Source: Candidatus Nitrosopumilus sp.
GTDB taxonomy: Archaea; Thermoproteota; Nitrososphaeria; Nitrososphaerales; Nitrosopumilaceae
DNA length: 46,382 nucleotides
Direction: 5' to 3'
NCBI GenBank assembly: GCA_029881195.1
Contig: JAOUNB010000005.1
Coordinates: forward strand, 1 to 46,382
How positions within the stretch are numbered: the first letter of the stretch is position 1; every line of letters begins with the position of its first letter. The notes under the pieces are model-generated. The model was given only the letters and a program-made list of their open reading frames with translations, did not search any database and had not been told where the DNA came from. This document shows, one piece after another, positions 1 through 46,382 of the stretch. The position numbers were made by a program, and so were the translations under genes.

Positions 1-1
1 T

Positions 2-655
2 CTTCAGACATCTGAAAGAAATGCCATACATCGAGAAATTATTATAAAATCTAAAAAACTCATGTTGCGTTATGGTGTAATTGAGCTTAGTAGAACCATT
101 ACGGGGTATGTTAAAGGAAATTATAATGAGTCATCAGAAAACTTTGAAACTCACAATGGAGCAAGTATTTCATCCTGGAGGAATTTTAACTGGAAATCAA
201 AACATTCCTCAATAAGTATCATAATGCCTCCAGAATTCGTTTTAAAATCCAACCTTGAATCAAAAAGTCAGATATCTGCAGATTCTAGAATTCATACTAT
301 TGTACATGTTTTTGTCAATGCTGCGAAAATTATCACAAAATCCGAGTCAAATGACATTGATGCGTATTATGAAAATGGAGTAATCCATCTTTATGATAAT
401 TCTTCAGATGGATTTAATGGATGCAGTAAAATAATCTATGATAATTTTGAAAAAATTCTCAATACTTGTTGTTCTTTACTTCATGATTGTGATTGTCCTG
501 TAGACTTCAAACAAAAAAAATCAATAAAAAATGGTGATAAATGGGGTGGATGCCCAAAGTGTACATTTACTACAAATTATTGTGTTACAAAAAACAAAGA
601 CTTGTCAAAAAATGATGCAAAAGAATTTTTTGCTATTTTTTCTAATCAAATCTAG
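2..655 (+). CDS. C-terminal part of a DUF1998-type (helicase-associated) protein, truncated by window start
   Basis: Frame is open to the window edge upstream of the listed ATG. C-terminus 'GVIHLYDNSSDGFNGCSKIIYDNFEKIL...CDC...GCPKCTFTTNYC' aligns by eye with the C-terminus of the 3548-6058 helicase ('GLIFIYDGAIGGSGASKALYDRFEKAL...CPCKNESGCPRCTFSYRCG'). Confidence 0.6.
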   Translation, partial: LQTSERNAIHREIIIKSKKLMLRYGVIELSRTITGYVKGNYNESSENFETHNGASISSWRNFNWKSKHSSISIIMPPEFVLKSNLESKSQISADSRIHTIVHVFVNAAKIITKSESNDIDAYYENGVIHLYDNSSDGFNGCSKIIYDNFEKILNTCCSLLHDCDCPVDFKQKKSIKNGDKWGGCPKCTFTTNYCVTKNKDLSKNDAKEFFAIFSNQI

Positions 656-747
656 AATTTCATCTAATTATTGCTTAACCTGTTTTATGTACTGAAAATT
701 GCCTAGTTCAGCATATAGTTTTGAGCCCATTTTGATGAAATTTTGTG

Positions 748-862
748 TGCCGGGGGCGAGTTTCGAACTCGCGACCTCCAGATTATGAGTATTGCCTTAG
801 TTGGAGAACCGTTAGAGATTACCAAGCGAACTGGCACTCTAACCAGGCTGAGCTACCCCGGC
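748..862 (-). tRNA. tRNA-Met (CAU), elongator-like, with a 40-nt intron (791-830) at position 30/31
   Basis: GCCGGGG/CCCCGGC acceptor, GCGAG-TTCGAAA-CTCGC T-arm; after intron removal the anticodon arm is CCAGA-CTCATAA-TCTGG. BHB: outer GAG/CTC, core TGCC/GGCA, bulges AG|T and AT|A. No encoded CCA. Confidence 0.88.
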
Positions 863-934
863 ATACTGGATGTCTAAAAATTTGGGAAATTAAATGATTC
901 TAAAATAAACGCAATTAATTATCAGATCATATTT

Positions 935-2605
935 TTACTTTAAATCATTCCACTTTACATTTTCATCTTTGACCCAGAGGAATTTCTTTTGTAATGCTGA
1001 CGTGTATAATTTCTCCCATTCTGCACCTACTTCATCAGTCCATGCTTTGAATATGCGAGGATCAATATAATTTCTCAGTGATGTTCCGATGTTGTAATCT
1101 TTGGTTTTCTCAGACAAGTCAATTTGCAGCTTTAATTTCTGTAATCTTTCTCTGTGTTTTTTCTTTTGTTTTTTGATTTGTTCATTTATGGTTTTAATTC
1201 TTTTTTCCTTGTTTTTCTTTTGAGTATCTGTTTTTGATTGTGATGACTCGACTTTTTTTAGTGTCTCTTCAGTCTTCTTCCAGGGTTCTTCTTTTTCTAT
1301 CTTTTTGAGAGTATCTCGTTTCTTTTCTAATGACTGTTCAAATGTTTTCGGGATTGTTCTTTTATGATTACACATCATGGCTGCCTCAAGATTTGCCAAT
1401 TTTGCGTGATATAGTTTCTCATTTAGCGTCTTTCCTTTCATGTTGTCATGTTCTACAAGATAGTTTTTGACAACTGTTGTAGCCAAGTATGTCCTGAATA
1501 CCTTGGCAGTTAAACCCTTTACGATACTGGAATAATATGCATTTACATGCCTTGATGTTATATCCTCAAAAATCTCATCTTTTGGTTTTTTCTTCTCAAC
1601 TAATTTCTTTAAATTTTCTTGAAATTGTTTATCGTGTCCCTCTGCCACTATTGTCTCCTGCCATCTAACACTATCTTTACCTAGAAAATCAAACTCAATA
1701 GCATTTCCTGATATTTTGATATGTTCTTTTCTAAGGGTGGTGGCACCTACAGTGTCTGCCTCATCTGGATCTTTTTCGTCTCCTACTCTCATTGCAGTTC
1801 TATAAATCAAATAGCAAGCTGTTGCAATTCTACTTATTTTTGGATCCGTACTTTTCATGTCCTTTACAATCCTATCTTTAATTTTGTCAATCTCTTTTGC
1901 AAGCTTTACAGCTTTTTCGTACTTTTCTTTATCCCTATCTTGTTTTAGTCCCGCAGTATCTGCAAGCCATACATATTTTCTTTTTTGTGTAAGAAAATCC
2001 ATCCAGCTTGCCAACCACATAGAGTCCTTATCATGAATTATTTTCCCCCATTTGCCTTCAGGTACTTTGGCTTCTTTGCCAAGATTCAGTGTGACATCTT
2101 TTGTGGTGACTCTGGGCTTCCATCTTCCTCTCAGTGGATGTTCTCCTCTTCCAATGAATATTCCAGGTGGTTCTGCCATGTAATTTCCAACCTCTACCTC
2201 CTTTCCATCCATTATGGCAATTCCATATTTTGCTTTCAATTTTTCGCGTATTTCTTTTCTTTTGGCAGCAAGTGATTTTTTCTCCTCTTTTGTCATTATT
2301 TCTTTAAGATCTCTTTCTTTGTCAACTACTTTGTAGGCATTTGAAAAATCAATGTCTTCATATGATATTTTCTTAAATTTTGAATCTAGTGTTTTAGCAA
2401 AATCTGATGTGAAGTTTTTTTGAAAGACTTTATCTTGAACATATGGTGTGTCCTTTTTTTTTGCCCACTGGTATATCATTTCTTCTTGGTTAGGATCGAG
2501 TATTGTATTTTCACCCTTGATCTTAATTGTGATACCTTGAGCCTCATATTCAGGAGGGAATAATATTCCATTATGTTGTAACGTTTTCCATTTCATTATT
2601 TTCAC
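935..2605 (-). CDS. DNA topoisomerase IB (eukaryote-like)
   Basis: 556 aa with TopIB core (PPGIFIGRGEHPLRGRWKPR, KWGKIIHDKDSMWLASW, TAMRVGDEKDPDEADTVGATTLRKEHI, C-terminal SLRNYIDPRIFKAW). Confidence 0.93.
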   Translation of the reverse strand: MKIMKWKTLQHNGILFPPEYEAQGITIKIKGENTILDPNQEEMIYQWAKKKDTPYVQDKVFQKNFTSDFAKTLDSKFKKISYEDIDFSNAYKVVDKERDLKEIMTKEEKKSLAAKRKEIREKLKAKYGIAIMDGKEVEVGNYMAEPPGIFIGRGEHPLRGRWKPRVTTKDVTLNLGKEAKVPEGKWGKIIHDKDSMWLASWMDFLTQKRKYVWLADTAGLKQDRDKEKYEKAVKLAKEIDKIKDRIVKDMKSTDPKISRIATACYLIYRTAMRVGDEKDPDEADTVGATTLRKEHIKISGNAIEFDFLGKDSVRWQETIVAEGHDKQFQENLKKLVEKKKPKDEIFEDITSRHVNAYYSSIVKGLTAKVFRTYLATTVVKNYLVEHDNMKGKTLNEKLYHAKLANLEAAMMCNHKRTIPKTFEQSLEKKRDTLKKIEKEEPWKKTEETLKKVESSQSKTDTQKKNKEKRIKTINEQIKKQKKKHRERLQKLKLQIDLSEKTKDYNIGTSLRNYIDPRIFKAWTDEVGAEWEKLYTSALQKKFLWVKDENVKWNDLK

Positions 2606-2673
2606 TTTAAAATTGCGGACTTTGACAAAAACTCTATCTTATGTGTATATCAATTTAACGTACAAGTTCTATT

Positions 2674-3504
2674 TCAGCCTGGAAATAGCTCTTTGCTTAG
2701 ATATTTCTCAAATTCTAGGTCTGTTTTCATCTTTTTTGCTTCCATAAACATTGCAGCATCAGTTCCTACAATATATCTTGGCAACATCTCCTCGTCATGA
2801 ATTGCTTTCATTATTACTTTGGCAACTTCAGATGGTGGAGTTCCCATTTGTACCATCATCCTTAACCCTGAAAGAATATGATCAGTGATCTCTTTGTATT
2901 TGGGATCCTTCGTTGAATCAGGAATTAGCATTGATTCAAAAAAGTTTGTTTTAATCACTCCTGGTTCAATTAAAGTAGTCTTTATTCCAAACTGCCCAAG
3001 TTCATATCGTAGACATTCACCTAGCCCTTCAAGTGCAAATTTTGAACTGATATATGCTGGAGATCCTGGCAGGCCCATTCTTCCTGCAACTGAGCTGATG
3101 TTTATGATATTTCCTGACTTTTGTTTTCTCATTATTGGGGAAATCTCTTGAATTATTTTTACAATGCTAAAGAAATTAGTCTCGAACTGTTTTCTAAAAT
3201 CATTAACTGAAACATCTTCTGTACAACCAAACTGCCCGTATCCTGCATTGTTTATTAAAACATCTATTCTTCCGCAATCTGAAACTATCTTCTTTATTGC
3301 AGAAATTATTGATTCTTCCTTATCAACATCTAATTGTATGATTTCAATTGAAAGATTTTCCTTTTTTGCAGCTTGCTCTAACTCACCTGATTTTTTTATA
3401 TCTCTCATGCTTGCAAAAGTTTTGTATCCGTCTCTTGCAAGTGCCAACGCTGATTCTAATCCAATTCCTGAAGAACTGCCTGTAACAAGAGCTACTTTTT
3501 CCAC
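2674..3504 (-). CDS. Short-chain dehydrogenase/reductase
   Basis: TGSSSGIG cofactor motif, NNAG, YxxxK (YISSK). Confidence 0.93.
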   Translation of the reverse strand: MEKVALVTGSSSGIGLESALALARDGYKTFASMRDIKKSGELEQAAKKENLSIEIIQLDVDKEESIISAIKKIVSDCGRIDVLINNAGYGQFGCTEDVSVNDFRKQFETNFFSIVKIIQEISPIMRKQKSGNIINISSVAGRMGLPGSPAYISSKFALEGLGECLRYELGQFGIKTTLIEPGVIKTNFFESMLIPDSTKDPKYKEITDHILSGLRMMVQMGTPPSEVAKVIMKAIHDEEMLPRYIVGTDAAMFMEAKKMKTDLEFEKYLSKELFPG

Positions 3505-3547
3505 ATTATTGCTAGATTTTTTGGTCTATTTATCCCATTTTGATTTG

Positions 3548-6058
3548 TTATACTAGTGGTCTGTCTCCTTCAGTAGGGTCTATCAGTTCTGTTTTTTCTC
3601 CTTTGTTAATTCTCTCAAGAATTTCCAATGCTGAATATTTATGGAGAAATTCGTTATTGTTTCCGCATCTGTATGAGAACGTACATCGTGGACATCCTGA
3701 CTCATTTTTGCAAGGACATTCTTTTACGATATGCATGCTTCTCTCAAGGGCTTTTTCAAATCTGTCATACAGTGCTTTACTGGCACCACTTCCACCAATG
3801 GCTCCATCGTAGATGAAAATCAGACCCGAAGTGCCTAATGATATTCCACCCAAATCTTGAGAAACTCCGCCTGTTATCATATTGCTTCCTTCAATCACAA
3901 CATGTTCTGTTGCATGATATCCGCTGGCTTCTGTATAGTCTTCATCTTCTGCTTTCTCTATTACTTTGAGAGGTCTTGGTGCATGAAAGACAATTCCTTT
4001 GGTTACAAAATCATACTCTAGTGGTGTATCTAACATTATTTTTTCTCCTTGAGTAATTTCTTGACCTAACTCTATGTTGACATATCCGTAAACTTTCTTT
4101 TGAATATGTAATTTACAAAATGCAACTTCTACCCCATTTGCAATTCTTTTCTCAAAAACGGTTTCTATTGTAGGCCATTCCTCTGTTAGTGATTTTGTGT
4201 AATACGGATAGTCCCTTGAAATTCTTTCAAGTCTTGCAATATTTTTTCTAGGATAATCAAATTCTTTTACTCTGTAACGAATACCTGCCAAAAAATAGAT
4301 CGCATCTTTGTGTAATTCTTCTAAAGCAATTGGAAGCACCCTGTCTCCAACTTTTCTATCTGTTAGAAATATGTCAATAGACTTACCTATTCCTCTTATA
4401 CTATATTCATTTAACATGGAACTTATTTTATCAAAATTGGGAACAATTCTGTTGTTAAATATTTTCAGATTTTCCTTGATGATGTGGTACTCAATAATCT
4501 CTTGGTGTTCTTTTAATTCGTGTTTGGATATTGGCCTATCGCATGCCATTGCTAATACTTGAAATTCTTCTACAAATGGATTCTTTGGATCAATGTATGT
4601 TTTTTCAATATCTTCAAAATAATCATCAGGATGATTTTTGTAGTACTGTGATATGGGATCATTTCCCAATGTCAAAAATGCGTATCCTCTTTGCCCTTTT
4701 CTTGCAGCCCTTCCGATTCTTTGGATTAATCTGTTCACCGGAATGGTAGATGATATGACACAATCAACATTTCCTACATCTATACCTAATTCAAGCGTGG
4801 GAGTGCAAGAAATAGCTTGCAACTTATCCTCTTTGAATTGCTTCTCTACTGCAGTTCTATAGTTTACCATTAATCCTGCCCGATGAACTTTGATGTTAAC
4901 TTTATGCCTCTTTGCTTGTATTGCTAAAAGCTCTGAGTTTAGATGAGAATTATTAAACACCATGGTCTTGTGATTTTTTTCTGTTAGTTTTTTTGTCAGT
5001 TCCACCATTAGGTTTCTTTGAGTTCTCAGTGATGGAAAAAGCATTACAAAATCTGTTTGACCTTTTTTTCCAAAACCGTGAACAATTTGCATTTTTTCTC
5101 CAAATAATTGCTCACAGAAATTTTTTGCATCATCTAAAGTGGCGGACGCTGCAACAAATTGTATCTTATTACTGCAAATTCTTTTGAGTCTTTTGATGAT
5201 GTAGTGCACATTAGATCCAAAAATCCCAGAATAGACATGTGCTTCATCTACAATTAGAATTCTGGTGGATGATAACAATGATGAAAATTTTGTTTGGTGC
5301 CACATATGATAATGTAACACATCAAAATTTGTAACTAAAATTTGAGGGGGCTCATTAACAATCTCTCTTCTTTCCTGAACTTTTGTGTCTCCATCAAAAA
5401 CTTTGACATCTACCCCAATCTTTTCTGCAAATTTTTGAATTTTTGGGGTTTGATCTCGCGCTAAAGCTTTTGTTGGGTAAACAAAGATTGCAAAGACATT
5501 TCCTTTAGTTGCCTCTTTTTTGATTCTTTGAATTACTGGAATCAAAAATGCTTCTGTTTTTCCAGATGCAGTTGGTGCCTCAATAACGATATTTTCTCCA
5601 AATACGATTTCTTGTATTGACTCTTCTTGAAATTTGTAAAATTCTTTGATCTTTAATTCTTTGAGATGTCCAGTGATGGATTCATCCAATCCCATTTCTT
5701 CAATTTTAGAACCCATCTTGGGCTCAGGATTCTTCAAAACTCTGTATTGTGAAATATAGTCTTTCTTTGAAAATAGAATTTCTTCTGTGATTTTATCTGG
5801 CTTATTATTTCTTATCATCTCCTTGATTTCGTTTTCTGCCCTGATTATTCCTTCATCTTTTAGCTCTTCCGATAACCCCTTTTCAGTAATTAACCCTTTA
5901 TCAAATCGTGACAGGAATTCAAGAAATACCTCGTCAATGTTTTTTGAAAATTCTAACAGATCTTCTATGCCACATTTTCCACATGAAACATGCATTTTCT
6001 TGTTAAATGTTTTTTGTATCTCTATCTTTGATTTGCATTTTGGGCATGAGAGTTTCAA
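3548..6058 (-). CDS. DEAD/DEAH-box helicase with DUF1998 and C-terminal 4-Cys cluster (MrfA/Hrq1-like)
   Basis: APTASGKTEA, DEAH, SATL, QRIGRAARKGQ; C-terminal CPCKNESGCPRCTFSYRC; N-terminal zinc ribbon CPKC...CGKC. Confidence 0.9.
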   Translation of the reverse strand: MKLSCPKCKSKIEIQKTFNKKMHVSCGKCGIEDLLEFSKNIDEVFLEFLSRFDKGLITEKGLSEELKDEGIIRAENEIKEMIRNNKPDKITEEILFSKKDYISQYRVLKNPEPKMGSKIEEMGLDESITGHLKELKIKEFYKFQEESIQEIVFGENIVIEAPTASGKTEAFLIPVIQRIKKEATKGNVFAIFVYPTKALARDQTPKIQKFAEKIGVDVKVFDGDTKVQERREIVNEPPQILVTNFDVLHYHMWHQTKFSSLLSSTRILIVDEAHVYSGIFGSNVHYIIKRLKRICSNKIQFVAASATLDDAKNFCEQLFGEKMQIVHGFGKKGQTDFVMLFPSLRTQRNLMVELTKKLTEKNHKTMVFNNSHLNSELLAIQAKRHKVNIKVHRAGLMVNYRTAVEKQFKEDKLQAISCTPTLELGIDVGNVDCVISSTIPVNRLIQRIGRAARKGQRGYAFLTLGNDPISQYYKNHPDDYFEDIEKTYIDPKNPFVEEFQVLAMACDRPISKHELKEHQEIIEYHIIKENLKIFNNRIVPNFDKISSMLNEYSIRGIGKSIDIFLTDRKVGDRVLPIALEELHKDAIYFLAGIRYRVKEFDYPRKNIARLERISRDYPYYTKSLTEEWPTIETVFEKRIANGVEVAFCKLHIQKKVYGYVNIELGQEITQGEKIMLDTPLEYDFVTKGIVFHAPRPLKVIEKAEDEDYTEASGYHATEHVVIEGSNMITGGVSQDLGGISLGTSGLIFIYDGAIGGSGASKALYDRFEKALERSMHIVKECPCKNESGCPRCTFSYRCGNNNEFLHKYSALEILERINKGEKTELIDPTEGDRPLV

Positions 6059-6141
6059 GATCTACTTTGCTGCTGTTATTTGGTGATTTATTGTTTAATC
6101 ACAACTAAGTACCCATGACATTATTAAGTTAGAAAATAGTC

Positions 6142-6930
6142 TTGAATTTAAAAATGAAAAAAATTGAAATCAACAAAATTTACAATCTGAATTGTATTGA
6201 AGGAATGAATTTAATTTCCAAAAATAATATTGATCTTGTCATTACTGATCCTCCATTTGCAATAAATTTTAAGGCAAAAAAAGCAAACTATAACAGAATT
6301 TCATCACGAGTATTATCCGGTTACAATGAAATCCAACCTAAAGATTACTATGATTTTACATTTGGATGGATGAGTGAGGTTTTTCGAATTTTAAAGGATT
6401 CTGGAAGCATGTATGTTTTTTCTGGATGGAATAATCTTAAAGATATTCTACGGGCATTAGACGATGTTGGATTTACTACTATAAATCACATAATCTGGAA
6501 ATATCAGTTTGGAGTAGTTACGAAAAAAAAATTTGTTACCTCTCACTATCATTGCCTTTATGTCTGCAAAGATGACAAAAAACGAAAATTCTTTCCATTT
6601 ACTAGGTTTCAAAAAGAAGACAAAACAAAAGATGGACGAAGTCTTCATTATAAAGACAAAGAAGATGTGTGGGATATAAAAAGAGAATATTGGACAGGCG
6701 ATGAAAAAACTCCTACTAAACTTCCTTCTGAGTTAATCAAAAAATTATTGGAATACTCTAGTGAAAAAAAAGATATTGTACTTGATCCATTCCTTGGATC
6801 AGGGCAAGTTGCAGTAGTAAGTAAATCTCTAAATCGACGTTTTTTAGGTTTTGAAATTGTTCCTGATTATTACAAATTTGCTAAAAAACGACTTGATAAA
6901 AACATGTACAGAATCAAAAACTCAAACTAG
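6142..6930 (+). CDS. DNA methyltransferase (N6-adenine/N4-cytosine, beta-class order)
   Basis: Catalytic DLVITDPPF followed later by SAM-binding DPFLGSGQVAV. ATG at 6154 is an alternative start. Confidence 0.9.
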   Translation: MNLKMKKIEINKIYNLNCIEGMNLISKNNIDLVITDPPFAINFKAKKANYNRISSRVLSGYNEIQPKDYYDFTFGWMSEVFRILKDSGSMYVFSGWNNLKDILRALDDVGFTTINHIIWKYQFGVVTKKKFVTSHYHCLYVCKDDKKRKFFPFTRFQKEDKTKDGRSLHYKDKEDVWDIKREYWTGDEKTPTKLPSELIKKLLEYSSEKKDIVLDPFLGSGQVAVVSKSLNRRFLGFEIVPDYYKFAKKRLDKNMYRIKNSN

Positions 6931-7275
6931 TTATTTCTTTTCTGGTTCATTGATTCTTTTTTGACCTATTTTATCTGATATACTTTTTCGAAGTTCTTCG
7001 TCTGTCTTACCATCTACTTTAACCCCTGCTGATCTTGCAATCATTTCTAACTTTTCTCTTTCTGTTTCTACAGGTCCTGAGATTCTTGGTGATTCTTCAG
7101 TAATCTCTTTCATATTGTCTTGGATTTCATTTTTTGCCTTGTTATATTCATTTACTGCTTTTCCTAGTTTTCTCGCAGCTCCTGGAAGTCTGCCAGTTCC
7201 CAAAATCAACACTAGTGCCACAAAAATTATGATTAACCATTCGCTTCCTCCTACATTTAGTGAATGTTCAAGCAT
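6931..7275 (-). CDS. tatA: Sec-independent translocase TatA/B-like protein
   Basis: N-terminal TM helix then 'GTGRLPGAARKLGKAVNEYNKAK' amphipathic helix. Confidence 0.85.
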   Translation of the reverse strand: MLEHSLNVGGSEWLIIIFVALVLILGTGRLPGAARKLGKAVNEYNKAKNEIQDNMKEITEESPRISGPVETEREKLEMIARSAGVKVDGKTDEELRKSISDKIGQKRINEPEKK

Positions 7276-7404
7276 GTTCTGATTTAGTAAAATTTGAAAT
7301 TAAACGTAATGTTGAAGATTTATGCCTGGAAATCTGTATTCTCATTGAATATCATCCATGAGAAGCACTTATTGATTTAAATAAATTCAGCACTGTTGTA
7401 TTTT

Positions 7405-7719
7405 ATGAAAAAAATTGAAGCTATAGTCCAATCCGGTGCAAAAGATGCAGTTGTTACTGCAATCAAAAAAATTGGTGTTGGCGGTGTTACTATTCATCAA
7501 GTTCAAGGACAAGGCTCTCAAGATCCCCCTCTTGTTGGGCAATACTTTAGCAGAGACATGATTATCTGTGTTGTAGAAGATCCTAAAGTTGATGAAATTT
7601 TAGATGCAATTGCAAATGTTGCGTGCACTGGCACTAAAGGCGATGGAAAAGTCTTTGTTACTCCCGTTGACGACGCCCTTGATATTTGCACCAAAAAACG
7701 CGGAACCACATCAATCTAA
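7405..7719 (+). CDS. PII family nitrogen regulatory protein, divergent T-loop
   Basis: MKKIEAIVQSGAKDAVVTAIKKIG...; B-loop TGTKGDGKVFV. ATG at 7405 preferred over TTG at 7396. Confidence 0.88.
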   Translation: MKKIEAIVQSGAKDAVVTAIKKIGVGGVTIHQVQGQGSQDPPLVGQYFSRDMIICVVEDPKVDEILDAIANVACTGTKGDGKVFVTPVDDALDICTKKRGTTSI

Positions 7720-8870
7720 TTTTGAACTCTTTGTGGTTCTAGTTTATTTCTAGATATTATTGCAAATACTGCAACTCCGATTCCTATTATGCAAAATAAT
7801 ATGTATGGTGTTTCATTTCCAAATGATTGTGATATTGGGCCGCCGATAGTTGGCCCTACTGCCCAACCCATTCCAAAAATTGTTTCATAAGCTCCAATTA
7901 TTTTACCTGAAATTCCTTTTCTAGTTTTGCTCAAAATTATTTCCAATGTAAGTGGGAAGAAAATACTAAATCCAAATCCCATCAAAACTAGGGAAATGCC
8001 AAAACTAATGATTGAATTCGCAAAAATCGATATTGCTAGGCCAATTGAAACTGCAATTGTTCCTGCAATCAGAGTTTGGCTTGTATTTCTTGCAAATTTT
8101 CCTGCTAGTGCAAGAGATGCAACTCGTGATATCCCAAAAATAAAATATAGTAACAAAATGTCTGTTGCAGTCATACCTCTGTCATTTAGAAATGCAGGAT
8201 AAATCGTAAGAATTATTCCAAATGAAGATGTACAAAAAATCAACAATATTATTACTTCTGGAAATTTTTTCATCTCTTTAATCGATGACAAGGAAAATCC
8301 TTCATGATGGTTTTTGACACTTTTTCTTGAGGCTAAAAGTGAAGTAACTATTCCTGCAGCCAAAATAAATGCTGCAATTTGGAATAAAATCCTGTATGTT
8401 ATGTCTAATCCTTCTAAGAATACTGTTCCAAGTAAAGGGCCTACCATAAACCCAATTACAAAAAACATTGTAAACCAAGAGATATTTTTGACTCTATTTT
8501 TCTCCGTACTCTCATTAGATATTATGGATTCACATGGAGGCCAAAAAAATGCGTGAGCTATTCCAGTCATTATCCTAAATCCCATTATTTCTGGAACTGA
8601 TTGTGCAATTGATAGAAGATAGATAGATGCAGAATTAATGGCTGCCCCTAATGCAAGCAGATACCCATTGTTAATTCTGTCAAGAAGAATTCCTACAAAC
8701 AATGGGATGAACATATATGGAATAAAATTTGTTAATCCGATTAATCCCAACTCGGAATATGTTGCACCAATGATGTTCTTTGCAAATACTGGTAATATTG
8801 GGCCATGAAGTCCATATGAAATCCCTATAATTAGACCTGTAATGTTAACTAGGATCAGAACTCTGTTCAT
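7716..8870 (-). CDS. MFS transporter
   Basis: 384 aa, ~12 TM segments, MFS-like loops. Confidence 0.85.
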   Translation of the reverse strand: MNRVLILVNITGLIIGISYGLHGPILPVFAKNIIGATYSELGLIGLTNFIPYMFIPLFVGILLDRINNGYLLALGAAINSASIYLLSIAQSVPEIMGFRIMTGIAHAFFWPPCESIISNESTEKNRVKNISWFTMFFVIGFMVGPLLGTVFLEGLDITYRILFQIAAFILAAGIVTSLLASRKSVKNHHEGFSLSSIKEMKKFPEVIILLIFCTSSFGIILTIYPAFLNDRGMTATDILLLYFIFGISRVASLALAGKFARNTSQTLIAGTIAVSIGLAISIFANSIISFGISLVLMGFGFSIFFPLTLEIILSKTRKGISGKIIGAYETIFGMGWAVGPTIGGPISQSFGNETPYILFCIIGIGVAVFAIISRNKLEPQRVQN

Positions 8871-9556
8871 TTGTATGCGGCAACCATTATTGCCCCACCC
8901 ATAAGATCTTTCTCAAATTCAACTCTGGAAAATTTTTCCAGTAATAATTTCTCTAACTTTTTGTTAGAAGGCCATCTCTTGAAAGTCCCATATAATGTTC
9001 CAAACTTTAATCCTAATCTTCCTCCTGCAATAAATGCAAGAATTGGCAGAATACATCGCAGATAAAATGAAACCCCTGCTCTGATGAATGCTTCATCTGG
9101 CTTTCCTAAATCTACAATTACAAACCTTCCATCTTTTTTTAACACTCTGTGAATTTCAGAAATTGCAATTCTCAAATTAATTGCATCTCTTAATGAATAT
9201 CCGCACAAAACTGCATCAAATTCTTCGGCTCTAAATGGAATATGCTCAAAAACTCCGTTTGCCATATCTGGTGATTTATCAAAATGTCCACCAGTATTTT
9301 TTAGCATAGGGACAAGAGGATCATAAAGTGTAATTGAAATTTTTCCGTCAGTTAATTTCAAAGCAGTTTTTGACATATTGCCAAAACCAGAACCTGCATC
9401 AAGAATCTTGTTTCCCGGAAGCACCCTGCCTGTTATTCCTCGATTTCTATGTTCAACATCTTTTCCCAACGAGATGATAGAATTTACTTTGTCATAAACT
9501 GGAATGATTTCTCGAAGTACTTCCATTACTTCTCCCCAATAACCTCCTAAACCCAT
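8867..9556 (-). CDS. UbiE/COQ5-like SAM methyltransferase
   Basis: LDAGSGFGNMS motif I; 'AVLCGYSLRDAINLRIAISEIHRVLKKDGRFVIVDLGKP'. Confidence 0.85.
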   Translation of the reverse strand: MGLGGYWGEVMEVLREIIPVYDKVNSIISLGKDVEHRNRGITGRVLPGNKILDAGSGFGNMSKTALKLTDGKISITLYDPLVPMLKNTGGHFDKSPDMANGVFEHIPFRAEEFDAVLCGYSLRDAINLRIAISEIHRVLKKDGRFVIVDLGKPDEAFIRAGVSFYLRCILPILAFIAGGRLGLKFGTLYGTFKRWPSNKKLEKLLLEKFSRVEFEKDLMGGAIMVAAYK

Positions 9557-9606
9557 AATCTATTGCCTCAATATACTAGGTTGAATAGTTTTCAAATCTA
9601 AAACTT

Positions 9607-10332
9607 CTATTGAGTATCAAACTTTGATGCGTTTTTAGAATAATTTTCCAAGTCTGATTCAGAAATTTTCTCAAAAACTTTTGATTCAGCTGTTATCTTT
9701 GCCATCTTTACATTATTTGCTCCATCTTTTTGGTCTGACTTTAGATTAATTGCTGCAATAGCTAATGATGCTGCATCCTCCAAATTCATGTCTTCCTTGT
9801 AGAATTTTTCCAAAAATTCATTGACATCTTCTGCACCTGCACCAATTGCAACTGCTGAGTATTGTAAATAAGTTCCACTTGGATCTGTAACATAGATTGA
9901 TTCCCCTTTCTGATCAATTCCTGCAATTATCATGGATACTCCATTTGGACGTACTCCTCCATACTGTGTAAATTGATGTGCTTGATCAGCTAAATGTTTG
10001 GCAACCGTTGCAACTTCAACTGATTCATCATAAGTCATTCTATTTCCCTGTGAGAAGAATCTTGCACTATCTACTTGAACACGTGCATCTGGGATGTACC
10101 CAGCTGCTGCAACCCCAATATGATAATCTACCTGAAAAATTTTCTGCGTAATATTTTTAGTTTGTAATGGACGTGGTTTTTCTTCTACTGCTAAGATGAC
10201 TCCTTCTTTACTGAGAACCCCAATTGCAATAGTGCCTCTCTTTACGGTCTCAATTGCATATTCGACTTGATAAATTCTACCATCTGGAGAATACATGGTT
10301 GGAGTCATATCATACCCACGTGATGCCATCAT
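9607..10332 (-). CDS. psmA: Archaeal proteasome alpha subunit
   Basis: RGYDMTPTMYSPDGRIYQVEYAIE N-terminal signature. Confidence 0.95.
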   Translation of the reverse strand: MMASRGYDMTPTMYSPDGRIYQVEYAIETVKRGTIAIGVLSKEGVILAVEEKPRPLQTKNITQKIFQVDYHIGVAAAGYIPDARVQVDSARFFSQGNRMTYDESVEVATVAKHLADQAHQFTQYGGVRPNGVSMIIAGIDQKGESIYVTDPSGTYLQYSAVAIGAGAEDVNEFLEKFYKEDMNLEDAASLAIAAINLKSDQKDGANNVKMAKITAESKVFEKISESDLENYSKNASKFDTQ

Positions 10333-10438
10333 GTTATCACGAGTTCATTCTCAGTCAATTTAAGGGTAATTGTCTTGCCTGAATATGGAAAAGATCTGGA
10401 AATAGGGTTTTAAGCAAAATTTCCTATATCTCCATTAT

Positions 10439-10819
10439 ATGACAAATCAACTCTTAGAATTCAAAGAAATTATTAGATCAAAACAAGTTTCTCAAAGAAA
10501 AACTGACAAGCAGACGCGAAAACTACTACTTTACTTATTTACAAGCACCAGGGGAGGATTCACTAGATTACGAATAATCATGCATCTGCTTGACAAGTCA
10601 TATAATACACATCAATTGGCACGGACACTTGATCTTGATTACAAAGCAATTCAACATCACATGAAAGTCCTTGAGAAAAACAACATGGTTTCAAAAATTG
10701 GTGAAAAATACGGTGCGAATTTTTATCTTTCAAACTTCCTTGAACTGAATATCCATTCTTTGGAGGAAGCAATAGACAAGCTAGATAGAAAAATGAATCA
10801 GAAAAAAATATACATGTAA
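10439..10819 (+). CDS. Winged-helix transcriptional regulator
   Basis: TRLRIIMHLLDKSYNTHQLARTLDLDYKAIQHHMKVLEKNNMV. Confidence 0.8.
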   Translation: MTNQLLEFKEIIRSKQVSQRKTDKQTRKLLLYLFTSTRGGFTRLRIIMHLLDKSYNTHQLARTLDLDYKAIQHHMKVLEKNNMVSKIGEKYGANFYLSNFLELNIHSLEEAIDKLDRKMNQKKIYM

Positions 10820-10888
10820 TTTAATCATTTGACGATCTGAAATTTTGAATGAAACTTAATATAATATGATTAATTTTTATAAAACATC

Positions 10889-12163
10889 TTGATCAAGAAT
10901 GATCCTTTTGCAAATGCAACACAGCAAGTTAATGATGCTTGTGACATTCTTGGAATTAAAGATAAAGGATTGCGTGAATATCTTGCAACCCCAAACAAAG
11001 TTTTGAGGGTAAAGATTCCAGTAACGATGGATGATGGAAAAATTAGAATTTTTACAGGTTTTAGAAGTCAGCATAATAATGACAGAGGCCCATACAAAGG
11101 CGGCATTCGTTACTTTAATCCAGAAGGTGGCGTTGAATATATGGAACGAGAAGTTATGGCACTTTCATCTTGGATGACTTGGAAATGTGCGATTGTTGAT
11201 ATTCCATTAGGTGGAGGAAAAGGCGGCATTTTTGTCAATCCTAAAACTGAAAAAATCAGTGATACTGAACTTGAAAGAATTACAAGGGGATTTGCATACA
11301 AGATATCTGAAATAATTGGTCCTGCAAAAGATATTCCTGCCCCTGATGTTTATACAACTGGTAAAGAAATGACACAAATCATGGATACATTTAGCAAGTT
11401 AAATGGAAATCAATATTCTCCTGGTGTGATCACCGGAAAACCAATTTCTATGGGCGGTTCTCTTGCCAGAAATGTCGCAACTGGTTTAGGTGCGGCATAT
11501 TGTGTAAGAGAAGCTGCAAAAACGTTGAAAATTAGTCTAAAGGGTGCTAAAGTTGTTTTACAAGGGTTTGGAAATGCATCTACTTTTGCAGGTGAATATC
11601 TTGAAAAAATGGGTGCAAAAATCATTGGCGTTAGTGACTCTAAAGGTTCCATATCTATTCCTAAGAGTGCAAAGGTAAGTAAAATTTTAGAGTATAAACA
11701 AAAACATGGGTCTGTTGTTGGATTTCCTGGAAGTAAAAAAATCTCGACTGAAGAATTGCTTACTACCAAATGTGATGTTCTGGTTCCTGGTGCATTAGAA
11801 AATCAAATTGACGCAAAGATTGCAAAACATCTCAAATGTAAAATTATTGCAGAAGCTGCAAACGGCCCAACATTGCCTGAAGCTGATCCAATCATATATG
11901 AAAAGAAAATTCTAGTGATTCCAGATATTTTAGCAAACTCTGGCGGTGTATGTATCTCATATCTTGAATGGGTACAAAATAACATGGGATACTATTGGAC
12001 ATTTGATGAGGTTGCAAATAAGATGGAGAAAAATATCACTAAAGGATTCAAAGATGCATATGAAATGTCAAAGAAACACAAAGTAGACATGAGAAAGGCA
12101 ACCATGGCTTTGGCAGTTGATAGGGTAGTAGAGGCCTTTAATCAGAAAGGTATATGGCCTTAA
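10889..12163 (+). CDS. gdhA: Glutamate dehydrogenase
   Basis: GPYKGGIRYFNPEGGVEYMEREVMALSSWMTWKCAIVDIPLGGGKGG; GFGNAS; TTG start. Confidence 0.93.
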   Translation: MIKNDPFANATQQVNDACDILGIKDKGLREYLATPNKVLRVKIPVTMDDGKIRIFTGFRSQHNNDRGPYKGGIRYFNPEGGVEYMEREVMALSSWMTWKCAIVDIPLGGGKGGIFVNPKTEKISDTELERITRGFAYKISEIIGPAKDIPAPDVYTTGKEMTQIMDTFSKLNGNQYSPGVITGKPISMGGSLARNVATGLGAAYCVREAAKTLKISLKGAKVVLQGFGNASTFAGEYLEKMGAKIIGVSDSKGSISIPKSAKVSKILEYKQKHGSVVGFPGSKKISTEELLTTKCDVLVPGALENQIDAKIAKHLKCKIIAEAANGPTLPEADPIIYEKKILVIPDILANSGGVCISYLEWVQNNMGYYWTFDEVANKMEKNITKGFKDAYEMSKKHKVDMRKATMALAVDRVVEAFNQKGIWP

Positions 12164-12165
12164 TC

Positions 12166-12543
12166 TTAAACTAGAAAAGATTTGTAACATACTAGTTGTT
12201 CAATAAACATTATTTTTCCATTTGTAATTAATCTGAGTTTTCTTTTGTAAGAAAGATCAACATTTGTTCTTCTTTGTAGTAATTGAATTATTTTTCCTGT
12301 AAGATATCTCCCTTTTCTATCTCTGTCAAAAAGTATTATGATGTTTTCATATTTTGCAGCATAGTCTGTAAAATCTATCATCCCCTTAAACTTGTAAAAC
12401 TCTAAAACTTTTCCAGAATAACCTATTTTTCTTAATGCATTAGAGTCTCTTTTTCCTTCAACAGCAACTACACTATCCTTCTTTAAGTTTAATTGTAACA
12501 CAAAATCCTTCAACTCTATAATTTCTTGTTCAGAAACTAACAC
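12166..12543 (-). CDS. Small Toprim-domain protein
   Basis: VVAVEGKRDSNALRKIG ... IIILFDRDRKG, Toprim E and DxD motifs. Confidence 0.75.
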   Translation of the reverse strand: MLVSEQEIIELKDFVLQLNLKKDSVVAVEGKRDSNALRKIGYSGKVLEFYKFKGMIDFTDYAAKYENIIILFDRDRKGRYLTGKIIQLLQRRTNVDLSYKRKLRLITNGKIMFIEQLVCYKSFLV

Positions 12544-12592
12544 AATATCTAACTTGTTTTAACATATTAAGCACTTTTGACAATAAAAAATA

Positions 12593-13276
12593 ATGTCTGA
12601 TGTTTTACTAATACAAAATACTAGAATCGAGGGTTCAGGATATCTAGGCGAATTACTTAAAGAAGATGGGTTTGATATTAGTTCAGTTAATGCAAAACTT
12701 GAAAAACTTCCTGAGAAAAACTTTTCATTAGCTGTAATTTTAGGTGCACCTGAAAGTGCGAATGATGATTTACTTTATCTTAAGGCAGAACAAAAACTTA
12801 TTAGAAATTATGTGGAAGAAAATATCCCTGTTTTAGGAATATGCTTAGGTTCTCAACTAATTGCAAAAACTTTTGATGCTAAAGTATTCTCCGGACCTAG
12901 AAAAGAAATTGGATTTTACCATGACTTGAAAATTTTAGATAATTCTTCATTTTTTTCCGGTTTCAGAAATCCATTTACTGTATTTCATTGGCATGGTGAT
13001 ACGTTTGATTTGCCTAAAGGTGCTATTAGATTAGTCTCATCGGAGCATTATCTAAATCAGGCATTTCAGTACAAAAGTGCAATTGGATTACAGTTTCATT
13101 TGGAAGTAAATGAGGAGATGGTTAACTTGTGGCTAGATAATACGAAACAAGAATTACAAAAAATCCCATATATTGATACAAAAAAAATTCGCTCAGATAT
13201 TGTTGAAAATATTTCAACTGTAAAATCAAATATGCAGAATTTTTACAACAATTTCAAACAGGTATTCAACCTTTGA
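12593..13276 (+). CDS. Class I glutamine amidotransferase (GMP-synthase-like)
   Basis: VLGICLGSQLIAK nucleophile elbow, FHWHGDTFDLP, LQFHLEV. Confidence 0.9.
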   Translation: MSDVLLIQNTRIEGSGYLGELLKEDGFDISSVNAKLEKLPEKNFSLAVILGAPESANDDLLYLKAEQKLIRNYVEENIPVLGICLGSQLIAKTFDAKVFSGPRKEIGFYHDLKILDNSSFFSGFRNPFTVFHWHGDTFDLPKGAIRLVSSEHYLNQAFQYKSAIGLQFHLEVNEEMVNLWLDNTKQELQKIPYIDTKKIRSDIVENISTVKSNMQNFYNNFKQVFNL

Positions 13277-13318
13277 CCAAAGTTTAATATACTTAGATTT
13301 GATTTCATCGATTGAACG

Positions 13319-15439
13319 ATGACCGCGGTGAAGAAAATTTTTGAGGAAACTATTCAAACCGATCATAAAGTTATCACTGAAGAACTATCAAAATCAATTC
13401 TCAAAACATATGATGTTAAAGTTCCACCATATGCATTAGTAACATCTGCTGAAGATGCAATAAAACAGGCAAAGAAGATTGGCTTTCCTCTTGTAATGAA
13501 AGTTGTGTCGCCACAAATTTTACACAAAACAGATGTTGGTGGTGTTAAAGTTGGGTTGGATAATGTTGATGATGTCAAAAAAACATTCAACGACATGTAT
13601 GGTCGTTTATCTAAGAAAAAAGGAGTTGATGTAAAAGGAATTCTTTTGGAGAAGATGGTTCCAAAAGGAGGAGTTGAATTAATAGTTGGTATACAAAATG
13701 ATCCACAATTTGGCCCAATGCTTATGGCTGGATTGGGAGGCATAATGACCGAAGTCTTCAAAGATGTTGCATTTAGAATGCTTCCAATCACAACATCTGA
13801 TGCAAAATCTATGCTAAATGAACTAAAAGGCTCAAAACTTCTCAAAGGATTCCGTGGAAGTACTCCAATTGACATAAACATGGTTGCAAAAGCACTAGTC
13901 CAAATTGGAAAAATGGGAATTGATAATGCAGATTATATTAACAGTATTGACTTTAATCCCGTAATTGTATATCCTAAATCTTACTTTGTAGTAGATGCAA
14001 AGATCATTCTGAATAATGAATTAAAAAAGAATTCCATCTCAAAAACCAAACCAAACATTGAATCTATGGAGTCTTTCTTTACTCCAAAATCTGTTGCATT
14101 AGTTGGTGCATCTTCAACACCAGGAAAGATTGGTAATTCTGTGTTAGATGCACTCGGAAAACAAGATTACAAAGGTAAAGTGTATCCAATTAATCCTAAA
14201 CAAGAGTCAATTCTTGGAATCAAATGTTATCCGTCATTAGATGCAATCACAGAAAAGGTTGATCTGGTTGTTGTTTGTGTTGATCTTTCAGCATGTGGAC
14301 CTATTATGAAGACGTGCGCAAAAAAAGGAATTCATAATGTTGTAATAGTTTCTGGTGGTGGTAAAGAGCTTGGTGGTGACAGAGCTGCAATGGAAGCCGA
14401 AATAAAAGAATTATCTATAAAACACAAAATCCGTGTAGTTGGTCCTAATTGCATTGGAATGTTTAATGCCGCAAATAGACTTGATTGTGCATTCCAAGGA
14501 CAAGAAAGAATGGTACGTTCAAAATTAGGACATGTTGCATTTTTCTCCCAAAGTGGAACCATGGGAATTAGCATGTTGGAAAGTGCTGATGTGTTTGGTT
14601 TGTCAAAAATGATTAGTTTTGGTAATCGTTCTGATGTTGATGAAGCAGACATGATATGGTATGCTGCAAACGATCCTCAAACAACAGTAATTGGATTGTA
14701 TGTTGAAGGATTCGGTGATGGTAGAAAATTCATCAATACTGCCAAACGTGTAATGAACGAAAAGAAGAAGCCAATTGTAATTTGGAAGAGTGGGAGAACT
14801 GCTGCAGGTGCAAAACAAGCTGCATCTCATACAGGTTCTCTCGGTGGTTCAAACGCAATGATTATGGGTGCATTCAAGCAAGCAGGAATTATTTCAGTTG
14901 ATAGTTATCAAGAATTAGTTGGAGTCTTAAAGGCACTAGCTTGGCAACCTCCTGCAAAAGGAAATCGTGTTGCTATGACTAGTAATGGAGCTGGTCCAAT
15001 GATTGGCGGAATTGATCAATTAGAAAGATTAGGTCTTACATTAGGAAAGTTGTCATCACCACTTCTCAAAAAAATGAAAGAACGTTTCCCACCAACGGTC
15101 CCTATTCATAATGGCAATCCTGCAGATGTAGGTGGCGGAGCAACTGCAGATGACTATAAATTTGTCATCCAACAATTCTTAGATGAAAATAATATTGATA
15201 TTGCTATGCCATGGTTTGTTTTCCAAGATGATCCACTTGAAGAAACAATAGTTGAACATCTAGATGAATTATCGAAGAAGAAGATAAAACCCATTCTTGC
15301 TGGTGGTAATGGTGGTCCATACACTGAAAAAATGATAAAATTAATTGAGAACCATAATGTTCCCGTTTACCAAGATCTTCGAACTTGGGTTGCAGCCGCA
15401 TCTGCATTGTATCAATGGGGTAAAATACACGCAAAATAG
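13319..15439 (+). CDS. ADP-forming acyl-CoA synthetase; candidate 3-hydroxypropionyl-CoA synthetase
   Basis: N-terminal ATP-grasp ([23 protein letters not shown]) fused to CoA-binding/ligase domain ([16 protein letters not shown]); next to enoyl-CoA hydratase as in thaumarchaeal HP/HB gene pairs. Confidence 0.88.
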
Positions 15440-15450
15440 ATAACATTTAA

Positions 15451-16236
<786 letters not shown>

Positions 16237-16296
16237 TTATTCCCAAATCCCTCTTATTTTATTCAATTTAAAAAATAGAGTTAGAGTTTTTCAACT

Positions 16297-16812
16297 CTAC
16301 TTTACGGTAACTGAACCTACTCTCCATGGATGAAATGAGCAATAGTAATTGTATACTCCGGGTTCATCAAATGTGAATTCAAATTTATCGCCTGTATTTA
16401 ATGGAGGACTGTTAAACCAGTCAATTACATTCCCCAATTTATCTAGACTTTGAATGTTGTGTAGAACCGAGTCATCATTAACCCATGTGACTGTTGTTCC
16501 TGAACTGATTTCTAAATTCAATGGTAAGTAAAATCCAATACTACTTACATCTGAATTTCCATTAGGAATTGTTATTGATGCTTGAATTTTTGTTAATTCA
16601 GTTTCTGCACTTTCTATAACAATGACGTTGTTCTCAATCAAAAATTTAATCATGTTTAGAAATTCTTGTTCTGAAACAACTCCTTCTCCATACCATAAAG
16701 CTGTATTTTTTACCCATTCTGGAACTGATTGAGCACTTGCAAAATTTACTGAGAATGAAACCAGTAAAATTGAAAATACTATTGGAAGAATTATTTTTTG
16801 TAATTGTCCCAT
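16297..16812 (-). CDS. Secreted cupredoxin (plastocyanin-like) with N-terminal thaumarchaeal linker domain
   Basis: Signal peptide; VPEWVKNTALWYGEGVVSEQEFLNMIKFLIENN; VLHNI and YYCSFHPWRVGSV copper-site region. Confidence 0.85.
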   Translation of the reverse strand: MGQLQKIILPIVFSILLVSFSVNFASAQSVPEWVKNTALWYGEGVVSEQEFLNMIKFLIENNVIVIESAETELTKIQASITIPNGNSDVSSIGFYLPLNLEISSGTTVTWVNDDSVLHNIQSLDKLGNVIDWFNSPPLNTGDKFEFTFDEPGVYNYYCSFHPWRVGSVTVK

Positions 16813-16906
16813 GCTTTTGCTATATTTTGGAGAATTAATTAAAGCAGTATACTATGTCTTGCAGTGCAATCATATTTGTTATATTCAATTTCTATTTTTT
16901 TAATAT

Positions 16907-17248
16907 ATGCAAGAATTAATTCAATCTAAAAAAATAGTAGACGATGAAAGAAAGCAGGTCATTTTAGAAATACTTGCCGACAAATATTGTAAGCAAATTC
17001 TACATAATACTTTGGAAAAACCAAAATCTGCCATGGAAATATCTAATGAAAAACAGATTCCGATCAGTACTGTATATAGGAGACTACAAACTCTATATGA
17101 TGCAAAATTACTGGCAATTTCTGGTTCAATAAATCAGGATGGTAAAAAATATTTTCTATACAAAAGTAAGGTAAAATCCATCTCTCTAAAATGTGATTTG
17201 GAAGTTACAATGGTTGAACTAATTCCAAACATACCGTGTACAGATTAA
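16907..17248 (+). CDS. Winged-helix (ArsR-like) regulator
   Basis: SAMEISNEKQIPISTVYRRLQTLYDAKLL. Confidence 0.75.
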   Translation: MQELIQSKKIVDDERKQVILEILADKYCKQILHNTLEKPKSAMEISNEKQIPISTVYRRLQTLYDAKLLAISGSINQDGKKYFLYKSKVKSISLKCDLEVTMVELIPNIPCTD

Positions 17249-17278
17249 TTTTCTGGGATTTTTGTAGAGGCAAAAATT

Positions 17279-17881
17279 TTGGAAAAGCATTTAACATCAA
17301 AACGACAAACTTACAAACCAAAAAAAGAATCTACAAGAAGCATTACATATAGACTCCCAGAAAAACTTGTAACTGAATTAGAAACTGAGTCAACACAGAA
17401 AGGAATTTCTCAAAATGTATTAGTCAGACAAATTCTTGAAAAATATGTACAATGGGATAGATTCTCTAGTAAAATTGGAATAATTCCAGTTCCAAAAGGT
17501 ATATTGGAATCTTTAGGAGCGGAATTGGATGAAAAAGATATTGATGAGATGATAACTTTGATGTTTCCTTTAATTAAGGACACTGTTTTGTTTATCAAAG
17601 GAGGATATGATTTGCAAAGATGCATTGAAACACTTGAAGATTACATGCGAGCATCTGGAATGAATTCTGATCATAGAGTTAATGGTGATATGCACACATT
17701 TTTAATTCAACATGAATTAGGAATTAAATGGTCTATATTTACAGAGCAACTTCTTAATCATGTTTTTAGAAATTTCTTGCCTGAGAAAGAATTGCGATTT
17801 CAAACAACTGAGACGACTGTAATTTTGTCTGTTTCTTTGGGTTCTGATTTTGATGAACACGATTATCTTATAGATTCCTAG
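17279..17881 (+). CDS. Ribbon-helix-helix-like N-terminus plus uncharacterized C-terminal domain
   Basis: RSITYRLPEKLVTELETESTQKGISQNVLVRQILEKYVQ resembles RHH; TTG start. Confidence 0.6.
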   Translation: MEKHLTSKRQTYKPKKESTRSITYRLPEKLVTELETESTQKGISQNVLVRQILEKYVQWDRFSSKIGIIPVPKGILESLGAELDEKDIDEMITLMFPLIKDTVLFIKGGYDLQRCIETLEDYMRASGMNSDHRVNGDMHTFLIQHELGIKWSIFTEQLLNHVFRNFLPEKELRFQTTETTVILSVSLGSDFDEHDYLIDS

Positions 17882-17971
17882 AAAATTGTGGTAAAAATGA
17901 TTAATTCCTAAATTACTAGTGTGTTGGGTGGGAAAAGCTTATTATAATTTGAAGTGGTTTTTTTGTTTATA

Positions 17972-18322
17972 ATGGCAACTGAACAAACACAAAAGATGAT
18001 CACAGTCAGTGCAAAAGCAGCTGAAAAGATCAAAGAATTCATGAAAGAAGAGGCAGAATCGCCTGAATATCTTCGAGTATATGTTCAAGGTGGCGGTTGT
18101 TCTGGTCTATCTTATGGAATGGGCTTTGAAAAGGTACCAGAAGAAGATGATATCGTCATGGAAGAAAATGGAGTAAAACTCCTAGTTGACAGTTACAGTG
18201 TTGACCATCTACAAGGTGCAAACGTAGACTATATTGAAAGTCTAATGGGCTCTGGATTTAAAATCAATAACCCGAATGTTACAAAATCCTGTTCATGTGG
18301 TCACTCATTTAGTACTGAATAA
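17972..18322 (+). CDS. IscA/ErpA-like A-type Fe-S carrier
   Basis: VYVQGGGCSGLSYGM ... CSCGHSF with three conserved Cys. Confidence 0.93.
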   Translation: MATEQTQKMITVSAKAAEKIKEFMKEEAESPEYLRVYVQGGGCSGLSYGMGFEKVPEEDDIVMEENGVKLLVDSYSVDHLQGANVDYIESLMGSGFKINNPNVTKSCSCGHSFSTE

Positions 18323-18476
18323 ACAACTATCATTATTTTTCATTTTTAGTTTTTCTTAGAATTTGGCATGTTCTTTTGTTTCGTGGAAAATCTCACATAT
18401 AGATACATTTTTTGCGATACCCTCATATATCGAAAGTAGAAACCAAATTTATGATAATAAAGGAGATGAATAATTT

Positions 18477-19619
18477 ATGCCTCAATCAGGAATTGTCAAA
18501 TATCATGTTAAACTTTCCTATGAAGTTGATGGGCTCGTTGAAAGAGCAGATATAATCGGAGCTATCTTTGGCCAAACAGAGGGACTGTTAGGCCCAGAGA
18601 TGAATCTGAATGAACTGCAACGAGTTTCTAAAGTAGGTCGTATTGAAGTTAATACCAAATCTACTGCAAATACTACTTTGGGTGATGCATTGATCCCGAT
18701 GAGTACTGATATTGATACGTGTGCGTTAATTGCTGCAGGAATAGAAAGTATTGACAAAGTAGGACCATTTGATTGTACATTTAGATTGGAAGCAATTGAT
18801 GATGTACGAGCAGCAAAGAAAGATGATATTGTAAGACGTGCAAAAGAAATCAAACAAAAATGGGCCACTAAAACTGTTAGTGAAGGCGAAACAATGCTAA
18901 ATGATGTTCATCAGGGCGATGCTGGAAAACTGGCAACTTATGGACCGTCAAAATTAACATGTAGTTCTGGCGTCTTTGATTCTAACTGGATAATTCTGGT
19001 AGAAGGAAGAGCAGATGTAATTAACCTTCTAAGGGCAGGATATGATAATGTTTTAGCAATTGAAGGAGCAAAAATCGATGAATCCATCAAAGAATTATGT
19101 AATAAAAAAGACACAGTAGTTGCGTTCCTGGATGGAGATAGATCAGGTGGATTTATTCTCAAAGAACTCAAATCTGTTGTTACTTTAGATTATGAATTAC
19201 AAGCAGATACAGGTGTTGAAGTCGAAGAATTAACTCCACAAAGAATTGATGAAATTCTAAGACCAATTGCAGACGAAATTAAGTCTGGAAAGCCAGCCCC
19301 TGTTCTAAAAAGTGAAGATGATAAACCTCTTGCAGATATTGCATCACAAGTCTTTCCAAATCTGAATGAAACTCTTGAAGCAGTTGCTTTGGATAGTGAT
19401 CAAAATGAAGTTTTCAAAGTTCCAATCAGTGAAGTTGTAAGTAAACTATCATCACAATCTGGAATCAAATATCTTCTCTTGGATGGGATAATTACCCAGA
19501 GACTTTTGGAAGGTGCTAAAAATGCGGGTGTTGAATTTATTGTTGGTCACAGAATTGCTAAACTTTCTAACTCTGATGGAATACTACTAAAAACATTCGG
19601 TGACTTGGGCGTATCTTAG
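18477..19619 (+). CDS. dnaG: Archaeal DnaG-type primase
   Basis: KYHVKLSYEVDGLVERADIIGAIFGQTEGLLG; Toprim VEGRADVINLLRAGYDN ... AFLDGDRSG. Confidence 0.95.
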   Translation: MPQSGIVKYHVKLSYEVDGLVERADIIGAIFGQTEGLLGPEMNLNELQRVSKVGRIEVNTKSTANTTLGDALIPMSTDIDTCALIAAGIESIDKVGPFDCTFRLEAIDDVRAAKKDDIVRRAKEIKQKWATKTVSEGETMLNDVHQGDAGKLATYGPSKLTCSSGVFDSNWIILVEGRADVINLLRAGYDNVLAIEGAKIDESIKELCNKKDTVVAFLDGDRSGGFILKELKSVVTLDYELQADTGVEVEELTPQRIDEILRPIADEIKSGKPAPVLKSEDDKPLADIASQVFPNLNETLEAVALDSDQNEVFKVPISEVVSKLSSQSGIKYLLLDGIITQRLLEGAKNAGVEFIVGHRIAKLSNSDGILLKTFGDLGVS

Positions 19620-19627
19620 GAAACTGG

Positions 19628-20311
19628 ATGACTGAACTAAAAATTCAGCACATCTTAACTCTCTCATATCTCTTATCTAAAGGTGCAAAATACAACTATG
19701 TCACTATAACAACTTCTTCTCTTGGAAGAAATATTAAAAAATCTCAACAATCTGCATCAAAACATCTCCTTGAATTAGAACACAATCAATTCATAGAGCG
19801 AATAATCAGTGGTCGCAATATTTCTGTAAAAATTACCCCTAAAGGTTTCAGTGAAATAGTTAGACTTTCTACAATACTGCAAAAATGTTTAGACTCCTCC
19901 CCCTCTCACGTTGAACTAAAAGGAACTCTAGTTTCTGGAATGGGTGAAGGTGCATACTATATGGGGTTAAAAGGATATACAAAACAATTCCAATCTAAAA
20001 TTGGGTATACTCCATTCCCTGGAACCCTTAATGTAAGATTAGATCAAAAAATCCATCAAGAAACAATCAAACAATTTGAAACTTTGAATGGGATAAAAAT
20101 TAAGAGCTTCTCAGATGGGAAAAGAACATATGGGTGGGTAAAATGTTTTCCATGCAAATTAAACGATTCTACAAATTGTGAATTAATTATACTTGAGCGA
20201 ACGCATCATGACGATTCGATTATCGAATTAATCTCGAAGTCTTGTTTGAGAAAAACTGCAAAACTTAAAGATGGTTCAAAAATTTCAATTAAAATTCAAA
20301 TTGATTCTTAA
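19628..20311 (+). CDS. ribK: CTP-dependent riboflavin kinase with N-terminal HTH
   Basis: GTLVSGMGEGAYYMGLKGY...FPGTLNVRL. Confidence 0.92.
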   Translation: MTELKIQHILTLSYLLSKGAKYNYVTITTSSLGRNIKKSQQSASKHLLELEHNQFIERIISGRNISVKITPKGFSEIVRLSTILQKCLDSSPSHVELKGTLVSGMGEGAYYMGLKGYTKQFQSKIGYTPFPGTLNVRLDQKIHQETIKQFETLNGIKIKSFSDGKRTYGWVKCFPCKLNDSTNCELIILERTHHDDSIIELISKSCLRKTAKLKDGSKISIKIQIDS

Positions 20312-20925
20312 ATTCCATGAATAGATTTACCATACTCTTTTTCAATTTTAGAGCTAGAGATGTCTGGAATAGGTGACTGTAATCTTGCAACTTTTGCGTC
20401 AAGATTAATTCTTTTACATCCTTCGGTGATAAATTTCTCTTGATGAATCTGATCATAACCCAATGCAATAATCTCAGGCCTTACAAGATTTACTGTCTTG
20501 AAAATATCGTCTTCTTTACCAATTAGACAGAGATCTACCATTGATAGTGAATTTACCAATTCCTGTCTCTGTTCTTGGCTGTGAATGGGACTTCTTTTTT
20601 TCATTTTTACGGCTGTGTTGTCTGTTGCCACAACTACTACTAGTACATCACCTAATGCCTTTGCTGCATTAAGGGTATGGATGTGGCCTGGATGAATAAT
20701 ATCAAAAACTCCTCCAGCTAATACTACTTGCAATGAATTTCGACCTATTTCTGTTAGTGTATTCCTATCTTCATTTACAAATTGGTTTTTTATTAATTCA
20801 TTAATCTTTGAATTTATCATGTCTTCTGATAACATGCTTTTTTTCTTAATTGTCTGAATTAATGGCCTCCCATCAATTTGAGATAAATATATGGCTGAAA
20901 GGATTAGTTTTTCACTTTGTTCCAA
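20308..20925 (-). CDS. ribL: FAD synthetase / cytidylyltransferase-like, with N-terminal HTH
   Basis: VVLAGGVFDIIHPGHIHTLNAAKALGD; IALGYDQ; convergent with ribK. Confidence 0.88.
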   Translation of the reverse strand: MEQSEKLILSAIYLSQIDGRPLIQTIKKKSMLSEDMINSKINELIKNQFVNEDRNTLTEIGRNSLQVVLAGGVFDIIHPGHIHTLNAAKALGDVLVVVVATDNTAVKMKKRSPIHSQEQRQELVNSLSMVDLCLIGKEDDIFKTVNLVRPEIIALGYDQIHQEKFITEGCKRINLDAKVARLQSPIPDISSSKIEKEYGKSIHGI

Positions 20926-20969
20926 TGTTTTTTCTATTTTTGACCCTCTCTTTAATTCATCGCTAAAAA

Positions 20970-22007
20970 TTACATCTTTGGATCAAGACCTTTAACCAAT
21001 CTTAATGCATCAGCTAGACCATCAGCATACCCAATGCTCAAAATTGCTACCTCATCTTGACCATCTTCTAGAAATCTTTCTGCATCCTTAATGTATAATT
21101 CTACATTTTCTAAAATAACTTGAAATTCTTTTTGATCTTTATAATGAGGTTCAATTTCTTCTAATGCTTCTCTAACCATTGGAACATATTTTTCCATCAT
21201 TTGAATTGAAATTTTCTTTGTATTTTCAGAATTATCAAAAGGTTCATCAATACATTTACCTAATATCTTTAATGCATCTGATTCTGTAAAATGCAATTTT
21301 CCTGGAATTATTACAGTATGTGGTGGTTTTCCAAAATCTTTTTTCTTTAGACTAGAAATTTTTCCTGACATAATTAATTGATCTTTGAATCCTATTCTTG
21401 ATGCAATTATTGCATAGCTATCTACACTAATGACATTTCTTTTTTGACCTTTCTCTGTTTCTAACAATCTATTTAATGCCTCTTTTGGATCTAAGAAAAA
21501 ATCATTGTCTTGATTATACTCTAAAAGAAGAACTGTGTGATTACCGTCAATAATATTTTTATAAATTACGTAATATGGAGTTGTAAGTGATTTCATTTCA
21601 CTCATTATTGTAGCAATTCTTCCAACTTTGTAAAAATGTAAACCACATTCTCCAATCATTGATGTAAGAGATGATGAAGCATGAATGGAATATGTTTTAA
21701 TTTTTTCTTCAATTGCTCTTGTTCTTAATTCAATGTGTGTTGTTGCAATATATGGATCTCCATATGAGAGTAAAACTACTTTCTTCTTTTTTGCATTTTT
21801 TAGAATCTCGTTTCCATCTTCAACAAGCCATCTTTTTGCCGGTTTGAATTCTCCCTTTGTGGTATTTTTGATTTTAATCAAATCTGATTTTTTAATCGGA
21901 CTAGTAAACTGTTCTAAGTATACAATGTCTGCATTTGATAAAACCTCTAATGCCTCAATGGGAATTGATTTGAATCCCGAAATTCCTAAACCTACAAATC
22001 CAAGCAT
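20970..22007 (-). CDS. dphB: Diphthine synthase
   Basis: MLGFVGLGISGFKSIPIEALEVLSNADIVYLEQFTSP; VVLLSYGDPYIATTH; HASSSLTSMIGECGLHFYKVGR. Confidence 0.9.
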   Translation of the reverse strand: MLGFVGLGISGFKSIPIEALEVLSNADIVYLEQFTSPIKKSDLIKIKNTTKGEFKPAKRWLVEDGNEILKNAKKKKVVLLSYGDPYIATTHIELRTRAIEEKIKTYSIHASSSLTSMIGECGLHFYKVGRIATIMSEMKSLTTPYYVIYKNIIDGNHTVLLLEYNQDNDFFLDPKEALNRLLETEKGQKRNVISVDSYAIIASRIGFKDQLIMSGKISSLKKKDFGKPPHTVIIPGKLHFTESDALKILGKCIDEPFDNSENTKKISIQMMEKYVPMVREALEEIEPHYKDQKEFQVILENVELYIKDAERFLEDGQDEVAILSIGYADGLADALRLVKGLDPKM

Positions 22008-23131
22008 TATTGCATCTTTCTATCGTGAAGTCTTTTTAAATGCTGTAAAGTTTTCTTTAAGATTTCTATTCCTTTTAGGTATTCTTCAATGGATACTTTT
22101 TCATCAATGGTATGTGCTTCATGGGGATCTCCTGGACCATATGTGACAACAGGAATTGCCCATTGATTTCCTAAAACATTCATGTCTCCAGTACCTGTTT
22201 TTCTGATTAGTGTTGCTCTTGATTGTGTTTCTTCTAAAATACCTAATGTCAATGCTCTAACTAGTGGTGAATTATGAGGTGCCTCAAATGGTTCTGTCTC
22301 ATCAAGAATTGAATAAAATGCCTCTACCTGTCTTTTTTGAGAAATTTCTTTCACTAATGTTGCAATCTTTTGCTCAATTGTTTTACAATTCATATCTACA
22401 GGAATTCTAATGTCAAAAGTTGTTTCACATTCCTTTGGTGTAATATTATGGCTGGTACCTCCTCTAATTTCTGTCATTGATGAAGTTAACAGCATTCCTT
22501 TGGATCTATCTTCCTGATTTTCTTCTAACCTTTCTTTGAGTTCTCTTGCAAAAATCATTGATTCATGAATAGCATTTTTTGAAAGCCACGGTGCACTTGC
22601 ATGTGAGCTGTCATTTACACTGATTTTGAGATTAATAGCTAGTCTCCCTTTATATGCAATTGTTACTTGGTTTATTCCGCTGGGCTCTCCAAAAATTGCA
22701 TAATCAATTCCGATTTCTTTTTTAACAAGATTTTTAATTCCTGTTGCATTTCCTTCTTCATCAACGGCTCCAACAAAAATTATAGTTCCATTGTTATTTT
22801 GAATTGATGCTGCAGCAAATAACATTGCCATCAATGGTGCTTTTGCATCTGATGCTCCTCTCCCATAAAGTAAATCCCCTTCTTTTCGAACTTTGACTTT
22901 TCCTGGTACTACATCCATGTGACCACATAACATTATTTTTGGAGATCCTGTACCTTTCTTTGCAATAACATTTCCAACTTCATCAATTTCGATATCTTCA
23001 AATCCTAAGTCATCACATTTGTCAGCTAAAAATTCTGCTAATGGTTTTTCACTGAGTGATGGTGTGTAGAGTCTAAGCGCTTTCTCTAACATCTTTACTG
23101 CAAATCTTGATTCTGATAGATGGTTGGCCAA
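22007..23131 (-). CDS. lysK: LysW-lysine/ornithine hydrolase (M20 family)
   Basis: MLCGHMDVVPG, YGRGASDAKAPL, VDEEGNATG; located in lysW-lysX-lysK order. Confidence 0.9.
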   Translation of the reverse strand: MANHLSESRFAVKMLEKALRLYTPSLSEKPLAEFLADKCDDLGFEDIEIDEVGNVIAKKGTGSPKIMLCGHMDVVPGKVKVRKEGDLLYGRGASDAKAPLMAMLFAAASIQNNNGTIIFVGAVDEEGNATGIKNLVKKEIGIDYAIFGEPSGINQVTIAYKGRLAINLKISVNDSSHASAPWLSKNAIHESMIFARELKERLEENQEDRSKGMLLTSSMTEIRGGTSHNITPKECETTFDIRIPVDMNCKTIEQKIATLVKEISQKRQVEAFYSILDETEPFEAPHNSPLVRALTLGILEETQSRATLIRKTGTGDMNVLGNQWAIPVVTYGPGDPHEAHTIDEKVSIEEYLKGIEILKKTLQHLKRLHDRKMQ

Positions 23132-23134
23132 TTC

Positions 23135-23977
23135 TTATTTTTCTATATTTAGGGCATAATTTAGCATTAATGATGGAATGTCTATTTCGCAAACTCTAAC
23201 TGTATTTTTGTATTCTGTGGTGTTATTTACTTCGTGCACGACCAATCCTTTTTCATCACTTTCCATCAAATCCACACCTACAATGTCTCCTTGAACTGCA
23301 TTTTTTGCCTTTATGCACATCTCTTCCATTTCTGATGTAATCTTGCATGGCTCTGCTTCTCCACCAAGCGCCATGTTTGTTTTCCAATGTTTTGATTTTC
23401 TGTATATTGCAGCAACTATTTTCTCTCCTACCATTATTGCTCTAATGTCTCTTGGTGGTCTTTTTACAAACTCTTCTAGATAGTGTATTTGATAAATTGG
23501 ATACATATTTTCTCTACTTTCGATAATACCTTCAGCTGAATCTCTATCATTAAGTTTTGAGATTAGTCTTCCCCAACTTCCTACGGTGGGTTTGATAACT
23601 TTGGGAAATCCTTGTGTATCTAATGCTTCCAATGCTGCTTCTTTTGAAAAAGCTACCGTTGCATCTGGTGTTGGAACACCAAATTTCTTAAGTAACATAT
23701 GTGTAAATAATTTATTTCCTGCAAAAATACCTGTGTTTAAACAATTAATTACTTTGATTCCTAATCCTTCAAGAGCTGCAGTTGAATGTAAGTTTCTGTA
23801 ATAGCTTACACATCTTTGAATAACTACTCCATAATCTTCAGGTTTTTTTTCTAAATTTAGCGCTATTTTCTTGCAATCAACCATCTGGATATTGATGTTG
23901 TTTTTTTTACCTGCTTCTAGTAAGGCTTTTTCTTCCCAACGGATGGTATCGTAAAGAATTGTAACGTCAGGATTCAC
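23135..23977 (-). CDS. lysX: LysW ligase, RimK/ATP-grasp family (LysX)
   Basis: ATP-grasp, GFPKVIKPTVGSWGRLISK, VHEVNNTTEYKN; likely GTG start overlapping lysW stop (CAGTGA). Confidence 0.88.
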   Translation of the reverse strand: MNPDVTILYDTIRWEEKALLEAGKKNNINIQMVDCKKIALNLEKKPEDYGVVIQRCVSYYRNLHSTAALEGLGIKVINCLNTGIFAGNKLFTHMLLKKFGVPTPDATVAFSKEAALEALDTQGFPKVIKPTVGSWGRLISKLNDRDSAEGIIESRENMYPIYQIHYLEEFVKRPPRDIRAIMVGEKIVAAIYRKSKHWKTNMALGGEAEPCKITSEMEEMCIKAKNAVQGDIVGVDLMESDEKGLVVHEVNNTTEYKNTVRVCEIDIPSLMLNYALNIEK

Positions 23978-24141
23978 TGTCCCCAATCCTCGCCAACCGT
24001 TTGGGCAGGCTTTAGTTGGAAACCATCTGAACTCTTTTCTAATTCAAAACTTGCGCCACATTCCGGACATGTTACAATTTCTCCCTCAAGTGCATCACTT
24101 GGGATAGATATTTCTGCATCACATTCTTCACATTTTGACAT
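23974..24141 (-). CDS. lysW: Amino-group carrier protein LysW with C-terminal Gln (…EDWGQ)
   Basis: MSKCEECDAEISIPSDALEGEIVTCPECGASFELE...VGEDWGQ-stop; last codons GGA CAG TGA. Confidence 0.92.
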   Translation of the reverse strand: MSKCEECDAEISIPSDALEGEIVTCPECGASFELEKSSDGFQLKPAQTVGEDWGQ

Positions 24142-24161
24142 ATTTTCTCTTCTATCATCCT

Positions 24162-24185
24162 CTTTATTTATCATTAATTATCTTT
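24162..24185. repeat. Left copy of 24-bp direct repeat flanking the island (candidate att site)
   Basis: CTTTATTTATCATTAATTATCTTT; differs at 1 of 24 positions from 36477-36500. Confidence 0.85.
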
Positions 24186-24743
24186 GCCGCTATATTTTTG
24201 CTGTTCATATTGTTAATCACAATAATTTTATAATTTCTTGCCCAAGCGGGTTTTCTAACTTCTCTTGTGTAATTGCATTATTAAAACTTGGTTATGTTGA
24301 GGACAATATTCTGATTTATTGTGATAATGACGTTAAACTAAATTATTTGAACTCTCAAGAGGTTTTGTAATCTCAGTTCAGGGTCTGCAAAATCTGGGTC
24401 AAAATTTGAGTTATGTTTCTAGATTCAACAGAGTGGGATGCTGGGAGGTAGATTGGAACGCGATAATTAGGAACCGTTTACTGATTCAAATTTGAATTTT
24501 AATTGAAATATCGAAATATTGCAAAAGTCCAGATCTAAATTTCTAGATACAACAGGCTCTTTCCCAGTTGCCACAGCTTGTCTTTTTGAAGTATGACTTG
24601 GTCACTATAATCTCGTGAATATGCATTTGGAATTACTATATCAAATGTCATACTAAGTGTGGTTAATATGATTACAAACAATTACAGGTAAATCTTATCT
24701 TTTTCATAAAGAATGATTATGGTTTGTTTAAAAGGAAAATAGA

Positions 24744-25004
24744 TCATGCAGCTAATAACACGCTGATCTTTCGTATTGGGTGATGTGAGATATCTTTGTG
24801 GATGATAGATATTGGCTCTTTGGTAAATATCATATCACATCGGTAACATTTCCAGGCAGTTGTGGTTTGCAATACGATACCATTACAAAATATGAATAAA
24901 AACAAGACGTATGATTCGTTCATACAAATCATCAGTGAGTCATGTGATAATATAGAGCATTTTCTCATGGAATAATAATTGGAATTGGGCCAAAAGATAC
25001 CCAA
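24744..25004 (-). CDS. Small C2H2-like zinc-finger protein (only the C-terminal ~43 aa convincing)
   Basis: WKCYRCDMIFTKEPISIIHKDISHHPIRKI: C-x2-C-x12-H spacing; likely a shorter protein from an internal TTG start. Confidence 0.5.
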   Translation of the reverse strand: MGIFWPNSNYYSMRKCSILSHDSLMICMNESYVLFLFIFCNGIVLQTTTAWKCYRCDMIFTKEPISIIHKDISHHPIRKISVLLAA

Positions 25005-25185
25005 TTCCGTTGTGGGACGTAATTACTATGGTCTGGTAAATAATTGATGACTCCCGCAGAATTACAAATTATACTATTACAAAATTTGTATAAAAGACAA
25101 ACTGATGATTCATCAGTGTGATCTAAATACTAGTAAGATAATAGTTGTATTGATCAAGATACTTGGGGCTGTCACCAGACAACTG

Positions 25186-25392
25186 CTAGTTGTTGGCCTT
25201 AAGCTCCAAAACTATTACTTTCTTCTTTGTGTTTGTATGGAGAATGATTTGTTTCTCATCAGTCCAGTTTAATTTTGTAATTATCTCATGAGGAATGTTT
25301 GCTCTATATTGTACATTTGTGGTTGTACTATCCTTTCCAAGATATGTTCTGTGTTGTAGTTTGATTGGTTTCAACAAAGTATAACTTTTCAA
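25186..25392 (-). CDS. AbrB/SpoVT-like DNA-binding protein
   Basis: QYRANIPHEIITKLNWTDEKQIILHTNTKKKVIVLE resembles the swapped-hairpin AbrB pattern. Confidence 0.6.
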   Translation of the reverse strand: MKSYTLLKPIKLQHRTYLGKDSTTTNVQYRANIPHEIITKLNWTDEKQIILHTNTKKKVIVLELKANN

Positions 25393-25441
25393 AATAATAA
25401 AAAAGAGGAAATTTCAGATTGGCAAAAAAATTACTGAAATC

Positions 25442-26146
25442 TTACTCAAACCCTAGTTTTTTGCAGATTTTTTCTCCTTCTTTGGTTGGTTCTAGGAGCA
25501 TCTTAAAGTAGGGTGCCTTGTGGCCTGGTCTGTCCTCCACATCTCCGTGGGCTGCCGAAAATATCTGGCTATCACATAATAATGCTAGATTTTCAGTTAA
25601 TGTGTGAGAGTTGTCAGGCTCACCATACGATAGATTCTCATCTTCGTCAGTCCATATTCCTTGTATGACTCCTTGAACTGGCTTGATGAACACATCAGAG
25701 TCATCAAAGTTGGGCTCTCTGAATACATTTAGTTGATGCGGTCCCTGTGGATTATCTTGCGTCCCAAGGGTATTTTTATGGATGTGCAGCTGATTTACGT
25801 CATCTGCTGTACTTCCGTTGTCATCAATTAACTGCATACCAGATATGTTGATCTTGTACTTTAGTGCCGTTCCCTTGTTGTCTAACCATGCTCTCATCTT
25901 GCAGTCCAACAAGTCAAGACTCTCTTGTGACAGATTGTTTTTGGCAAAATCTGTCACAATGCATTGATCAGATACAAAGCTTGGTTTTTTGGCAAATCTT
26001 CTTTCAGATTCCTCTGTCGTTTGTGCATCACTTTTGTCTTTATCATCATTTTCTGCTATAGCTTGTGGGATTTCTCCCATTAAAATTAACGACGCTGAAA
26101 GAATCGTTGCTAGAGATATTGCAAAGAACAGTATTGTATTTTTCAT
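25442..26146 (-). CDS. Secreted protein, possibly CHRD-like
   Basis: N-terminal signal sequence; 'LKYKINISGMQLI...LHIHKN...GPHQLNVF' pattern. ATG at 26146 preferred. Confidence 0.6.
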   Translation of the reverse strand: MKNTILFFAISLATILSASLILMGEIPQAIAENDDKDKSDAQTTEESERRFAKKPSFVSDQCIVTDFAKNNLSQESLDLLDCKMRAWLDNKGTALKYKINISGMQLIDDNGSTADDVNQLHIHKNTLGTQDNPQGPHQLNVFREPNFDDSDVFIKPVQGVIQGIWTDEDENLSYGEPDNSHTLTENLALLCDSQIFSAAHGDVEDRPGHKAPYFKMLLEPTKEGEKICKKLGFE

Positions 26147-26274
26147 CAACAAATAATATCATTTATTTAATAAAACAGATTTGGTGTATTTGTAGAATGT
26201 ACCAGACATTCTTGCAGATAGCTTGAAAATAATCTTATTACAAGTATTCAAAATAAAAAAAGAATTAGACGTGC

Positions 26275-26919
26275 TTAATTGTCTTTTTTGTCCTTGTCTT
26301 GTTTGTTGTCTTTGTCATTGAAGCTGCTTGAATGATGTCCCTTCATTGGGAATCTGAGATCATTAATGTCTTCAACACAACCATAACTTCCAGCAAATCC
26401 TGCACTGTTGAATTTGGCACCGTCATTGCAAAATGTAGTAAAGTCCACTGGATAGGACACACCATCAAAATATTTCACATTACCATATATGTGGTATCCA
26501 TAGATTCCAGGCTCCACCAATTGTCTTACAGTATAAGATCCAGGTGAACCAAATATGCCAGATACTGGAATGTTTGTCTCAACATATTTTGCATCTATTG
26601 CAGAATCTGCCTTGTCTACTTGCTTTACATCTTCAAAGTAGTATCTATCCAAGGTCAGCTGGGCACCTGAAATAGGAAGTTTTGTATCCTTGTCGCGTAT
26701 TCTAATATCGACATCATGCTTTCCGTCATGTGTTCCAGACTCATTTCCAAATGTGGGCTCACTTGTGTGGCCTACTACCAACTGAAATGTTCTGGACTCG
26801 CCATTTGACAAGGTAATCGTTTTGTCGTATGTGCCATGTGCAAATGCATCATGTACAGACATTGTGGATATTACTGCAACTGCTGCAATCACACTGAGTA
26901 CTAGAGTGACGTTTCTCAT
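26275..26919 (-). CDS. Secreted protein, unknown function, charged C-terminus
   Basis: Signal peptide (…SVHDAFAHG), Lys/Asp-rich tail; directly follows the 26920-27594 CDS. Confidence 0.7.
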   Translation of the reverse strand: MRNVTLVLSVIAAVAVISTMSVHDAFAHGTYDKTITLSNGESRTFQLVVGHTSEPTFGNESGTHDGKHDVDIRIRDKDTKLPISGAQLTLDRYYFEDVKQVDKADSAIDAKYVETNIPVSGIFGSPGSYTVRQLVEPGIYGYHIYGNVKYFDGVSYPVDFTTFCNDGAKFNSAGFAGSYGCVEDINDLRFPMKGHHSSSFNDKDNKQDKDKKDN

Positions 26920-27594
26920 CTAGGAACCTCCAGTCTGCGATGAATGGCCCAATCCGTCATTTGTGGTATCGCTATCATTTAGATCATAGATAGGATTGTA
27001 GGAACCATTTTCATCTTCCAGTTTTACGGTTGGTCCTCCAGTGTATTTGTCACTTGCAATGCTTCCAAGTACCTGTTGTATGTTAACATCGACCACATCT
27101 CCAGGACTGAATGTTATTGGCTCTCCTGATAGATTGATTAGATCAATGTCAGTTACTCGTGGAGCACCGCCATTTAGGGGGTCTGGAATGTGTGAGTGCC
27201 AAATACAGCTGTTAGGTGCATCAGAGACTGCAGCTATGTAAAACAATGGAATTTTTTCCATATGTGTAGCTGCATTGTGCTCATCGACATGGCCTGCGAC
27301 CACAGTTACGGTGGGTCTCATTGTATCATCACCATCAGATACTGGAGCACATGGAGCCTTTAGTAGGAAATGACCAGCAACATAGTTTGGACTTGCGTCA
27401 TATAATGGGAATGTGGTACCTGGTTGTAAGGTCATCCCGTCCAGTCGTATGTGTGTGTTGTCTGGCAATGCTCCTGCAGAGACTCCCGTCTCAAAGCTGT
27501 GACTTGCAAAGACAGTTCCTCCAAATACCAGTGTCACAGTAAGTAATGCAACACCTGCAATTATTGGAATGTTTTTCTGTTTTAGAAATGTCAT
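26920..27594 (-). CDS. Secreted protein, unknown function
   Basis: Signal sequence MTFLKQKNIPIIAGVALLTVTLVFGGTVFASHS; internal ATG at 27594 better than the listed 27669 start. Confidence 0.7.
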   Translation of the reverse strand: MTFLKQKNIPIIAGVALLTVTLVFGGTVFASHSFETGVSAGALPDNTHIRLDGMTLQPGTTFPLYDASPNYVAGHFLLKAPCAPVSDGDDTMRPTVTVVAGHVDEHNAATHMEKIPLFYIAAVSDAPNSCIWHSHIPDPLNGGAPRVTDIDLINLSGEPITFSPGDVVDVNIQQVLGSIASDKYTGGPTVKLEDENGSYNPIYDLNDSDTTNDGLGHSSQTGGS

Positions 27595-27771
27595 TAGAAA
27601 ATAATTTTGATGTGTGTTAAAAACAAAATTGGTACATTTGTAATATGTACTGGTACAATAATACAACAATTAAGAAAAGATTCTCTAGTAATTGATGATG
27701 ATACACGTCGAGTCTTTTCCATTCTCAACAACAAGATTGTGCTGTAAGTTTCACCTACAAATTTATCAAAG

Positions 27772-28506
27772 TTAATTGGTTTTACTTACAACACAATTCA
27801 TTGTTTCATTATTCCAAGCGTTTCCATTTTGTTTGCATTCTAATATTTTTGGTTGTAATTGCATCATAAAATTAAATTTCATCTCAGAAAACTTTTCAAA
27901 ATCACAGTTTTTTACAGACCATGAATATTCGTCACGATCTAAGGTATCACATGTGGTGGTTATACTTGCAAATGACCATTGCTCATCTTTTAGGTCAGCT
28001 AATGCCTCTATTTTACAGTCAGAAGTTACCCTCAAGCTTCTATAGTCAGGATCTCCTTCTGTAGTGTATATTTCAGGATCGACAAAAGCATGAAGACATT
28101 TAGAAAATGCTTCTTTGAAACATTCGTATTCTTGATAAGGATTTGATTGATTGTTGCAGTCTATTCTGTAATGGTTAAAGGTTGTTTTGGACACAGTAAG
28201 AATGGACCATTCACGTAAAAGTAGATTATATCTTGTTTCAGTTTTTACACATGCAGGAGAGCCGTCATATTTTTGTAGTGGGTAAAGTCCATCTTTGCAA
28301 ATAATGTCTGTTGCCAAAACTCCTGACTTGAATTGTTTTAGTGGGGATTCAATTATTGGACGCAGCCCCTTCTCATCAATTTCATCCCCAATTTCAACTT
28401 GGATTGTAGAGTTATTTTTGCCTGCTGTATGTTCTGCTGCATAAGCTGATGAGGTAACACCAAGTCCAGTAATAACAACAAACAAAATCATGATAAAATA
28501 TTTCAT
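27772..28506 (-). CDS. Secreted protein, unknown function, Cys-rich
   Basis: MKYFIMILFVVITGLGVTSSAYAAEH signal peptide; several Cys in the mature part. Confidence 0.7.
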   Translation of the reverse strand: MKYFIMILFVVITGLGVTSSAYAAEHTAGKNNSTIQVEIGDEIDEKGLRPIIESPLKQFKSGVLATDIICKDGLYPLQKYDGSPACVKTETRYNLLLREWSILTVSKTTFNHYRIDCNNQSNPYQEYECFKEAFSKCLHAFVDPEIYTTEGDPDYRSLRVTSDCKIEALADLKDEQWSFASITTTCDTLDRDEYSWSVKNCDFEKFSEMKFNFMMQLQPKILECKQNGNAWNNETMNCVVSKTN

Positions 28507-28698
28507 AATATGACTGGACTATACAAGAAGTTCATAAAGAATTCTATACAATGCCAATATCATCCCTCGTTAGATTAGTCAGTCTCAATATCACGGACAA
28601 ATCATTTATCAATTCTGAATATTATGAGAATTTTCTCACAAAATAATGTGATATAATATCATCACATATGATTCCAAAGAAATACAAAAACAGAAAAT

Positions 28699-29340
28699 CT
28701 AGGATCCTGTAGAATACATTGCATTACCAGTACGTGATGGAACCGAAGGGAATCTGTTACCTATCTGAGTTTCAGCAACTGCTGCAGCCTCACTCAATAT
28801 AGCATCAGTCTCTTGTGATGACAATCCATCATTGCCAAAGGAATAATCCCCGTCTAATGTACCAGGCATCATATCTCCAAGCATGTTGCCCATTGATTCT
28901 AGCTCTTGGCTTGCCTGAGGAATTATTTTGTTCATTACAGGACCAATTGCTTTCATGGTATGCATTGCAGGTTGCATTGATACAATTGCATCTCCTAGAG
29001 TGCTTACAGTAGATAGTCTTAGCTGTGTCCTGTCTACTGCAGTTCTCATATTTCCCACAATCTTGTTTGTCTTTCTGATTTGTGCAAGCTCGTTTGCCAG
29101 CACTTTGGCTGTGCGCATATCCTTATTTTTTTGAGCCTCTACAATTCTCTGAAATAATCTATCATCCTTTTGATTTAACTGGTTGGAAGTATTGTCTAAT
29201 TTTGATATCGGTTTATTCAAACCTCTTATTGCATGCTCTACACGCGGTTTTAATGGGGCTTCTTTTTTGAACATGCCTGAAACCTTGTCTCCAAGTCCAT
29301 CAGATGGAGGTCTGTTCCATGCTTGTCCAAAAGTGGCCAT
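28699..29340 (-). CDS. CdvB-family (ESCRT-III/Snf7-like) protein without an obvious C-terminal winged helix
   Basis: LKPRVEHAIRGLNKPISKLDNTSNQLNQKDDRLFQRIVEAQKNKDMRTAKVLANELAQIRK...; helical Snf7 core and flexible tail. Confidence 0.85.
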   Translation of the reverse strand: MATFGQAWNRPPSDGLGDKVSGMFKKEAPLKPRVEHAIRGLNKPISKLDNTSNQLNQKDDRLFQRIVEAQKNKDMRTAKVLANELAQIRKTNKIVGNMRTAVDRTQLRLSTVSTLGDAIVSMQPAMHTMKAIGPVMNKIIPQASQELESMGNMLGDMMPGTLDGDYSFGNDGLSSQETDAILSEAAAVAETQIGNRFPSVPSRTGNAMYSTGS

Positions 29341-29594
29341 ATGATATGATATGAAAAATTCTAACTTATCAGACCAAGTTGAATTTAATGAACAAATTTG
29401 ATCGTTTTTCTATGTTTGATTTCAGTCATAGAGTTTTAGAGGGAGAATTTTTCCTTATTCTTTTTTTATTTTTCTGATATGACATAGAAGAAAAGTCAAT
29501 CCATTGCCAAACAAGCGCCCCTATCTTTACCCCAGCATAACGTGTATGGGGATATAGTTAGGGTGTATTTTATCAGACCCATGTGGATAAAAAA

Positions 29595-32003
29595 CTAGGT
29601 GTTAATTGCTTTGATCTCAATTGCATTGCGTTTCCAAATAAGACTGACAGATAGAGCAACAAGGTAAACTACAATTCCAATCAACATTGCGTAAGACCCA
29701 CCATAAACTATGCTCAGGACTACTGTTAGGACTGCTCCTAGTACTGAGAATCCTCCGTTGATTGCCCACATCCAAGGAACAAATGTGGGAATGTGTGATT
29801 TTAGCAGCCTCATTCCAGTTGGCATAGGCATTCCCATGAGAAAACCTATGGGAAACAAGAGTCCGATGCTTATTGCTGCCTTTGTTGCAAACGACTCAGA
29901 TATCACTGAATAGATTAACGGTGTTAACATGCTGGCATAGATTAAACCCAAGACGGCTATTCCAGATATCACAAATATTAGATTTTTTGTGTTTAATCGG
30001 ATTAATCTCGAACTAACTAGGCTTCCAATTCCGCTTGACAGCAGTATTGTAAATAGCAATAACGCAAAGGTCATGGTAGGATTACCCAGAAACAAAATCA
30101 ATTTTTGCAATAAAGCCAATTCAATTAGTATAAACCCAAACCCCAGTGCAGCAAAATAAATTACAATACCTTTTGTTGCCAGAGTGCTGTTATTTTTTAC
30201 ATTTGGGTCATTGCTTTTTCTCAACCAAATGTACGGACCAACAAGAAAGATTGCTGCAATTCCCACACTAACATACAACAGCTGCTCTAGTATGTGAGGA
30301 AATGGTTTTTCAAATGAAAGAAAATAAGGACTATCGTCGGTTACAGGATGCGCCTTTGTTGGAAACAACGCATAGAACTCGTCAAGAGTCATTTCTTCGT
30401 TTAGTAGTTTAGAGTACGGCTCAACCATTACATGTCCAGGAATCAATATTGGCTTGTAGCCATTCTTTAGAAATTCGCTTGTGAAAAATTCTATCTCACT
30501 ATTGGTGAATGCCTTTTTTGATAATATCGACATGGTTACACTAGGATCTTTTTCTATGGATTCAGAGCTGACTATAATGATATGTTTGTACGCATCCTTT
30601 TGAGGAATTCCATTATTTTCCAACAGAGTGACAAATGTGGATACAAATCTAGGCGTGTCAATCAACCACCGTACTGTGACAATCTTGCCCCTGTCTGTAA
30701 GATGGTCATAGTATTCTTGGAATCCCTCAACTGTATACAGAAAATTTTCAGAGACTCCAAGACCTCCAGAAGATACAGATGCCCAAGTATCTACAAATGG
30801 AATGTAAATTATGTCATATTTGTCAACTGAACGCGAAACAAAGCTTCTTCCTTCATCCACATTTGCATCAACGTATGGATGAGTATACACATTGCCAGTT
30901 TTGTTACCATAGCTTTTCACTGTATCAAATATTATCGGATTCAATTCAACTGAAGTGACATCAGTAATCCCGCTGGTTACTGCTGCAATGACGTCTCTTC
31001 CCCCACCAGAACCTATGATGAGTGCCTTTGGATCATCCATCATGGTAAAAGGAAGATATTGCAACCATGATGAAAGCTCCTGTCTGCTACTAGGTGAGCC
31101 ATTCCATGATATTATATTGGTGCCTGCACCTCCATCGATGAAAATTTTTGCGACAAGGCCCTCACCTGCACATTGTGGTTGTCCAAATATAGGATCTGGT
31201 ACATTAGGGTCACAGTTACTTGTCGGTCCTTCAACTACATCAATTCTTGAAAAGGAGTTCCATTGGGTTTTGACTATGTGTGTTCCAGGATTCTCCCTGA
31301 GAAAGATTGGCAGGTCCTTTTGAGCCCGAGAATCAGTAGGAATGGAAAATGTTTGACTGACTTCATTTATTCCCAGCAAGGATGTTGCAAGTGCAACTAC
31401 TGCCAGTGAAATCAAAATTTGTTTTTTGTTTTTTGATGCAGCCGAGAAGATAATTGCACATACAGAGGATATAACACCTACAAGGAGAAGAGTTCCCTCT
31501 CCTCCAAGAATGCTCAACAGCAATACAACAGATACTGCGCCTATGGATGCACCTATCAGATCAGATGCATAAAGTCTCCCCGCAACATGTGCAAATGCAC
31601 TAAACGCTGCAGAAATTATTATTCCTATAAAGAAAAAAGGAATTGAGAAAAGTAGCATAAACAATGGAAGATATGTTATGTCCGATGCCAAGACATGCAT
31701 TACAAATAAGGAAAGAGGTAAGATAAGCACAATTCCTATCGAGGAAGCAATAGTGAGATTATTAGCCCAATTATCCTTGATCTTTTTTAATCTGTAATGC
31801 ACCAACAGTCCAGATGCCCCAAGTCCTATCAGTGCCACAGATACTGCAACAAACGCAAAGTGATACCAAATTGCAGCAGAAAAGATTCTAGTCAGAGCTA
31901 TTTCCAGAACAAGTCCAGATAGTGATGCAAGAAAGATGCCTACAAACAGCAATCGACGGTTTATTGATGATGGAACAAGTCCTTGAGATGAGGCCAAGTG
32001 CAA
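29595..32003 (-). CDS. Multi-TM protein with spermidine-synthase-like domain
   Basis: N-terminal TM segments, central ALIIGSGGGRDVIAAVTSGITDVTSVELNPII, C-terminal TM segments. Confidence 0.82.
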   Translation of the reverse strand: MHLASSQGLVPSSINRRLLFVGIFLASLSGLVLEIALTRIFSAAIWYHFAFVAVSVALIGLGASGLLVHYRLKKIKDNWANNLTIASSIGIVLILPLSLFVMHVLASDITYLPLFMLLFSIPFFFIGIIISAAFSAFAHVAGRLYASDLIGASIGAVSVVLLLSILGGEGTLLLVGVISSVCAIIFSAASKNKKQILISLAVVALATSLLGINEVSQTFSIPTDSRAQKDLPIFLRENPGTHIVKTQWNSFSRIDVVEGPTSNCDPNVPDPIFGQPQCAGEGLVAKIFIDGGAGTNIISWNGSPSSRQELSSWLQYLPFTMMDDPKALIIGSGGGRDVIAAVTSGITDVTSVELNPIIFDTVKSYGNKTGNVYTHPYVDANVDEGRSFVSRSVDKYDIIYIPFVDTWASVSSGGLGVSENFLYTVEGFQEYYDHLTDRGKIVTVRWLIDTPRFVSTFVTLLENNGIPQKDAYKHIIIVSSESIEKDPSVTMSILSKKAFTNSEIEFFTSEFLKNGYKPILIPGHVMVEPYSKLLNEEMTLDEFYALFPTKAHPVTDDSPYFLSFEKPFPHILEQLLYVSVGIAAIFLVGPYIWLRKSNDPNVKNNSTLATKGIVIYFAALGFGFILIELALLQKLILFLGNPTMTFALLLFTILLSSGIGSLVSSRLIRLNTKNLIFVISGIAVLGLIYASMLTPLIYSVISESFATKAAISIGLLFPIGFLMGMPMPTGMRLLKSHIPTFVPWMWAINGGFSVLGAVLTVVLSIVYGGSYAMLIGIVVYLVALSVSLIWKRNAIEIKAINT

Positions 32004-32196
32004 ACTATCTAAAATGTCAGTATATTACTTTTTCAACTATTGTTAATAACATGTCAAAAAGCGATAATGTTAGAGTAGGTTTTATTTTCTAATCAAATGC
32101 AATTGGTTCTAATAATCTCAATATCATGTATGTCTTTCGGGAACCATATAGTAATGATTATTCCATAATCATCATTATCATCTATGCGGTTTACCA

Positions 32197-32439
32197 TCAT
32201 GCCGTTTCTGACACTCCTTGTGTTGCTGATTCTACTCTTACCTCAATCATGTCATCACCCATTTTTTCGAATCTTGTGATCCTGTATCTTTTGTGATTCA
32301 TCTTAATTGTCCCATCAACTGGATGCAGTGGATTGTCTCCCTCAAAGACTTCGGCAAAAGAACGGTTTGTCAATAGAACATTCAAGAGTGTGTCTTTGTC
32401 TTTCTCACGATTGTTATTGTACCATATGAGATACTTCAT
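32197..32439 (-). CDS. Small hypothetical protein
   Basis: 80 aa; start overlaps the stop of the upstream Zn-ribbon CDS, suggesting a two-gene operon. Confidence 0.5.
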   Translation of the reverse strand: MKYLIWYNNNREKDKDTLLNVLLTNRSFAEVFEGDNPLHPVDGTIKMNHKRYRITRFEKMGDDMIEVRVESATQGVSETA

Positions 32440-32690
32440 AGTTCATCGGGTCTCCGACACACTTCTTTGATTCTCACCTTGACATTGCCATAGTTTGACT
32501 CGACATACTCTTTCGGATCCTTGACATACTGTACGTCTCTCACCTGATTGCAACATCTAGGACAGACTCCTTTCTTGAACGGCAGTTCATTTTGCCCGCA
32601 ATGTGGACATGCCTTATAATCCTGAAACATTCCGGCTTTTGTAAAAATTCTGTATGTCGGGATTACTTTTGGTTTTAATTTTTGATTCAT
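32436..32690 (-). CDS. Small zinc-ribbon protein
   Basis: CPHCGQNELPFKKGVCPRCC. Confidence 0.65.
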   Translation of the reverse strand: MNQKLKPKVIPTYRIFTKAGMFQDYKACPHCGQNELPFKKGVCPRCCNQVRDVQYVKDPKEYVESNYGNVKVRIKEVCRRPDEL

Positions 32691-32702
32691 GGGAATAATA
32701 TG

Positions 32703-32770
32703 AAATAATTTCTTTTAATATTCCCGATTGCAACACCATGCAATCAATGTGATTAACATGTATTGCATTT
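32703..32770. repeat. Promoter-region repeat, copy A
   Basis: About 60/68 identical to 33464-33531; immediately upstream of the 32690 start codon. Confidence 0.85.
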
Positions 32771-32866
32771 ACAATAGCCAAGTGTCAGAATTCCAACCCT
32801 GTATGCTTCTACTTTTTTGTTGATTTTAGCTGTTAAGGATCAATCAAAAAAAAAGAAAAAGAAGTG

Positions 32867-33451
32867 CTAGCATGTAGGCACAGGAGGGTTGATTCCTATG
32901 GGGTTTCCTGCAACTGTTCCCTCACAGCTAAAGAAATTCCCTCGATTTAGGAACTCATCATGATTGTGTATCGTGCCCAAATTGTAGAACGTATTGTTAC
33001 TGCTCATCTTGAAGTGGTTGTCAATCACACCTGAGTTTATCATTGTATTTTGGTTGCTAAATCCACATCTTTTACACTCTAGTGTTCCGTCATTTACAAT
33101 GACTCCATTGTTTATCACCTTACCATTGGATGAAGTACCCCATCCATTGACAACCATAGTTGCAGACCCGTCAATGACTATTGCACCATCGTTTACGAAT
33201 TTGCCAATGATTATCCATGTTACTCCGTCTGAAACTCTGATTTTTCCATCAAATGTATTTTCAGATGAGGTGCATGTGCCATCTGCCCAAATCCCATCAA
33301 ACAGATTCTCACATGTAGTTGGATCCAACACAATCCAGTCAGACTCAACAACTGCATCAATCTGTTGCTGTCCTATGAGTGAACTGATTAACAACAATCC
33401 TGCAATGATGCTGGCAGTCTTTGTTGTCATCTTTGTTGTTTTTTGGTTCAT
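32867..33451 (-). CDS. Secreted protein of unknown function
   Basis: Signal sequence (ASIIAGLLLISSLIGQQQIDA); Gly/Asn/Val-rich beta-repeat-like sequence (NNGVIVNDGTLECKRCGFSNQNTMINSGVIDNH). Confidence 0.65.
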   Translation of the reverse strand: MNQKTTKMTTKTASIIAGLLLISSLIGQQQIDAVVESDWIVLDPTTCENLFDGIWADGTCTSSENTFDGKIRVSDGVTWIIIGKFVNDGAIVIDGSATMVVNGWGTSSNGKVINNGVIVNDGTLECKRCGFSNQNTMINSGVIDNHFKMSSNNTFYNLGTIHNHDEFLNRGNFFSCEGTVAGNPIGINPPVPTC

Positions 33452-33463
33452 AGACACATTCTC

Positions 33464-33531
33464 AAATAATCTCTTTTAGCATTCCCGATTGCAATACCAT
33501 GTAATCAATGTCATTGACATGTATTGCATGT
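33464..33531. repeat. Promoter-region repeat, copy B
   Basis: See 32703-32770; upstream of the 33451 start and shared with the divergent 33590 gene. Confidence 0.85.
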
Positions 33532-33589
33532 TATTGACATGCATCTATTTGAAATCATTAAGTATCAAATAATTTTATCATATTGTACA

Positions 33590-34105
33590 ATGAGTGAAGA
33601 GCAAAGAGAGCAGATAACTGCAAGACCTCTCAAGGAAACAATCCAGAAACTCACAGAAGGCGCCAAAAAGAGAAACCTTCATCCTGCAACATATTACGCG
33701 ATGATACTTGACAAGGCAGCAAAACTGGAAACCAAAGACGGTTCAATAATTGTAGACAAGTCAATCCTCAAAGACACGTATTCTGACTCTAGAAAAGTAG
33801 AAGAGACCGCAAAAGAGCAGGCTGAGAAAAAATTTGAGGAATGGAGCATATCTGATGAACCAGTAACCCTTGAAAACTATGAGAGAAGGCTGCGGGAATG
33901 GTGTGCACTAAACTCCATGAACGTCAAGGTAACAAATGACACAGAATCAATCACATATGAGGTAAATCATGGAATCGACAAGATATGGTCAAGGTTCCAG
34001 TGTTTGATGAACATGGGCATATTTGAACTCATGAATAAAACAGTAAAGAATCATGAGATGAGAAAACTTTCCTGGTCAATCACCGTATCAAAGCCGCCTG
34101 TGTAA
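33590..34105 (+). CDS. Hypothetical protein, possible regulator
   Basis: 172 aa starting MSEEQREQITARPLKET; divergent from the secreted-protein gene. Confidence 0.6.
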   Translation: MSEEQREQITARPLKETIQKLTEGAKKRNLHPATYYAMILDKAAKLETKDGSIIVDKSILKDTYSDSRKVEETAKEQAEKKFEEWSISDEPVTLENYERRLREWCALNSMNVKVTNDTESITYEVNHGIDKIWSRFQCLMNMGIFELMNKTVKNHEMRKLSWSITVSKPPV

Positions 34106-34107
34106 AT

Positions 34108-34323
34108 CTAAATTCTCTTTATCTCTAGTTTTTCCAACAGTCTTCTTCTAGTTTCAGTGCCACGAGGTTTAGTTCTTAACACGTAATCACAACATGGACA
34201 GTACTTGCCGTCCCAATGAATAAAGATTTCACAATTGGTACACCATTTCTGACCTGAGGCATACCTGCTGCTTGTTCCAGGCTTTTTTGCCTTGTATCTG
34301 TGACATACTCCATTGCAGACCAT
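34108..34323 (-). CDS. Small zinc-ribbon protein
   Basis: CNGVC ... WCTNCEIFIHWDGKYCPCC. Confidence 0.65.
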   Translation of the reverse strand: MVCNGVCHRYKAKKPGTSSRYASGQKWCTNCEIFIHWDGKYCPCCDYVLRTKPRGTETRRRLLEKLEIKRI

Positions 34324-34461
34324 TTCATCAAAAAATCTAAAAGTATATTATAAAATGATTGAGGAATTTACTAAGGTTGATTTAAGATAGTCAAAATACG
34401 TCAAGCGATCAAAAATTAATTTTCACACTTTGGGCTAAATCCAAATGAATCATCATATCAT

Positions 34462-34662
34462 ATGAAACAAAAACAATCATTACAAGAAATAACAACAATA
34501 CAAGAAAAGCCAATCCAGGACAGATTAAGACAAGCAAGCTGCATCACAGTAGAGTCTGCCCAGAGAAACAAGGTAAACCTCAACGTTTCTTGGTACGATG
34601 TTCACGGTCAGGAACAGAATCAGAAATATTCAATTTCAACTGGTTCAATCATAGAATTTTAG
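34462..34662 (+). CDS. Small hypothetical protein
   Basis: 66 aa ORF followed by a T-rich terminator-like stretch. Confidence 0.5.
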   Translation: MKQKQSLQEITTIQEKPIQDRLRQASCITVESAQRNKVNLNVSWYDVHGQEQNQKYSISTGSIIEF

Positions 34663-34885
34663 AGAAATTTTTTCCTATTCTTTTATTATTTTTTTTGATA
34701 TATTTTACTAGAAAAGCCCTATCAATTGCCAAAATAATCTATACTGTTTTTTGATATTCCTTTTGAAATACTTTGATTAAACCACCAAAATAATCTGTCT
34801 TCGTTAGTATGACCAATAATATATAGAAGGATGATTATGATAAGAGAAGAATCATTTTACAGTTTTAATTCTATTCCTTTAAAGT

Positions 34886-35968
34886 CTAAGGGTTTTGAAT
34901 GATTAATGATTCTAGATAATTCTTACGTTGTTCTACATTTGTGTAATTAGGATTTAACTCAAGTGCTCTGTCATAAGCTTGTATAGCTTCCTCATGTTTA
35001 CCTAGCATCTCTAGAGAAATCCCTTTGTAAGCGAACATATTTTCATTTGTAGGATCTATCTGAATAGCTCTGTCATAAGATTGTATAGCTTCCTCATGTT
35101 TGTCAATCTCTGCAAGAGAATATGCTTTGTTAAACCATAGATTTGCATTATCTGGACTTAGATTCAGTGGTTTGTCCGAATATTGTATATATTTGTCATA
35201 AGCTTGTATAGCTTCCTCATGTTTGTCAATCTTTGCAAGGGCGGCCCCTTTATTAGCCCAAGTAGTCGTATGCTCTGAATCTATCTCAAGTGCTCTGTCA
35301 TAATCTTGTATAGCTTCCTCATGTCTATCTAAATTCAGCAAAACATGTGCCTTCTGAGATAAAATATCAAAATTTTCTGAATCTATCTCAAGTGCTCTGT
35401 CATAAGCTTGTATAGCTTCCTCATTTTTATCTAAAACCTCAAGTATACGTCCCTTACCAACCCAGGCAAGATGTTCATCAGGGTCAATCTCAATGGCTTT
35501 ATCAAAATGTTGTATAGCTTGATCATATTTGCCTAAATTAGCTAAAGACATTCCTTTACTGATCCAATCATCATATGTTGCATTGATCTCAAACTCTAAA
35601 TTCTCTTTTTTATCTGTAGCAATATCTTTCATCCACTTTGAAGGATTGAATATGTCTCCTTTAGCATCTTTATTATCTTCAATAAGTTCATCATATCTTT
35701 CAATAGTTTCTTCCGGTGTTTCAAAGATTTTTGTTGTTTCATCATAGAACTCAAACAATCCAGAATAAAACAAGAAAGTAATGAAGGATGCAACTACAAC
35801 AGCTATTATTACAAGTACTATAATTGCCAGGCCCTTTGAATACACATTATCCATAAAGTCTGAAGTTTTTGGAGTTGGGTGTTTAAGTTCTTCCTGTAAT
35901 CTTCGTCTTTCGTCATCTCGAAGCTCTCGTAAAATACGTTCCTCGTCTTCTTTATCGCGTGGAAACAT
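34886..35968 (-). CDS. Membrane-anchored TPR protein
   Basis: N-terminal TM helix; six or more repeats of 'KHEEAIQAYDRALEIDP' type. Confidence 0.88.
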   Translation of the reverse strand: MFPRDKEDEERILRELRDDERRRLQEELKHPTPKTSDFMDNVYSKGLAIIVLVIIAVVVASFITFLFYSGLFEFYDETTKIFETPEETIERYDELIEDNKDAKGDIFNPSKWMKDIATDKKENLEFEINATYDDWISKGMSLANLGKYDQAIQHFDKAIEIDPDEHLAWVGKGRILEVLDKNEEAIQAYDRALEIDSENFDILSQKAHVLLNLDRHEEAIQDYDRALEIDSEHTTTWANKGAALAKIDKHEEAIQAYDKYIQYSDKPLNLSPDNANLWFNKAYSLAEIDKHEEAIQSYDRAIQIDPTNENMFAYKGISLEMLGKHEEAIQAYDRALELNPNYTNVEQRKNYLESLIIQNP

Positions 35969-36176
35969 ATTGAATAGATGGTAAATTAGTAATTAAAAAT
36001 TTAGAATTTATCACAAATTGAGATTTCCAATATTCTTCTCATTTTCAACCACTAATCTTGGCTTTTCTATTTTAGAAGTATATCTTAACCATAACTATGA
36101 TATTGACCAGTTCATTCTCTGAAATCTTTTTTCTATACTCTTGAAATCAATATCCTGTTGTTTTTTGCTTCAATCT

Positions 36177-36440
36177 TTACCTGAAGGGTCTCATCCCAAC
36201 TTTGACTCCTCTATCTACCATCTCATCTATGTAGTCTTCAAACATCTCGTCAATCTTTTGAGTTTCCATTTGTGCCAATTTGTCATAATCTTTAATGTTG
36301 TGAAATTCCATGAATGCACGCAAGAACTTGACATAGGTTATCTTGGTTGAGTCGCGTGATATTCCACGTATGAAATTTCTAAATGAACGGTGTCTTTTGG
36401 ATGTCTCTTTTGAGTATTCTAAAACTGTTTTACCAATCAA
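36177..36440 (-). pseudogene. Integrase-like fragment: N-terminal SAM-like core-binding domain of a tyrosine recombinase
   Basis: RNFIRGISRDSTKITYVKFLRAFMEFHNIKDYDKLAQMETQKIDEMFEDYIDEMVDRG; stops where a catalytic domain should begin; 37 bp from the right repeat. Confidence 0.5.
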
Positions 36441-36476
36441 TAATTAATGAAACAGGTCGATAACATTTAAGCCATA

Positions 36477-36500
36477 CTTTATTTGTCATTAATTATCTTT
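36477..36500. repeat. Right copy of 24-bp direct repeat flanking the island (candidate att site)
   Basis: CTTTATTTGTCATTAATTATCTTT, the 3' end of the 36479-37663 gene. Confidence 0.85.
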
Positions 36501-37663
36501 TTTTCAAGTCTATCTTCAAGTGGTATTTCGATAAGATCCCCCATTCTGAGTCCCTTTAATCCAGCTGCTACTGCTTTTGCACTCTCATCATCTTTCTCAA
36601 GACCTAATAATGACATCAAATAGGCAGCACCTGTCTTTCCTGCAAGCTCACCGAAGACAATTCTTCTCCTATTTCCAACCGCTCTAGGTGGTATGGGTTC
36701 ATATGCTGCTGGGTTTCTGAGAATGGCAGCAAGATGTGTTCCTGCTTTATGTTTATATGCTGATGAACCAACAATTGGTTTTGAGTCATACGGTTTGATC
36801 GTTGTATATTCTTCAATCAATCTTGAAAGATCTAGTAGCATGTCCAATCTGAAATCATTTGGTGATTTGTATAGGTATGTCAATGCAACTGCTACTTCTG
36901 CAAGAGGTGGAATTCCTGTTCGTTCCCCAATTCCATCAATAGTAGTGTGAATCTGATCAACTCCTGCATCACATGCTGAAAATGCATTTGCTACTGCAAA
37001 TCCAATATCATTATGAACATGTGCATCTAATGGAACATCTACAACTTCTCTTACCTTCTTAACAAAATTATGCATTCCAATTGGACGCAATATTCCAACT
37101 GTATCTGGAAGACTGATTCTATCCACCCCAGCTTCTTCAATCGCTTTACAAACTTTGATTAAAAATTCAGGTTCTGCTCTACTTCCATCCTCAACTGTAA
37201 ATCTGATTTTTAGACCATGAGATTTTGCATACTCTACTGTTTCGACTGATCTTCTTAGAGCCTCTTCTCTTGAAATACGTAATTTGTCTTTTAGATGAAT
37301 ATCTGAAATTCCTAGATATGCTGCACACCATTTAGCATCACAATCTAATGATGTGTCAATATCTTCTTTTAGTGCACGTCCATGAGAAACAATATCTGCC
37401 TTCAATCCTTGCTTAATTATTGTTTTAGTAGCTTCTTTGTGATCATTTGAAACAACTGGTGATATTTCAATTTGATCTACTCCAAAATAATCTAACATCC
37501 ATGCAATCTGTATTCTTTGTTTGTTGGTAAATGATACGCCTGGATGTTGTTCTCCTTCTCTTAGAGTACTATCTAATACTCTTATCTTCTTTGGATTTTT
37601 GTCATATGCGTTGTAGATATTTGCATAATGATTCGGATCTTTCATTACTGAAATCGTTGACAT
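36479..37663 (-). CDS. Homocitrate synthase / isopropylmalate synthase family
   Basis: RVLDSTLREGEQHPGVSFTNKQRIQIA; LPDTVGILRP; DAHVHNDIGFAVANA. Confidence 0.9.
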   Translation of the reverse strand: MSTISVMKDPNHYANIYNAYDKNPKKIRVLDSTLREGEQHPGVSFTNKQRIQIAWMLDYFGVDQIEISPVVSNDHKEATKTIIKQGLKADIVSHGRALKEDIDTSLDCDAKWCAAYLGISDIHLKDKLRISREEALRRSVETVEYAKSHGLKIRFTVEDGSRAEPEFLIKVCKAIEEAGVDRISLPDTVGILRPIGMHNFVKKVREVVDVPLDAHVHNDIGFAVANAFSACDAGVDQIHTTIDGIGERTGIPPLAEVAVALTYLYKSPNDFRLDMLLDLSRLIEEYTTIKPYDSKPIVGSSAYKHKAGTHLAAILRNPAAYEPIPPRAVGNRRRIVFGELAGKTGAAYLMSLLGLEKDDESAKAVAAGLKGLRMGDLIEIPLEDRLEKKIINDK

Positions 37664-37761
37664 ATATTGATGATATAAACATATTCGTACTATCTTCGTT
37701 GAAAAAAACTATCATTGATCCTAAATTAGTTATAAAATAATTTTTTTTTACGAAGATCGTT

Positions 37762-38202
37762 TTAGGCTATTTGTCTCAAAATTATCACAGTATTTGTATC
37801 AACCACACCTGGAATCTTCCTCAATGCGTCGATGGTACTGTTAATTTCTGCAATATTCGTTGCACTCATAATTGTTGTAATGTCATATTGACCAGTTATT
37901 TCATAAACTGTTTTCACTCCTTCTAATTTTGCAAGCTTCATAGATACTTTTGACGTGTCTGTAGCAGAATCCACTGAAACTAAAACAATTGCACTTGTTG
38001 CATTTTCCTCACCGATCTCCAACGTAAATTTTTTGATCGTTCCACTATCTACGAGATTTTTTACTCGTCTCCTAACTGCTGATTCTGAAAGCTTTAATTT
38101 TTTACCAATATCTACAAACGACTCTCTAGCATCTTCTTTTAAATATCCGATAATTTTTTCGTCTATTTTATCTTTGTACAACTTTTTTTTGCTCCTCTTC
38201 AC
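37762..38202 (-). CDS. Lrp/AsnC family regulator
   Basis: IDEKIIGYLKEDARESFVDIGKKLKLSESAVRRRVKNLVDSGTIKKF; RAM-like C-terminus. TTG at 38181 possible start. Confidence 0.9.
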   Translation of the reverse strand: MKRSKKKLYKDKIDEKIIGYLKEDARESFVDIGKKLKLSESAVRRRVKNLVDSGTIKKFTLEIGEENATSAIVLVSVDSATDTSKVSMKLAKLEGVKTVYEITGQYDITTIMSATNIAEINSTIDALRKIPGVVDTNTVIILRQIA

Positions 38203-39355
38203 TAAGTACAGAATCTAGAGCATGTAAAACTTTTGTTATATCTTCTTCAGAAATCACTAGTGGTGGAAGAATTCGTAGAATATTTCTTCCAGAATATAGC
38301 ATCAAAACACCTTTTTTCATCAATCCCATTAGTATGTCTCTGACTTCAAACTTCATCTCTATTCCTATCATTAATCCTTTACCACGAATTTCTCTAATCA
38401 TGTTGTGGTTTTCTTTTAGTTTCTCTAAACCTTCTCTGAATATTTTTCCCATTTTTTCAGCATTTTCTATTAATCCATCTTCTGTCAATGCTTTGAGTGC
38501 TGCAGTTCCTGCTGCACATGATAGTGGATTTCCTCCAAATGTTGAAGAATGTTCTCCTTTACTCATTGACGCAAGTATATCTGATCTTACAAGTGTTGCC
38601 CCCATTGGAACACCTCCTGCAATTCCTTTTGCAAGACACAAAATATCTGGTACTGTATTCCAATGTTCACATGCCCATAATCGTCCTGTTCTTCCTAAAC
38701 CAGCTTGTATTTCGTCAAAAATTAACAAAATTCCTTTTTCATCACAAAGTTTTCGTACATCCTGCAAAAAACCATCTGGTGCTACAATAATTCCACTTTC
38801 ACCTTGTATTGGTTCTAAAATCACAAATGCTGTGTCATCATTAACTACAGAGCGAAGAGACTCAATGTCTCCAAAAGATGCAAAAGAAACTTTCTCTACT
38901 AATGGCTCAAATGCTTTTTTATATTTTGGATTAAATGTTAATGATAATGCACCAAATGATTTGCCATGATAGGAACCTTTCATTGCAACCATTCCTTTTT
39001 TACCGGTAAATTTTCTTGCAAACTTTATTGCAGCTTCAATTGCTTCTGCACCACTATTGTTTAAATGAACTTGCGTCAGTCCCTTAGGGGCTAATCCGAT
39101 TAATGTTTTTAAAAATTCTTCTCTTGTTTTATTGTATAGCGAACTGTGAACCGTAATGATTTTATCAACCTGTTCTTTGATTGCTTTATTGACTCTTTGA
39201 TTTTGATGACCTACTAATGCAACTCCGTACCCGCCCATACAATCAATGTATTCTTTTCCGTCTGCATCCCATACATGTGATCCTTTTCCTTTTTCAACTA
39301 TAACTGGAAATCTCTGGTAGAGATTTCCCATAAATTGATCTTCACTCATGTTCAA
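38168..39355 (-). CDS. argD: Acetylornithine/LysW-aminoadipate semialdehyde aminotransferase
   Basis: PLP class III: LNNSGAEAIEAAIKFARKFTGKKGMVAMKGSYHGKSFGAL, IFDEIQAGLGRTG. Confidence 0.9.
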   Translation of the reverse strand: MNMSEDQFMGNLYQRFPVIVEKGKGSHVWDADGKEYIDCMGGYGVALVGHQNQRVNKAIKEQVDKIITVHSSLYNKTREEFLKTLIGLAPKGLTQVHLNNSGAEAIEAAIKFARKFTGKKGMVAMKGSYHGKSFGALSLTFNPKYKKAFEPLVEKVSFASFGDIESLRSVVNDDTAFVILEPIQGESGIIVAPDGFLQDVRKLCDEKGILLIFDEIQAGLGRTGRLWACEHWNTVPDILCLAKGIAGGVPMGATLVRSDILASMSKGEHSSTFGGNPLSCAAGTAALKALTEDGLIENAEKMGKIFREGLEKLKENHNMIREIRGKGLMIGIEMKFEVRDILMGLMKKGVLMLYSGRNILRILPPLVISEEDITKVLHALDSVLSEEEQKKVVQR

Positions 39356-40145
39356 TCACAGTACAATTATCATGTGCGATTGCAGCAGAGATTGGATTTT
39401 CTTTTTGACCATTTGCAATCAATGCTTCTTTTACTCCCATATCTAATGCTTCTGTAGATGCTAAAATCTTCTTTTCCATTCCCGGTCCTATTTTTGGTCT
39501 GATCTCTTTTGCTTCTGCTAATGTCAACTTTGAAACAAGTTTATCATCCATTAACAATCCATCTACATTTGTAATGAACAATACTTTATCACTGCCAACT
39601 TTGCCTGCTACATATGCTGCAGCTCTATCTCCATCAACATTTAGAAATTCTGATTCTTCACTAATTGCTATTGGTGAAATAACCGGTGTCAATCCCTGTG
39701 CTAAGAGGAATTTGATAAATTTTGAATTAATTTCAGTAATTTTACCTGTATATCCACCGTCAATTGCTTGTTTTCTACCTTTTTCATTAACTATGAGAAG
39801 CTTCTTTTTTCTGTCTGCTTGAATGATCTTTGCATCTACACCTGAAAGGCCAATTGCATTAATTCCATTTTTTTGAAGCATCTGAACAATTGTTTTGTTT
39901 ATTCTTCCTGACATTACCATTGTAAAAATCTCTGCAGTTTCTTTGTCTGTGTATCTACTTTTAATTCCACTTGGAGATGTAACAAATTTAGGTTCCTTTC
40001 CAAGTTGTTCACAAACTTTTGTAACTTCTTTTCCTCCACCATGAACTAAAATAACTCCTTCTGACTCTGCAATTTTTTTGATATCTGTGATTGTAGATGG
40101 GTGTAAATCATCTACTACACTTCCACCAATTTTGATAGTGATCAT
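39342..40145 (-). CDS. argB: LysW-aminoadipate/glutamate kinase
   Basis: MITIKIGGSVV, VHGGGKEV, amino-acid kinase fold. Confidence 0.9.
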   Translation of the reverse strand: MITIKIGGSVVDDLHPSTITDIKKIAESEGVILVHGGGKEVTKVCEQLGKEPKFVTSPSGIKSRYTDKETAEIFTMVMSGRINKTIVQMLQKNGINAIGLSGVDAKIIQADRKKKLLIVNEKGRKQAIDGGYTGKITEINSKFIKFLLAQGLTPVISPIAISEESEFLNVDGDRAAAYVAGKVGSDKVLFITNVDGLLMDDKLVSKLTLAEAKEIRPKIGPGMEKKILASTEALDMGVKEALIANGQKENPISAAIAHDNCTVIEHE

Positions 40146-40147
40146 TT

Positions 40148-41194
40148 CTAAACAGGAGTTAATGGTGTATTTCTAAGTCCGTCCATTTCATCAAAACCAC
40201 ACATTACATTCATGTTCTGAATGGCTGAACCTGCTGCACCTTTCATCAAGTTATCTGATGCAGATAATGCAATTAATCTATTATTGTCTTCGTCAAGATC
40301 AAATCCTATATCGCAAAAGTTTGATCCAACTAAGAATTTTGGATCTGGAAATTTGTACAATCCTTTTTTATCTCGAATTAATCTGATGAATCTTTCTTCA
40401 CCATAAGTTTGTCGATATAGTTTCCACAATTCTTTTTCATCAATATCTTTCTTCAAGAATGTGTGATTTGTACATAAAATTCCACGAACAACATCTACTG
40501 CATGAGGACTCATTGAAACACGAATTCTATGTCCCGCAATTTCACTCAATTCCTGTTCGATTTCACCCGTATGTCTATGCTTTGCAGGTTTGTATGGTCT
40601 GATTACCCCTGCTCTCATTGCATGTGCAGTTCCTGAACCAGAACCTGCCCCAGAAGAACCAATCTTTGAATCAACTACAATGTGCTCTGTATCAATAATG
40701 TCATTTCTAATTAATGGAGCAAGTGCCAACATTGATGTTACTGCCATACATCCAGGACATGAAACAAGCTGAGCTTTTTTAATTGCCTCTCGGTGCAATT
40801 CAGGTACTCCAAAAACTGACTTCACTAAATAGTCTGGATGTGGATGTTTCCAACCATACCATTTATCATATGCATCCTGATTATGCAATCTATAATCTGC
40901 ACTCAGATCAATAACTTTAACCCCTCTATCATATAGAGCCTTTACAATTTCAGTTGCAGTTCCATGAGGAACAGCGGTGAAAACTAAATCACACTGATCA
41001 GTTAGTTTATCATAATCTAATTCGGAAAACATTAGATCGGTAAATCCTTTCAAACTTGGTTGTACTCTGTGTAGATATTCTCCTACGTGTTGTCTTGATG
41101 TAACCATAGCGATCTCAACATCTGGATGATTAACAAGCAGACGAAGTGTCTCTCCACCTACATAACCTGATGCTCCAACAACACCTACTTTCAT
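40148..41194 (-). CDS. argC: LysW-aminoadipyl/glutamyl phosphate reductase
   Basis: VGVVGASGYVGGETLRLL; CPGCMAVTSMLALAPL. Confidence 0.93.
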   Translation of the reverse strand: MKVGVVGASGYVGGETLRLLVNHPDVEIAMVTSRQHVGEYLHRVQPSLKGFTDLMFSELDYDKLTDQCDLVFTAVPHGTATEIVKALYDRGVKVIDLSADYRLHNQDAYDKWYGWKHPHPDYLVKSVFGVPELHREAIKKAQLVSCPGCMAVTSMLALAPLIRNDIIDTEHIVVDSKIGSSGAGSGSGTAHAMRAGVIRPYKPAKHRHTGEIEQELSEIAGHRIRVSMSPHAVDVVRGILCTNHTFLKKDIDEKELWKLYRQTYGEERFIRLIRDKKGLYKFPDPKFLVGSNFCDIGFDLDEDNNRLIALSASDNLMKGAAGSAIQNMNVMCGFDEMDGLRNTPLTPV

Positions 41195-41222
41195 GTTAAA
41201 TATCCTCGTAAAGGAGTATAAT

Positions 41223-42080
41223 TTATTTCCTAATGTAGTTTAAGGCAAATTCTACCATTTCTTTTGGTATGTTTCGTTGTGATACTCTTGCCAATCCTTT
41301 GAATTCAACTGTGTTGTTTACTTCATGTACAACTAGTCCTCTTTGATCATCTTCCATCATGTCAATACCCAATATTCCGCCTCCCATTGCTTTTGATGCT
41401 TTGATGGCCATATCCTCCATCTCTTTTGTGATCTCACAAAGTTCCGGATCTGCTCCAAGTGCAATATTTGTTTTAAAACCTCCTGAGGATTTTCTATACA
41501 TTGCAGCAATAGGTTCATCTCCTACTGTAATTACTCTGATATCTCTTGGTGGTCTTTTGATTAATTCTTGCAAATAATAAATTCTATCATGTGGACTATC
41601 TGTGATGTCTCTAATCTCAAAAACTGCTTCCATGGTATCTTTATCTTTTAACGACATTACTCCTCTCCCCCAACTTCCTATTACAGGTTTGATGACCAGC
41701 GGAAATCCTACTTTCTCTAAATTCTCGGCTGCACTTTCACTTGAAAATGAAAAATATGTTTTTGGTGTAGGTATGTTATTTTTTTTTAAAAGTAGCGTCA
41801 TAAACATTTTGTTTCCACAGATGTTTGCAACATCAAATTTGTTTAAAACAGGAATATCTAAAAATTCTAAACTTGCAGTAAAGTGAAGACCTCTGAAATA
41901 ACTGACGCATCTTTCTAGAACGACATCGCCAAAGTTATAATCTTCCTTTTTACTGCCTGTGTTTATTTGAGTAATTTTTGCATCAATCATAACTGGGTCA
42001 TGTCCTAGATCTGATGCTTCTTTTTGGAGCATCTTCTCTTCCGTTCTAAGACGGTCAAACACGATACAGACTTTTGACAT
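41223..42080 (-). CDS. argX: LysW ligase, RimK family (ArgX/LysX)
   Basis: ATP-grasp, VGFPLVIKPVIGSWGRGVMSLKD; paralogue of 23135-23977; adjacent to lysW and argG. Confidence 0.88.
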   Translation of the reverse strand: MSKVCIVFDRLRTEEKMLQKEASDLGHDPVMIDAKITQINTGSKKEDYNFGDVVLERCVSYFRGLHFTASLEFLDIPVLNKFDVANICGNKMFMTLLLKKNNIPTPKTYFSFSSESAAENLEKVGFPLVIKPVIGSWGRGVMSLKDKDTMEAVFEIRDITDSPHDRIYYLQELIKRPPRDIRVITVGDEPIAAMYRKSSGGFKTNIALGADPELCEITKEMEDMAIKASKAMGGGILGIDMMEDDQRGLVVHEVNNTVEFKGLARVSQRNIPKEMVEFALNYIRK

Positions 42081-42247
42081 TACTCTCCCCAGTCTTCGCC
42101 TACGCTTTCTGCTTGTTTAAGCTCAACATTTGATCCGTCTTTTTTAGAGATTTCAAAGTCGGCACCACAATCAGGACAGGAGACAATTTCTCCAACTGAG
42201 GCATCATCTGGGATGTTTAATGTTGCATCACATTCTGGACAGTTCAT
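42080..42247 (-). CDS. lysW: Amino-group carrier protein LysW (second copy, …EDWGE); absent from ORF track
   Basis: MNCPECDATLNIPDDASVGEIVSCPDCGADFEISKKDGSNVELKQAESVGEDWGE; overlaps argG stop (ATGA) and argX start (TAATG). Confidence 0.95.
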   Translation of the reverse strand: MNCPECDATLNIPDDASVGEIVSCPDCGADFEISKKDGSNVELKQAESVGEDWGE

Positions 42248-43443
42248 GTTTTTGTTGACCTTTTCTTTTGTAATTTATTAGCTTCTGTTGACTGCATTCC
42301 CCACAATTCTACAAATCCTTTAGCTAATCTTTGATCAAAAGTTGATTCCGTGCCATATGTGGCAATTTCATGACTATACAACGAATTATCTGATTTTCTA
42401 CCTACAACTCTGAGACTTCCCTTGAGCATCTTGAGTTTGACAGTCCCAGAAACTGGTTTTTGTGATTCCTCAATAAATCCGTCCAAATCTGCTCTTAGAG
42501 GATCTTGCCAAAGTCCTGAATATATCAAATATGCCCATTCATCGTCAATTAGTGATTTGAATTTGGTTTCATGTTTTGTATGAACCATTTTTTCTAAATC
42601 TGAATGGGCTTCAATTAGACAGGTTGCAGCAGGAGTTTCATATACTTCTCTGGACTTGATTCCGACAACTCTGTCTTCAATATGATCTATTATTCCAACA
42701 CCAGCATCCCCTGCTTTCTTGTTTATATATTCGATAAGTTTTTGTGGTTCTAATTTTTTTCCATCAACTGCTATCGGAACTCCTTGCTCAAATTTGATTT
42801 CCATGTACGATGGTTTATCTGATAAGTTTTTTGTTTTAACCCAAATGAACGCATCATCTGGTGGTTCATTGTATGGATCTTCAAGATCTCCGCCTTCTAT
42901 TGCACGTCCCCACAAGTTTTGATCAATACTGAATCTTTTTGCAACTTCATCAATTTCGATTCCATGTTTTTTTGCAAACTTTAATTCTGTTTCTCTATCC
43001 AAATTTTTATCTCGGATCGGAGCTATGATTGGAAGATTTGAGCCAGAACGTAATGTGATGTCAAATCTTACTTGATCATTTCCTTTTCCTGAACATCCAT
43101 GTGCGAGCGAAGTTACTTTTTCTTTTTCTGCAATCTCTAACACTTTTTCTGCAATTAATGGTCTTGCAAGAGCTGTTGCAAGACAATATTTTTTTTGATA
43201 AAGAGCATTTGCTTTAATTGATGGAAAAATGTAATCCTTGACAAATTCTTTTCTAGCATCAATGTTGTAGTGTTTTTTTACACCAAGCTTTTTTGCTTTG
43301 GCTGCAATTTTTTTAGTGTCATCACATTGTCCTACATCTACCGTTACTGTGATGACATCCATATCGTGTTCATCTTGTAAATATTTTACAACTACTGAAG
43401 TATCTAGTCCGCCAGAAAATGCCAGAATTCCTTTTTGAGTCAT
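42244..43443 (-). CDS. argG: Argininosuccinate synthase
   Basis: GILAFSGGLDTSVVVKYLQDE; HGCSGKGNDQVRFD. Confidence 0.95.
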   Translation of the reverse strand: MTQKGILAFSGGLDTSVVVKYLQDEHDMDVITVTVDVGQCDDTKKIAAKAKKLGVKKHYNIDARKEFVKDYIFPSIKANALYQKKYCLATALARPLIAEKVLEIAEKEKVTSLAHGCSGKGNDQVRFDITLRSGSNLPIIAPIRDKNLDRETELKFAKKHGIEIDEVAKRFSIDQNLWGRAIEGGDLEDPYNEPPDDAFIWVKTKNLSDKPSYMEIKFEQGVPIAVDGKKLEPQKLIEYINKKAGDAGVGIIDHIEDRVVGIKSREVYETPAATCLIEAHSDLEKMVHTKHETKFKSLIDDEWAYLIYSGLWQDPLRADLDGFIEESQKPVSGTVKLKMLKGSLRVVGRKSDNSLYSHEIATYGTESTFDQRLAKGFVELWGMQSTEANKLQKKRSTKT

Positions 43444-43574
43444 AAAACAACTTTCCCGTCGTATTTTGGAATTTATCTTTTGTGATAGCCTATGATCTAA
43501 TATTTTTGAAAAATTTTTGACTAGCTTGAGCTAAAATTCGATGATTATTTAACCGCCAAATATAACGCTGTTTT

Positions 43575-44600
43575 ATGAAAACCCGTTTGATTGTTTCAGT
43601 AGGTATTGCTGGAATAATTTTGATAGTGGTAATGGGAATTACTCTTAATTCTAGCGATACCGCCCGTGAAAATAAACTTCGTATTGCATATTTTCCAAAT
43701 ATCAGCCATGCTATCCCGATAGTTGGAATTGAAAAAGGTTTCTTTGAAAAAAGTATTGGCGATGAAATAAAAATTGAAACACGAGTTTTTGATAGTGGTC
43801 CTCAAGCAATAGAATCCCTGTTTGCAAATTCCATTGATCTTGCATATGTTGGACCTGGTCCAGCCATAATTGGATTTTTAAATTCAGATAATCATAATGT
43901 AAGGATTCTTGCGGGATCTGCAAGTGGTGGTGCAAGCTTTATTGTACATCCCTCATCTAAAATTAAATCCGCATCTGACTTTGAAGGTAAAAAGATTGCT
44001 GCTCCTCAAATTGGAAATACTCAAGATGTTTCACTACGACACTATCTTTCTGAAAATGGTTTAAAGACTGCAGAAAAAGGAGGCTCTGTAATCGTTTACA
44101 ATATACCAAATCCTGATATCTATACATTATTTGTTAAAGGCGATATTGATGGTGCTTGGGTTGCAGAGCCATGGGCCACAATTTTAGAGACTGAACTAGA
44201 TGGAAACAGACTGTTCTACGAGGAAGAATTATGGTCAAATGGTGAATTTGCCTCGGTTCTTTTAATTGGAAACGTAGATTATGTTGAAAAAAATCATAAA
44301 CTGATTTCTAATTTGTTAATTTCTCATCATGAAACTGCAGACTGGATAAATCAAAATCCTACTGAGACAAGAATTCTTTTCAATAATTTTCTAAAATCCC
44401 ATCTGGGAAAATCTTTGTCTGATGAAGTTGTAGATACTGCATTATCTAATCTTGTAATAACTTCTGATCCTCTTCTTAATTCTGTTTATTCTTTTGCAGA
44501 AAAGGCTGATGCATTAGGATATTTAGGAAGAAATGGATATGACTTATCTGGAATTTTTTACCCCCTTGATTCAAATTCTGACTTGGAGGAAAGTCTGTAA
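43575..44600 (+). CDS. ABC transporter substrate-binding protein (nitrate/sulfonate/taurine type)
   Basis: N-terminal TM/signal; LRIAYFPNISHAIPIVGIEKGFFEK; SIDLAYVGPGPAI. Confidence 0.88.
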   Translation: MKTRLIVSVGIAGIILIVVMGITLNSSDTARENKLRIAYFPNISHAIPIVGIEKGFFEKSIGDEIKIETRVFDSGPQAIESLFANSIDLAYVGPGPAIIGFLNSDNHNVRILAGSASGGASFIVHPSSKIKSASDFEGKKIAAPQIGNTQDVSLRHYLSENGLKTAEKGGSVIVYNIPNPDIYTLFVKGDIDGAWVAEPWATILETELDGNRLFYEEELWSNGEFASVLLIGNVDYVEKNHKLISNLLISHHETADWINQNPTETRILFNNFLKSHLGKSLSDEVVDTALSNLVITSDPLLNSVYSFAEKADALGYLGRNGYDLSGIFYPLDSNSDLEESL

Positions 44601-45364
44601 TGGCCAAACTTGAGGCAAAAAATATTGTTAAATATTTTAGTCACGATTCTCACAAACTAAAAGCCCTTGGTGGTGTAAATCTCAAAGTTGAGGCAGGTGA
44701 CTTTGTATGTTTGGTTGGACCTTCGGGATGTGGGAAATCGACATTTTTACGCATAGTTGCAGGCTTGGAATCTCCTGATGAAGGCCAAATTTTGTTTGAT
44801 GGCCACCCTGTTATTGAAACCGGACCTGAGAGAATAATGGTATTTCAAGAAGGTGCATTATTTCCGTGGCTTAAGGTTCAAGATAATGTGGAATTTGGGT
44901 TAAAAATGGCTGGTATTCCAAAAGAGGAGAGGGCAAAGATATCTCATAGATATTTGGACATGATGCAGCTTACTAAATTTGCAGATTCTTACACTTTCCA
45001 ACTTTCAACTGGAATGAAACAGCGCGTAGCTATTGCTAGAGCGTTGGTGATGGATCCTGATGTATTGCTCATGGATGAACCTTTTGCAGCACTTGATGCG
45101 CAAACTCGAGACTTGTTACTAGTTGAGATGCAGTTAATTTGGGAAAAGACAAAGAAGACCATTTTGTTTGTAACTCATAATGTTGCAGAAGCTGCAGTTC
45201 TAGGAACCAAAGTAGTAATTTTTAGTAATCGTCCATCAATCATTAAAAAAGAAGTTGATAATAATTTTCCACGACCCCGAGTTACTGAAGATAAATCATT
45301 ACTAAAATTCCAACAAGATATCTTGGCAGAATTAAGACCCGAGGTAAAGAAAAGTAAGAGATGA
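44600..45364 (+). CDS. ABC transporter ATPase (nitrate/sulfonate/taurine type)
   Basis: GPSGCGKST, LSTGMKQRVAIARAL, LLMDEP. Confidence 0.95.
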   Translation: MAKLEAKNIVKYFSHDSHKLKALGGVNLKVEAGDFVCLVGPSGCGKSTFLRIVAGLESPDEGQILFDGHPVIETGPERIMVFQEGALFPWLKVQDNVEFGLKMAGIPKEERAKISHRYLDMMQLTKFADSYTFQLSTGMKQRVAIARALVMDPDVLLMDEPFAALDAQTRDLLLVEMQLIWEKTKKTILFVTHNVAEAAVLGTKVVIFSNRPSIIKKEVDNNFPRPRVTEDKSLLKFQQDILAELRPEVKKSKR

Positions 45365-46128
45365 ATATTTTGGCAAAAAATTTCACTCCTCATAGAATTG
45401 TATTTTATATTGGAATAGTTGTTGTTTGGCAAGTTATTGCAATAACTGGAATATGGCCTGAAAATATTTTTCCATCCCCCTACGAGGTAGCTGAAGATTT
45501 GGCATATGGTGCAGCAGACGGTAGTCTATTTTATGGAATTGCAACCAGCATGTGGAGATTGTCTATTGGATTGGCAATTGCAATAGCAGGAGGTATAGTA
45601 CTAGGAATCTTTATGGCAAGAGTTGAAGTTGTCAATCAAACAGTAGGGTCTTTGGTTTTGGGATTACAATCAATTCCTTCAATTGCTTGGGTTCCACTTG
45701 CAATACTTTGGTTTGGGTTAACTTATGGTGGAATAATTTTTGTTACTGCAATTGGAGCAATTTTTGCAGTTACAATAAACACCTACACTGGTGTCAAAAA
45801 TATAGATCCTCATTTTATTGAGGCCGCACGAAACATGGGTGCAAAAGGTAGTCAATTAATTACTGCAGTATTAATTCCTGCTGCATTTCCGTACATGATT
45901 TCTGGTTTCAAACAAGGCTGGGCATTTGCATGGAGGGGTGTCATTGGTGCTGAGATACTCTTTTCATTCCTAGGATTGGGATTTCTACTTAATGCTGGAC
46001 GTTCTCTAAATGATGTCTCAGAGGTAATTGCTATAATGATGGTAATAATGGGAATTGGTTTGGCAATAGATGGTGTTGTTTTTACAAAACTAGAAAATAA
46101 AGTGATGTCTCGTTGGGGACTGCGCTAG
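45361..46128 (+). CDS. ABC transporter permease
   Basis: Multi-TM; EAARNMGAKGSQLITAVLIPAAFPYMISGFKQGW (EAA loop). Confidence 0.93.
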   Translation: MNILAKNFTPHRIVFYIGIVVVWQVIAITGIWPENIFPSPYEVAEDLAYGAADGSLFYGIATSMWRLSIGLAIAIAGGIVLGIFMARVEVVNQTVGSLVLGLQSIPSIAWVPLAILWFGLTYGGIIFVTAIGAIFAVTINTYTGVKNIDPHFIEAARNMGAKGSQLITAVLIPAAFPYMISGFKQGWAFAWRGVIGAEILFSFLGLGFLLNAGRSLNDVSEVIAIMMVIMGIGLAIDGVVFTKLENKVMSRWGLR

Positions 46129-46264
46129 TTCCTTTTTTGTCTGTTTATCAATATATGACACTCCTTCTTTGTGCCTAATTTTGGTAGCAGATGTTTGGCA
46201 AAGGTTCAATTATTTTGATTTGTATTTAACTGGTACTTTTGAAATTGAACTTTTGTTTTTTTAG

Positions 46265-46381
46265 TTATTGTTTTTTTATCTTCAATGAAACAACAAAAGC
46301 ACAAATAATTACTGTAATTGCAAAATACATTACTGCATGATAATCAAATAGTAATGCGATACTTCCTGCAATGACTGGACC
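46265..46381 (-). CDS. C-terminus of a membrane transporter (MFS-like), truncated by window end
   Basis: Reverse-strand open frame GPVIAGSIALLFDYHAVMYFAITVIICAFVVSLKIKKQ-stop. Confidence 0.6.
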   Translation of the reverse strand, partial: GPVIAGSIALLFDYHAVMYFAITVIICAFVVSLKIKKQ

Positions 46382-46382
46382 T

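Follow-up and report, generated by a model that had tools for sequence, protein, structure and literature searches.

LysW genes and their neighbours

The window, i.e., the whole 46,382-nucleotide stretch of Candidatus Nitrosopumilus sp. DNA that was analysed, holds the only two LysW genes of its source genome (1.59 Mb, 143 contigs, 99% complete). The first, lysW copy a (23974..24141, minus strand), is linked to lysX, runs from an ATG at 24141 to a TGA stop at 23976-23974, and encodes a protein of 55 amino acids, MSKCEECDAEISIPSDALEGEIVTCPECGASFELEKSSDGFQLKPAQTVGEDWGQ. Its final codons are GAG GAT TGG GGA CAG TGA, with the C-terminal Gln encoded by CAG at 23977..23979 (minus strand). The second, lysW copy b (42080..42247, minus strand), is linked to argG and also exceeds the NF041070 cut-off. 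Reading the minus strand confirmed both endings given in the original prediction, EDWGQ (GGA CAG TGA) for copy a and EDWGE (GAG TAA, reading from 42247 to 42080) for copy b.

Copy a was compared with the LysW/ArgW family (NF041070, TIGR01206, PF21344; PDB 3vpb, 3wwl, 5k2m). It scores 90.2 bits against NF041070, the archaeal LysW model (cut-off 75), and 47.8 bits against PF21344 (cut-off 27), and it shares the zinc-ribbon body, the acidic tail and the EDWG motif, including four zinc-binding Cys residues in two CxxC pairs (CEEC and CPEC). It also lies in the same operon setting, adjoining a LysX-type ligase with the GSWGR motif and accompanied by lysK, argB, argC and argD. It departs from the family in the encoded C-terminal Glu, as it ends in EDWGQ whereas Glu is the last residue of all three LysW relatives with solved structures. 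In the members studied, LysX joins the amino group of the substrate to the gamma-carboxyl of this terminal Glu, which is the attachment site in Thermus, Sulfolobus and Natrinema; a Natrinema argW(E54A) strain, altered at the ligation site Glu54, is an arginine auxotroph, and EDWGE is treated as the defining end of LysW (PMC10433800).

Downstream of copy a lie lysX and then lysK. The lysX copy a (23135..23977, minus strand) encodes a RimK-type ATP-grasp ligase (TIGR02144, 326 bits; 3vpd, E 2e-63) with an intact GSWGR motif and, in the substrate-motif region, HWKTN, which is close to HWITN of Thermus LysX. Its GTG start overlaps the lysW stop. The lysK gene (22007..23131, minus strand) encodes a [LysW]-lysine/ornithine hydrolase of the M20 metallopeptidase type (TIGR01902, over cut-off; 5xoy, a [LysW]-lysine hydrolase, E 5e-51), which is also our candidate deamidase (see below).

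The cluster with the Glu-ending copy has the order argG-lysW-lysX/argX-argC-argB-argD-lysM-homocitrate synthase-like gene, all on the minus strand. Its argG (42244..43443) was assigned on the basis of its place in the cluster and of the known sequence of ArgG, and an orthologue adjoins lysW copy b in relatives. It is followed by lysX copy b (41223..42080; TIGR02144, 294 bits; matches to 3vpd, 5k2m and 3vpb), argC/lysY (40148..41194; TIGR01850), argB/lysZ for the [LysW]-aminoadipate/glutamate kinase (39342..40145; NF010662), the aminotransferase gene argD/lysJ (38168..39355; TIGR00707, over cut-off), lysM for an Lrp-type regulator (37762..38202; NF040947, over cut-off), and a homocitrate/isopropylmalate synthase-like gene (36479..37663), which in relatives is directly upstream of lysW copy a. 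The ArgX-like lysX copy b has GFKTN at the substrate motif, matching the Gly-Phe described there for Sulfolobus ArgX (PMC10433800). These motif letters suggest aminoadipate as the substrate for copy a and glutamate for copy b.

An insertion of 12.3 kb (24186..36476) separates lysW copy a from the rest of the cluster. It is missing in three relatives (G083, G175, G148), and a 24-bp direct repeat lies on either side of it (24162-24185 and 36477-36500; 23/24 identical). The right copy of the repeat forms the 3' end of the homocitrate synthase-like gene, which looks like integration at a gene end. No integrase was recognised. Among the proteins encoded on the insertion are a Snf7/CdvB-like protein, a TPR protein and a membrane protein resembling spermine synthase. 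Elsewhere in the window, a small Toprim-domain protein (12166-12543, minus strand) is encoded between glutamate-dehydrogenase-like and amidotransferase-like genes.

Conservation and switching of the C-terminal residue

An EDWG-Gln-stop pattern was present in 219/250 Nitrosopumilaceae genomes, including 126/131 of high quality, and in 22/22 genera; the reversed pattern, used as a control, matched 0/250. Gln was the ending of the lysX-linked LysW in an initial set of 29 relatives (belonging to the genus of the window and a sister genus), and also in genomes sampled from the remaining Nitrosopumilaceae genera. A sequencing or assembly error at CAG was rejected, as CAG or CAA stands at the same place in those 219 genomes. 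We also considered whether the overlap of the two genes, in which the GTG start of lysX takes in the final G of CAG plus the stop codon, forces the Gln. It does not, because GAG TGA gives an identical overlap and occurs in relatives.

The 12-kb insertion is real, and the original prediction had offered a carrier that lost function when the operon was split as one explanation. This was not upheld: relatives with contiguous, insertion-free clusters have a 100%-identical LysW with the same Gln, the zinc ligands and EDWG are intact in copy a, and there are 26 genomes (below) in which only a Gln-ending carrier is encoded. The insertion was accordingly rejected as the source of the Gln. Considering also the spread of Gln over the family, we regard error or decay as practically discounted.

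Five genomes from the window's own genus (G148, G149, G114, G169 and G161) carry Glu at the end of this very gene, among unchanged neighbours, and Gln is thus conserved yet able to revert. In G005, a closed genome of 3.2 Mb from the same family, the Gln-type lysW is lost, and what remains is a single Glu-type lysW together with both lysX genes; this locus (G005:C1:1771000-1784500) is the mirror image of the Nitrosocosmicus arrangement described below. One genome of the window's genus (G141, 90% complete) gave no LysW and no strong LysX match, from either loss or an assembly gap.

Across the order and class, LysW endings come in every pairing (Gln/Glu, Glu/Gln, Gln/Gln and Glu/Glu) and as a single Gln, in a survey that took in Nitrosocosmicus (Gln), Nitrososphaera, Nitrosopolaris, Nitrosocaldus, Nitrosothermus (both Glu), Nitrosopelagicus, Nitrosotalea and Nitrosarchaeum. 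Elsewhere in the phylum, groups f27, f32, f50 and f53 have Gln endings. Glu occurs in sister genera, and both endings were seen within a single genus (G471, Gln; G436, Glu). The Gln-ending proteins read in these four groups are genuine LysW beside a LysX-type ligase, and those of f27, f32 and f53 also adjoin other lysine/arginine genes. For G381, the single f26 match, LysW was not confirmed within the stretch read. The reversed-pattern control gave 3 matches in the 398 genomes of this search. A second EDWG-Gln match in G288 (C1:1952672-1952689) is followed by TGG instead of a stop, with no LysW read, and was taken as chance. The suggestion that the lysX-linked copy is consistently Gln-ending thus holds for most of the family, but gives way in the five same-genus genomes with Glu and, elsewhere, in switching of both copies.

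Overall, 245 distinct LysW were read with an expression that permits any last residues after Trp (LysW without an EDW motif would escape it), and they comprised 133 ending in Gln, 112 in Glu and 0 in any other residue; as the Gln pattern had served in part to select the wider set, 133:112 is not a frequency. Gln is encoded by both CAG and CAA. Because more than half of these otherwise typical LysW, in a sample partly enriched for Gln, share the ending, copy a was filed as a variant of a known family, one that is recurrent and apparently unreported. On a tree of 191 adjacent ligases, a proxy for the 55-residue carrier that was built quickly and has some long branches, the label changes at least 15 times, with 11 changes forced by well-supported branches. 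A further change, in the other LysW copy of g21 (G244 and G245 Gln, G246 Glu), lies outside this tree. For an unconstrained site, the chance of staying confined to Glu and Gln over 11 changes is about 5e-10 when each change is given the most generous share, 1/7. Given this confinement and the absence of other residues among the 245, the site accepts Glu or Gln, with nothing else seen, and the two are interchangeable over evolution at the LysW terminus.

Genomes with only a Gln-ending carrier

The Glu motif was searched for in 31 genomes, of which 26 carry the Gln motif and lack any EDWG-Glu-stop. These 26 are at least 93% complete and come from the f3 AOA, g21, f27, f32 and f50. In the closed Nitrosocosmicus-type genomes among them, both lysX genes are kept with one LysW only, which is Gln-ending and beside lysX-lysK. 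The cluster there reads argG-lysXb-argC-argB-argD-lysM-homocitrate synthase-lysW(Gln)-lysXa-lysK, and the gene for the Glu carrier is gone. With two ligases and one LysW, the single Gln-ending carrier must therefore serve both.

Ammonia oxidisers of these genera grow on mineral medium, and they must therefore make lysine and arginine. Both ligases are intact in the AOA genomes checked, and the releasing hydrolase LysK is intact in the Gln-only genomes as a whole. Since 26 genomes have only Gln-ending LysW while ligases and LysK remain intact, the Gln-ending carrier must work.

Alternatively, the Gln copy could be a regulatory or structural partner (e.g., a decoy or an activator of the ligase), with only the Glu copy being charged. 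This would fit the window and most Nitrosopumilaceae, where a Glu copy is also present. However, the 26 genomes, which include organisms with complete arginine/lysine clusters, argue strongly against it, and in the five same-genus genomes noted above the same copy ends in Glu. It is hard to see a Gln-ending LysW as nothing but a regulator or a relic, and we consider a partner role very unlikely.

Ligase, hydrolase and a probable deamidation

If the Gln-ending LysW works, either the Gln is converted to Glu or the attachment chemistry differs. The catalytic residues and the GSWGR motif are near-invariant in the LysX partners of both Gln- and Glu-ending carriers, and no LysX column separates the two sets of partners. 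A compensating LysX substitution was rejected, as at most 3/10 contrasts (one Gln row was used twice) agree at any column and the changes are conservative. As no LysX column tracks the carrier residue, the carrier either arrives at the ligase as Glu or meets a ligase that is indifferent to the difference.

The first of these was considered the probable explanation, i.e., that Gln-ended LysW is deamidated to Glu before charging, by whichever route. The product of lysW copy a would be a functional amino-group carrier made as a Gln-ended pro-form, with the side-chain amide hydrolysed once (LysW-Gln + H2O -> LysW-Glu + NH3), and LysX/ArgX would then ligate aminoadipate or glutamate to the new gamma-carboxyl as usual. 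A pro-form needing a deamidase was among the options of the original prediction, and it is the one that the evidence favours, although as a step that we infer.

LysK is the best candidate for the deamidase. Its normal reaction is the hydrolysis of a gamma-glutamyl amide at exactly this residue, and the terminal Gln would present the same bond as its substrate, with ammonia as the leaving group. LysK exceeds its curated cut-off (TIGR01902) in 18/18 genomes tested, and its metal and catalytic residues are near-invariant across 102 sequences. Its known role is the release of Lys and Orn, and it may depend on an amino-acid leaving group. From these analogies we propose LysK only tentatively, as a possibility somewhat short of an even one. 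The first step could alternatively be taken by a separate cellular amidase or by slow spontaneous deamidation. No gene tracking the Gln state was found in comparisons narrower than genome-wide gene content. A deamidase gene inside the cluster was rejected, as there is no amidase-type Pfam domain among ten unassigned neighbouring ORFs, whose domains are argininosuccinate lyase, FAA hydrolase, SurE, ATP-synthase E subunit, CobW-like, thiolase, ATPase and FBPase.

The main rival to deamidation is charging without it, with the amino acid placed on the alpha-carboxyl of the C-terminal residue, for which Glu and Gln would be equivalent. LysX belongs to the same ATP-grasp family (TIGR00768) as RimK, the ribosomal protein S6 glutamate ligase, and RimK adds to the alpha-carboxyl. 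A ligase blind to the side chain would also fit the switching between Glu and Gln with no matching change in LysX. There is no obvious reason for such a ligase to restrict the site to these two residues, though side-chain shape alone could account for it. Against alpha-carboxyl attachment, the ligases here retain the GSWGR motif and the catalytic residues, and LysX differs from RimK in using the gamma-carboxyl of Glu wherever it has been studied, i.e., in Thermus, Sulfolobus and Natrinema (PMC10433800). It is disfavoured only by this known gamma linkage of relatives, and we consider it rather unlikely.

Direct use of the amide, by transglutaminase-like transamidation or by ATP-dependent activation of the amide oxygen, would expel ammonia with no free Glu intermediate, and Dop has been proposed to phosphorylate the amide oxygen of PupQ (PMC8599861). 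However, once LysK has released its product the carrier ends in Glu, so that any round after the first would need the ATP-grasp route, and no transglutaminase-type domain was present among the cluster ORFs checked. Direct use was judged highly improbable.

Comparison with Pup and implications

Deamidation of LysW would have a precedent in Pup, which likewise ends in Glu or Gln depending on lineage. Pup is ligated via the gamma-carboxyl, and Dop both breaks the isopeptide bond and deamidates PupQ, the form with Gln (PMC8599861). A LysK performing both release and deamidation would parallel Dop acting on Pup and PupQ, with the deamidation half of this parallel drawn by analogy. The carriers themselves are unrelated: Pup is a disordered protein tag with a GG-E/Q end, whereas LysW is a zinc ribbon with an EDWG-E/Q end that carries small amino acids and is not a protein tag. 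A PafA/Dop homologue (Pup_ligase family, PF03136) was found in 0/16 genomes, while the Corynebacterium glutamicum control was detected, and LysW is therefore at best a functional analogue of Pup and lies outside that system. Taken broadly, LysW may be a second, unrelated carrier system that uses Glu or deamidated Gln, with LysK doubling as deamidase in the way of Dop and the Glu/Gln switch being recurrent and near-neutral in archaeal lysine and arginine synthesis; we put this forward as a conjecture that is less probable than deamidation as such.

The string EDWGQ, or a Gln-ending LysW, was not found in the literature searched, which included few subscription journals, and the SCM1 metabolic model simply assigns LysW. 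The original prediction had allowed that Gln-ending carriers might prove widespread and already explained. They are widespread, in 219/250 genomes of the family and beyond it, but no explanation was found in that literature.

The C-terminal Glu of LysW has been taken as the chemical heart of the pathway, which E54A abolishes in Natrinema. Many archaea, including most ammonia oxidisers, have Gln at this position, and some have no Glu copy. This cautions against using EDWGE to decide whether a carrier is active, or reading a Gln ending as the sign of a dead copy. That Gln-ended LysW occurs without any Glu copy suggests, by analogy with the bacterial tag Pup, that the Gln is first converted to Glu, which would be an independent parallel to Pup and Dop. 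In either case, Gln at this position implies that a core amino-acid pathway of these archaea includes a maturation step not yet recognised or an attachment chemistry of another kind.
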